Of a stretch of DNA of 64,000 nucleotides, positions 1 through 64,000 are shown in pieces. This DNA is from Gracilaria domingensis. Lineage: Eukaryota > Rhodophyta > Florideophyceae > Gracilariales > Gracilariaceae. The translations under genes and the position numbers were made by a program. The notes under the pieces are model-generated. The model did no database searches. It worked only from the letters and a program-made list of their open reading frames with translations, and was not told where the DNA came from. The DNA is taken from contig VCMS01000183.1 in assembly GCA_022539475.1 (NCBI GenBank), positions 62,001 to 126,000 of the forward strand, given 5' to 3'. How positions within the stretch are numbered: position 1 is the first letter of the stretch; each line of letters opens with the position of its first letter.

Positions 1-87
1 ACTGTGCAGTAACTTGCATCGGCATTGGAAGAGATGATTTTGGGATTCAGGTTTTTAACGATGTTCGTGAGCTTGAACTTTGTATTA

Positions 88-102
88 CCCTTCCCAGCGG
101 CT
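88..102. repeat. left terminal inverted repeat of the pogo-type element
   Basis: Fifteen bases, CCCTTCCCAGCGGCT, preceded by TA. They match the complement of 1889-1903 exactly. Confidence 0.8.
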
Positions 103-480
103 GTATTAGGAACTCGGGGATATTTTGGGACGGTCTGCCGCTGTCGATTGTTTGACGTCTCCCGGCGCTTATTGAAGCGTTTTATCTAAGCCCACACTCA
201 ATTCACGTAAAATCAGATGCGCTCCTTCTGATCAAAGAAGTTGAATCAGCATCACAACGTTGCGCCGAACACATCGCCCCATTCAAAGTCAATCTTCTTT
301 AGTTTTTCTGCGCACAACCTTGCGCCTACCAAAGGAAACCGGGTGCGCAGCAAAGCTCCGCACAACGGCCATGTATCCCACACTGTCAGAGGTACCAACT
401 CAACACCGCTATAAAACACCTCTGCCCTCTATCACATCGAGTTTCAAAACCGGAACGAAAGTCAAATCAGGACGTATGTC

Positions 481-1626
481 ATGCCTCCGTCTATGCGAAG
501 GCAAACAGCGTTGCTCAAAAAGCGTTCTACGAAAAACAAAATAATTGCTTACCAGAGACATACTGCTTACTTGCTTCTCAAGCAACAGGTTCGGACACGA
601 CGAATCTTGGCACAGGTGGGCATATCGCGCACTACACTTTACCGCATTCGCACAGCGATGGTCACCAATGATGAAAGGACGCTTAAGAAGCTATTGAATC
701 TTACCGCCAATCCTGCTGGACGCCGACCAGTTCTCACCGAAGAAGAGAATCAACTGATCGTCAAGCGCATGAAGCACGCTGCAGGTCGCGGATTTGCGGT
801 GAATGTCGAAACTGCAAAGCAAATTATGGGAGGCATTGCTGCTGATGGACGTTCTTCGTTCAAAAACGGAATTCCGTTCGAGACAACTGTCAGAGCCGTA
901 CTAAACGAACTTCTGAGCATTGTGCCTCTACCGCTAAGGTCTATTGGTGTCATACTCATGCTTAAAATGTGTGGGTAGAACAGCATAACGGTCGCGGATG
1001 CTATTCGAAGTTTTGATGCATGCGGACTGTGACCAATGGACTACTGTTTTGTCAATAAGTCTGACAATAAGTTTAATAAGAGTCTATCTGAGCGTGGTGA
1101 CAAAATGAAGAACGTACTGTCCCGTTTTCCAGCGTTGCGTGCGCGGAGTCGAAACGCAGAGGCCTTACTTGCAGTCAGGAATGTGCTCAGTCCTTCTCCA
1201 CTCGGCACACCCACAGCTCTGAGCAATATAGCGGAGATTATAAGAGAGTACCATAGCACTTTTGAAGTAATTGAGCAGAACGTTGCAAAACCTGTCGACA
1301 CAGTTTCTTGCAGAAGTGCTACAGGGAGCAAAGTGCTCTCTGCTGGGCTTCCAGCTCAGTACCTTACCGTACAGGATCTTATTGACGGCCATAAAGCACA
1401 GCCGAGTTGCAGTTCTGGTGTTTCTAGCACGTCTGAAGGACAGGCGCTTGCGGTCATTGAGGGTTGTAAACGGAAGAGCGACAATGCGTCGAAAAGCCAT
1501 AGACGTTTGGAACAAGAAATTACAGGGGCTTTGTTACAGTTCTCTAGCAGTCTGGGCGTTCCGACTGGTGATCGTTCTTTTGGCTATCAAAAGGACACGC
1601 CAGATTATCATGATAGTGATTTGTAA
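481..1626 (+). pseudogene. pogo/tigger-like transposase, DDE core deleted
   Basis: The first 165 codons (481-978) hold two DNA-binding parts: an N-terminal helix-turn-helix with VGISRTTLYRI (about residues 46-56) and a CENP-B-type HTH with GRRPVLTEEENQLIV and FKNGIPF (about residues 80-132). In pogo/tigger transposases these precede a DDE endonuclease domain of about 250 residues. Here the same frame passes, after stops near 976 and 1030, straight into ITVADAIRSFDACGL, which resembles the end of the DDE domain, and then a 196-residue tail (1036-1626) without recognisable motifs. The catalytic Asp residues are not seen anywhere. I infer an internal deletion with later decay. The tail could be unrelated sequence. 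Confidence 0.6.
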
Positions 1627-1888
1627 TCAACAGTAATGATTGATCGACTGGGTTGTTGTTGTCGAATCTGTTGAGGAATATGCCTCAAATTGAGCAATTT
1701 TTCTATTCTTTTGTTGTTTGAACGTTGCTCGCAAAGTCGGTGCTACGCACTAGACGAGTAAAGTTGCCGTTGTTTCTTGTCATTTCTTACAGGTCTAAAG
1801 CGTTAGAGCTATGGACATTGGCCTCAATAGGGCTTAAGAACTTTGGACGGAAACGCTGTGACTGATTCTGGAAAGTTGTTCCCAGATT

Positions 1889-1903
1889 AGCCGCTGGGAA
1901 GGG
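1889..1903. repeat. right terminal inverted repeat of the pogo-type element
   Basis: AGCCGCTGGGAAGGG followed by TA; exact complement of the left end at 88-102. Confidence 0.8.
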
Positions 1904-3268
1904 TAAGTAGCCAAAACCTATGAGAGATATCAACACACTCCATACGAAGTGGCTCAAGCATGGAAATCATTTGATTTTCCGGGAACCAGGAAGTGAATTT
2001 ATTGGAAATTCGGTGCTGCGACTTGGATCTTTGCTGCACTGGTTTGCCGCCAAACAGTACAAAGTGTGCTTTGCGAGCACACAGCTTCACGGCAAACCGC
2101 GCACCGCCGTTCGCAAGTATCGATCCATCGCAGACCTATGGAACTTCCTGTAGTCGTTTTAGTTTCTTTCATCATTCACCCTCCCATACCCTTGGAAGTG
2201 TGATATCTTCGAGATACACATGCAGATTGATTATTCTATAATCTTTCTGGTGTTTCTAGTGTTTACTAGTTCACCTTCCTGCCGCCAAACAGTAAATATC
2301 GCTCTAAGAGCTGAACCAATGCAACACAATAAGGGTTGTACACAAATTTCCATCCTGAATATTTGGGCTTTGAAACCGCATTGAAGGAGAGAAAAGACTT
2401 TAAGACCAGTGATGTAATCTCTATATGTCGCATACAGCTTCCAATAACATATTATGTGTTGTTTCAGAACTTCAATACAACAATATTGTTTTCAAAGACG
2501 GATCAAAGATCGTGTACGTTCGTCTCAAAGGACAAACGGAGTAATACTCTCATGGAGGTAAGAACACAGCAGAGTTTGAGTACGTATATGAATAAATACA
2601 TTTTCTTCTTGTTCTGAAGTTTCCAAAGAACTTAGCTTGCAAACATAAAAATTTGTTTTTTTATATTCTTCCTGATTATAGTTCTGTCATGTGATTGAAA
2701 ACGTACGGCAAACATGCGACACAAAAAGTGATGGGTATTGGATTTGATGGTTAATCTTGTAAAGCAATGCAAAATGAAGCAGATTAGGCTGATGAATGGT
2801 TCTCAGTTCCATGCATACATAAGCACACTTCTGCACATTGCGAAGGCTCTCTTCTCAAGAATTAAAGTAAACATGCTTCTAAGCCTGCATCTCCCTGTGA
2901 GGGTGGGCTGATAGTTGAAGGCTTGGACGCTACACGCAATTCAATCTGTGGATTGCGGAGCTCCACGTCCGCTTGGCAAACATGGAGAGGTTTGCACTAG
3001 AATTATTAAGAGAAAGGAGTAGCCTCTTCGTCGCACTTGCAGAAGAGGGAGCAGAGAAGTTTGGCTTCCCCTCTGCTCCTCATCTGCTACATCGTTTACT
3101 TTCAACTACATCTTTTTTATTCCCGCACTTCTCCTTTGCCAGGCGCTGCGCGAACTGCGGGCACCAGTGAGCGCAGCGAAGTAGCTTAGAACAACAAGTG
3201 AGCTAGCTGTACCCTTGGTACGCGATGGGCGCGCTGGCGAGGTGAATTTGGTTGGGCTTTGCATGGAA

Positions 3269-3298
3269 CTGACAGCTCCATGTGAATGGAGCCGTCAG
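3269..3298. repeat. hairpin, 13-bp arms
   Basis: CTGACAGCTCCAT at 3269-3281 pairs with ATGGAGCCGTCAG at 3286-3298 with one mismatch and a 4-base loop. No T-run follows, so it is not a bacterial-type terminator. Confidence 0.6.
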
Positions 3299-3329
3299 GA
3301 TTCAGAAGCGATTTCCTCAATTACGAGAT

Positions 3330-3353
3330 ACTGAATTGATCAGTCAATTCAGT
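3330..3353. repeat. perfect hairpin, 10-bp arms
   Basis: ACTGAATTGA at 3330-3339 and TCAATTCAGT at 3344-3353 are exact complements around a 4-base loop, 31 bases after the preceding hairpin. Confidence 0.6.
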
Positions 3354-3914
3354 TTCATTGACACAGGAGATTCACATGTACAGATTTCTGTTTTACTGTA
3401 AACTCTTCTTTTTACGAGGTAGGTCCAATAATGTAACGTAAAAACGAGAATGACCTGAAACAGAATCTATGGAGGAGGATACTGTATCCTTCTTCATACA
3501 TCTTTTCCAAAAAAGCCGTATGTGGAAGAGACTCACGTTTTTAGAATATATTTTTTCTTCCATTCACTGACTACAAGGCTGCAACGAGCCGCCATCGGCG
3601 CATATCTTCTTTACCCTATCATATGTCTTTCTTTGGAGCTTTGCGAATCGCTAGCGTAGCTCTACAACAACATCTGATCCTCTTATACACGCATACTCGC
3701 AGTTGTTGCACGTTGTGCACCGTTCGCATTGGTCGAGAGTTCTGTGACCAAATCTTGATAGAAACCTTATCAGCGCGGTTGAGAGCTCTTTTTGCTATTT
3801 AACTGCAGGCTTGCTTAGCAGCAGCAGGCGCGAACGTCTCACGCTCTACATCGGACCTCAACAAATCCAAGCTTCTTATCTTGGGTACGAACACGCGAAT
3901 AGGAAAGAAAGACA

Positions 3915-4379
3915 ATGGCCGGTTTCAAAAGTGTGAAGGCTGCTACCGTATTTTTCCTTCTCCTTCTGTTCGTGCAGTTTCTCCTGACAGATGCAGCTCT
4001 TACGCACGCACTTCTGCGTTGTGTAAAGACGGCAAATGGAATAAGCATGCCCGTGCACTACAGGGCAGTCAAATGGGATTCAAACACGGTTCGACTCACG
4101 CATCAACTGGACAAAACTGATTCCGAAGAAAAGTGGGTATCGGTTCGACCCACAGAAGCAGAAGCAAACTTGCAGTGTGATACTCTAAATTCACTGAGTC
4201 GAATTGGATATACTTGGCCGGTTTGTTGCGGGCGATGTGTCATTCCTCGCCGTCAGTGCGCGGGAAGAGAATGCGAGGACGATCAATATGCGCCGCGTTC
4301 ATTTCCTCTTTCGGTTTGCTGCAGGCCTTGTCTATCTCCGTCAACATCTACATCTTCTGAGAATGAACAAGATGATTGA
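3915..4379 (+). CDS. small secreted cysteine-rich protein
   Basis: A 154-residue protein with a clear signal peptide: a basic start, then a Val/Phe/Leu core (about residues 11-25) and a small-residue cleavage region near residue 27. The mature part has ten Cys, including two CC pairs in similar settings, VCCGRC and VCCRPC, and ends in an acidic Ser-rich tail. No known family is recognised; the two CC motifs may be a duplicated disulfide unit. The ATG at 3915 is chosen because it immediately precedes the signal peptide. An overlapping frame from 3881 lacks one. The product is probably extracellular or in the cell wall; function unknown. Confidence 0.65.
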   Translation: MAGFKSVKAATVFFLLLLFVQFLLTDAALTHALLRCVKTANGISMPVHYRAVKWDSNTVRLTHQLDKTDSEEKWVSVRPTEAEANLQCDTLNSLSRIGYTWPVCCGRCVIPRRQCAGRECEDDQYAPRSFPLSVCCRPCLSPSTSTSSENEQDD

Positions 4380-4883
4380 ATAAGGTCAGATTCGGTTTGC
4401 GGTTCAAGCAGCTGCAGCTGTAATTCATCCCTTCAAAGAATATAAATCGAAACGACCAATGCTGGGCATGTGCCCCCTCGACGATTCGATTGCCCGCACC
4501 ACGACGAAGAACGAAGCGATGAGCGACGGCCATGCGAGCGCCAATGTCGCGTTGAGTACAGAATGATACCAGCTCGTTTCAATTTTATAATATGCTTTTG
4601 CTTGAAGTCTTGCTTTTTATGTCTCATTTTGTCTAAAACTAATTTCAATTTATTTGGAGATTACAGACACTTGTCAACGTGGCCATATGTACTATAGACA
4701 CCTATGTGGCCACGTTGTTGTTCACACTCCTCCACTGCCAGGAATTCCGATCTCCTGCGTGTGTCCTTTTTGATAGCCGCAGCGGAACGCTCCAGGGAAT
4801 GCAGGGCACATGTATGATGGATGTCGGCTTGACGGGCGCAGGGGAGAAGCAGACTAAGAACAGCGAAAGATCGTTTGAGCACA

Positions 4884-6250
4884 TCAAACTTCTTGTGGGA
4901 CTTGGGTTTCCTTCGCGTCCTCCAGTTTGCCATCGGCTTGTGGCGCCTGTTCTGCCTCAGCCATCGCCTCCTCTCGCAGCACATCGGACATGTCGAAACA
5001 TGCGTACAATCCTGGGAAGACAGCCCCAACCAGAATCACGACACAGGCGGACAAGAAGACTGCCAGTCCGAGAGCCTGATATCCAGGCTGGTAACCCTCA
5101 TAATGAGCAAAACACGACGGCCTGTTGCATCGTCCGCCGTCGCGAGATTCGCGAACAGCACCAAAAGTAACGGCGGCGGAATGTGCCGAACCATCACGAA
5201 CCACAGAAACGGGATGTAGCGCACCACATCCACGAGGTCATTTCGAAGCTGAAGCACATTTCCAAACAGCAAGTTTACGATGATTGCACGCCACGTCACT
5301 TCTTTGGTGCTGCTTTTCTTGACGCGATAGCATAGGTAGATCACCGCCATCATCAGAACGAAGTAAGCGACGACCAGATACGAAGCCTTTCATTATCTCT
5401 CTGTCGTTGGCACCGAACCAGAATCCGCACGCCAAACTCAAGGATCCGAATGTGGCCACCATGTATGCAACAACCGGTTTCCATCCCAGCAGTTCCAGTT
5501 GTGCCTTGATGCCGTAGATCCACCCAATGGCAAAGCATTCCATAAAGCCCACCATAGTCATCATGAAATTCACATAGGAGTCCGTCACGTCCAGGAAAAG
5601 CAACCCAGTGTCGGTGCAGAACAGGAGTCCACCAAGAAACCCTGCCAAACACACACCGGCCGTCGTGTACGCGTGATGAAATCGACGAAGCAAAGCTGAA
5701 TCGCGGAACACCGTCGTCACTCCCTCGGCAAGCGCGGACGCTGAGTCAATCCCGAGCAGAAACAACGCAATGAAGAACAGCCTTTCCCAGTGTCCATGCC
5801 CTGGGAGCGTCGAAAGCGCGACAGGATACGTTGCGAAGATCAGCGACGGTCCGCCGATGTTATCCAGCTCAGAGATTTCCTTGTTCTCCAAGTTGGCAAT
5901 GTATCCTATTGTGCCGAACACGGCGAAACTGGCCACGATTGAGTACACCGAGTTGGAGATGGCGATGATGACGCCGTTGGAGAACACGGGCGCGTTCGAT
6001 CGTTGTATGACGCGCACGCAGTCATGATGCCGAACGTGACGGACAGCGAGAAGAACATTTGCGACACCGCCTCAGACCACACAACCGGCTGACTCTCCAA
6101 TACCGAAAAGTCCCACTCGCCAATGTACGCCTTGACGCCATCACCACTACCGTCAAGGGTAAGCGCACGAACCAGCAACACAATCAAGATGGCTATAGGT
6201 AAGCCCACCGTGACGTATGCAATGCGACCAGTCCACTTTACACCGACTTC
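4884..6250 (-). pseudogene. SLC6-type sodium-coupled transporter, truncated and frameshifted
   Basis: Minus-strand reading gives successive pieces of a sodium:neurotransmitter symporter: GRIAYVTVGLPIAILIVLLV (TM5), VVWSEAVSQMFFSLSVTFG and ASYN (TM6 region), SIVASFAVFGTIGYIA (TM7), GPSLIFATYPVALSTLPGHG, FLLGIDSASALAEG (TM8), a TM9-10 segment ending AIGWIYG, and a last membrane helix with LAVFLSACVVILVGAVFP before an acidic C-terminus. The family normally has 12 helices in about 550-600 residues; helices 1-4, with the first half of the Na+/substrate site, are absent upstream of about 6250. The frame shifts near 6000, 5375 and 5115. An intron explanation for the shifts is unlikely because homology is continuous across them. 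Either a host pseudogene or a badly read gene. Confidence 0.75.
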
Positions 6251-6322
6251 GCATGGTCATCTTGAAGGAAACGCAAGTTTTCACTTTATTCAAGAGCTAA
6301 ATGGTCGCCTAATAAAACAGCA

Positions 6323-7495
6323 CTAGGTATTCTCTGAAGTTTGGCTCCGATCATCACCATCCACGTCGTTGGCACCGTCTTCAATTTCTTTCAGACAACG
6401 ACCGTGTCGGGCTTTTATGTTAGTTCCTAGAGCCGCCATTCGTGAAATCGGCTTTCCGCAACACGTACATACATGCTTGAGCCCCTCATGTACATGTGCT
6501 GCGCTCCTACTACGGTCGAAACTCCTGGACGAACAATGCACACTTCTATTCTCTCTGCGATTCAGAAGCTCGCCGCTGGATACCTGCGGCCTGGTCGGAT
6601 GCGCGCCACTTGCTTCATAATCTGCCACAATTTTTGATATTGTCGCCAACGTGGAATATGCATATGCAAGACCCCTGGTTTTCGGAACTGGGTGCCCAGA
6701 CTGTCCTCTGGGAGGTTGGTGAGAAGACGAACCTGCTGGCTGAGGTGCTTGAAATTGCGGCATCTGGGCAGTTTGCGCCCCTCTGCTTGTCTGGTTTCTT
6801 GGGTGCTGAGACGAGCTTCACCGCTGCGTGCCTGTGCATTCACGAGAATTTCTTTGCCACAGAGTTCGAAAATTCATCATATCTACAGGGGAAGATTGAG
6901 CCCGCAAGACTGCTATATCGTTGAGACCTTGGGATGCATGGTTGATAGCGGGCATGGAACTGGAAGGCTGTTGATCTAGATGATTCGTTTGCATGTGCTG
7001 AGGGTCTCGACTCAGTGCACTCGTCGAGGGGAAATACGGAGTATCATTCGAAGCAGATGCAGAAGTTGATGCGGAAGAGCTTTGGCTTCGTTTCCTCTTC
7101 CGGGTAGCTGCATGTTGCGGAGGGTTTTGACTATTGTTGCGATGCATGCAGAGCGTTGGTTTCCGTGCAAAGAACGAGCTTTGTTCAGTGGTTGCCAAAA
7201 CTGAAAGAACTGTAGTTGTTGTGGTAGTTTTCGGGGTTGTGGTTCTAGTCCGAGCTCTGAGAAGTGGTCGCGGGTTGTATATGGGTTCTGTTGAGATGCA
7301 TGGTGAGCGTGCTCTATGGTTCTGCAAAAAAGTAGCAGCACGAATAAACCGATTGTGTGGCGGCGTGGGGTGAGACTGCGCTGTCGGGCGGCGAGTGGTG
7401 AGACTGCGCTGTGGGGCGGCGAGTGGTAAGACTGCCGCTGTCGGGCAGCGGCGGCGAGGGCTGTCAACAATATTACTGCAGAATATGGCAAACAA
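6323..7495 (-). CDS. hypothetical Ser/Thr/Pro-rich protein with C-terminal CxxC..H..C motif, one in-frame stop
   Basis: One minus-strand frame of about 390 codons is broken only by a TGA at 6818-6820. The N-terminal part is Arg/Pro/Thr-rich and partly encoded by the 28-bp tandem repeat at 7359-7445. The middle is Ser/Gln-rich (SSSASTSASASND). The C-terminus holds CTCCGKPISRMAALG followed by H and C, a possible single zinc-binding motif, then an acidic end (DGANDVDGDDRSQ). No family is recognised. A nuclear DNA-associated protein is a guess from composition. The TGA may be an inactivating mutation, a sequencing error or the true end of a shorter protein. Confidence 0.4.
7359..7445. repeat. 28-bp tandem repeat, about three units
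   Basis: Units of the type GGCGGCGAGTGGTGAGACTG plus eight more bases repeat three times with few changes (7359, 7387, 7415). Because 28 is not a multiple of 3, each unit is read in a different frame by the overlapping minus-strand gene. Confidence 0.65.
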
Positions 7496-7878
7496 ATTGG
7501 CATAAACTACATTGCTTGTTCCTCGAAATTCTAACTACACGTCATTCAACATATGACAGTCATTGACCATTTTCAGGTGGACATGGAATAGCATAGAATT
7601 GCTCATAAAGCTCATATTTGTCTGTCGCAGTACGTTAAAACTATGCAAGCAACTCCGTGCTGCAGAAAATCGCTCTTTCTATTTTATATATCAATAGTTT
7701 GTTCAAGAGATATGGTAGCGTATTGAAAGATGTACGCACAATGTTGATGATCACTGAACGCTCATATTTTGATGTAGGACGAAAACATGTTGTTATCTCG
7801 TACACTCTCTTTTGCTCTCTGTTGTCGATGTTTATGTTTCAGAAATTTAGGAGGCGTAGAGCAAGCAACAACCTCTAA

Positions 7879-8319
7879 ATGCTCTGCTACGCCAAATGCT
7901 GTACGCGATCAGCAAGTGCCATCAGGACAATGCGGCTCCTGGAGCAGTGGACCGCGCCGCGGTGGCGGGGCGGGACGGCTCGGCCGAGCGACGAGGCCGG
8001 CGGCGCGCTGCGCGCGCATTTGCAGCGCGCTCAGCGGCGCGTGGTCGGCGAGCTGTTGTTTGGCTCGGAGCGCGAGCCTCGGACGCGCAGCGACGCGCGC
8101 TGCGGCGCGCGCGTTGCGCCACGTGCTGTGCTGGCCACGTGCGCGTGTGACGCACGCGGCGCGGCGCGGCCGGCGGCCACGTGCCGCCGGCGCGCAAGCG
8201 CAGCGCGTGCGTACGCAAAGGTTGCAATGCCCACGTGCCGCGCGTGTGGGACGTGGCGGCTCGCGTTTGTCGTGCGCTGCGCGCTGCCCCGGCGGCGACG
8301 TCGGGTGCGTCAAGCAGCG
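7879..8319. other. GC-rich island, coding potential uncertain
   Basis: An abrupt block of CpG-dense sequence in AT-rich surroundings. All three plus frames and two minus frames stay open for 80-150 codons because stop codons are rare at this composition; the products are Arg/Ala-rich and not recognisable. It ends exactly at the left inverted repeat of the Harbinger-like element. It may be a remnant of a GC-rich host exon like the one at 14.1 kb. Confidence 0.4.
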
Positions 8320-9827
8320 CCGTATTTGTGACTAGACTTTTGACCAAGCTGAAAACTCAAAGTCAATCAACAAAATTTGTAGTCATTCACATTTAGTCAC
8401 TTTCTTCTTCGCCCTTTTCCAAAGCTTGTTTGCTTAAAAATAAAACTGCAATGCTCCTGGTTTGAGATATATAAGCATTTATGCTAACTGTTTTTGGCTC
8501 AAACAAAATATATTTGTTCTAAAAAATAGACCAAATTATTCGTATGTAATTTTTCTCTCAATACTAATCCTATCTTACGAATGGTGTAGACTTTTCTTCG
8601 CTCTAGCCCTAATTGAGGGAATACAAAATCTTCCGTTAAGATTAGGGAACTCATGAGATTTTTAACGAATAATGTAAAGGCAATAAAAACAAAACAATGT
8701 CAAAAACTTTTAAAAAAGTCTTTTTTATCAAACGCGTTGCTTTCTATAGATCGAATAGACTTTGACAGAAACAGAACAGAGAGCGCTATCGCTGATTTGG
8801 CTTGATACTCACTGCCTACGACAAAATCTATCCCTCCCATGCCAAAGCAACTCTTGATCACATTTCAGAGAGTCAACAGGCTCTGCCAAACGAAATGGAG
8901 CAGTATTCGAAAGATGCCTACAGCGACACAGCCAAAGAACAGCAATCAGACCGTTCGCTTTTTGACTCTTTTAGAATAGTTTGGAGCCAGCAAGCCATCG
9001 TTAAGAGATAAAAAATTTATTTGTCGAGATTAGAAAGAAGGAAGAGGTTGTAAGTCTGATTTGTCATGCTTCCATGTTTTGTTCCTCACTCTCACTTTAT
9101 GTAAAATTGGTAGAACATGGGAAAGTTTTGGAAAACTTTTTCGCATCAAGACCAACACTCTGCAAAAAGCCGTCACAATCTTTACCAAATACTTTGACAC
9201 TGATGTTTATGGCCATTATGTTGTGGAATTGGTGCAGCTATTTCAGTTGCTTCTATGGAAGGAAAGAAACGGGTTTTTCGAAATTTCCCTTCGCCCGATG
9301 TGCGACGGATGTGTTTTTCCTGCATGCAAATCCTCTATGGGGTTCTATGAAAAAAGTAAAAAAACTACTATAGTGGAACACCTAAACCCTACGGCATGAT
9401 AGTAGAAGCTTCTGTCTTCCCGTGTCGTATCACGTTGAACTCTACAGATCCAATTCCCTCTAGCACCGCATATTGTACTATCATACGGAGACATTTATTT
9501 TTTGATAATGAAGCGCTGAGAAAAAAAACACACGAGATGCATATTGAGGATAATGGGGCATTAGAAGATGAACGTCCTGGTGATTGAGCACGCCTTATGG
9601 ACAAAGGGTATTCTGGAATGTCAAGACTATGCATGTGCAATGGTACCGAGGAAGAAACATCAAAAATGTGTTTTGCCCTTTGCAGAAGAAAAACGGAATA
9701 AATGTAACGCTTAGGACCGAATAGGGAATTATTTTGGTCGTCTTCAGCAATGCTTGTGTATATTTGCTAGGAAAGGAACTTGGTGCAGAGCTAAAATGAG
9801 TGTTTACGTTCGCGTATGTTTGGCCAT

Positions 9828-10055
9828 TGTCAGAGATAATCTAAGAGAGAGTAAGCTCTTACTTGGCTAATATTACAGCGGACAAGAAAAAGTCTATAGT
9901 GCTACGTAATAGTTTAAATATTTAGTAGCTTAGCAGAGTGTTTCCTAAATTGGAAACAATAAAACGTATAAAAGGCGCTGAGAAAGAACCTCCTAAGGGT
10001 TTGTCCGGCAGCTCCCAGGTTCACTCGAACCACACTGCGCACATCAGCGCTAACA
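9828..10055 (+). repeat. 5' LTR of the miniature LTR element
   Basis: TG...CA termini, TATA box near 9970; about 93-94% identical to 10529-10757. Confidence 0.85.
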
Positions 10056-10528
10056 GGTTATTGGGCCTTATCAATCAGATTCCGCTGCGCGATCGTTAAA
10101 CGTAATGCAAATTGAAGGGAACTAAATATTTACCGCCGTATCGTCGTTTCGTCGTGTGCAGTAGACGATTATGGACTGGAACAAACTCATGAAAACTATG
10201 TCAATGAAAAAGGAAAATGAGGGCGCCGTCTTTGAAACTACTGTCGCCATGGGGGCTGGAGAAGCTTTAAAAGACGATGCATATTTGTCACTTATGCAAC
10301 AAAGCAGAAGTGATGTGGACAACGAAAGCCAGATATTCCTCCCCGCTAAAGCAACTGTGAATTAGTTATGAAACCATCAAAAAAATTGTTTGGAAAACAT
10401 ACTACCAGCTCTGCGCGGGTTATTCGGACTCTGGATGGCGTTCAGACACAAAAAGAAAATATTAAGTTGAAAACCCTTCTAGGAACATTGGAAATTAATC
10501 ATTAACCAAGTAACCGTTGAAGAGGTGG

Positions 10529-10757
10529 TGTCAGAGATAATCTGAGAGAGAGTCAAGCTCTTATTTGGCTAATATTATGGCGGACAAGAAATAGTCTATA
10601 CTGCTACGTAATAGTTAAATTATTTAGTAGCTTAGCACAGTGTTTCCCAAATAGGAAACAATAAAACATATAAAAGGCGCTGAGACAGAACCTCCTAAGG
10701 GTTCGTCCGGCAGCTCCCAGGTTCACTCGAACCACACTGCGCACATCAGCGCTAACA
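10529..10757 (+). repeat. 3' LTR of the miniature LTR element
   Basis: TG...CA termini; direct copy of 9828-10055, followed by the GCCAT target duplicate. Confidence 0.85.
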
Positions 10758-11788
10758 GCCATGACAAACTTTCACGTATTGCAAAAATCCTCTGAAAAAT
10801 GACGATGGGGCATTTTTCCGGAGAAACAAGAAACCATGGGACGTGGTAGGGGCTGCCGCTCGAAAAGGAGAAAATAGGAGAAGGTGAGGCAGTATCGAAA
10901 GAAAAAAGCGAAAAGTGCCCGTCTTGATTATAAAGTATCTGCTGATTTAGACAAGGAAAACAGTTCACAGCTGTTGAGTAGGTTAGAAGTAGCATCGGCG
11001 GCACAGTTTTTTTCTTTTAGAGACGGCACTGGTTCGCCTCGAAACGTAATCAGGCTAGTAATTTTACATGTGCGCTACAGAGAAAACATGTTAGAATTTC
11101 TCTATTCTCAAGTAAATTATGAATGTGTCGCTTTTCTAGCATTTAGTATTGTATCTCCAGAAAGTTTCCGTGTTTACAAAATACTGAGCTTCTTTTGAAA
11201 GGTCAAAGATCTACAGAATCGCTTGCAAACTGTCATTTTCTTTCTGTTCGAGTAATAGGTAGCTATTAATTACTTTGGCCTAATGTTAATATCAAACTTC
11301 AAAGTTTTGTAAAAAGTGTTTAAAATTGAGCAAGAAATTGAGAAAAATGCAGAATTGACCGAACAAAGGGGCATCTTAACAAATTTCTAACTATGTATAC
11401 TGTTTATAGTGAAAATAAAACTTAGACTTAATTTGAAAACCAGTTAAGCTACTATATTGCACACGTGTAGAATTAAGTAGTGGATATGAATTTGACACGT
11501 GTATTTGTGGTCGCGTGTACTGTAAATGACAATATGACTAGACTTTTATTACATATGCTAGTCAGTCTGTCACAAATACGGGCCTCGCTCATACATTGAT
11601 ACACTCCCCCAAACTACGCAAAATATAACAGGGGCCCAAGAGAGGAAATGGCAGCACCCTTGTCATATACCTGAGCTGCGACTGAGGGACCAAGAAATAG
11701 CAGGGTATAGCGCGCTGTTCTGTGCCATAAATGTACATGCCCATACTTCCAGATTGAAAACACAGGCAATAGTCATAGACGCCCAGAC

Positions 11789-12259
11789 ATGCAGAGCACA
11801 CAGAAAGAAGCTAAAAATTCGAACCAGTTCGCCCCTCGTGGGGTTACTGAGAACAACGACCAGTTATCTTCAACCAGATCGCCCGATCTTTGTCCTCTGG
11901 GCATGGATCCGGAGGCTGAAATTCGGCTTTCGAAACATAGCCTTGTTGAAACTGCTGAAGAAAGGCAAGTTGAAAGTTCTCGTTCGCGTAAATCTTTCTC
12001 AGAAGCCCACCGACCCGTGGAAGACGACGAAGATATGCTGTCATGCGATTCGTGCGATCTCGTGCCCCTCGGGGTCGATACCGACGATGAGATCTGTCAG
12101 TTAGATTTGCGAATCGCAGAGATTGCCGCAGAGATTGCCTGTGGTGCGCATTCGACGAGATCGGAGCGCGTGCCTCCCGCTGAGGAGTCGGCAGACACCT
12201 CTCTCTCTGGCGAAGGCAATTTTGCCAACCATGTGGTGTTTGACGGGGCGGAGGGGTAG
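11789..12259 (+). CDS. hypothetical acidic protein with an internal duplication
   Basis: 156 codons from ATG at 11789. Two related segments are visible: DLCPLGMDPEAEIRLSKHSL then VETAEE (about residues 33-58) and DLVPLGVDTDDEICQLDLRI then AEIAAE (about residues 87-112). Conservation of DL.PLG.D...EI suggests real selection on protein sequence. No signal peptide, membrane helix or known domain is seen. It lies just outside the Harbinger-like element. It could be a complete small protein or one exon: the sequence after the stop is not obviously intergenic. Confidence 0.4.
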   Translation: MQSTQKEAKNSNQFAPRGVTENNDQLSSTRSPDLCPLGMDPEAEIRLSKHSLVETAEERQVESSRSRKSFSEAHRPVEDDEDMLSCDSCDLVPLGVDTDDEICQLDLRIAEIAAEIACGAHSTRSERVPPAEESADTSLSGEGNFANHVVFDGAEG

Positions 12260-14067
12260 TGCCTGGGATGGTACAATGGAGGGCCGTGGACAGTCTTCTT
12301 CGTACAAGTAGATAGTTGGTGTCCACGTTAGAAATTTGTCGTTCTTAGAACAAATTGAAAACTTTTTGGTAGTATTAGCTAAATATTTGGTAAAACTTTT
12401 AAAGATTCACTAAACTTTTGGGATTAATTCAATATTGTAGCGTTCTTCTCTGTGGCTTGAACTGGATTCAGCTGCTTGTTGCCGCTGGGAACGACCTCCA
12501 CCATACCACTTAGGCCTTTTCAGTTTTTTCCAATCCAACCTCTTTTGAGAGTACGTCGCTGTAGTGAATTGGGAGCTACGAGAGCAAGAATATGATTATG
12601 CTTGAGTACAAAGAGCTTTCCCCGATCTATTGCGCTGTATGGCGTAAAAATGGAACAAGGGCACGTGGAGACCAGGCACAGACTAAGGGGGTTCACCTTG
12701 TTGATAACAAGGCTGCAAGTGTAGATTGGCGTCAAGCTGTGGATCTACAGAGAGATGAATGCTGACTGCTTCTTGCGTGTGGGCCGATTTGCTCTTATTC
12801 GGCAACGGCAATTGGAAATCGGAAGGAAAGCAATGTATGGACAAGTGGAAATTCCAGAAGTTGGTCATGAGCAGCAGTTGTAGATTGGAATGAAGTATGC
12901 GAGTGATGGAGTTGGGGAGCACAATGATGATCATGGTCCATGACAGTCATGGCGCATGGTAGTCATGGTTCCATGAGCCGGACGAAGAGCTTGTGCAATA
13001 CACTGACAGGTTTGAAACTGGTTTAGAGAGGGAGGCTGTAACTATGTACGGTACGTTTGTGGGGAGCGTCGTGGATCGTATGAGCAACGGCGGATGGGGT
13101 GTGTAAACTGGACAACTTGATACGTGCTCATGTTTATGGGCGGGCCATACGGCTCGCCCAAGCTGCTGCAGCAGCTCCATGCGCGGCGGGTCGGCGCGCG
13201 CACGGTGGCGCGCCGCGCGCGTCGTGCAGGCGGCGTAACTTTACGGCGGCGTCCGGCGGAGTGCGCCCGGCGCGGGCGACAAGTATGCCACGGACGGGCG
13301 CGTGCGCGGCGTGTGCTGCGTGCTGCACTCGTTCGCCACGGCGCCGGCGTTCGTCGCCTGTCGGCGCCTGTCGGGCCGCCCGGGCGCCGCTGCGCGCCGA
13401 CGGCGGCGGCGAAGGGCGGCAGAGGCTAGATCAGACGCTGTGCCGCACCTTGGCACAGACATGGCTCCGTTGATTGAGCTTTATGCCTTGGAGAGATGCG
13501 GAGGATTGGACGTGCGAGATAGCTTGAAGGCATGGAAAGCTTGGGTCTCCATCGACGTTGCAAGCAGGGAGAAGAAGCGACGAGGAGAGTGTCATGTGTG
13601 CAAGCGAGGAAGGACTCGCTAAAGAGATGTTCCAGACCGGAGGGGAGGGCGCTGGAGCTCCTTGGTCCGGTACGACCGAGTCGCGCGGTGACTGCAGCTC
13701 GCTTGATGGACGCCGACACTACTTTTCTGCGCAACACTCCGAGAGCCGCTCGGCTGACGCGTCAACTGCGACAATCGCGTGGCGCGCTCAGTCGCCCGTG
13801 TTGGAGCTCGCCGACTGTGTGGCCGCTGCCGCGCCTATCAGTTTGGCTTTTTTCCTGACGACTACCACTTTGGCACTTCAATTCTCTCGTGACTTGTTGT
13901 GTATTGTGAGAATAGGATGAGGGCTCGGCCGCAGAGAACCGTGAAATGCGCAGTAAGATTGGGAGTTGACCGTTCGCTGCTTTCCCCCCCTCCTCCCCTT
14001 CAGCACCCATATATTTGGTTTCAACGTGTTTTATTGACGGTGTACAGCCGCGCGTGCCGGACGTGGC
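12260..14067. other. no confident gene; second GC-rich island at 13160-13440
   Basis: 12260-13150 shows no coding signal apart from short CATGG-rich sequence near 12935-12980. 13160-13440 is a CpG-dense block like that at 7.9-8.3 kb, with open frames on both strands; one plus frame reads GDKYATDGRVRGVCCVLHSF, which looks protein-like but is not identified. 13440-14000 has overlapping open frames without motifs. Confidence 0.45.
14008..14020 (+). promoter_or_regulatory. TATA-like box upstream of the SNF2 gene
   Basis: CCATATATTTGG lies about 50 bases before the ATG at 14068. Plausible core promoter; not proven. Confidence 0.3.
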
Positions 14068-14293
14068 ATGACGTCATGGCGCCGATTTGGCGCCAAAAGC
14101 GCGTCGCCCGCAACGCCACGCCGTGCGCAATCTCGCGCGCCACGCGTACCAAACGTAGCTCACTCGCCGTCGCCGCCGCCGACCAAACCGCTCGCCTCGC
14201 CGCCGCAGTCGCCATCGCCGCCGCCAGCGCCTCGCGTCAAGCAGGAGCGCGGTGCGCCCGGCGACGCGTGCCGCTCGCCGTCGCCGCGAGCCA

Positions 14294-14390
<97 letters not shown>

Positions 14391-14594
14391 AACCGTCTCG
14401 CCGGCGCCGCTACCATCGCCATCGCCGCCGTCGCCGCCGTCGCCGCCTGGCTTCGACTCGTCGCCGACGCCGCCCAGCCGCCGCGCCAAGCCGCTCTGGC
14501 CGCCGTTTATGACGCCGCCGTCGTCGCCCGACTCCCCGCGCTTCGACTCGTCCGACCGCAGGCCGCGCCCGTCGCCGTGCCAGGCATCCGCCGG

Positions 14595-14633
<39 letters not shown>

Positions 14634-14850
14634 CGCCGTCAATCGCGAGTCGTTCTACATGAGAATGCCGTTGCGCCGCCCCTCCGCCGCCGTCAAGCGC
14701 CGCCCGCCGAGCTCGCCGAGCGTGCCCCAGCCCAAATCGTCCGACCCCGAGCTGAGCAAGCTGCGCGCACGGTGGCAGCTCGACAAGCCGCTGCAGCTCC
14801 GCGCGCGCAGCAACAGCAGCACCAACACGAAGAAGAAGAAGAAGAAGAAG
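14068..14850 (+). pseudogene. 5' part of Rad5-like SNF2 helicase gene (N-terminal region)
   Basis: 261 codons open from ATG 14068 up to the exact left edge of the copia insertion. The encoded N-terminal region is low in complexity: Ser/Pro-rich, an Ala-Pro run from the GCGCCC-type hexamer array (about 14287-14390), an Ala-Ser run (14596-14632) and a Lys run from GAA/AAG repeats ending at 14850. It is probably a disordered leader. The frame at 14850 ends on a codon boundary, and the frame after the element, less one 5-bp target copy, begins on a codon boundary at 21101, continuing basic (RKMKLLNKLRSP). So this is the front of the helicase gene at 21101-23983, separated from it by 6.2 kb. Overlapping frames on the opposite strand are by-products of GC richness. 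Confidence 0.65.
14287..14390. repeat. CCCGCG-type hexanucleotide array encoding Ala-Pro
   Basis: A near-perfect hexamer repeat of about 17 units, in frame in the helicase leader. A shorter GCGTCC hexamer array encoding Ala-Ser follows at about 14596-14632. Unit length is a multiple of 3, so copy-number change would keep the frame. Confidence 0.8.
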
Positions 14851-15439
14851 TGTCGAAACCTGGGCTTCAATCGGCTCGAAGCCGGTGACAATTCAATAAA
14901 GATCAGTATCCACGGCCCCCAGTGAGGCTGTTTTCGTACGTCCTTTATTCTCACAGATGCGAACGGTATGCGGCACCCAATGGTGCTGCGGTAGAACGGA
15001 CCTGTCGATTCCACACGCAGTAGAGGTCGATACAAACGCAAGGTTAGTGTATAACGCTTCGTGGTTCGTTAACTTACTACAAGTAGTTGCAACTCAGTTG
15101 CGCGGTCTCCCGCATCGGAGATGGTTCCTGATAGTTGGATGTTATTTGCTTTTACTTGATGATTGTCCGAGGAGGTCAATCATGTAGTATCCGCACCCAC
15201 CCTATTTATACTACTTTCTAAGACAACTCTACTGTTCTATATATTATCTCTTTCATGTACTCTTCTGATTTGTATACCGATTACTGCCTAACTTATTTCT
15301 TGTTCACTTTCCAATCCGCCATGCAATCGACATCTCTCCAACATTACAAAATCAATATCTGATATGCATTGCTGCTTATGCATATATAAGTATTGCATGT
15401 CCATACAAATCCTCCCATGTAATCATAGAAAAATCTACA
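14851..15439 (-). repeat. LTR of the young copia element (3' LTR in its own orientation)
   Basis: 589 bp, about 99.5% identical to 20507-21095. A purine-rich tract lies just inside it on the minus strand. A 76-codon open frame inside is a by-product of LTR sequence. Confidence 0.92.
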
Positions 15440-18400
15440 TTCCAAAAACTTTTCTTTTGACAAAATTTGTCAAACATAGTCTTAGTTATCCATTCTTGAT
15501 AATTTCTTACGCTCAATCCATCCGGTCGGTGTCAGTGTGATTGAGTTCGTCAACATTACGTTCCATAGCGGATGAGTATTCCCAATCAGTCCCTTGGTCA
15601 GACCGTCTGATACGTTTTCGAGTCCTGGTATCCAGGCTAAGTAACGAAGCTCTCCTTTTGAATGGCTTTCCTTCAATGCCGCGACATCAATTTGAAGTCT
15701 CTTTTCCAGAGTAGAGCCACTCTTGGCTATAACATTAAAGAGCGTACGAGAATCAACATAGGCATCGATTGGTATCTTCCGTCCTGTTACTTCTTGTATC
15801 ATACTCTGAGCAACGTAACAATTGTCAAATCCATAAACCAATCCTTGGATCTCTGCCGCAAGAACTGAACGAGCCACTCGCTTGCATCTCATGCTGCCGT
15901 AGTGTATTATGTTTGCTCTGTTATCCTTATCCACCAGTAAAATAACAAAACCAAGTTGAGACTTCAGATCAGATACATTTGCGAAAGAGGAATCCGTAAA
16001 TAGCATGATACGAGTCGAATTCAAATCCAATGGAACAAACTTTAACCCTACTTCTGCTGTGCTGCGGCATCGGTCAACGATCTTCTTCATTTGCTTCAGA
16101 TCGGCAGCTTGAGGTTTGCTGACAGCGCTTGCCAAGATTTGAGAAGGTGCACACATATCTGGTCTGGTGCAGCAACCAATATACTGAACTTGAGCTCTTA
16201 CACTGGCAAAGTCTGCTGCGTTCTCAGGATATTTCAGCGACTTCAGTTTCTCCGTCTGTGTGACAGTCATAATGTTACCCACTTCTTTCCTTATGTTCAT
16301 GCCATTGAAGGTCGTAGATTCTCCTGCTGTAAGTTTTTTTTCGTGGTTTTGACTGAAAAATAACGGATTCGTTTTCCTCGTCTTCTAGAAAGTTATCGTT
16401 CCCATGCCCAAAAGAGTCATCTACCTGTAATATTGTCATCCCGTCCACTTTAGAACCGCTACGTCGATACAACACACATGGATCTACATTGGTTGGTCTC
16501 ATATTAAGGCGTTTCTTGTGGTGCTCTTGGTAGGTAAGAAACCAGTGTAGTCCGCTCTCCGGGATACCATAGAGTGGTTTTAGAACCTTCAATACCTTGT
16601 TCCTTCCTAGTTTCATCTCGGGTTGCGGACGAAGAAATATGTCTCGTTCGATTTTCGACTGCGATTGTATGTAAGCCTGGGAGATATCTCGTACATATGT
16701 ATCGTGTGTCTCAAACATGGCTGCTAGGGCGATGGCCAATCTTTGTCCTAATCTGCTGACAGTTGGTGACCTTGTCTCTATATTCAATGCGCCGCGGTCC
16801 TTGTAATTCTGAGCAACTAGTCGAGACTTTTCAATCGTACGGCCATTAGCGGTCTTCAATATATCCACCCACCTCGATCCATAAATTCTTGTCCCTTCTG
16901 GTACGGTCTCAATGTCAACTACTTCGAAAGTGCCTCGTCTCTTCAGCCCCTCTAGCTCGTCTTTCCTTGACTGAATGAAATCGTGTTCTTCACTCGCTGT
17001 GGATAAAGTGCTCATAGCTGTGTCCTCACCAAACATCTCAGAAAGAATCGCGTCTGATAACAAAACATCATTATTCCCTTGCACGTTTTCTGATTCATGA
17101 AGGTTGGGTTCGGGTAGATTGTTCTGTACAGTATCTTCGATCTGTTCTGTCTCTACTCGGGGTTGTTCCAGAGTAGATTCAATGACGGGTTTCACTACAC
17201 AAGAGCGAAAAATTCGGCGACCATGAGGAAGCTGTACAACAACCGTCTCACCATCGATGTTGATGAACGTGTGAGGTCCTTCCCACTTCTTCGATTTCTC
17301 TCGGTAAACATAGACCTGAGCACCTGCAGGCAGTCTTTGCAGCTTCTCGCTATATTCCTTTCCCTTTGGTCCATTGTACGATTTGAGCCCGAATGCTACT
17401 TTCCGTTTTGCGTGTTCCTTCTGAACGGCCTTTGTAGCAGTTTCAACTGCCTTGGATCTTTCCAGCTGTACTGTGGCGGGCGTGCTGCGTGCAGGTCGTG
17501 GAATTGAGCCGAATACCAGTAGAGTTGGGCATAATCCTTCTGGTCCGAGAGTATCGTTGATAGATTTAACCGCCATTTGTAGACAGTCGGCGTCTGTTTC
17601 TGCGCGAGGGAGTGATTCACGTATCTTAGTATATGCTACACGTAGTGGCCCGTGGTAGCGCTCGACATGTGTCATTGTTGAAGGTGACTCAATTGGGGCC
17701 TCAAGAACTGTTATGCCTTCTGCTTCCGATAGCTCATGAAACTCTTTGGAAATAAAGTTGCTGCCTTGATCAATGCGTAAAAAATCAGGTGGACCAAGGT
17801 ATAGACGGGACCAGCAACGTAGAAAAGCCTTCCAGACTTCAGAAGATGTCACTCGCTTCAGAAATAGGGCGGAATTGAAATGAGTAGCTTCGTCGACGGC
17901 ATGGAATACTGGTTTGTTGTTGACATACATGATATCCACTGCTACGATGTGGTTGAATCTCAGATCGTCGGTACCAACTGTGAGCTTGAATCTTCTTGGC
18001 CTTGGGGCGTTCACAGCACAAGTAGCACAGGATTTTGTCAGATCTTCTATAGCTTCTCGGACTTTGGCATCCATCTCATCTGGTCGCGCTCTCTTCAGAA
18101 GGTTTGTAAATGCGTTCACGCTGGGATGACCAAACACTCTGTGAAGTTTGCGCAGTTCTGTTTCCGTGTACAGTGAGTACGTCAGGTCCTCTCGTTTCCA
18201 ATTGTGTATGAGAAAATAGTTCCGAAACGTAAGGTCTTGACGCAAATGCTTGTACATTACCTCCCTTCGCTGCAAACTGATCTCCAAACCATTTTCAATC
18301 ATATCCTTCATGCTCAGAAGAGATGGTACCTTGTCCTGAACTATCTGAAAGGTAATATCTATCACCAGGTTTAGATCCTTAAACGGTACAGGTATTGTCG

Positions 18401-20506
18401 CAGTACCAAGTGGTTGGCTACTACCGCCAATTCCTCGTAAGTGCTTGACGTTATTTCGGTCAATCTGGCAGGGTACGTCGAATTGTTCACAGTACGCCTT
18501 GTATTGAGCATATGACATAACGCTGGAACGGTTTGCACAGGTGTCGATGTAGAGTCCTTTGAATTCATCTCGCTCACCTTCTCGGAGTTCTGCTTCCATT
18601 GTGGCTAGGGCTTGGTTCATATCTCTGTGAAATCCGATACCATGGACCAGAGACGCATTTGCCAGAAGTACTTCGTCCGTTTCATGCAGGTTCATGTCGT
18701 CTTCGATGATATAGGCTGCGTCTTCTTCTGACCATTCGCTGTCTGAATCGCTATCGCTTGAGTAAACGACGTTGGCGTCGTGTTCATCAACATTACTGTC
18801 CTCATCTCCGGTGACTTCATCAACGATATATGCTAGGTCCTCGATAGTGATGTAAGCCGATGGTCTCTTGCTTTTCAGCCTGTCTATGGCAGCCTTGACC
18901 TCCTGTGGGCTGTGTCTTGTGCGTGCAAGATGATTTTCGCCACAAACGTAGCAACCTCGTTTCCCTGAAATCCATCTGGACGACAGTTTCCTGGAATTTG
19001 AGTCCATTCTTTTCCTGTGGTGGCCTTTCAAATGTTTCCTAGCATCGCCTCCATATTTGTGTCCTAAACTGTAATTTGCAAAGTGGTCACGGGTCTTTCT
19101 CCTATCTGAGGAAACAACAAAGCTGTCAGCCGATCTTGGGTCACTTGATAGGAAGGTGGCGATCCGACTTCGGGCTTCTTGAGAAGTAGAGGGGATTCTC
19201 TCTCGCAACGCTTGAGTAATTTTTTCCATATCGATAGAAACGATGAGTTGGTCGCGAAGAAAATTGTCGTTGCGGTATGCTGGGTCCAATTGCTGTTGGA
19301 GATTGACAAGCTTCTCATAGAAGGACATGAAAACTGCTAGTTCGCTCTTCTCCGGACTCTCGCGCATCGCTTGAGAAAGACGCATCGATTGCCAGACAAG
19401 TAATGCCCTGTTCTTCTCTTCGGGATTCATGTAGTTGTCGATAAATTTTTGAAGTATTCCTTCGTATGGATCTCCATCTCTGTAGTTCCTGAGGTAGAAT
19501 TTCAATGCGGCACCATCAAGCATGGTTGGGAGATATTCAGCCTTCTCAATGTCTGTAAGACGGCATCTCTTTGCCATTGCATCGTAGAATTCGAGCGTAC
19601 CTTGTAAATCGTCTTGAAGACGTCCAGAGAATCGGGGGCGGCCTTGACAGAGCTTCAAAAGACTATGCGTTCCCTTTCCAGAGTTGTTCTCGTTCTCATC
19701 AGGAGGTTGACCTGAATTGTAACCCTTCGATTGAGTAATCCTGTCCGGCAGGTTTGAGCAGATGTTGGGGAGAACATCTTGCAATCTGCTTCTCTGAGCC
19801 TCACGGCTGAGTTCCGTGGGTTCTTGACGAATGATTTGTGGCACTTCGTCTCTTACACTTCGGTTCGCAGGTTCTACAAAAACTTCCTCATGTTGTTCAT
19901 TACAAGTGCTTCGTGGGTTCTGCGGATGTAGAACTACGGCTTCAGCATTATCGTTTCTGTCTTGTCCATACTGATGGCCGGTTTGATTAGCAACAATGTT
20001 TCCATGAGATGCTGGTTCTCCAGTACCTGTAGGTACAAATCTATTCTGCATAAGGCATTCGCCGAGTGCGCGCTTTCGCGGGTACCCTTGCTTTCGTTTC
20101 ACCCATACTCCTCGGTTCGTAAGGAAATCGATCCATTTGATTACCAAAAATCGAGACATATTGGGAATACTTGCTGGCCTAAAGACAGAGGTAAACTCAA
20201 ACCACAATGCTTCATTCTGGAGCTTGGTACTTTCGAATGTTGCCAACATTTCTTTTCCGTATGCTTCTACTTCATCTCTATACTTTCTCATTTCTTCTTC
20301 TGATGCATCCGGTGGCGGGAGATCTGGATCCCCGATTGCGTTGTACAGTGCATTGCTAAAATCTCTCAACGCATCTGCGTTTAGCGCTTGGACTTGGTGA
20401 GCCTCGCTAAGTTCACCGTGTGCTATTCCGGATACCTCGTCTGTCATTACGTAGTCCAGGTAAATGTTACAATTGCGGTTAACCTTAACAGCTGCACAGT
20501 TATAAC

Positions 20507-21095
20507 TGTCGAAACCTGGGCTTCAATCGGCTCGAAGCCGGTGACAATTCAATAAAGATCAGTATCCACGGCTTCCAGTGAGGCTGTTTTCGTACGTTCT
20601 TTATTCTCACAGATGCGAACGGTATGCGGCACCCAATGGTGCTGCGGTAGAACGGACCTGTCGATTCCACACGCAGTAGAGGTCGATACAAACGCAAGGT
20701 TAGTGTATAACGCTTCGTGGTTCGTTAACTTACTACAAGTAGTTGCAACTCAGTTGCGCGGTCTCCCGCATCGGAGATGGTTCCTGATAGTTGGATGTTA
20801 TTTGCTTTTACTTGATGATTGTCCGAGGAGGTCAATCATGTAGTATCCGCACCCACCCTATTTATACTACTTTCTAAGACAACTCTACTGTTCTATATAT
20901 TATCTCTTTCATGTACTCTTCTGATTTGTATACCGATTACTGCCTAACTTATTTCTTGTTCACTTTCCAATCCGCCATGCAATCGACATCTCTCCAACAT
21001 TACAAAATCAATATCTGATATGCATTGCTGCTTATGCATATATAAGTATTGCATGTCCATACAAATCCTCCCATGTAATCATAGAAAAATCTACA
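20507..21095 (-). repeat. LTR of the young copia element (5' LTR in its own orientation)
   Basis: 589 bp; TG...CA ends; followed by the AGAAG target copy. Confidence 0.92.
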
Positions 21096-21100
21096 AGAAG

Positions 21101-23983
21101 AGGAAGATGAAGCTGCTCAACAAGCTTCGGTCGCCCGCCACCGCCGACTCCCCCTTCGCCAACAAGTCGCCGAGGCCCGTCGCCGACCCCGCGGGCGCAC
21201 GCCTGCTAATCGGCCACATCGACCTGTGGCGCCCATACTGCTCGCACCTCTCGGCAACCCACGTCGAGCAGACGCTGGGGCGCGGCGAGGCCGACGCCGC
21301 CTCGCTCCCCTCGCAGTGCAACGCGCAAATCGCCGGCTGCACCGCCGCAGAGGTGGACACGATCGCGCGCGAGATGGGGCTCGATCTCCGGACGCAGCTC
21401 ACGTACGAAAACGAGGAGGAGGCGGAGGACCCCATGTTTGAGGCCAACCAGCTGGTGCGGCTGCCCAACTACCTCTTTGACGACAAGGAGGCCGTGCCGG
21501 ACGCGCTGCTGCAGTCGCTGCGATCGGCCATGCACTCGGGGCTCATCGAAGTGCTGTGGTCCTTGTCGCATCACGACGGAATCGACAACGAGCACAGGGC
21601 GCTATCGTGCGATATCGACCTCCTCAAGATTCCCATCTCGTGGCCAGGGAGAGCCGCTTTCCTCGCCCAGCAGTGCGCATGGCTGTCCAAATGACGCGCT
21701 GTTGTGCAAACTCTCAAGCGTCTTGATTCTTCCAACTGCTGTCGAGTGCGTCTCGCCGTCTACCTCACCCCCGAGGCATTCGGCTCCGTGTTCGTCAACG
21801 CCGCCACGTTTTGCAGCAGGAGCTCGCCGTACTCTATCATGACGCCCTTGGATGTCGGCGTTCCGCTCCGGACTCCATCCGCAACGCTACTCGCCAAGCA
21901 TCGGCTCACACACAGAATGACCTTGCCGACCAATACCTTCGCTCTGTATGACGTCTTTTCCATGCTGCAGCCACAACTCGCCGACAAAAGCACGCAAGCA
22001 TCGCCCTCTTCAGCAGCAGCCGTCGTCGGCTCCGTGCTCGATGCAAAGCTGGAAGGCAGTCAGTCGGAGACGTTCAGATCGCTCTTGTCAACCCAACGTT
22101 TCAGTGACCACGATCTTCGCGAGCGCAGCCAGGATATCATGGACGAGTTGAAGGAGATATGCGATGAACAGAACCAAGACACGAGCCTCAACTCCATTCA
22201 TCAGGCGTTCTTGCGTTCCAGTCTGTTCACCGTGTCCGCCGGCTATCAGCGTGCCGAGGAACAGCCCAGCAATATCAGGCTGCAGTTACGTTCCTATCAG
22301 TGTGAGAGTCTTGCATGGATGATTGATCGCGAGAAACAACGAAGTTTGAACGACCCATTCTGGATTCCAATCTCTGGCAAAGATCGAGACGATGCGGAAC
22401 GAACTCTGTACTATTGCCCGCTCACCGGGGCATTGTCCACAGTCCCGCCGCCTCCTGTCGTCGGTGGTGTGCTTGCGGAAGAGATGGGTCTCGGTAAGAC
22501 CATCATCGCTATCTCGCTCATCGATTCAACCTTCGAGCATGCGCGTCAAAGTCGATATGCCTCCGTTGCTGGCCATCGTTCGGATCTCATCAGCAGTGGC
22601 GCCACGCTCGTCGTCTGTCCCGTAACGCTGCTCAAGCAATGGGAGCAAGAGTTTAGGACAAAGCTACGGAATCCATTACGCGTGCTCACGTGGTACGGCG
22701 CGCGTACGAAGGACTCGAACAGGATCGCCGGTTATGATGTGGTGCTCACAACATACGGCGTGCTTTCGTGCAACAATTATGACTCGCTGACTAAGATCCA
22801 CTGGTATCGCCTTATCATCGACGAGAGCACCTATCTGCGTGGTGGCGCTAACAACTGTGCAACTGTGCTGAACTATGAATTGGTGTCTTCTCGTCGATGG
22901 GCAATCTCTGGGACGCCGTTTGGAAACCACTTACCCACTTTTCTCGGTACGATGCGCTTCCTAGGAGTGGTACCCTTTCCGTCCTCGAAAGATTTCGATT
23001 TCATCACATCCACATTCAACGAGGCCGCACTCAGGAACAATGCCGTGAATACCGACAGCATCTTCCTTGTTCCCCGCCTGGCATATGTGCTCAAGAGCCT
23101 CGTGATCAGACACGTCAAAGATCAGGAGTTCCGTGGCTCCGCTTTGGTCGAGTTGCCTCCCGCCTCTGGCCGCCTGGTCAAAGTGAAGGCGGATTGTTTG
23201 TAAAAGTCAATGTACAAGACTGTGGAGGAAAAGATTCAAAGTGCTGCGTTTCCGCGCTTGAAGAGTGAGCGGCAGTTCGGTGCGAATGTACTTCCGCTGC
23301 TCCAGTCGCTGATACCCGTCCGAATGATGGCGGACGGGGTTGTGCCCGAGGCTCGCGTATGGAATGTTGGAACTACTTCGCGCATCATCGGTTACTGCGG
23401 CAAAGCATCGGACGTACAACTGCCCGGGGGGATTCATACCGGAGCGAAGATCAAGCAGCTGATCGAAGACATTACATCGTACCCAGTGAGGGATGAGACA
23501 AACAAGTTCGTGATCTTCTCGGAGTTCCGGGAGGTTCAAGCGGCCATCAGGACTGCACTCGAGCGCGCCGGTCACAGGACTCTCACGCTTGAAGGCTCCA
23601 TGAGCGCGGTGAAGCGCGGCAAGATCATTCAGCAGTTTGCAGAGGACGTCGAAGTGTCAGCAATGGTGTTCAGCATGCGCTTGGGGGCGTGCGGACTCAC
23701 GCTGACGATGGCGAATGTTGTTGTGTTGTTCGAGGTGGGTGTGGACCATGCGCTGGAGCTGCAGGCAGTGAATCGCATCCATCGTATTGGTCAGACCCGT
23801 CCCGTGGAGACGCTCACGTATGTCACGGAGGATACGGTGGACGAACGTATGATGACCGTGAGACACAGACGGGGTTTACCGAGATACTTTGGCGACCTTG
23901 AGAAGATCAAGAAGGAGAAGGGCGGCACAAGTTTTACCAAGCTGGACGAAATGAGAATTCTTTTTGATTGGTCGCCTTGCTAA
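21101..23983 (+). pseudogene. Rad5-like SNF2-family helicase, main part
   Basis: About 960 codons. The ATP-binding half has motif I AEEMGLGKT (about 22475-22505; usually ADEMGLGKT), motif II IIDEST (about 22815; DEAH-like box) and motif III AISGTPFGN (about 22900-22925). The C-terminal half has KFVIFSEF (about 23503), LGACGLTLTMANVVVLFE (about 23680-23735) and motif VI QAVNRIHRIGQTRPVETL (about 23762-23815). GGVLAEEMGLGKT and HRIGQTRPVE are typical of Rad5/Rad16/HLTF-like SNF2 proteins, which remodel chromatin or act in damage tolerance in the nucleus. The RING finger that Rad5 relatives carry between the lobes is not seen. Two stops interrupt an otherwise continuous frame: TGA at 21692-21694 and TAA at 23201-23203. 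Together with the copia insertion upstream, the gene is almost certainly inactive here. Confidence 0.8.
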
Positions 23984-23999
23984 GTTGACATGCAGATGG

Positions 24000-24855
24000 T
24001 TTCGATTATCGAATGTTTCCATCACAATTGTTTGAGAGGAGCAAAGTGATTCTGTGGACTGATTCGGTACAGCTGTTATGGAAGAGGGGTTCCAGCTGTT
24101 GCCGAATGGCTCAGCTTCTGTCGACCACATTGACATGGTGCTGTCTGTTCAAGAACTTTGACTCCAGAACTTTCGCAATCTCAGTACGGTGAACTATGCC
24201 GACTCGACAATGGACAGCGACCTGGACCTGAATAAAGCCTGGAGAAGAAGCTAGGTTCTTCAGGTTAAGCTACCAAGATTACGCCTTGTTAGCGTTGCAG
24301 GAAGATACCCGCTTCCCCGTAGCTAAGTTTGTCGAGGCTAATGCCTGTCGTAAAACGTACACCACCGTCTCTTTTGAAGTCTCCCCTCGTCCTCCCGCAC
24401 CTCTCCGAACTCGACTGCCGTCGAATAGTCGGCAACTGCTTGGCTTTGGCAGTACACGTACATTGCGTAAAGCACCACGGCACGGAGGCGATCTGTTTGT
24501 CACACTGCGAGTCGCAATTTCTGAGCTGACCAGTGTATATCATGAATATTGTTTTCACCGCATCGTAACGCCAGTTGAGCGCAAAACTGTTTTGATGCGT
24601 GTAAATCCGAATCGGTGTACACAAGCACAACGGAGCCACCAATCTATATAGAAATGCGGGGAAGTGCGGGAAAAAGCACTTTTGTCACTTTGTATCGGAC
24701 AAATATGTTTCAAGTATTTGAAATATGTCACGTATACCGCTACACCCAATGGGCCTCTCCTGAAAATGCAAGTCCCATTTTCCATTTCGCATAACTGATG
24801 GCCTCCTAGTGGAATGCTGACTGCTAGCTCGCAGAGAGGTAAGGCGAATTATCTA
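24000..24855. other. SNF2 downstream region, no gene recognised
   Basis: Open frames of about 120 codons exist on both strands at 24286-24651, but they overlap each other and show no motif or plausible protein character. Confidence 0.45.
24228..24233 (+). terminator. AATAAA polyadenylation signal of the SNF2 gene
   Basis: AATAAA lies about 245 bases after the stop at 23983, the first such hexamer downstream on this strand that I found. Confidence 0.35.
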
Positions 24856-24861
24856 AATGGA

Positions 24862-25030
24862 ATTCAGGAGAAATCCAAAAGGTTCGATACAGAGAACTAA
24901 TTGGATCTGTCATGTATTTAATGCTTGAGACGCGCCGAGATTTGGCATATGCAGTTGGAACATTCAGTGCATATTACGAATGTCATAGCATCGAACACAA
25001 GAGAATATAAAGATACTTTCAAGGAACGAA
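24862..25030 (+). mobile_element. old Ty1/copia reverse-transcriptase fragment
   Basis: Plus-strand translation gives YRELIGSVMYLMLETRRDLA and then YAVGTFSAYYE, the conserved end of copia-type reverse transcriptase, followed by a degraded RYFQGT. It belongs to a different, more classical copia family than the two large elements here. A broken fossil fragment without LTRs. Confidence 0.75.
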
Positions 25031-25739
25031 AAATATTTCTTTGATGTAAAGAAAATCAGAAAACCCAACAATGGATGTCAACGGTGATTTTAGTTGAGGG
25101 TATTACAGAAAATTGAAAATCTGTATCTCGGTTTGCTAAGTTCAGATTAGATCAAATCTATTTATACAGAGGATAAGGACGCCAGCAGTAGGAGCTTTGC
25201 CATGAAAATAACGAAACAATAAAATGTGGTACATCTGTATGCATTCTGGGTCCGTACGTATGTTATTGTGCCATTTATAACCTATACTTCTTTATCAGCG
25301 ATTGATTAAGACTAGCATTGACAAATTGTTGTACTTGAGTAGATTTTGCTCTCCGGGAAGTTGACTGTGCCACCATGTTTCGAAGTGGTTAGCATCATTA
25401 ACATAACATCCTTCTTTAAATCAATAGCGGGGTCTTCGTCCTTTATTCCATTTTTGACTCGTATTGAGAGAAAATCTTTCACACCATATCCAACTGCTTA
25501 GAACTAAAGTTCGTCATTTACATAATTGTCGCTGAGCCTTCTTGAAAATAAAACGAATCATAAATAAGGCTTTTCGAATCATTTTTCTAGTCTGAATCTT
25601 TGTGAATTTAATGGCTAGGACATTGTAGTTCCGCATTACGCGTATTTCGAACTTTGCAAAGTACTTCAGCGACATTTGTTACATGTTCTTCGTTAAGCTT
25701 TTTAATGCTAACTGTGTTTATTCTGACGATGGGCGAAGT
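25031..25739. other. AT-rich intergenic sequence
   Basis: No gene seen. It separates the copia fragment from the LINE copy. Confidence 0.5.
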
Positions 25740-25753
25740 GAAAAGGAAACAGA

Positions 25754-26072
25754 AGTAATAATGGCGCAATTCTTCACAGGACATGTGCCATCACTTCACC
25801 CTGTGGCCTCCTATCTGAATCGTAAAACGCTACGATGCACCTGTGGTACGAACGTTAAGAAAGACTGCAACCATGTGGTCTTACGATGCCCATTATCGAA
25901 CATGTCTCGACCAGTCCTCCTGGCTGGACAGCCAAACGAAGCCAAATCATCAGTGCAGTACCTGATAAGACATAACTCACAGAACTTCTTGGCCTTTTTG
26001 GAGAGAGAGAACCTCCTCTGAGGCTCTACTGTAGTTTAGGAATAAGAAACTACTGTCCAAAATAAAGAAGAA
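25754..26072 (+). mobile_element. 5'-truncated LINE (non-LTR retrotransposon) copy
   Basis: The 319-bp insert is bounded by a 14-bp target duplication, GAAAAGGAAACAGA, at 25740-25753 and 26073-26086. It carries the last about 88 codons of a LINE ORF2: QFFTGHVPSLHPVASYLNRK, then CTCG, H and C spaced as in the zinc-binding tail that follows RNase H in I/Jockey/R1-type elements, ending with FLAFLEREN and a stop at 26021. A short 3' end with AATAAAG and an A-rich tail follows. Severe 5' truncation is normal for LINEs. The duplication shows it is a single insertion event. Confidence 0.8.
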
Positions 26073-26086
26073 GAAAAGGAAACAGA

Positions 26087-26577
26087 GATGTTGGGAGAGT
26101 AGCCATTTGCAGCACTGAGACACTGTTCTGTATACAAGTCGTATTTTACGTTTACTGTGTCCGGCTGTCTTCCTACCTTGTTGAAACGCTGATGGACAAT
26201 ATCATCTGAAGCACACTGTGCTTCGCACAGAATAGGAATTTCAAGAACATTCTCGGCTTAACGAGAAATAAAGTACACGAAGGCTATTATGTCAGTGTAT
26301 TGGTAGTTGTGTCGGTACCCTGTCCTCTAAAGTATATAGCCTTTACATGAATATATTCCATAGAGTTCCTCTTGTCGTTTCTATATGCATGAAAAGTCTA
26401 CTCATGCACCATATATCGGTTTCCGTACGCCCTGAGCTCTACATACCACGTTAATCTACGTGGACGTTAACGTTTATAAGTCCTGACGTTCGCCTTCAAT
26501 TCGCATGCCCCCACATTTCCGCTTGTTGATTTCCCCAGCCATCGCACAGCTTCCTAACTCACCCCCGCGCCGAAACC
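26087..26577. other. upstream region of the secreted protein gene
   Basis: No coding frame. A TATA-like TTATAAG lies near 26474, about 100 bases before the ATG. Confidence 0.45.
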
Positions 26578-27630
26578 ATGTCCACCCCGTACGCAGCATT
26601 CCTTTTTGTTATGCTGTTCGCCTCCGTCCATCGTGGCGTAGAGAGCCAACACTGGATAGAAGACCTCATTCTCGCGGGCAGAACCGACTGCCCTCCTGGC
26701 TCCGGCGTTAGTGCAAGCGGTTCTTGTGAAATCTGTCAACCTGGCACCTTTGGAATCAGTATTGGTCCGTGCGATCCGTGTTACGCAGGAAGCTTTGCAA
26801 ACGAAACAGGCCAAGCCTCATGCACTCCATGTCCCCCAGGAACTCTGTCCCGCTCTGGAGCAACTTTCTGCATCTATTGTCCAGACGGGCAGCTACCGCT
26901 GAGCGACGGAAGTTGCGGATTGTGTCCCCCTGGCGAGTATCACGATCTGCAATTCGGTGCGAAGTGTACGAAATGCCTAGCAGGTTTCTTCAAGCCCGAA
27001 GCAGGAAATAGCCCGTGCTTGCCATGTCCACTTCACTCGTTTTCGCTCTTCGGTGCCGCTAATTGTACGAAATGTGAAGAGAATCAGACTCTGATGAGAG
27101 ACGGAACTTGTGCATCATGTCCTCCGGGACAGTTCATGAGCGAGTCGGAGCAGCAATGCGAAGATTGCAATCCTGGTCGGTTCACAGATTTCCCGAATGC
27201 AATGAGCTATTGCTTCCCGTGCGGCGGCAATTCTTTCTCGAAGAGAGGTTCAACCGAGTGCGTAAGTTGCCCGAAGCGCCAGGTTTATATTCAGAGTTCA
27301 GAAAGGTGTGAAGTTTGCCCGCCCGGAACTTCGTACAACTCCGAAACTTTGGAGTGTGACGAGTGTTCGTACAACCAGTTTAGCCGAGGACATGGAGAGC
27401 GATATTGTACACGATGTGCACCAAATAGTTTTGCTCGTCGTGGTGCAACCACATGTTTTGCTTGTGAGCCTGGAACCGTTTTCATAGCGGATATTGACGC
27501 GTGTGGAACTTGTGGTGATGGCGTCCAATACAATTCGTTCGAAGCGAGCTGCAGAGATTTCTATTCGTACCGCTATTCCTTTGGGACCCCTACGCCGGAG
27601 CCATCTCCATTTCTGGAAGAGTTGGAGTGA
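26578..27630 (+). CDS. secreted GCC2/GCC3-like cysteine-rich repeat protein
   Basis: 350 residues. Residues 1-23 form a signal peptide (hydrophobic AAFLFVMLFASV core). The rest is about eight repeats of the type C..C.PGTF......C.PCP.G..S..G...C..C, as in the ephrin-receptor-like GCC2_GCC3 / TNFR-like disulfide repeats; clear examples are CEICQPGTFG, CTPCPPGTLSRSG and CLPCPLHSFSLFG. No transmembrane helix or GPI-like tail ends the protein, so it is probably released or wall-bound. The single-exon frame starts at the only ATG that gives a signal peptide, with a TATA-like box about 100 bases upstream. A related, longer gene lies on the opposite strand at 29162-30972. Ligand unknown. Confidence 0.85.
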   Translation: MSTPYAAFLFVMLFASVHRGVESQHWIEDLILAGRTDCPPGSGVSASGSCEICQPGTFGISIGPCDPCYAGSFANETGQASCTPCPPGTLSRSGATFCIYCPDGQLPLSDGSCGLCPPGEYHDLQFGAKCTKCLAGFFKPEAGNSPCLPCPLHSFSLFGAANCTKCEENQTLMRDGTCASCPPGQFMSESEQQCEDCNPGRFTDFPNAMSYCFPCGGNSFSKRGSTECVSCPKRQVYIQSSERCEVCPPGTSYNSETLECDECSYNQFSRGHGERYCTRCAPNSFARRGATTCFACEPGTVFIADIDACGTCGDGVQYNSFEASCRDFYSYRYSFGTPTPEPSPFLEELE

Positions 27631-27736
27631 GGGTGATAGACTAAAAAGTAATTATATGATGAGGATTCCACACTTTGTGGTAATTCTCAATACTGAGTAG
27701 TAAAAATTGCAAAAGCGAATTTCGTACGCGTGGGTG
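27631..27736. other. short spacer between converging genes
   Basis: No feature seen. Confidence 0.4.
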
Positions 27737-27910
27737 TCAGCATTTGCGCGTTCCGGAAAAACTCCACCACCGATCCCTTGATGGTCTCCGCTCAGCTCGC
27801 CGAGCTCCTGCTAGGATTCCAGCTTTCAGATTCCATGCCAACGAGGCTTCACTGATTAGCGGTGTTATAGTGACAAGCGTCAACACTATAATTAGCTTCA
27901 CCGTTTCCAT
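27737..27910 (-). CDS. candidate small secreted cationic peptide
   Basis: A 57-residue frame with a textbook signal peptide: METVKLIIVLTLVTITPLIS then EASLA, a likely cleavage after Ala25. The mature 32 residues are strongly basic (WNLKAGILAGARRAERR, then PSRDRWWS, ending GTRKC), with an amphipathic-looking first half and two adjacent Trp. It sits within the cluster of secreted protein genes. No family is recognised. It could be a secreted peptide, an exon of a longer gene or chance; the combination of signal and cationic remainder makes chance less likely. Confidence 0.4.
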   Translation of the reverse strand: METVKLIIVLTLVTITPLISEASLAWNLKAGILAGARRAERRPSRDRWWSFSGTRKC

Positions 27911-28543
27911 GAGAAAGAATTAACTATGCCCTTCCGTCGCGGGCATACCAGAATTTTCAAGGCTTGGCATTTTTTCAAAATCGTTTCCAAAGTTTGGAAG
28001 AAGTTTAGGAACCTTTTTCGAACTTTTGAGAGAGAAAAACAAGGGATGAGTTTATTAATTTTGCTTTGGCAAAAACATTAAAATTTAACGTTAAATGTCG
28101 TTCGGGAAAGGCATTTTTAAAGGTACAAACCTTTTTTTTGAATTTGAATTCAAAAACTGAAAAATGGATTTGATCTGCTTACCCTGCAACTGAAGACGAC
28201 TCAATGCCAAAAGCCTGCGAAGATGGTCTTGGCCAGATCGACCGATGCCTGCAGAGCTGCGTCTAAGGCAAAACTTACTTCATAAAGCAATGCCTCCTCA
28301 CCTAAAGGAAACCCCTGCGCAATGAATCATTTTTTGAAACGAAAGCCAGCAATGAATACTTCAAAACGTGGGCCGGGGAGGAGGGAGGAGGAGGTGCACT
28401 GCGCGTTTGCCTCGTGTGGAGTGACACGGAATGCGGAGGTGGACGTGGAAACCTCCCACCGGCGAGCCATTCTGTGAGCCGAAGAAGCTCGTGCTCAATT
28501 CAGACGCCGTTAGCACAGCGTCGCAGCCACCGGCGTCGGCGTC
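27911..28543. other. intergenic, AT-rich then mixed
   Basis: No gene seen. Runs of A and T around 28030-28160; no repeat recognised. Confidence 0.45.
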
Positions 28544-29042
28544 TCACCTCGGGAAGCCCAACTGCACGTCGCGGTGCGCGAAGATGCCGTCCAGCCCCAG
28601 GAAGCCGCGGCCAAACTTCGACTTCTCGCTCTCCTCGCCCACCTCGTGTCGCACGTAGCTAACGTCCTCCAGCAGCCTCTTCGCGTCCTCGAAGCTGGGC
28701 GTCACCTTGATCGCGATCACGTCGATGCGTGTGCGCGCAAAGTCGATGCTGCGCAGCACCGGCAGCTCGTGCCCCTCCACGTCCAGGCTCATCAGGTCCA
28801 CGCGCCAAACCGCGTTGCGGTCGAGCACCGCCTGCGCCGTCGTGCACCGCTCCTCCACCATCGTGCCCTTCGAGCTATTGCCGAACTCGAGCTATTGCCG
28901 AAGTTGCACGAGTCGCCCACCACGCCGCCGATCGCCCCGAGCATCGGGAACTGCACCGTCTCGCCGTCCGTCGCGCCCGCGCACGTCTGGTGGGTGCTGC
29001 ATGGTGCGCAACATGCGTACCGGTCATCTTGTTCACACTGTA
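28544..29042 (-). pseudogene. FkbM-type methyltransferase, partial, broken by a 17-bp duplication
   Basis: The C-terminal 105 codons read VDLMSLDVEGHELPVLRSID, then DVIAIKVTPSFEDAKRLLED, matching the end of FkbM-family SAM-dependent methyltransferases (D.EG.E..VL...D). Upstream in another frame comes TDGETVQFPMLGAIGGVVGD, also family-like. The two frames are separated by an exact tandem copy of a 17-base unit around TCGAGCTATTGCCGAAC (28869-28902); one unit alone would leave a single frame. On the minus strand a good 3' splice site, TTCATCATTACAG, precedes the first homologous codon near 29042, so a 5' exon is expected but not found before the next gene. Host gene remnant; substrate unknown. 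Confidence 0.6.
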
Positions 29043-29161
29043 ATGATGAATAATGAAAGCATAGTTTACAGTAATAAGATCATGAAAGATTCCAAATATA
29101 TGGCAACCGTGGACACGTGCACATGGTACCAGGTATAATACGTGTACAGCGTGTAACTGGC

Positions 29162-30972
29162 TCAACAGACTCCAGAAGTGAAGGCTTCCCACCATGCTGG
29201 GAAACTCTCGCGCTCTCTCTGTACGTCCAAATCCAGTGGATGATTGAAAGGTGCAGATGCGCTGGGAGCTCCAAACGACAAGCATTCCGTGTCGCCTATA
29301 CCGTAAGTAAACGTCCCTGGCGGACACTTTTCACATTCCATTGCTCCGTCGTTGCGTGTGACGAAACCAGCGGGACATTTCTCACATGGCGTATGCTCAG
29401 TACATCTGGGACACACCGAGCTTAGCATTCTCTCGTATGTGGCCACCACCCGATATGTTCCGGCGGGGCACTGCACACATTCATTCTCACCTTCCGCAAC
29501 AGATTTTCCGTAGCTCCCTGCGGGGCACTCGGAGCAAGTTCCATCCATCATCCCGATGTTTTGCGCAAGGGGTCCTCGACATCCGCAGCTATAGTCATAG
29601 TCCCGCACTTGACTCCCAGGGCAAGGTTCACATTCCCGGAATTCGTATAACCCGGAACTTCCAGGTACGCATGGAGGACAAGCGTATGAACCGTCTTCAG
29701 AGACAGAACATTCTTTGGACACACAGAAAGGATGATCTCCGTGATCTATCGCAAGCTGCTCGTCAATGGCACAGTTTGTTTCTCGGTTAACGCATTTGTC
29801 AGGATAGGCATCAGGTACCATTCCTTCCGGGCAACTTTCACATTGAGTTGCACCAGAGTCTGTTGAAACTTTTCCGCTCGGGCATGGCAGGCACTCGGCT
29901 GAATTTGTTTCCGAACTATAGAATCCAGGACGGCAAGGCACGCAAAAGCGAGCAAACTGCGTGTCATGGATGTGTGTTCCTGGAGCACAAGTTTGACTGA
30001 CAACAGGAATCCTAGGCAGCTCATCCCATGGAACACAGTGAGATTTTTCCACCTTCGCCCTGATTACATCTGCACATGGCGCGCATGTTAGCGGGAGCCC
30101 ACCAACACTACCCTCATGGCTGGGACAGGGCACGCAATGTTCCGTTGCAATGTCATACCTCTCATCAACTTCGCACCGTTCACAGTCCCCAGTCGAGGTT
30201 TCGATGTAGCCACGAGGACAAGGTCCGTTCACTTTTCGGCAAAATCTTCTGCCAGGGGTGTACGACTCTGTGTTCTCAGGACAATCGAAGCATTTAGGAT
30301 ACGAAATGTATCCGCGATAGAATCTGCCGTACTGACCCGCTTCGCATGGTATGCACCTTTGAGAAGCGAAGTCAGCCTCGGATTCAGTACCTAACGGGCA
30401 CAACGTACATTTCGCCGCGGCTGCACCGCTGAATGTTCCTTCTGGACATCTATCGCAAGTACGGTGTTCAGAAGATGTACCAGGTGCGCATGATTGCATT
30501 GATGAATTGAAGAAGCTCCCCGAACAGCAGCGTGTCCCGGAGGGCAATCTTTACACTCCAGAAGGTTTTCCTCATCGGCATAACCATAATTGCATTCTTG
30601 GCACCCGTCAGTACGGAATATTGGCCATGCAGTAAAGACTGAATGACCTACTGGACATTGAGCACATCGTGCAGAACCCTCTAACGATTTTGTACCTTCT
30701 GGACATTGGATGCATGACGCGGATCCAGCTACTGAAAAACTTCCCGCGGGACACAGTCGGCAAACTTGAGAGCTTTGAGCTCCAGCGTACGAGATGTACC
30801 GTCCGGCGCTACATGGTACGCATGTCGTGGAGTTTACAGCATATTGATACGACCCTGGAGGGCAGAGCACGCATTGAGACGTGGTCGAGTTCCAATAAGA
30901 GCCTCTCTGACAGCCATTACCGGTCACGACATTAGGGAAGAGGATAAATGAGATAATTAAAGCTTGAAACAT
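29162..30972 (-). CDS. secreted GCC2/GCC3-like cysteine-rich repeat protein, one frameshift
   Basis: Two overlapping minus-strand frames together give about 600 residues. The first starts with a signal peptide (MFQALIISFILFPNVVTGNG) and repeats such as CVLCPPGSYQYAVNSTTC and CIQCPEGTKSLEGSARC; the second continues with CDRCPEGTFSGAAAAKC, CVPCRPGFYSSETNSAEC and CEKCPPGTFTYG to a stop at 29162. They meet near 30535 in CPPGT, where one base appears to be missing; homology is continuous, so a single-base frameshift or read error is more likely than an intron. About twelve Cys-rich repeats of the GCC2_GCC3 type, no transmembrane segment. A TATA-like ATATATATAT lies about 150 bases upstream (31121-31130). 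Paralogue of 26578-27630, facing it. Confidence 0.75.
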
Positions 30973-32018
30973 GGTGACGCTTGAGTTCGACGCAAACTTG
31001 ATATTGCTTGAGTGATCAGCTGTTGAAAGTCTGAAAGCGGGTCGAAAACATTCTCTTTGAACATCACGACTTCGCTCTTTGTTGGAGACGAGAAAGAACG
31101 AACAATGCTCTTAAGCCTGAGAATATATATATGGCTTTGCTCCTTTAGGACTGGGGCAGGGTGGGACTGAGTGTGTAACCCGGAACCTCCGTAAAGAGCT
31201 TCCCCTATAGACCCAATGCAAATTATGAACTTCACCGATGATGAAGAAAATACACGCATGCATCCAACACTACAAACAGACACATGATTTGCATGAAATG
31301 CTAAGCATTTGTTTGATAGCTTAGCATATGAACCTAGATTCTTGCAGTCTCGGACGGATAAATACATGCCCGCATACGGGCTAATCCTATGCGAAACTTT
31401 GCATTCGAATCGAAAAATGATCGTCAAGAAAATATACGAAATTTGTTAGATTCATATTATTTAAATGAGCATAAAAAATTTTAATGAACAGTTTTGATCT
31501 ATGAGAAAGTCATCCCTTTTAAAAATTAGACCTCTTTAATTTTCAGTTGGTCTCTTGGATATGCCCTACTTTATGTGGCACGTTTCATTTCAGAAAAGAT
31601 TTTCACAAAGAGTTCATACTCGAGGACTAAATCTTTGACCAAAATAATTTTGATCTCCAAATGCTCATGTTCTTTTTCTTACTTCTTTTTTCCAATTTTA
31701 AGGACGAGAAAAGAAAAGAACTTAGATAGGTTTGAAGGGTTTGTTTTACTCTTGAAGGACTTTTTTACTGCTTTAAGAATAAAAATTAGTGAAGTCCTAC
31801 TTAGTAATTTTACTCTATATAATAATTTATACGAAGTATTTCAAATCGAGCACCATGTGAGAATCAACGTGTCACATTAAAAGTGTTCATTTAATTTCTA
31901 AGTTCTAAGTCTCTAGCTAGAAAAGCAAGTGTAAGCTTATGGAAAAAGCACTGCGCAAATCCTGGGATTTGCTCAATGCCGCTTCTCAAGGCACCGATGA
32001 AAGGTAGTGAATCCTTGG
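30973..32018. other. intergenic between two minus-strand secreted protein genes
   Basis: 30973-31150 holds the promoter of the upstream gene. 31430-31900 is AT-rich without genes; a 101-codon frame at 31575 has no protein-like character. Confidence 0.5.
31121..31130 (-). promoter_or_regulatory. TATA-like box for the gene at 29162-30972
   Basis: ATATATATAT about 150 bases before the ATG at 30972. Confidence 0.35.
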
Positions 32019-33997
32019 TTACACTTGCGACCTGGGAACACAAATGCTGAATTGATTGCATACTAAGTCATTTGACATACATGCAATATTCTCTTCTGGC
32101 GAGCAGTTCTCGAACAAACCAACAGGCCGTTGGCATACTTTTCCGCCATTCTTGGGCAAACACGCAATGGGGAAACCGCTCGGGAAATACTTGGAACTCT
32201 GGTCCTTGTCAACTGCCGTTACACATCTCGGTTCATCTGGGCCAGGAAATGGATTGCAAGAATCTCCAATGTTCAGCGATAACGTAGGGTCAAAGCAACC
32301 TCGCTGAAAGGGTTTTGGTCTGAAAAATGGATCACACTTCAGATCTTCAATACATGAATCATCACTCTCGCAAGCACCCCCTATCCCTCGCTTCGGGCGG
32401 CATAAACGGACTCCTTGTCCGAAGGAGTTGAGAGAACATATCAAATTTTCTTTGCATCTCTGTGTCATTCGCGAACATAGAATCACATATCACATCATTA
32501 CAGTTAGTAGTCTTGCAGTGTAGAGCACTAGCAACGAAACTCAGAACTTACCAATCGGAACTGGGCAGAGACAGCACATGATTGCCACAAGCCCACTTCC
32601 CGAGCCGGGAGTCTGCAAGTGCTTGAACCTCCAACTTCTTCAGGATCAATCGCGCATACTGATCCTGGCACACAGGTCAATTCAGAGCAATCGCCATTAA
32701 TTGTCGCGAATTCGATCGGAATAGTTGGTGGAGTTTCCACTCGTTGACAAGTTCCATGTATGCAAAAGGAACCGTCCTCACAAGTAAAGCGGAAACGATC
32801 CGGACAAGAGGCACCAACTGGCAGAACTTTCATGCAAGTGTGCAGCGGGAATGGCGGAATCATACCGCCGTCCAGCGCGAGAACGCCGGGAGCCATGGCA
32901 CAAACAGCGCCGGGCGGACATATGGCAAACTCCCTGGCGCAAGGACCTCCCAACGGCACATACTCCCGACGCGTTCTACACGCGAACGTTCCCTGGAACC
33001 GCTTGGATATAGACAATCCCCGACGGCATTCTCGGGGGTTACCCCAAGGGTCAGGAGGACAACTGCTCAGCGGTGAGCCAGGCGTGCAGAAGTGTTGCAA
33101 CGTATCTGGCGCAGCGGCGTACTGCACACACTTGAATTCATGGCGTACTCGAGCGCAGCTGAGCCCCCTCCGCACGTCGCAGGCATCCGCCTCCGGGTCG
33201 CAGGGCGCACCAAGCTCGCGGAGGAGCTCAGTCTCTAACACGCAGACACCTGTAGATCCAGTCGGGCGGTTGCAGAGTAGGTCAGGAATGCGCGTATCAC
33301 GGAAGGAGAAAAGGCGACATTGGCGATCGCTGTCGCACTTTTCGCCCGCTCTCTGCAAGCGCTGGCAGACGCCTGGCTTATCGAAGGGGTTGCTGGAGGG
33401 GACACAGAAGCCGTCGCACTCGAGGTCACTGCCAATCTCAAGCAGACATTCGTCGCCTGGTGGCCTCCTTGGCTCGCATCGGCCGAAGCTGGTGCGGCAG
33501 AAGAAGCCGCGGTGCACCTGGCAGTGACAATCGCTTTGGCACGGGTCGCCCTCGAAGCCGAATGTAAAGCGGCGGCACGTCGGCTGCAGCTCACATACGA
33601 GGCCGCCCTCACACACAGCGATGGCGCCCATTTCGCAAGGCGAGCCCTCGGACGCCTGCCGTTCACATCTGCGAAAAATCGGGTTTGAGGTGTCGTTAGG
33701 GCGGCAGAAGGTGCCCTGCTCGCAGTTTATGGAGCCAAAGCCGGTGCACTTGGCGCCCTCTGGCAGGCGCAGGGCGCAGGTAGAGACGTTCCTGGCGCCG
33801 AAGCCGAAGATAAGGCCTTCCGGGTCCGGTGGGGTGAAGCAGAAGCGGTCGGGCGGGCACTCCACGTCGGAGAAGCACGATAGGGAGGACGTGATCAGCT
33901 GCTGCGGGGGAATCGGACGAGCTCGTTGGGGAGCGGCGCGCGCGGCCGCCACGAGCGCGGCGAGCGTTGCGATCGCTGTGGCGATGAAGTGCGACAT
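32019..33997 (-). CDS. secreted protein with Dickkopf-like cysteine repeats, two exons
   Basis: Exon 1 is 33997-32552 and exon 2 is 32459-32019, joined by a 92-base phase-0 intron; about 628 residues. Residues 1-21 form a signal peptide. The mature protein repeats the spacing C......C..G..C.......C......G..C (CFSDVECPPDRFCF, CEQGTFCRPND, CEGGLVCELQPTC, CESDDSCIEDLKC), as in Dickkopf N-terminal or colipase-like disulfide folds. No membrane helix follows. It differs from its GCC2/GCC3-type neighbours but belongs to the same secreted cluster. The ATG at 33997 is the one that gives a signal peptide; a TATA box, GGTATAAGG, lies near 34190. Role unknown; a matrix or cell-surface interaction protein is an inference. 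Confidence 0.8.
32460..32551 (-). other. spliceosomal intron, 92 nt
   Basis: On the minus strand the donor is GTAAGT right after codon TTG, the branch site is TACTAAC and the acceptor is ACACAG. Removing it joins the two frames in phase 0 (QFRL then RCKENLIC). The retained sequence would bring an immediate stop. Confidence 0.85.
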
Positions 33998-34187
33998 GGT
34001 TCAGACCGCGGCGAACCGGGTTTGGCGAAGCGCGGGCGCGGCGAGCAACATGCTCGAGTGCTTTAAGATTGCATCGCGACGGAGGCGGAGGCGGTTTACA
34101 GCTTGATTGTCGACGTGGAACCGTCTCCCGGCACATGCGAATCGGTAGAGACGAGGAGCTTCTGCAACCACCAGAGCTGAACGGCGT

Positions 34188-34197
34188 ATCCTTATAC
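34188..34197 (-). promoter_or_regulatory. TATA box for the gene at 32019-33997
   Basis: GGTATAAGG on the minus strand about 190 bases before the ATG at 33997. Confidence 0.35.
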
Positions 34198-34764
34198 CCT
34201 TAAGGTTTGCTCATATGTTTCTCAAGTAATTTACTTGTCCCCTAGACGCACCTGTTGCACTTTGCACGTTTTGTTCCACACGCGGGCTCACAGAACGCCC
34301 CTCATGAGGCACCTTCTCAAGACGGTTCTTGAGGGCCCAAGTGCCTTCAATCTTCTGCCAAATCCTCCGCAAGAACTGCATATCTCCTCCTGATTTTGCT
34401 TTGCTTACTGAGCTCTCTGCCCCTCTAGCTTCGGTAAGCACCGTCAAAGTTCTTCGAATGAAACGTCGCCCTTCTCGCTACGCCCTTTTCTAGCTATAAG
34501 CCGTGATGTTTTTATTAGCAAAGCTCCCTTCAGGAACTCCAGCGACCTACTTTGATCTGAAACAAAGCCTTTTCTAAGAAAATTCATTTAAAACACTAGA
34601 GGGTTTACGCAACCCAGTTCGTACAAAAATTCTCACTATCTACTTCTTAACTTTTGGGATCTTATCTCAAAATTGGAGAATTGGCCGTTTTCACACTTTA
34701 TAAATAGATTAGAAGAAATTGTTTCAAAGATACCATTGTTAGTCAATATTTTTTCTTACTAGCA

Positions 34765-34787
34765 TGCGCCATGTCACACGGCGCATT
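34765..34787. repeat. palindromic dispersed module, copy A
   Basis: GCGCCATGTCACACGGCG inside an AATGCGC...GCGCATT palindrome. Copies B (about 35833) and C (about 56365) have the same orientation. Confidence 0.55.
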
Positions 34788-35830
34788 TCAGGCTTTTTTC
34801 GGAGGCTGTTCAGATTAGATCAATGCCATACCAACAAATGAGATTTTGACGAAAAAATATTCCTTGTATGCATAAATTTGGGAGGTGGGCTAAGGTAATA
34901 TCCAGAACCTCTGTCTGTACATAATGCAAGTATAGATATATTCTTGATATTGCCTCCAAAAAATGGAAACGTGGAACATAGTCTCTTTCTCAAATATGTT
35001 GTAATTTTTCAATAAAAAATGACATTTTTTACGCTATTGTTACGGTGAATTATTTTCCTTTTTTTTTCTATACAATTTTGAATTATGTACACAGTGATTT
35101 CTTGTCTTTTTTGCTTGTTTGTGCTTTTAGATTCAAATTTTTAACCTCACCCTCCTAAAACGCTGCAAATTCTGTTTCAAAAATATGTCACTTTCCTCGT
35201 AATATAATACATTCAAAAATGCAAAGATTTATAGATCAGGGCTTTGCAATTTTACTTTGAAAAGCTTGCTTTCAAATCACTGATAAACTTTTCATTTAAA
35301 AAAGATTATATTATTTGAGATTATATTTTGAAAATCGTTTATGCATTTTTGAAGGAGATATAAGAGAAAAAATCTTGAATAATATTCATAAATCATTACT
35401 TGGTGCTTACAAAAAAAGCAAAGATCTACATCTTTATTAAAAAAGAAATGTTTTACGGCCTGGAATGAACAGAAATATCATGGAATTTGTAATAAATTGT
35501 TCAAAATGCCAAGGTGTCAAAAGCATTAATCCAAAGATGTTGGAACTTCTTGGACCATTTTATTTACAAAGTAAAACATGTAACGTGATCTCTAAAGCTT
35601 GCCGGAAACACCCAAAGGTGATCGCAAGGCTCCTTCTTTCTAGGGTCCGAAGCAGTCTTACTCTAATTAAGAGCTTATCCCAAAACAATTGTTGTTTTAG
35701 AACACTTCATACATTTCTGGCAACTATAGTTTGCAAATTAAAACACTGTCGAATTGCCCATTCTATACATAACATGTCTTCTTTTCATTCACAAACAGTA
35801 GCACACTACACAAAAAACTGTTGAGAAAAT

Positions 35831-35853
35831 GCGCTGTGTCACACGGCGTATTT
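35831..35853. repeat. palindromic dispersed module, copy B
   Basis: GCGCTGTGTCACACGGCG; upstream it shares TTCACAAACAGTA with copy C. Confidence 0.55.
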
Positions 35854-35980
35854 TTAAGTCATTTTTTGAAGAGACAACTGTGGAGGCGTCTCTAGGGGGT
35901 GTGTCCTGGCACTTTCTAGGACACACCCCCCCCTTCCCTGTCCGGCTGTTTTTCCGATCTTGAACTGAAGATGAAAAAAG

Positions 35981-36425
35981 TGCTTTGTAAAAGCTGCTCT
36001 TTTTTGTCCCCGCCTCTGGCAATCCTCAAGGCGCGCGACGCCCCGCGCGGCGGCGCGCCAAAGAATGACTGCACCGCCCCGCGCGGCGGCGTGCCAGAGG
36101 AGACCAACGCCGCCTCGTGCGTCGTCGCGCCGCCAAGGCGCGACGGCTGCGCCCCGGAGAAGAAAATGTTGGTCGCAGCTCCGTCGCGCGGCCGAGGGGT
36201 GACGGCCGCAAGAAAAGTAGTGCCGTCACCGCGTGGGCAAGAAAACAAGAAAGCTCCGCGCCGCGCTGCAAAGAAGCGTCGCCGCCGCCGCGTCGCCACG
36301 CTAGGGAGCGTCACCGCCGCCGCGGTGCGATGCAACGGAGCGTCGCCATTGTCTCAACGTTACGATGAGCACGTGCATAACAGGATACGCAAAGAAGCTG
36401 TGTTTTATTGGATGCAAGTCTAACG
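35981..36425. other. GC-rich block with short internal repeats
   Basis: CpG-dense sequence with the word CCCCGCGCGGCGGCG twice (about 36041 and 36077). Open frames of 140-150 codons run on both strands; the plus product is Arg/Ala/Pro-rich with APRGGAPKND and APRGGVPEET. No family is recognised, and high GC alone could keep the frames open. Confidence 0.4.
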
Positions 36426-38599
36426 CATCACGGTCAGACAGCTAAGTGCAAGAGTGTCCTGGTACACACGACGATATTGACATAAACAGACAGGATCACT
36501 GCAACACTTGATTATGCACGAATAAATAAGACCATCGGCTTTCACCCATGTTGGCAAGCAATATACGACGATATATGATCAAGCTCACAAAATGTCAAAC
36601 ATGGACTATCACAATGTGAAGCTGACTTTGATCGAACGTTTCGGTGCAATTGAGTAACCGACGAAGAGCATTTGTCCGACAGTTTTGGCACGTTTAGATT
36701 ACGTCGATTTGCTAAGTTCCTTGAAAATGATGGACTCTTTCTTCGATCAGGTAGGTTTTAACGCAAGAGCTAAGTTCGTGTTACTACGAAAGGCCGTCAT
36801 GGAGCTTGCAGGTCTTGCGCAGTTTATCAGTTTGGTTGGAGCAGATAACTATGAACCCTTGAAGGCCATCGCTAAGGAATTTGTCATTGGAAAGAAAGCT
36901 CTTGGATCATATGGTACCCTCAACGCTTTCCCACAGGCGAAGCATATTTTTCAACGTTCTAAAGAACCTGTTAGTCCAAGTCCGCTGGAGTCGAAAGTAG
37001 ATTAGTTGGCCGACCAGATGGCACAGTTATATCTCTTAGTGAAGAAGACTCAGAGCGCTGCGAATGTCACTGGACGTCAGAATACGGAAAACGTTTGTTC
37101 GTATTGCAGCCAACCCGGTCACTTTGCGTCGCGTTGTGAGCTTAATCCACACCAAAATACACGATGTGGTAATTATAGCATATTAGGTCACTTTGCAACT
37201 ACGTTCTGGAGAAAGAAAATTACCGATGTTCTGCGAAAAGTTGCAATTGAAGATTTGAAGTCCGAATCAGAGAGAGAAAAGTTGCTGAGTGAGAATCGAG
37301 GTTCCCAGAACACAGGCTAGAACGAAGTCTCAGTCGTGATTGCCGACCCTTCAGATTAAGACGATCCCGTTACTACCGCGAAAAGAGACGCGGAAAGGGA
37401 GCCTCTACCGAAGCAACCGCGAACTGGCCCTCTCTCAGGGATTTCGCCCTTAATGTTTCCCGAATCCCATATTACCAGGACTGTCTCTCAGCATGCCAAA
37501 GGCCCTCAAAAAAAGTCGAAAAAGACTAGGAAGGGCACCGGAAAGAAGTCTTAAGGGAAGTCCCTCGGGGAGTGAAGATCCAAGAACACGTTGGGAAATA
37601 TAACATTTACGAAGAATTGGCGAGAGCCCCTTCTGGCATCACTTTTGGTCAACTAGTCCGCGGTGATGCGGACGAGTCCAAGAAAGACATTCGGCGCATT
37701 CTTTCCGGAGGTTTTTCGTCAAGGCGTGTCAGTTACGCTCATACTCATTCACTCCCTCAGACTCTCAAAGTGGTGAATGTTACTGTCTATGGCACTAGTT
37801 CCCAGGCGTTGCTGGACTCCGGTGCTATCCCTAATCTTATGTCTATTGCGTTATGCAACCGGTTATCGTTGGAGATGAAACCGTCGAGTAGGAGGATTGT
37901 CGTTGCCGAAGGAACCAAATCCTTAGTTCGCGGAAGCCTGCACGATGTTCCCCTCGAGTTTGGTTCTTTCTGCGTCCCGTTGGATTTCCTGGTCGTTGAG
38001 AAGCCTCCCTTCAATGTGATCGTTGGCTGTCCTGCCCTTGAGTCACTCCAAGCCTGCTTGGACCTCGGTACTCAGCAAGTTTCTATGCAATTTGACGGCG
38101 CATCTGTTGTTTTGCCTCTCGATTACCATCGCCCTAGTGTAGTGTTCGACGAAGAGAATGAATACACCGACAGTGAGGATTTCACTTCCGCTTCAGAGTC
38201 GTTCTTCTCTGAGAGTTCAGAGAGCGACGACGATGGCTACGCGATCGCTTTCTCGAAGGGCAAAGTCGACACGTCGGTATATGCTTTGAATACTATGAAT
38301 GAAGAACAAGACTCCTTACAACCACTCGAAGAGGAATCCCATAACGAACTGGATAATATTGGTGCTACGAGTCTCGGTCAGGAAAGATCCTCCCCTGCTG
38401 ATCCTCAGGATTTGGAGGAAGGTATGAGACAATTGAATGTGAATGATGTTGAACCGGAACCTGCTATTACTACTCCTCACGCCCCTGGGGAAGCAAATAG
38501 AGAATTTGAGAACGCTGAAGAATCGGAGGAAAGCGCAGACGACGACGACTCCGAAGGCTCTCCATCAGATGAAGAGCATGAACGCGATCTCGTTGTCCC

Positions 38600-39480
38600 A
38601 GTCAGGGATGACGTTGTTCTTCTACGAGCCGAAGATGTGAGACGCCAACCTGATTATCTTATCTTTCGAGTCTACCGTCGTTATCCTCAGCCACCGGACA
38701 GAGAACAACTCCACCCTCACACTTCCGAACTTCCGTACGGAGAAATGGGTGTCCTAGAACTGGACAACAGCTCCGAACCAGTAGTTCGTTTCGGATTAGG
38801 CTGGCCTATGCCTGCACCGGCTGATGAAGAACCTTTCGCGGTTCCATCGCAAAGTGAAGTTCATGAAGACCATGTGATGGTTATAAGTCTTGACAACAGC
38901 AACGATGAGGCCGATAACCAGCTGAGCGGTCCAGCTGAGCCGAATGACGATCAGCGCCACTCGGTCTATCACGCCCCAAATCCCTCGTCTTTTCAGAGTT
39001 CCACGACAGACACTAGCCTTCAACCACCTGATCCACCCCTTATGTCAGCTGGCAACGATGGAGAAGATGAAGGGAGGAACTCTGGAGAGGACGACGAAGA
39101 AGATGAAGATTGTGTAGAAGTAGAATCTGAAGTTCATGAAGCAGAAGTAGATGTAGAAGAGCAAGTGGCGAATAATGTAAATAAAGGTAATTGTGGAGAT
39201 GATGAAGATGGTTCCTTACCGGAAAAAGTCGAACTGTCTGGCACCTCTCTCTACCGCGACCCTGTCCTCAGAATCTCTATTACGGACGAGGTCACTTTGC
39301 TACCACCTGAAGAAGGGGAACTTATCAGCGGCTTTCTTTTGGTTCGTGTCCAGATTCAGTACCCTGTACGCACTCCAGCGCACCTCCCTCACCTCGGTGT
39401 GCAGAACATGCCTTTTGGTTGTACCATGCTACTGGAGGAGGATGACGATTGCCATTACGTGATTGTTTTCGCGGAAGACC
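38600..39480 (+). other. duplicated module pair in the Ty3 linker
   Basis: Two segments about 650 bp apart share a pattern: DDVVLLRAEDV...LIFRVYRRYP...MGVLELDNSS, and DEVTLLPPEEG...LLVRVQIQYP...CTMLLEEDDD. Both are followed by acidic sequence. The position between protease and reverse transcriptase is unusual. No known domain is recognised. Confidence 0.5.
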
Positions 39481-42400
39481 TTCCTCAAGAAGAGTTCTCG
39501 TCGCAGGTTTCCCCACCACCTGTTGGGGGGTTGGAAGATCAACCCGGCCACTTGCATGCAGAGCCGCGTACAAATGGATCTGGTGAAGGACACTCTACTT
39601 CACGTGATAGTCAGCCGACGGTTGCGTTTCCCGATCCTGAGATCGAGTACTCACTGTTGGAATCTGTCGCAATTGATGACAAGGCTCGTACACTGGATCG
39701 AAGAGATTACCCTCCTGACACGAGTCACGAAGAAAACATCCTCAAAAGGCTTTCACATTTGCCCAGCGGGGAGCAACAAGAACTACTTCTCGTTCTAATT
39801 GATCTTGATGTGGTCGCCGGGTCTTCGTATGATCTTCGACAGGCAGATGTACCAGTCATGCATGAATTTTCACTGACATCCAGACTCCGATACACTCAAG
39901 AGTTCGTAGGCTTCCGCCACGACATGAAGAAGTCGTCCAGAAGGAACTCAGCAAGATGCTTGACGCTGTAATAATCAAACCTCGTACATCGCCATGGTTC
40001 TTTACGATTGTCATTGCCACCAAAAAGGATGACAAACTCAGGTTCTGTGTAAACTACTGAGCTCTAAACCAAGTTATGAAAGCGGACAGATGGCTCTTAC
40101 CTCTTATGGAAACATTTTTGATGACTTGGGCGGCTGTTCGTTTTTCACTACGATTTTCCTCTTCTCTAGGTACTGGCTCAGAATGTCACCTCGGTGTAAC
40201 GAGATGACTACCTTCGTCTGCCGTCAAGGAACCTATCAGTTCGAGTTCATGCCGTTGGGCTTGATAAACGCCCCCTCTACATTCCAAAGAATGATGGACT
40301 CTATACTCAATAAGTATCAGTTTGTAAGCGTCCATCTGGAGGACGTGGTCATTTCTTCGAAAGCCTTAGAGGATCTCGTCGAGCATAATAACTTGGTACT
40401 AAGGACAACTGCCTCCCATCGGTTAAAGCTGAAGATTTCTAAGTGCGACTTTGCCCATCCCAAGATCGAACTCCTCGGACATGTTGTCGACCAGAACGGA
40501 GTTGCAGTGGACGTGAGGAAAATCGAGGCCATCAAGGCGGCTCCGATCCCTAGGACAACCACTGAGTTGAGGAGTGTCCTTGGTCTTGCTGGCTACTACC
40601 GCCGATTTGTCACGCACTTTTCCAAAACGTCGGCCGTTCTCCATGCCGCAACGTCCGGAAATTGGAAACTAGAGTTTAACCATGAGATGGTTGAAGCCCT
40701 CAGAGACCTGAAGGAGAAGCTAACCAGTCCACCAGTGTTGGCCTTTCCAGACTTCAACAGTCCATTTCGAGTCGAAATTGATGCTTCTTCAGTTTCTTAA
40801 AGCGCCGTTCTCGCTCAAAAGAAATCTGATGGCATGTTTCACCCAATTCAATATGCCGGTCGGACTATGACTGCAGATGAAAAGAACTACGCGGTCTGTG
40901 AGCAGGAAGCGCTTGCTGTCATCTTTGCGTGCAAGAAACTTTGACTGTATCTTCTTGGATCAGAGCCATTTCAGTTGATCACAGACCATCAGGCGCTGAA
41001 GTAGGCGTTTCAGAAAAAGGACGTACATGGACGACTGGTCAGATGCCTCGATTTACTAGCTGAATACGAGTTCAAAGTTGTTTACCGCTGAGGGGATAAG
41101 AATTGTGGTGCTGATAATCTTTCTCGCTACTCCACGAAAAGGAAGCATCATGCCCCAGAGACGGCTACTACTGTTTCTTCCCCTACATTCGAGGCTTTCT
41201 CAGGCCTCGAACCCTATTATGCAAATATTGGTCGATATCTGAGTGAACTTCCGGTCGATGAGCCCAACTCGAGCCTCAGAGGTGCGATCAAAAGGAATTC
41301 TAAGAAATTTATGGTTTGGAATGGGCAGTTGTATCGTAGGATGGGATCGGGTCTACGGCTAGTTCCGGCTATCAGAGAAAGGCGCAGACTCTTGAAAACA
41401 TTTCATGACGATGTGGGACACCGGGATGTCAGAGCGACCAGAAGGCACGTCATTGATCGATTCTGGTGGCCTAATATTCACTCTGATGTCACAACCAACG
41501 TCAAGAGTTGTGAGGGCTGCCAGTTCATGGGCCCTTTTGTTACTTACCGAGCGGGAAAACGAGCCCCGCTGACGGATATCTTTCATACGTTTTCAATTGA
41601 TTTCGCGGGACCTCTGAGGGCGACAAGGAAGAAAAATAGATTCTTGCTCATCGGGGACGAACACCTCACTGGATGGCCGATCGCAATGGCAACTCGAACA
41701 TCTACTGCAGTCAACGTAGTTAAATTCATCAGAGGAGAGATTGTCGTACCATTCGGCTATACCCGCATGATTGTCTCCGATAACGCTACCTCCTTTCTCG
41801 CGTCAAGCGTTCAAGTTTATCTAATGCGTCATGATATCATTCTCAAGCCAGTGCTCCTATATGCACCTATGTCTAATGGACGCGCAGAAAGAATGGTAGG
41901 CACGATCAAGAGGGCGATCGCGAAAACGATTCATGATCAGAACTCTGATTGGGATGAAACACTCCCCGAGGTTCTCTATGGATATCGCACTCGACAAATG
42001 GCCGAATAATATTCTCCATTTCAGCTCATATATGGAGTACGGCCCCGAATGCATTCATCATATCCTCCTTGTCTGATAGCCACGCCGTCAATTAATCATC
42101 GTGAGGTGGAACTACAAGCCTCCACTCTTGGGAGGGCCACAAGTGTATTCCAGCAGCTTCACGGTCAAGACAATGAGCGCCGTGGACATCGGTTCGCTGT
42201 TGGAGACCAGGTACTGGTAATATGTGGTGAAGCCCTTAATTCTTCGGTGAAATGGCCATCATTCAAATCAAAGTTCTATTAACCATGCTACGTTGTTCTG
42301 GCCATTCATCCTCGGTACCTGTTGGTTTCTCCACACCGACATATGTCGAGAAGAGGTATTCACGCAAGACGCTTAAGACCTTATCATCCTAGACCAAGGC

Positions 42401-42541
42401 ATCTGATTCCTAGAACAGTACGACACGAAAGCAATGATCAGCCCCACGCGGCATGCCGGTCGTGCTACAAAGGGGACCAAATCCGACCAGACCCCCTGCC
42501 GACTATCTGAGGATAATTGTGGCTGGATGGTGACTTTCTGA

Positions 42542-43638
42542 ATGGCTTTTCCCTGTCAGCACGTGTGCGAACGATCTACAGAAGATCGCATGGAACCTAA
42601 TACATGTTTACTTTGGACTTTCAATAGGAATGGGCCGTACATAACCGAGGGTCTTCTTACTAAGCTGGTGTCGCTGACAGAAAGAGTGAACCCTTTCACT
42701 ATACCCCTTGTGGGTCAGCAGTTTGTCTTTTACTATTATTACTTGGCAGTCGCTCGTTATGGACATCTACTCCCCCAGAGGACTTACGGAGTAGAAGTGT
42801 CGAGCTTCCTGCAGCGGATTAAAGGAGGAGAGGCTTTCGAGATCGATCTGGTATACGATCAAGATCGCGATGACGTACCTCCTCCAGTTCAGATTGCAGA
42901 CACAACCCCAATAACGCCGACTCTTCTTGCCATGCCGATAATTGTTCACTACGAAGTCTACAATCAGGACGTAAACTACTTGGAAATGGGAATCGGTGGA
43001 CGTACACTTGAGAATTGGCTCTCCCCACTAGATTGTGGAGACTAGGAGAAGCATTGCATCATTTGGATTGGAATTGCTTTCATCTCTACTTGAGCATTCA
43101 CTTGATCTACGCCCAGTACTTCACGCAATATGCACACGTGATGTTGGGAAGGCTGCCTAGAAGATTGCCCCCGCAGATGAATAGGCTTGGTGCGGATAGG
43201 ACGATCGTCTTTATCTATGACTATGTTGTGGGAAAAAACGGACATCTACCCCCCGCAGCAACACATGAAGAACAGGTCGACGAGTACATACGTCGTATTG
43301 AACGACATGAAGAGTTCTTTGTTGAGATTCAACGGGATCCCGAGTACACAGAACCGCTGTACACCTTCAGGTCTACGACCGAAGAAGACTCTCGGGAGGG
43401 GCCGATTCCTCCGCTTTCACAGGATACATTCTTGGTCGCCCAGGCGTGGCGACCGCTGAGTGGGGGAGTGTGTGGAAGCGGATCTGATCACGCCGGGCGT
43501 GTGGCAGGAGAGGCGGATTGCAGGAGGTGTCCGTGGGCACCGCCGGACAATTCTTTTTGTATCTCGGGAGGCATATCCGGAGATATAAGGTGCCTTCACT
43601 CCCAAGCCCGCCCCCAGCAGCCGCACGGCAACTGCTAG
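42542..43638 (+). other. duplicated module pair downstream of the Ty3 integrase
   Basis: Segment one reads FYYYYLAVARYGHLLPQ...VSSFLQRIKGGEAFEIDLV; segment two reads FIYDYVVGKNGHLPPA...VDEYIRRIERHEEFFVEI. They are clearly related and so arose by duplication. The location is where some Ty3 relatives carry an extra gene, but no signal peptide or membrane anchor is obvious, and I do not assign a function. Confidence 0.5.
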
Positions 43639-43660
43639 AGTCGCGCGCCGCTGTGCGCCG

Positions 43661-44437
43661 CGGCTTTCCCCCCCCCCCCATGCGCCGCAATCGCCGAAGC
43701 ACACGGAAGCTTCGCTTGGAAGGGCTGTGTTAGAACGGGACTGGTAGGTTGCTGTGGAAAGAAAGCTTTCGCTATGACGGCAGGACCGTGGCTGGCGCCG
43801 ACGCCGCCGCGTTTCACTATAATTATTGATGCATCGCATCGTATTACGCGTCGCCAAGTGCCACCGCGCACCGAAGAATCTACTGGAGGATAATGACATT
43901 GTTGATTGCTGCTGCTGGTGCGGACGGTACTCGTCCGTGGAACTGATGGCGGTAACGGTTGAACTGTCACCCCTTTTGCTCGGTACTGGGGTGTCTCAAG
44001 TGATGGTGGAAGTGGTGGTAGAACCGTTGCTTGCTGCCGTCGGTCAATATTGTGGTTTCGGATGCTATAGTGGCCGCCGTCTGCGCTCGCTGCTGTGCGT
44101 GGTTGAGCCGCTCTGTGGCGCTGCTTCGAAGAGCCGCTACCGAAAAAAGGGTGCGCTGCTGTGATCGCCGCTTGTTCGCACAACTGGATGTTGGCTACTG
44201 CTGGTACTAGTCGTTGTTGCTGTCACTCACTGCTGAGCTAGGATTGTTGCTACCATCGCTGTGAGACTGTGCTGGTGTGAAAGTGGAGCTGCGGCTACTA
44301 GAAGATTGGCGCCGCGTGTGACTGCTGCTATGATAATGATGAGAAGGATAGTGGTATGGTGGCCATGGCATCGGCAGTGCGCTACGCTAGGAAGTGGTTA
44401 GTTTAGGAGGCATTTAAAGCGCATACAAGCAGAAGAA
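43661..44437. other. downstream of the Ty3 element, no gene recognised
   Basis: Probably LTR or flanking sequence. It is rich in GCTGCTG-like words with many Gly/Val-coding frames but no motif. Confidence 0.4.
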
Positions 44438-44869
44438 CTAAAGGCAGGAAGAACGGTTGTGACCTAGGCAGTAGATTATTGCCTTGAAGGCTTTGTGAAC
44501 CAGACGGAGAGCCAGCGCTCGAGAAGGAGACGTCAGCGTCATGAAGGATAGATCCAACCCCACACTGATACCACGAACGAAATGATCCGGTAGTTCGCCA
44601 AGGTTTGCTTTCAACTCTGCCAGACTGGTTTCCGGCTTAAGCAGAAAGTCATGTAAAGCGTCTTCGAACGCTAGCAGCTAGGCCTCGACACGCACTTTGG
44701 CCGACTCCTCGTCCTCGTCCGCCAGTGCCGCAAGTTCCTCTTCTTTGATGATATCAGCCGTAACCTCTCTGGATTCAGACTCTATTACAAAAGTCGACCT
44801 CGCATTCGGAACGTCCGAATCATTCGTATCGTCATCTGTCACGGTTGTTAAAATATCTTTGGCGGACAT
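44438..44869 (-). CDS. hypothetical acidic protein, one in-frame stop
   Basis: A 144-codon minus frame from ATG 44869. The first 63 codons are acidic (MSAKDILTTVTDDDTNDSD, then IIKEEELAALADEDEESAKV). After a TAG (44678-44680) the same frame goes on with protein-like helical sequence: LLAFEDALHDFLLKPETSLA, GLDLSFMTLTSPSRALALRL. A TATA-like TATATATTTAG lies about 90 bases upstream (44953-44963). Nothing matches a known family. It may be the start of an unrecognised element's gene or a host gene with a nonsense mutation. Confidence 0.35.
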
Positions 44870-45780
44870 TATAAGACTGAATGTGAGAAAGTTCGAACAA
44901 CAGTTGTGTATCTGTAAGGCAACAAGGAGAAGTGATGATATCGGTACCCTCTAAATATATAAGGAGATGAGAACGAGTCAAGATGCCGCGAGGACAATAG
45001 TCAACCAAAAATTAAAATAATGCAACATTAGGACCGAACATCATAGCATTATATGGAACACGAATATGACCTGGGAAATTAGTCCAAGACCTAAGTAGCC
45101 AGATAGGACCCGACTAACCACCGACCTACATAACGAAGAGCGGTACGCTGACATCACTACCTACTTTGGATGTTGAGCCGCACAAGGGTATTTATGACTA
45201 GAGGGTGAACAAATTACAACTTAAGGTATACGAACTACAAGAATTATAGATATAAACCCCCCAAGTTCGCGGCTTCGCAGCCAACTGAACTAGGGTAGAC
45301 CACTTCCTCCCTCATGACGACCCCCCAACCCTCTCTCATCCCTCTCCATCTCCGTTGTCGACCCTCTCCTTTGGCATCCCCACTCCCCTTTAGCACGGTC
45401 TGTGCTTCTCTGCCATCAACCTACCCCCCCTCCCCCTTTCGTTCCCTCTACGGGCGGCTCGGTCTACCGCCTTTCTCTCTGAAGTTGTAGTGTGTGGCCC
45501 TTCGTTGGGCTCGTGTGCACAATGCGACGAATTTAAGCGTACTGACGCCCTTGTTCTACCCACGAACTTGAGACGTCCGGTGCGTCTACCAGCTACTTGG
45601 CCTACATCTCTGTCGTCGGTTGTTGGTTGCGATGTGAATATTGAGACAGGCCGTGTTGCTCCAGTTTTGTTGTTCGGCCATTGCGTTTATCGCCGAGCTA
45701 CCGTATTATCTTTCGCCGTTTAGGCTGGTAATCTCGGTCATTTCTTCTGTTGCTCTCCTTGGGTTTCTCACCACCCTCGC
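44870..45780. other. intergenic, with a pyrimidine-rich stretch
   Basis: 45300-45480 is C/T-rich on the plus strand (runs such as CTACCCCCCCTCCCCC). No gene. Part of it may be the decayed LTR of the adjacent copia relative, but I found no second copy. Confidence 0.4.
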
Positions 45781-48700
45781 CGTTCCGTTTGGTTACAAAA
45801 GATGGCGTCCACAATCCTGTTCGTTTTCATCAATCGCCATAGAGTATGTGCTAATCAGTTACAAGCCTTTGTCAGAGGGTCAGTGATTGTATAGATACTC
45901 GGTATCTATGCGAGGATGTGTAGTTCTCCTTTTTAATGGCTCTCCCGTAGAGCATGAACATCAATTGGAAGCCTCTTCGAAAGAGTAGATGCATGCTTTG
46001 TAACAACGTTGCACAGCGTTCGAGAATCAATGAACCAGTTTATTTCCACCTTCCTTCTCAGTATCTCCGATAACATCTTCTGCGCTACGGATGCGTTGTC
46101 AAAACCGTACATTAAGGCATGTATTTCGCGGCCATAACTGATAATGTTACTCTTCGACATCGTAAGCTTCCATAATGGATGATGTTTGCATTGCCGTGCT
46201 TATTGGCTGGCAAAAGTACAAATCCTAGCTCGGATTTGAGGTTGGTAGTATTCGCAAATGAGACATCCGTGAACAAAACCATTCGTGCTGTGTCAAGATC
46301 GATAGGGACAAAGCGGAGCCCAATTTCCCAGGTGTCATTGCGGTGTTTCACAACGACATTCAGGAGTTTCATCTGTCTCTCCGTAGATCCTTAACTACCA
46401 GTAGCGAGGCGCTGAACCGCAGCCCATATCTCTGGGCGTACGCAGTTGCCAATATACTGAGCGTGAGCTCTCACGCTCTTGAACTCATCAGGTGTACGCA
46501 CGTGTGCCAAGGCTTTCAACTTTTCAGATTGTGTCATTGTAAAGGATCCATCCACGGCTCTGTTGATATTGCACCCGTTAAAACAACCCTATATCCCATT
46601 GAGTAAATTCTTACGTGGTTTCGACTTGAACTTGATGGCTGTACTGTTCTCGGCATCCGAAAATGCGGCTGATCCATATCCAAAAGGGTTATCAACTTGC
46701 AACGCAGTGATTGCATCTACACGAGAGCTATTTCGTCGCACCAGTACACACGGATCTACAGATGTCGCCTGCATTCCAAGAGCCTCTCGGTGGTGCTTCT
46801 AGTACGTAAGAAATAATTGAAGACCGCTTTCTAATATACCGTACAAGGCCTTTAAAGCCAAAAGGATCTCGTCATCCTTCAGATCCAACTCTTTTGGTGA
46901 GCGTAGGTACACTCGACGTTCAAGAGATTATTCAGGTTGGACTCAGGCTTGGGATATATCACGTAGATATGGCGTGTAGTGTGGAAAATAAGCGGCAAGA
47001 GCTACAATTAGTCGTTGACCTAGACAGCTAAGAGTTGGAGCTTTCGTAGAAATCGACGACGCTTGAAAATACCAGTAGTTTTAGGCGACAAGCCGAGACT
47101 TCCGGATTTCCTTTCCATCAACAGTCTTAAAGGCATCGATGAAGCGTGTGCCATAGATTCGGTGTCCTGTAGGGACGGTACATTTCTTCACCACTTTGAA
47201 CGTCCCATTGCGTAGAAGCCCTGCTAGTTCGTCCTTGCGAACCTCGCGAAAAAAATCAATCGATTCCTTGTCGGCAATGACAATCTTGGTTGAGCGGAAC
47301 ATTTCTGTGCATGCTTTGTTACTCATCGCAACTGCGGATGTATCATTTCCGCCTTCAGCAGAGTCAGCAGTATCGGATGCAAAAGGCGAAGATTTGGTTG
47401 CATTGGAGGAGCCAGGACCAGGCTTTTGGAGTGCGGACCGAACTACAGGTTTAACAACAGTAGAACGAAAGATCTTGCGACCCCGTGGAAGTTGCACCAC
47501 GACACTTTCGCCTTCAATATGAATAAATTGTAATGGGCCCTCCCATTGCTTACTACTATCTCGGTAGACGAGAACCAGAGTTCCTGCTCGGAGCTTTCGA
47601 AGTTCATAACTGGCTTCGATCGCCTTCGGTCTATGGTCGTGCTTAAGGGCAAATGCTAGTCTTCGCGCCGCTTGCTCCCTCTGAACTGCCTTGCGTGCTT
47701 CATCCATGGCTCGAGCTCGCTGTAGTTGGATTTCGGAACACACCTTCTTTGCCGGACTTGCAAGAGCCCGGAAAACCAACAACGTACGACAGAGACCAAT
47801 TGTATCATTCATAATCTTCACTGCCATCTGCAGGCATTCTTCATTGCTTTCGGATCTGGGCATGGAGTCTCGAGTTTTGCTATATGCGATGCGGAGCGGT
47901 GCGTGGTAGCGCTGTACATGCGACATAGTTGAAGGTGATTCGATGGGTGCCTCCACTAAAGTTACACCATCAGCGATAGCGCTGGATTCGAGCTCAGCGG
48001 ATACGAAATTGGACCCTTGGTCAACGTGCGAAAAGTACGGAATCCCCAGGTACACACGGCTCCAACACTTGAGTATGGTCTTCCACACATGCTGGGAGGA
48101 CATGTTTCTTAAAAATGGGCTGCACTGAATTCGTGGCTTCATCAACAGGATGAAAAACCGGTTTGCTGTTGATGTACATCACATCTACTGCAACAATATG
48201 ATTGAAACGTAAGTCATCCGTTACAATCGTAACCTTGAATCGGCGCGGTTTTGCAGAGTGTCGAATGCAGATCTCGCATTCCCGGACGATATCTTCTAGC
48301 AACTTGCATGCAGTGGGTTCCATTTCGTCCCGGTTTGGCCGCTTCAGCAAATTGTAGACGGCTTGCACAGAAGATTGGCCGAATACGCGGTGCAGTTTGC
48401 GAATCTCGGACTGGGTGTTCATGGAGTAACTGATGTCGCTTGGACTCCAGCGATAAATCAGGAAATAGTTCTCTAGTGCAAGCTTGTGTTCGGCGTCCTT
48501 AAACGTCACTACTGCGTCTTGAATGCTAATATCCAGTCCGTTTTCCAGCATGTCCTTCATGCTCAGCAACGTGGGCATATTGTCCTTCATGATCCGTAAA
48601 TTAATGTTCCAATCGAAGATGATTTTTTATTGGAGCATGCGGGAACGAGAGGCATTTGCTTGCCATGTATCCAGATTGGATTTGGAACTTGATGTACGTG

Positions 48701-49056
48701 TTACAGATAAAGGGTGGGTGCCTCTAGTTTCTGCGTAAGTGGCACTCATCACTTGCAATCTGACTTGGCACATTGGAAGCTTTAGGGGCAGTCTCTTTGC
48801 GATATCTTGCTCGCTTAAATACGCCGACGTCTCCCTCCTTCTGAAGCCTGTGGCGGAACTACCAACTATTTTATCGCCTTACAGTACAGTGGGCAACATG
48901 GAAGTTCTTCTTTTCACTCCCCCCCCACTACCCAAGGTTCAAATTTGAATCTATGCCAGGGTCTAGTAATGACTCGTTTTCCTATAGCGTCATATCTTGT
49001 CAGGCAACGGACACGATCGCGACCAGAAGTAGCCGCTTTGGGAAAACCTATATAAA

Positions 49057-49096
49057 GGAGCGTTTTAAGAACAAAAGTTACTTATCGCATTTTCAC
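49057..49096. repeat. left terminal inverted repeat of the nested DNA transposon
   Basis: GGAGCGTTTTAAGAACAAAA and 20 further bases match the complement of 51425-51464 with three mismatches. Confidence 0.8.
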
Positions 49097-49694
49097 AGCA
49101 ATGTGAGTTACGCACACTGCTGGAAAGCTACGTTTCTTGTGATTCTATTGGATAGAACTTTAGATTATACGGACATACAGCGCACAAACTAGACAAGAAA
49201 CAGTGACCACAGGTCTCAAGACCGAAAATATGCAAAAACGTCTTGTTCTTTAGGTAAATCCAAAACAATCTCCGCTCCCTTAGATAAAGCTCCGCAATTC
49301 TTGTGATGGATTTCCAGTCTCTCCCAGAACACACCGATCCTGCCCTATTGACCGTTTCATCAACTCTCAATACTGAACAGGCAATAACCGCGTTTGACTA
49401 CGATGAAGAGCTTGATGCGACACACTTGATTTAAAAGGCGCTTAACAGACACAATGATACGATTGCTAGAGCTACATCGACCACAGCGGCTAGCAACTCC
49501 CTCACTGCCTTAGAAGAGATAACCCCACTTTCCACATCTGTTTTAAATGAAGCACATGCGCATTTCGACAAACACATCTGCAATCACGACAACTGCAAAC
49601 AAGTCGCGCATCGCCGCTTTGCTGAAGACTTTAAAAGAATGGACACTATCCTGCGCCTCTCGTTTCTTCGAGCAATGTTTCCTCTCCGCGGGAT

Positions 49695-51288
49695 ATGACA
49701 AATGATTTAGTACGAGCAGCGACAATTTCATCAAGGAAGCGCAAGCGAGGTTCGCATCAAATTGTAACACCTAGAACGCAAACTGTGTTTGCCTTGTTAG
49801 GCAACCGAATTTGTGTAAACGCCTTTGCCGCAGTGACGCAACTCTGTCCTGTCACTTTACGTCGCCATGCAGATGAAACTAGCAACCGCAGCCGTCCGTC
49901 TCTCTACAACTCAAGGAAATCTGAAAACCGAAATGGGAAGTACGGCATTCAGCGAATGGTGGTAACCGCATTCTTGGTCTCCGTGGCCAGTGACTTTGGT
50001 ATGGAGTGTCCAAGAGGCCGAGGGTCGTGCGACGAATCACCAATACGGATACTTCCCTCCCATTTTACAAAGCAAAAACTGCATGTGCAATACAAAGAAG
50101 TATGGAATGAACTTTGTGATGCCGCAGTAGAGCAGGTTCAACGTTTTAAGAAGCCCCCTGGTCCGGTTTCCTTCAGTGTTTTTGAACGCTATTGGTCGTC
50201 AGATATGCCTCTTCTTCGTATCGCTATGACAGGTTCTGACTTCTGGGATACCTGCACGAAGTTAAGGAACACAATCTCTTCTTTCGAAGCCGAATACATC
50301 CAGCGGCAAGCCGCAGAAGCATTTCTCGAGCGACACCTGGGGGAGCCCAACAGAATTTCGTCTGTATCGACTGCTGCATGAAGCAACACCAAGTAGCGAC
50401 AAAATCGAACAGCGCCATTTGGTGTTTGACTATGCTGAAAAAGTGCTGCTGCCCAAGCTACAAAAGCAACCTGGGCAGCTGCACTTTATAACGGGTCTTA
50501 AGTTTGACATCTTTCGCGTAGCATGTAGTAATGATTGTATGACAGATGTTTATGGACTTGTGGAGGGTCATTGGCCGAATGAGAAGACAGCGAATACTGT
50601 TTTGTCGATGCTTTATCACTCGATATCGAACCGCTCTTCACTCAGAGAAGACGGATTATATGGCAAGAGACTATTACTTCATGCTGACAATTTTAGTGGG
50701 CAGAACAAGAATCGTTTCATGCTATTTCATTTAGTGTGGAGAACCTTATTGGGCTTGCAAGAGGAGGTCACTCTTCATTTTCTTGTGGCTGGTCACACAA
50801 AGAACGTTTGAGAAGGCTGCTTTGGTCATGTGAAGAGAAAATTAGTTCGTGCTTATGTGACTACTTCCAAGCAGATGATGCAGGTTTTTAAGGAAAGTTC
50901 GAAGGCAAACAATTGCATCGCAGGAAGTTCTGTGGTATGAACATATTGGAAGCGTTTGCTGTCACAGTATTTTTTTGTTCCATCTGCAATGCGTTTTTCC
51001 AAGTATGACGTCTTTACAGCCAAGCGCAGCACACCGGGCTTCCTTCATATGAAGCTTTTAAGTAATAGCCAGTCAACAGTTTCCTATTGTCTGCTGCAAA
51101 CAAACGCTACAACGCCAACTTTGAACGATTTGAACGATGTTTCGTATAGGGACCCACTGCCAACTCTATCGCTTGTTCCGTCAAAGCATCATGGTACAAG
51201 AATGAACTATCTGAAAGTGAACATTTTGGATCGGTACTACGCTGGAAATACGGTTCTTGAAGCCGAGTTCCTCGCAAATGGCACCTAA
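49695..51288 (+). pseudogene. DUF7869-like DDE transposase, frameshifted
   Basis: Successive plus-strand pieces give SFSVFERYWSSDMPLLRI, a zinc-ligand-like DTCTKLRN (about 50250), VYGLVEGHWPNEKTANTVLS, LLHADNFSGQNKNRFMLF (about 50668-50725) with the Asp and Asn of a DDE-type core, and FLVAGHTKNV followed by EGCFGHVKRKL. The pattern HADN.SGQNKN...GHTKN...FG..KR is that of transposase-like proteins gathered as DUF7869. A TGA at 50809-50811 falls where relatives usually have Cys; there is a frameshift near 50375 and further decay before the last piece (50956-51288). The N-terminal part is basic (RKRKRGSH), a possible DNA-binding or nuclear localisation region. Confidence 0.6.
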
Positions 51289-51424
51289 TGGCTGTATCTT
51301 TTGTTGTGGTTTATCAATCTTGTTCATTCAAAGACCAAACAAAATCGCTTTCTTTACTGAACAAGGAAGATGTTGATTGTTTTTGGGGTTTTTTTTGAAT
51401 GTTTTTGATCGTATCTCGGTTTCA

Positions 51425-51464
51425 GTGAAAAGACGATAAGTAACTTTTGTTCTTGAAACGCTCC
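51425..51464. repeat. right terminal inverted repeat of the nested DNA transposon
   Basis: Complement of 49057-49096, three mismatches in 40. Confidence 0.8.
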
Positions 51465-53930
51465 CATATTAGCTCTTCGGTTCGAGGTTCGGTTTCTCAC
51501 TTCGACGAAAGAAAGTATCTGCCTCAAGAGCAGACATAACACAAATGGGCAACGCACCGCCCGGCTCTGATAAACACACATCCTTGTTCTACGTTCTGGC
51601 GATGTGGACGGAGCGGAATAACTTCAAGTACCAAATCGAGGTGATGAAAAGGTATTGGGACCACAGCTGTGCCTCCTTTCCCGAACACAGAACGGCTAGT
51701 AAACGTGTTACGGCTCATTGGGACATTGAACTCTTCGCAATAAGCACGATATTGCGCATAAGAAATAACGGAAGATTCTTTCGCACACGTGTAAACGAGA
51801 AGGCCTTTGAATTTTGTGCTTTCTCCCATTTCAAGTGCCGAGAACATGGCTTTCACTTCTGTTTGCAGGTCTATTGCAAATTTTCGACCGTGAACAAAAG
51901 ATGAGTTGGCGATAAAAGTTTCAGCACGCTTTTGCACCGCAGTGCTGTCTACTACGACATACTCATGATTCTAATTCCATTCAACAACGTTCTCTTCCTC
52001 GTCTGAAAACTGTACATCAAAAGTAAGGTCTTCTGGTACATCTGTCGAAGCGTCAAGTTGTTCAGAGATGAAGGCTACATCCTCGATGCTCACCATCGCA
52101 GATGGGTGTGAGTTGCGAAGACATTTGATAGCAGCGCGAACTTCTTCCGGTGAAGGACGGCTACGCGCCTTTTGATTTTGTCCACACACGTAGCAAACCT
52201 TGACGCCCTTGATTCACTTAGATGACAGATTTTGAGTCGCCCGAAAACGCCGATGCGGAGGTCGAAATCCAAATGACTTTTGTGTTTCACCTCAATACCG
52301 TCTGACAAGGCTGTACATAGCAGCATCGTCGCCAATGTCCTCAGAAACGTAAGAATTCGCCGACTTCGATTGGTGAGAAAAGAAAGTAGAGATTCTGTTG
52401 ACTGCCTCCTGTGCCGTTTTCGGAACGCGTGCCCTGAGAGACTGTTGGATACGATTCACATCACATGCTATCATCAGCTGATCGCGAAGTAGAGAATTGT
52501 GCTGATGGTTTTCAGGGAGCTGCTTCTGAAGAGCTGACAGCTTGAAGGAAGGAAAATGAGCGAAACACTTGTGCTTCCACTTTTATCGGGTTCTTTCTTT
52601 ATCGCCTCAGCGAAAGCTTCATTGTCTGCCATTATCAAAGGACACGATTACGCTGCTCGTCGCTGGTGTAGAAGTCCATTATCTTCCGACGAGCGTCATC
52701 AAACGTGTCTTCACTGCTGTACACTCGTGTGTAGAACGATAGCGCTTCTTCCTTCAACATGACTGGTAGTGCTTCTGCCTTCTCTTCGTCCGTGAGAGAA
52801 CAAACTGGCGAAAATGTCTCATAAAGTAGAAAGGCGGAAGGTAAATCTTCATCGAATCGCCCACTAAACTTTTCTCTGCCTTGGTAGTTCTTCATCAAAC
52901 CACTTACTCTAAGAGATTTCCCATTTCTGCTGCTGCCGTAAGCCTGAGAGTGATTCCCTACGAGTTTGGAAGCATTAGGAACGGACCTGTTGTTCTAGTC
53001 TCGAGAAAACTTACTGCCAAATTGAAGTGTAGGTGAAATATTCTAGGCTTGAGCATCAATAGCATCATTGCCATGAGGTGTTTCCAGACGTTCGGAACGT
53101 GGTTCTTCGACATTGCCGTTTTTCGTGCCTGCAACTGGGTTCGGACGAGTTTCAATAACCTGCTGACCGGCAATGGTATCGTCATTCGTGGCCAAAACGT
53201 TCTGTACCGCAACGTTCTGTGGAGAACTTTCCATCTGACGACCCTTGCATTCCCCTCCAGACGATTGCAGTTGGCTTCCTAGGCTGTTAACCTATGTGGC
53301 CGGTATAAATTTGTCTTGAAGCAAGCACTCGATTAAAGAAAGTGATCTTGGAAAAAATCGTCTTCGAGTGAAATGCACACCCCGTGAGAGCAAAAACGTA
53401 ACCCAGCGTTGCGCAAGTTGCCTGGGTATGGCTTCAATTGTGTGAGTAAGAGAGGTTGCTCTGTATTCAATTCAAAGTGCCTCCCCAGAAACATTTGAAG
53501 ACCTGAGGCCTTCAAGCATTTCATTGCAGTACGTTTCGATAGTCTTCAGGTACTGAGCATGTTCTTCGGGAGATGCGTTTGGAGCTAGCGTATCTGGATC
53601 ATCAGCTTTTTATTGCACTACAGAGGTACTTCTTCCTTGCGCATCCTACAGCATGGCATCCGCAACGTTCGATCCGGAACGTTCTGTGCGAAGAACTTCA
53701 AAGAAGTTCTGATTATTGCCCGATCTTGTCTAGTTATATTTGTCTGGCAAATGACAACGCGACCAGTGACAGTTATAACTATCAAACGGCGGCTGGTTCG
53801 AACCACTGGCGAAAGGATTGCGGTAGTCGGGATGCGACGCTGGAACCAGTGCGTACAAGCAATCGCGTGCTGTCTACAGCAGGCACAAAGCGCGTACGTA
53901 CGACGAAAGAAGACAAAAGGTCTGTAGAGT

Positions 53931-54147
53931 ATAGTTGAAACAATAATGACGATAGTTTTCGTCTTTACTCAGTGTAGAATACTGAAATATCTTATAGAGA
54001 GGTTTCACAAGCCACAATGGCATTGTCGTTGCTCTGTGAACTATGAGTAGATATACAGATTCAGATCCATGGTTGACTACAGCTTCTTGACGTTATGTGA
54101 CGCTGACCGGATCAACACAAGTAAACCTCCACGTTATACTGTAATCA
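53931..54147. other. short spacer, nothing recognised
   Basis: No gene or repeat seen. Confidence 0.4.
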
Positions 54148-55020
54148 TTATCTGTGCTTTAGAAGTACAGAGCGCTGCGTCGTCCCAAAGATTATAGATA
54201 TCGCCCATATATTGTGGACATCATTCACACTTAAAGCTGCCATAATATTGAGTAAATGCTTACGTTCTTCCATGGCCTGCTTTCTTTCTTCTCTTTCTAA
54301 CACAAAACGCTCTTCGTCTAGATCTATTCTCCTTTCTGTTTCCAATTTCAATGCTTCATGACGTTCAAATTCTCTAGCTGCTCTGGTTTGTTCTAGTTCA
54401 AGTCTCTCCCGCTCCAATGTAAAGCGCTGTTTCTCTCTCTTATCTTTTTCCACCGATTGTTCCATAATCACTTTGGTTAAAGCTTCATCTGATTGTGGCC
54501 GTTCACTTTGGCCCGACTTTTTCGAACTCGGCTGCGACGCAATACTCTGATTTTCATAATTGCGTTTTAACTGAGAGCTACCGTGCAACGCCTTTTCCTG
54601 ATCATTTATACTGCTTCGATAAGCCTCAAGTTTTTGGTTTCTAGCTCTGCTTCTTCTCTGCGTACAGTCTCAGCCTTTTAATCTATTTCCAGGATTAAAT
54701 CATCAAGCAGATTTTCTCTTTCGACATATACCTGAGCAATGCCGCTTGCTTCTTCATTGACCTTGTTCTGCTCTCTTCTTGCGCTAATGAACCTTTTGTA
54801 TCTGTCGATTAAAGTTTTTCTACTTGGTTTGCGCATAAATCTGAACACGGTTCCAGGAATGAGTTTCAAAAAGGTGGAAAAAACTTTGTCGAACAATGCC
54901 TCTGTTCGTCACCACTTTGGTATGTGAGCATCAGCCTCTCGAACAAAACGAATTAGAAACAAATCGTACATGTCTGAGAACCCGAATCGTTTCAATTTAG
55001 CAGTTTGAGGCGTAGACGAC
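54148..55020 (-). pseudogene. SANT/Myb-like DNA-binding protein with coiled-coil tail
   Basis: The minus strand reads MYDLFLIRFVREADAHIPKW, a TGA at 54909-54911, then KVFSTFLKLIPG, SRKTLIDRYKRFISARR, SGIAQVYVERENLLDDLILE: the layout of SANT/Myb-like proteins that accompany Harbinger transposases (a W-bearing helix, L.DRY, SG......LLDD). After a further frame change near 54650 comes a strongly charged coiled coil (TLERERLELEQTRAAREFER, EREERKQAMEERKHLL; about 54480-54240). In such systems this protein guides the transposase to DNA. It may be a remnant of a second Harbinger-type element or a domesticated host gene. Assignment is by pattern, not by a search. Confidence 0.5.
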
Positions 55021-55528
55021 CTAGAAACAGAAGATTCTTGGTCACAATCAGTTGCTACAGGCAACTGTTCCTACTTCGCAGTCGGTTTGTGGTCCTCGTC
55101 ACATGCTTAGAGCGTCATTCATGGCGACTACAAGGGTGTGGAGGAAAGCCCTCGCTCAAGTCGTTGTTGAAAGTCGAGACGAAGTTGAGCTCGTACAAAC
55201 CAGTGTTTGTACAAAAAATGGTATCGAAATCTCGTATACGGCGTATCCACGGAGCACATTTATACGCCCTGTGTTATCTGGCTAAGATAATTTTTGTACG
55301 ATATCTCTTGCATAAACCCTCTATTGGAAGAGCAGTATTTTGTTGTTGTTTCAGAAAGTACAACAATGTTCTTCCAAAAAATCGGTCTTTTTTTATAGAA
55401 AATATGAACCTTTGTAAGTTTACAGGTTGTTTCTGTCACACTTTGATATTCATCCAAACTTTTCGCTAAAAACGCCTGTAACTTGACCGTATGTTGAAAT
55501 TACTGTTTTCTTCCCAACGAACATTTTT

Positions 55529-55939
55529 CTGTTCGCGAACATGTTGCCATAAAAGTAGCTTTATTAGACAAAGTAGTTTCTTCCTAAAGACGCAAAGCAT
55601 ATAGTTCGAAAGCATGACAAACGCTGTCTAAACGTAGAGCTGAGCTACAGTTTTTGATTTATACGTAAGAAGTATTCGCCATTTCAAACGCTTAAAAACG
55701 CCGATATTCGCGAATATTCGCATGTTTGGCAGGCGAATATTGGTTTTCTTGTAAGCTACTGTCCTAGTTTTGACTACCTATGAACAAATTTATAGCTGCC
55801 TATTCCATAGAACAAAGAAGCTTAGCTATACTGCAGGTCGTCTAGTAAAATTCTGCAGTTCTATATTGTTGGTTCTTTAACTTCTGGGTTTTCGAACATT
55901 CGCGTATATTCGTAGTGGTCGCTAATGTTCGCGAACATT
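55529..55939. repeat. cluster of TTCGCGAA palindromes
   Basis: CTGTTCGCGAACATG at 55529-55543, ATATTCGCGAATAT (perfect) at 55704-55717, AACATTCGCGTATATTCG at about 55895-55912, and AATGTTCGCGAACATT (perfect 16-mer) at 55924-55939. Confidence 0.65.
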
Positions 55940-56361
55940 TCCAAGATATTCTTGCTTAATAGCAATGATTTTTGGGAACCTACAATATCTAATGTGACAC
56001 ACATCACGTGCTTGTAACCTTATGTGACAGCCTCCCGAGTAAATCTACAATTTCTTACATGCTGACTTGTGTCATTATTTCTTATTTATTTCAACGTACG
56101 TACATTTCCGCAAGCTCTAATGGATTTCATCTTTTATTTGCTAAAGACCAAGGATGAATTGCGTTCAATCTTTGTTATAGCAAAGCTCCTACTAAGAAAC
56201 GAGCAGAGCTAAATATGGGCTAATCTAGCACTTTTCTCATAGGAAAACATATTTTGAAGCAGCAAAAAGTTGTTTAGTACACCCTCAAATTTACAGCTTA
56301 TAATTGGACCCAGTCATTTTTCTTCACAAACAGTACCATTAGAGAATAAAAAAATTTAAAA

Positions 56362-56390
56362 AAACGCGCCTTGTCAAACGGCGCATTTTC
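56362..56390. repeat. palindromic dispersed module, copy C
   Basis: GCGCCTTGTCAAACGGCG in an ACGCGC...GCGCATT palindrome; shares upstream CACAAACAGTA with copy B and downstream ATTAGA.CAA with copy A. Confidence 0.55.
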
Positions 56391-57633
56391 ATTGGATGTT
56401 AGAGAACTGCCTGACATTAGACCAAGTAACGCCAAGTTTTTAAACAAACTGTTAAACTTCTGTGTGTTTAAAATTAGTATTTGTTCTCAAAGAGTGTTTA
56501 GTTTTCGAAAAATTTACACCAAACTGATTTCTTTTTGGCTTCATTTAAGCAAACTTTTAATTAATTTTAAAACGTCATATATGGAACAATAGCCTCTAAT
56601 ACCCTATCGAACAAATAGAACTCACATGTGAATGAAAGAATAAAAATGTAACGTTCTGCGTTATTGAAAGAAGTACACTAGAATTAGTTCTTGGCAACGC
56701 TTGGATACTCTGCATTACATTTTATTCGTGGTTTTTTATTATAGCTCGCTTTTAAAAGCACTGACTCAACTACTATTAAAATATAGTGTAACGACAGCCT
56801 TGCTTTTTCTTTCCTCTGAAGCACTAGCAGTCTTCATTTTTGTTACTGCCACAGCCAGACCCATCGCATACCAACTTTTTAATCGTAATGGCTACGTGAA
56901 CGATTTAATTTTTATTTTGTCTTAAAGCATACTGTATCAACGTTTTATTGCAAAGGTTTGCGAGGTTTTCCTTGGAGTAACTTGCTTCTCAAAGCATTGA
57001 TTGTCGACATACTATCAAAACAAACTCATTTTGTAGACATAGAAGCCAATCTTAACGCTAAAGATACAGTCAAAATTTCCAATTAAAATGATTCCTTAAA
57101 TAAACATCTTTTTCGTAGCATTTTTGTATGCTTGTTAGACAATTTATGCCTTAAATTTATGTTTGAAATATTCATAAGTCTTCGGGCAACGTCAAACGAA
57201 ACGTTGTGCTGATCCTACTACTTTCTTGACAAAGAGTCAGCAACTTTATTCTACTTTTTTTTAAGTATTTGATTTTATAATCAAATTCAGGCATGAATCC
57301 CCTCTATATCGCTTGCCTTTCTGATAGCGTTTTCTCGTTCTTTGTGGTATAACCTTTCGTTGCGAGCTGTCAGCAGGGAGCGCCGTGTGGGCTCAACCCT
57401 GTGGAGGTTGAAACACGTGGCACCTAATAGGTCGGCAGCATCCACCGTTGCCTACAGTGCACGGTGACCAAGTGGTAAATACTCCCGCACTGGTGTGCAG
57501 CGAACACGCACTACTCTTGTAGTTAGCAAAACTAGTAGTAGGACGACTTAACTTACCAATTGGTGACTGTAGAACCGAACTGGTATCATTTTAGCCTAGT
57601 TTGTGCTTGACTTTACCATTGCGTGGAAGGTCG

Positions 57634-57735
57634 GCATTTCGGGGGTTTAGTACCCCCGAGCACCCCTCCGGCTCTCACGGGCCTTATTCCACGTGGGCTA
57701 CCGGGAGGTGCATTTGTGGTGCACCACCCCGGCCA
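57634..57735. repeat. two adjacent hairpins in a GC-rich patch
   Basis: CGGGGGT/ACCCCCG around TTAGT (about 57639-57657) and GGTGCA/TGCACC around TTTGTGG (about 57705-57726), within AT-rich surroundings. Confidence 0.45.
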
Positions 57736-59100
57736 AATATCTACACCACCTAGTAAATATTAATTCTAAATTAACAAAAATAAACGAATTAGTCCTTGCC
57801 TTGTGCCCACCGGCACGTCCCAAGTAGTTCAGTAGACACACGTGCTCAAAGGCTCGTGACGTCACCATGGGGTCAAGCAGAGCTCCCACCGACCGGGCGC
57901 ACTATTCTACATGTTTCTGAATGTTTTGGAGAGTGGTATCCATTGAAATATAATTCTTGATTCACATAAATATGATGACGATGCTTTGAGAGCAAACAAA
58001 ATATTCATTAATTAACGGTCATGTGTAGAATATTCTTGTTGTGCACTAGATATTCTTCATGAAACCAATGCAACTGTTTGGCTTTTGTTTTCAACTTGGT
58101 GTGTACGAACTGTACAAATGCCAGTTGTGTTATGCAAAAACTCAGAGATAGAAAAGAACCCGCAAAAACGGTTCAAACCCTCTCTCAAAAAGTGAGCACA
58201 GCAGTAGAGCATCCTCACGAGATAAAACGGCAAAGACGGGCGTAAATTTCGAGTTAACCCTTCCTGATGTCAAAAAGAGCATGACACAAAGAAAAGACGT
58301 ACGGGGATACAAGGACAACGATAGCGTCAGCACTTGACGTCAACATGACAGACGAAAACACTCACGAGAGTAAGGAGACACGAGTAGAGCGGTGGTGGAC
58401 CACGAGAATGGGAAAATGCACGAACAGTACAAAAAAGCGCGTAAAGCGATATTCGTGTAACACGGCGAGATCCACGAAACTCACACACAGAAGTAAACGC
58501 GCATGATTTGGAGTGCTGTTTACAATGCCATTACGCGAATACTACTTTCTAGGCACGGCCAGAGCTCTCCGCAAAGAGTGTACTAAACATTAAGAGTGGA
58601 AAGTTAGAGCTGTACAATCGGTTGGTTCGCTTACCTTCCCGACAATGGGTGCAGATCGACCTGCTTCATAGTGTAAAGTGCCAACCCACTGTCAAATAGT
58701 ATAGTGAAAATATCTAAAGTACCCCAACTAATAGTTAAACACTTCCCACACGCGGGTGACTGGCCGGCAATGCTGCGCAAGTCTTCTAGATCCACTCCAG
58801 TGTATACTCCGTCCAAGAGTTAGTCTTCCACATCAGCGTATAATTTGAGAGACCATCTCCTGCATCTCGGCGTACGTTATGAACTGCACGAGCAGTAAAG
58901 TACCCGCAAATAGCGATGCACTACATCTCTCTCCTAAAGCGCGAGCTCACAGCGAAAGCGAGCACGAGGACTTCCGCGCAGCGAAATAAGTAGGCAACAG
59001 GACAATTGGCGATCCCAGTTCCCCTCGCATTCCTCGTCAAAGAGTAGTCGTACCTACAATAAGAACTTCTCGTACGTTCTCTGGAGATCTTCCTCCTGCA

Positions 59101-61250
59101 TCTGCAGCGTTTCCTTCTTCTCAATCGAACTCGTAGGACCATTCAGCACACGCTGTTTTGTCGAACCCCAATCAGGGCAACGGGAACAATTCCCAACAAG
59201 CCCAAGGCGATCCTTCTCAACCCTACTTCGCGGGCTTTCGACAACCGGCGCAGCCGTTTGTCCCTTTTCAACAGGCTCCTATTAATCAGGGCGCTTCTCC
59301 CTAATACGGGTGTTTAGCAGCCTCAACCGCCTCTTCATTGGAATTGGATAGCTCCCGCGCCGGCATTGATACGGATGTTTAACACAATGCTGGGGCTTGG
59401 GCCCTCAATGGGCGTTTCAGAACGTGGATCCACGGCGCAGTCCGGAAGCGTTCCGGCGTGTACCGTGGTTTAGTACAAATTCTGGTATGCATGAGCAGGG
59501 TTGAGAGCTCACTACCATTGATCTGTAGTCAGAGCCTCTCTTTCTTCACTTATGTAGGCGCGCGTCTGCTTTGGCGGAGGAGCTAGGTGCAGCACTGTCC
59601 GTCACAATATTTCGCATGCTTCAGCCTACTTGTTCGCATGTGCAGTAGATCACTCTTCTAAATAAATTATCTAATAACGCAAATGCACAGATTCAGATCC
59701 AGTTGCCTCCTCGCAGATATGTCCATGAGGTCACATCATCCGAGGACTTCATGCTTGACCATTTCTACTGCCATTTTATCTCGCCTTCATCAAATATTAC
59801 GACTGGTTTCACCCCCAAGCCGTCATAATTAGGCCCCTCGATGAGGCGTGAGCCAACGGAAGCGGTCATCTGCCAGCCGAAGTGCACGTATGGATGAAGG
59901 AGACTAGCAGTACCGCGTCGCTGTACTCTCTCAGATGATCATCCACCAGCGTGGTGAGTCTCACAACTCCGCGCGAGCGGGTCTGATCCGTCTCGCACAT
60001 ATGCGGATGTACCGAAAATTTTTGGAACGGCCGATACCAACGTAATTCCGTTTTGACGTCGCCTTCTACCGAAGTTTCGGAGAGTTCCCATACGGGGAGA
60101 ACCTTGCCCGGATACCTGGTGTGGTCGAGGGTTACCGAAACGTCACCACTGGCCAGGAGCTTTTGTATTAGACACGTCCGCTTCTACGTGCTGAATTCCG
60201 ATACCTCCCGCACCGACCGCGGTATGACTTCCTTCAGGAAATGATCTGCGATGAAAGGCGAGGGCGCTCCCACTGGGAGTATATGGTACCGTACCAGAAC
60301 TCGGAAGCAAACCGGATTAGACCGCGTCACATGCGAGGACGGTACGTCCCACTCCCATTTGTGTGGGCGTCACTCGACGTCTGCCGGCGGTGCTATGTCA
60401 AGCTGCCCCCGTGCTTGACTTACATCAGCAGTAGGCTGGTAACGGACCCGTTCAGAGGATGGTGGGCCGTCGCGATGACGGAGTGGGACGCGCGAACTGC
60501 GGTATTCACCCTTCACGAGGCGTACGACCAGTATTGACTATGACATCTTCCCCCGCGATTGCGGCAAGCCATCTGAGGACTGGACTTGACACTCTCTGGA
60601 GAAGGTAACGGAAACCTCTCCCAGTTGATGAGCCTCTTCACAGTGATTGACGCTATCGACTGGAATCAGGTAACCCCGCGCAAAGCCGTCGTCGCGATCG
60701 AGATCTTTCGGTTGACCGGTCACCAGGTTGCAGGTCCCCGTTACCGGGTGATTACGTGTTCTACAACTTGTGTTCATGCACCATCATCACAGAGGTGAAA
60801 GCGCAAACCCTGCGTACGACAGAGCGAGTCATTCCTCCCGGGCATCCGACCAGTTTCATACTCACAGATGATTTCTTCTACCAGATTGGGGATCAAAAAA
60901 CCTGATGTTTGAAGATGGTTCAAACGAGTATGTCTTTGGAAGCGACGGGGCTCCGATGGTGAAGGAATTTTCTGCTTCTGCAGTGGCTGGCACTTCGTCA
61001 TGCCCCGCTCCTGCGGTTACAGCGATGGCAACGGCTCCAATAGTTCCCGCTCCTGCGGTTACTGCCCCTGTACGGGTGGTTTCTGCTCCTGTGACGGTCG
61101 TTCCCGCTTCAGCAGTTGCGGCACCGGATGCGCCGAGTGAAGCCGCCAACGCGGAGGTGACTGACGCTACCGGGGCTGCAGTGAGTGCTCACTTCCTCAG
61201 CTCTGCTGGTGCTCTCGACATGGCGTCCGGAGACATCACCTAGATGCAAG
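59101..61250 (+). pseudogene. decayed coding-like stretch, family unknown
   Basis: Plus-strand frames give long protein-like runs that are interrupted repeatedly: a Gln/Pro/Asn-rich part (NPNQGNGNNSQQAQG, about 59165), a part with ALAEELGAALSVTIFRMLQ (about 59570), RSFGEFPYGENLARIPGVVE (about 60070), a 99-codon frame at 60241-60537 with WEYMVPYQN and PFRGWWAVAMTEWDAR, and an Ala/Pro/Val-rich tail with APVT-type units (60905-61243). Consistent codon character over 2 kb on one strand suggests one former gene or element of at least 700 codons. I cannot name a family; an old mobile or virus-like element and a host gene are both possible. Confidence 0.35.
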
Positions 61251-61642
61251 AGGCTTTCCAGTTTAAGCTGGGCGGCTGTCCGAGTTAGTCAGGTGGAATC
61301 TCGAACTAAAGGTTCCTAGTGGTACGCAATAACTTTTCGATTGAAGGAGTTCGACTAGCTATCTCCCTAGTAGATGTGTTTCCAGTAAAAATGTGTTTTC
61401 TCCTACTTCAAAATGTTTTTCTCTTTCTTCAAGGTTCTTTTTCCCTTTTCCAAGTCTTCTTTCCGTTTGAAAAGGTGTATTCGTTAACCTCTCCCTTCTG
61501 GGGTAACATCTTTCTCGCGGCGATCGTTAACTCCTCATCACGAGTGTATCATCTCTTCAGAGTTCCTTTTACTCCTTATGAGTCTTATCTTCTATCTCTT
61601 CCCTTCTTAGGGCGACAGCAATGTTCTTCTTTAACTATCCCC
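61251..61642. other. pyrimidine-rich spacer between convergent frames
   Basis: T/C-rich on the plus strand; the open frame here encodes an implausible Phe/Leu-rich product and is probably not coding. Confidence 0.4.
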
Positions 61643-61797
61643 TTAACGAGTGTATTTCCACGAATGCGATAAGGTACTGTACTCCTCCGGAGTTCGCTGG
61701 GCTCCCTCGAGAGAGGTTAATAGTCTACCAACCAGGGTGGGTGGTACGACCGTGCGGCGCACGTGACAAATCCCGTGACAGCGGTCAGAGGGTGCAG

Positions 61798-61828
61798 TTC
61801 GTTTCATCGCGATTTTCGATGAAACGAA
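61798..61828. repeat. perfect hairpin, 12-bp arms
   Basis: TTCGTTTCATCG at 61798-61809 and CGATGAAACGAA at 61817-61828 around a 7-base loop. Confidence 0.75.
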
Positions 61829-62101
61829 TGAGAGGCTACCCGACCATTGCTCGGTGCAAATTGAGTGGAAGCGTAGTAGCCGTACTTCCGCGACACTGCA
61901 CGATCTTTGATCAAGGTACATGTTCCACCGGTTCATCCGTGTCTTTTGACGGCGGATAGCCGAACCAACGGACTTGTACTGCTTGTACCCTTTGGGGTGT
62001 GTCTTGTGTCTATGTCTCTCGATGTGGTCCATGACGAACTCCTTCCAGTAAACCTCTCTTGTTTCATCACATTCTGAAGAGTTCCCGGCACGCTGTGGCG
62101 G

Positions 62102-62155
62102 TTCGTTATGCGGAAAACCAACGGGTTTAAAACCGTTGAATCGCCGCATAACGAA
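62102..62155. repeat. double-stem hairpin
   Basis: Outer arms TTCGTTATGCGG (62102-62113) and CCGCATAACGAA (62144-62155) are exact complements; an inner stem CAACGG/CCGTTG (62119-62124, 62133-62138) sits inside. Confidence 0.75.
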
Positions 62156-62867
62156 TCGTTTGTTGTGCCCTTTCAACGACTTTGGCGGCTCTAGAGTCCT
62201 CTGCTGAGGGTTTTCCATCGCATTGCGGGGTTCCTCTAACAGTTTCTTCGTTGTTGCGGGCACTCGAACAGCTCGCTTGGTATTAACTTCCCGTGTTGAC
62301 AGTGTGTGTGAACTCGGCGGCGGATTTCTTACCACGGCACGTGCCGGTTCACGTTATTTACTGGAACGGCTCATGGCCGCGGCGCTTCCGGTTCCTTGAG
62401 GGGGGTTACTAAGCCCACTGAGTGGTGTAACGAGCTCGTCACCTGAAATGCGGTGCACACGTGCCCCTGCCTTGGCAGCGTGCGTTTTCCCTAAATTAAG
62501 GCTGTGATCCGACTGTCCACTAATGTGTGCGCCGCCATGACTTAATGAACCGTCATGACGTGCACTTAACGACTTCCCCACGGATAGTTGTAACGGCACT
62601 GCGCCTCTACTTGACCCGGGGTGCGAGTTCTCCGCTTCAGCAAGCGTCTTTCCTCCTTTCTGTTGCGCAGTGTCGGTGATACCGGGATCAACCGTGACTG
62701 ACGTTCTTCGCGCATGCGTAGGCGGTTTGCGGCGTACGTCGGCATCGGTTTGCAGCTTCGCCCCCTCCGGAATACTCCGTGTTGAAGCATCCGGCGTTGC
62801 CGTAGCCATGCTTTGCAGATAAATCGGGTGATCATAGTCTACTTCCGGCATTGCCGAGGGAACGTCA

Positions 62868-63321
62868 CCCCAGAGAGGTAAAGTGATGCGCATTGGATAT
62901 CCATCAGATGAAAGTTTGGGACACTTATGGGATATCATTTGCACATCTTCTGCGCATCCAGGATATCCGGATGATGTGCTGGGGTAACACCTTAGATGTC
63001 TTTAAATGATGTGCCTTTGATCTTTCTTTGATGCACAAAACCTGTTCAAAAGATAATCAAATGATGCACGACAGTAGGTCCATTAGATGTCTCGAAATCT
63101 AAGGCGCATTACTTGGACATCACAAAATCCATTGGACATCTCTTCGTACATCACATGCACATCGGGTGCTTATCAATCGTTTATCTTTGATGCATCATAT
63201 GTAGATCATTCACGTGCATCATATGGACATCTAAAGGAGATCAAATAAACATCTTTAGAGCTCGTAATTCTAATGCCGGTCATCTGAGGAACAGCAATTA
63301 GACATCAGTTCACCTCTCTGG
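62868..63321. mobile_element. 454-bp miniature inverted-repeat element, copy 1
   Basis: It starts CCCCAGAGAGGTAAAGTGAT and ends with the near-complement TCACCTCTCTGGCG. The inside is dense with GGACATC/GATGTCC and CATCATATG words. No coding capacity of its own. It is inserted at the 5' end of the minus-strand frame at 61643-62860. Target duplication not clear. Confidence 0.65.
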
Positions 63322-63360
63322 CGCTCTTGTGAGAGTTCGTTTCGCGTCCTGCCTCCGTAC

Positions 63361-63814
63361 CCTGTGAGATAAAGTGATGCGCAATGGATGTCCATCAGAT
63401 GAAAAATTGGTACATCTGTGTGAAATCTGTTGGATATCTTCTCCGCATCCAGGATATCCGAATGATATGCCGTGGTACCCCGTTGGATGCGCCCAACTAA
63501 TGCCCTCTACACGTCATTTGGATTTACAGAAACGTTTCCGAAGATACTCATATGATGCGCGAAGATATGTCCCATGGATGTCCGGATATTCGCTCTGCAT
63601 CACTTGGGTATCAATAAATCAAATGGACATCTCTTCGTACATCATATGCGTATCAGGCGGTTATCGTTTGTATATACTTCATGCATCATCTAAGCATCAT
63701 TTACATACATCATATGGACATCTTAAGGAGATCAAATGGACATCTTCAGGTTTCGAAATTCTAATATGGGTTATCTGAGGGATATCATCCGGACATCAAT
63801 TCACCTCTCTGGGG
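63361..63814. mobile_element. 454-bp miniature inverted-repeat element, copy 2
   Basis: Same length and organisation as copy 1, in the same orientation, 39 bases further on (AAAGTGATGCGCAATGGATG at its start, TCACCTCTCTGGGG at its end). The right end of copy 2 and left end of copy 1 are the best-matching inverted pair. Confidence 0.65.
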
Positions 63815-64000
63815 TATGGCGGTGCGTGCATATTCCTGCGACAATCCCCCAGACGGGTGAGCATTACCAGTATCCCGGAACAACCTCGACTCCGTTCGTT
63901 GCGTGCGGTGTCCTTCAGAAAGGTCGCGACCCTTCACCGAAGATTGCGTCCCTCCGCAGGGATCTGCGTGACAGCGACCGACTGTGGCGCATTCATTGGG
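63815..64000 (-). other. flank of the inverted-repeat elements, possibly the displaced 5' end of the minus-strand gene
   Basis: A minus frame starting MNAPQSVAVTQIPAEGRNL at 63996 is protein-like but short and interrupted; the window ends here. Confidence 0.25.

Follow-up and report, generated by a model that had tools for sequence, protein, structure and literature searches.

Comparison of a helicase locus of the red alga Gracilaria domingensis with its relatives in the same genome leads us to favor, as its likely history, the insertion of a young copia element between the promoter/leader and the body of a duplicated SNF2 helicase gene that lacks a RING and was already decaying. The stretch of DNA analyzed (the window) is 64,000 nucleotides of contig C183, and the genome with which it was compared is the 77.9-Mb assembly of 680 contigs to which that contig belongs. 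In line with a red-algal source, phycobilisome linkers are matched at 14 places of the assembly, 4 on contig C680 and 10 on eight further contigs; among 14 control genomes, the only one with matches was that of a cyanobacterium. The likeliest anatomy of the locus is a promoter block, a leader, and a helicase body, with the insertion between leader and body.

The element lies on the minus strand at 14851-21095, between a 3' LTR (14851-15439, minus) and a 5' LTR (20507-21095, minus) of 589 bp each. Comparison of this LTR pair revealed mismatches at 3 of 589 bp (LTR positions 67, 68, and 92), and all three differences are borne by the 5' LTR. The LTRs have TG...CA ends and are flanked on the plus strand by AGAAG (left copy 14846-14850, right copy 21096-21100), a 5-bp target-site duplication. 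The insertion coordinates, the three LTR differences, and the duplication are all as a preliminary description of this DNA had placed them. The list of open reading frames gives the element a minus-strand frame of 1415 codons from stop to stop (16275-20522), in which Pfam recognizes an integrase (rve, 17706-17954, minus; 7.9e-9) and, at 16395-16922 (minus), a reverse transcriptase of the RVT_2 type (3.7e-13); the gene reads leftwards, with integrase upstream. A second minus-strand frame, of 300 codons (15482-16384), lies in a different frame from the integrase-reverse transcriptase frame and has no Pfam match. In searches for gag, protease, and RNase H, Pfam at an E value of 0.01 matched nothing in 18978-20522 or 15485-16384 of the element, and at the same threshold no protease was matched in its remaining pieces. 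From the order of integrase and reverse transcriptase and the type of the latter, the element is of the Ty1/copia type, and it shares with that group the LTR ends and the length of the target duplication as well. The window copy differs from other such elements in that its frame is broken within pol (1415 plus 300 codons); otherwise nothing about it is unusual. Elsewhere in the window, at 37530-42009 (plus), are apparent pieces of a Gypsy-type element, with aspartic protease, RVT_1, RNase H-like, and integrase H2C2 matches in three open frames.

The LTR used as a probe matched at least 25 places in the genome; 20 of these form ten LTR pairs, including the window copy, and the other five are partial and diverged. 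The family thus has at least 10 near-identical copies with the window copy counted. Eight of the nine other paired copies have zero LTR mismatches and perfect 5-bp duplications, and four of the nine hold a single unbroken frame of 1679 codons. In the ninth copy (contig C39, L055), the 5' edge is altered and the family variants in one LTR are not those in the other, an arrangement that suggests replacement of one LTR by that of another copy. With its three LTR mismatches, the window copy exceeds eight of the nine others, and across its 6245 bases it has 7 private substitutions, of which three lie in the right LTR. Those three are private to that LTR among the 20 LTRs compared, which rules out for the window copy a recombinant element whose LTR differences were inherited from subfamilies. 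Private substitutions put the age of the insertion at about 0.0012 changes per site, and LTR differences put it at 0.003. We conclude that the insertion is very young. The family, whose LTR pairs are identical in 8 of 10 copies, is probably still mobile in this genome. Among the papers listed by literature searches, no title or opening of an abstract concerned the window's copia element.

To the right of the insert, the helicase body (plus strand) falls into three parts: 21101-21694, ending in an in-frame TGA (21692-21694); 21695-23203, ending in an in-frame TAA (23201-23203); and 23204-23983. A protein search of the genome identified the C134 copy as the closest relative over the full query (86% over 501 residues, with no internal stop), followed by a fragment on C46 (94%), a fragment on C195 (59%), and then distant SNF2 genes. 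The first stop corresponds to CGA in C134, and the second to GAA in C134 as well as in C46; the terminal TAA is common to C134 and the window. The preliminary description had seen one open frame of about 1220 codons here, and that frame is interrupted by these two stops. Reading the stops as introns was ruled out, as the C134 alignment is gap-free and in frame through both sites. At the DNA level, C134 is 87% identical to 21107-24447 (blastn), of which 23984-24447 (plus) is a shared 3' flank at the end of the duplicated stretch. In the 916 codons compared over 21221-23980, dS against C134 is 0.214 and dN is 0.072, a ratio of 0.336, and substitutions fall 75/50/148 on the three codon positions. 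On the strength of this ratio and this distribution, the body reads as that of a working gene, long under protein selection for much of its history.

Both lobes of an SNF2 helicase are present, in two successive pieces of the body: SNF2-rel_dom at 22295-23128 (plus; PF00176, 7.3e-45) and Helicase_C at 23462-23791 (plus; PF00271, 9.6e-14). The best solved structure for 21695-23200 in a PDB search was Rad5 (6l8n, 1.9e-22), followed by Snf2 (6iy2, 4.8e-17). The label "Rad5-like SNF2 helicase" given to the gene earlier is borne out to that extent, but the features that distinguish Rad5/HLTF proteins, a RING between the lobes and a HIRAN domain, were not found. Neither was matched in the window pieces at an E value of 0.01 or, at E values up to 1, in the C134 paralogue, where 952 codons are open; in this last search the profile filters drop most matches above about 0.1. 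By sequence comparison, then, the helicase is Rad5-like by its best PDB match only. Three other long open frames of the genome (on C25, C8, and C133) match RING models, and that on C25 has the order HIRAN-like, SNF2, RING, Helicase_C, with a HIRAN match (3.7e-5, 23.9 bits) slightly below the 24.7-bit cutoff. Since RING-bearing relatives occur elsewhere and C134 has no RING or HIRAN match, losing the window copy need not mean losing Rad5 function.

Leader and body are neighbors in all three paralogous 5' ends that hold both sides. In C134 they lie ten bases apart, with the leader 68 to 76% identical to that of the window in its two best pieces. The other two 5' ends (C102a and C102b) lie some 12 kb apart on C102. 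In one, the leader adjoins 168 bp of body, followed by what is probably an LTR element, with 244-bp direct repeats that are 98% alike, and by a further piece of body; in the other, it adjoins about 60 bp of body. Paralogues that start near 21107 with an unrelated or absent leader, or relatives of the leader that end before the insertion point, were not seen. The two C102 helicase 5' ends (L044 2667-8061 and L066 1452-1953) are 93% alike over 1.1 kb, about 1 kb of which is upstream. Of the statement that the flanks were "recently one gene of about 1220 codons," adjacency is thus upheld, whereas the one-gene part is not, given the two in-frame stops and a leader that shows no constraint as protein (see below). 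No fully intact relative was found among the paralogues in the genome; even C134 differs in frame by one base near window position 21219, and its 5' frames are broken.

The window copy looks like a moved duplicate, because its similarity to the paralogues stops at 14033 while C134 and C102a match each other further upstream (78% over 626 bp). In about 1.3 to 2 kb upstream of 14033, the window copy has no match to the C134 and C102 copies, save one of 17 bp (E value of 0.044), and this edge is special to the window copy. A retrocopy, with the edge at 14033 as a transcription start, was ruled out by the DNA that the C134 and C102 copies share further upstream. The window's upstream flank is itself duplicated, 12000-13748 being 85 to 94% identical to contig C102 near 150.6-152.9 kb, and 25750-26080 holds a dispersed repeat of about 325 bp that occurs in at least 40 places, with up to 95% identity along the full repeat. 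Searches with the flanks revealed no allele that lacks the insert. Outside the window they matched paralogues or repeats only: at best 86% over 1.3 kb in one search, 91% over 457 bp in a second, which scored 40 of 46 candidates, and the dispersed repeat in a third, which scored 40 of 202. Other features of the window include a piece of a sodium:neurotransmitter symporter family gene (5238-6071, minus) and open frames with Ephrin_rec_like/TNFR-like Cys-rich repeats (26530-27630, plus; 29162-30550, minus; 30391-31110, minus), possibly a family of surface proteins.

A block at 14033-14146 (plus), where the window copy's similarity begins, is present in all four helicase 5' ends; over 114 bp, blastn gives 85% identity with C102a and 79% with C102b, and over 63 bp it gives 94% with C134. 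It contains TGACGTCA at 14069, exact in the window and C134 and with one mismatch in C102a, and the palindrome TTTGGCGCCAAA at 14086, exact in the window, C134, and C102b and with one mismatch in C102a. If up to 1 mismatch is allowed, the window holds 2 matches to TTTGGCGCCAAA where 0.28 would be expected, and the one at 14086 is exact; we take it to be an E2F-type site. The block may therefore be described as promoter-like. Between it and the insert runs a Ser/Pro/Ala-rich putative leader frame of 261 codons (14068-14850, plus), open in the helicase frame and without a Pfam or NCBIfam match at an E value of 0.01. The frame from its ATG does end on a codon at 14850, and the helicase frame does resume at 21101, as described before, but the significance attached to an insertion "exactly between two codons" is not borne out: such a match has a one-in-three chance anyway and falls in an AAG run, so it carries little weight. 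In another frame, the 5' part of C134 has a Cys/His-rich stretch, HC..CFCLVCD..C..W..HC (L042, about 7600-7671, minus), without a Pfam match and not seen in the three frames of the window leader; its pattern is one known from plant proteins. Matches on C123 and C326 were rejected as instances of this domain, because the query coordinates lay in another frame; they represent related DNA, not a protein domain.

Several observations raise the question of whether the leader was ever translated. It could be a 5' untranslated region or promoter, with translation starting at the ATG at 21107-21109 (plus) and the element splitting promoter from coding sequence, a reading compatible with the history that we favor and to which we give slightly less than an even chance. 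That ATG, six bases past the right AGAAG and in the helicase frame in the window, is conserved in all four copies, though in C134 the frame that starts there does not continue past the one-base difference near 21219; the ATG at 14068 is GTG in C134 and ACG in C102a. Leader substitutions are spread evenly over codon positions (13/10/10 against C134, 13/13/13 against C102a, and 16/15/15 against C102b), showing no codon-position bias in the helicase frame, and the third-position share differs from that of the body (P = 0.010 against C134); this test of constraint is not final, as C102a and C102b also contain frame breaks or stops, and the 5' frames of C134 are broken. The promoter-like motifs at 14069 and 14086 fit an untranslated leader as well. 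On the other side, the leader frame is open in the window, a long frame is open in C134, and a peptide like PELSKLR.LW.LDKPLQLRARS can be read in all four copies. Furthermore, indels between the window and C134 over 14630-14843 amount to 24 and 6 bases, and dN/dS in the first 39 codons after the insert is about 1 (1.02). As for the open frame, when the bases of 14146-14850 are shuffled, a given frame lacks stops in 11% of the versions, and in the actual sequence another of the three forward frames is likewise free of stops.

The order of events can be read from the stops and from the fragment on C46, with which the window can be compared over 22444-23979. Here dN/dS is 0.65. Of the 1527 aligned bases, 14 have changed in the window lineage since the split (8 nonsynonymous, 5 synonymous, and 1 stop), or about 0.009 per site, and 43 have changed in the C46 lineage (28 nonsynonymous, 13 synonymous, and 2 stop); four sites could not be assigned to a lineage. 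Neither lineage differs from neutral (P = 0.36 for the window and 0.48 for C46), a test with little power on 14 changes. The two totals are unequal (P = 0.00015), and the window copy could have kept some constraint for longer. Over the body, about 3 substitutions (whole-element clock) to 8 (LTR clock) are expected since the insertion, and the probability that two or more stops arose in that time is 0.018 to 0.042 by the LTR clock and 0.005 to 0.007 by the whole-element clock, on the assumptions that element and host body share one neutral rate and that the private differences arose after insertion. Two such stops would be improbable in the short time since the insertion, so at least one is probably older; the direction of the first (TGA 21692) rests on the open frame of C134, which alone covers that site.

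These data weaken the earlier statement that "loss through insertion is fresh," both stops lying outside the insert. An intact helicase of about 1220 codons killed by the insertion, with both stops arising later, would accord with the low dN/dS of the body, the adjoining leaders of the paralogues, and the total of changes on the window side, which is below that of C46. Nevertheless, the low probability of two late stops, the leader without protein constraint, and the unconserved ATG at 14068 make this account improbable. A gene still alive, with the element spliced out within an intron and the stops intronic or read through, is less probable by far; no observation here favors it, the C134 alignment passes both stop sites without a gap, and the element is antisense.

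In the history that we favor, a duplicated SNF2 helicase gene without a RING, Rad5-like by best match, would already have been decaying when a Ty1/copia element, from a family that has multiplied recently, landed in reverse orientation in an AAG run between promoter/leader and body. The element left the 5-bp AGAAG duplication, presumably through its integrase. Given that 6.2 kb and an LTR reading away from the helicase now separate the promoter-like block from the body, the body is probably no longer expressed, and, insertion aside, the protein is interrupted by the two stops outside the element. Decayed gene duplicates interrupted by LTR elements are a known kind of locus, and the window shares with them its stops, frame differences, and fragments (C46, C102, and C195), as well as a second, probable LTR element in another helicase copy of this genome (C102); it differs in that its insertion is very young and from a recently spreading family.

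Known kinds of event cover everything observed here, and the modest interest of the locus lies in their order: one insertion is dated relative to the decay of its target, and the reading of a fresh gene kill shifts once paralogues within one genome are compared. The copia family is usable as a population marker. More speculatively, and at rather long odds, a red-algal SNF2 lineage without a RING, once with an N-terminal Cys/His motif, may be disappearing one copy after another, by duplication, truncation, and LTR-element insertions near the 5' end, the newest of which is possibly still polymorphic in the species.
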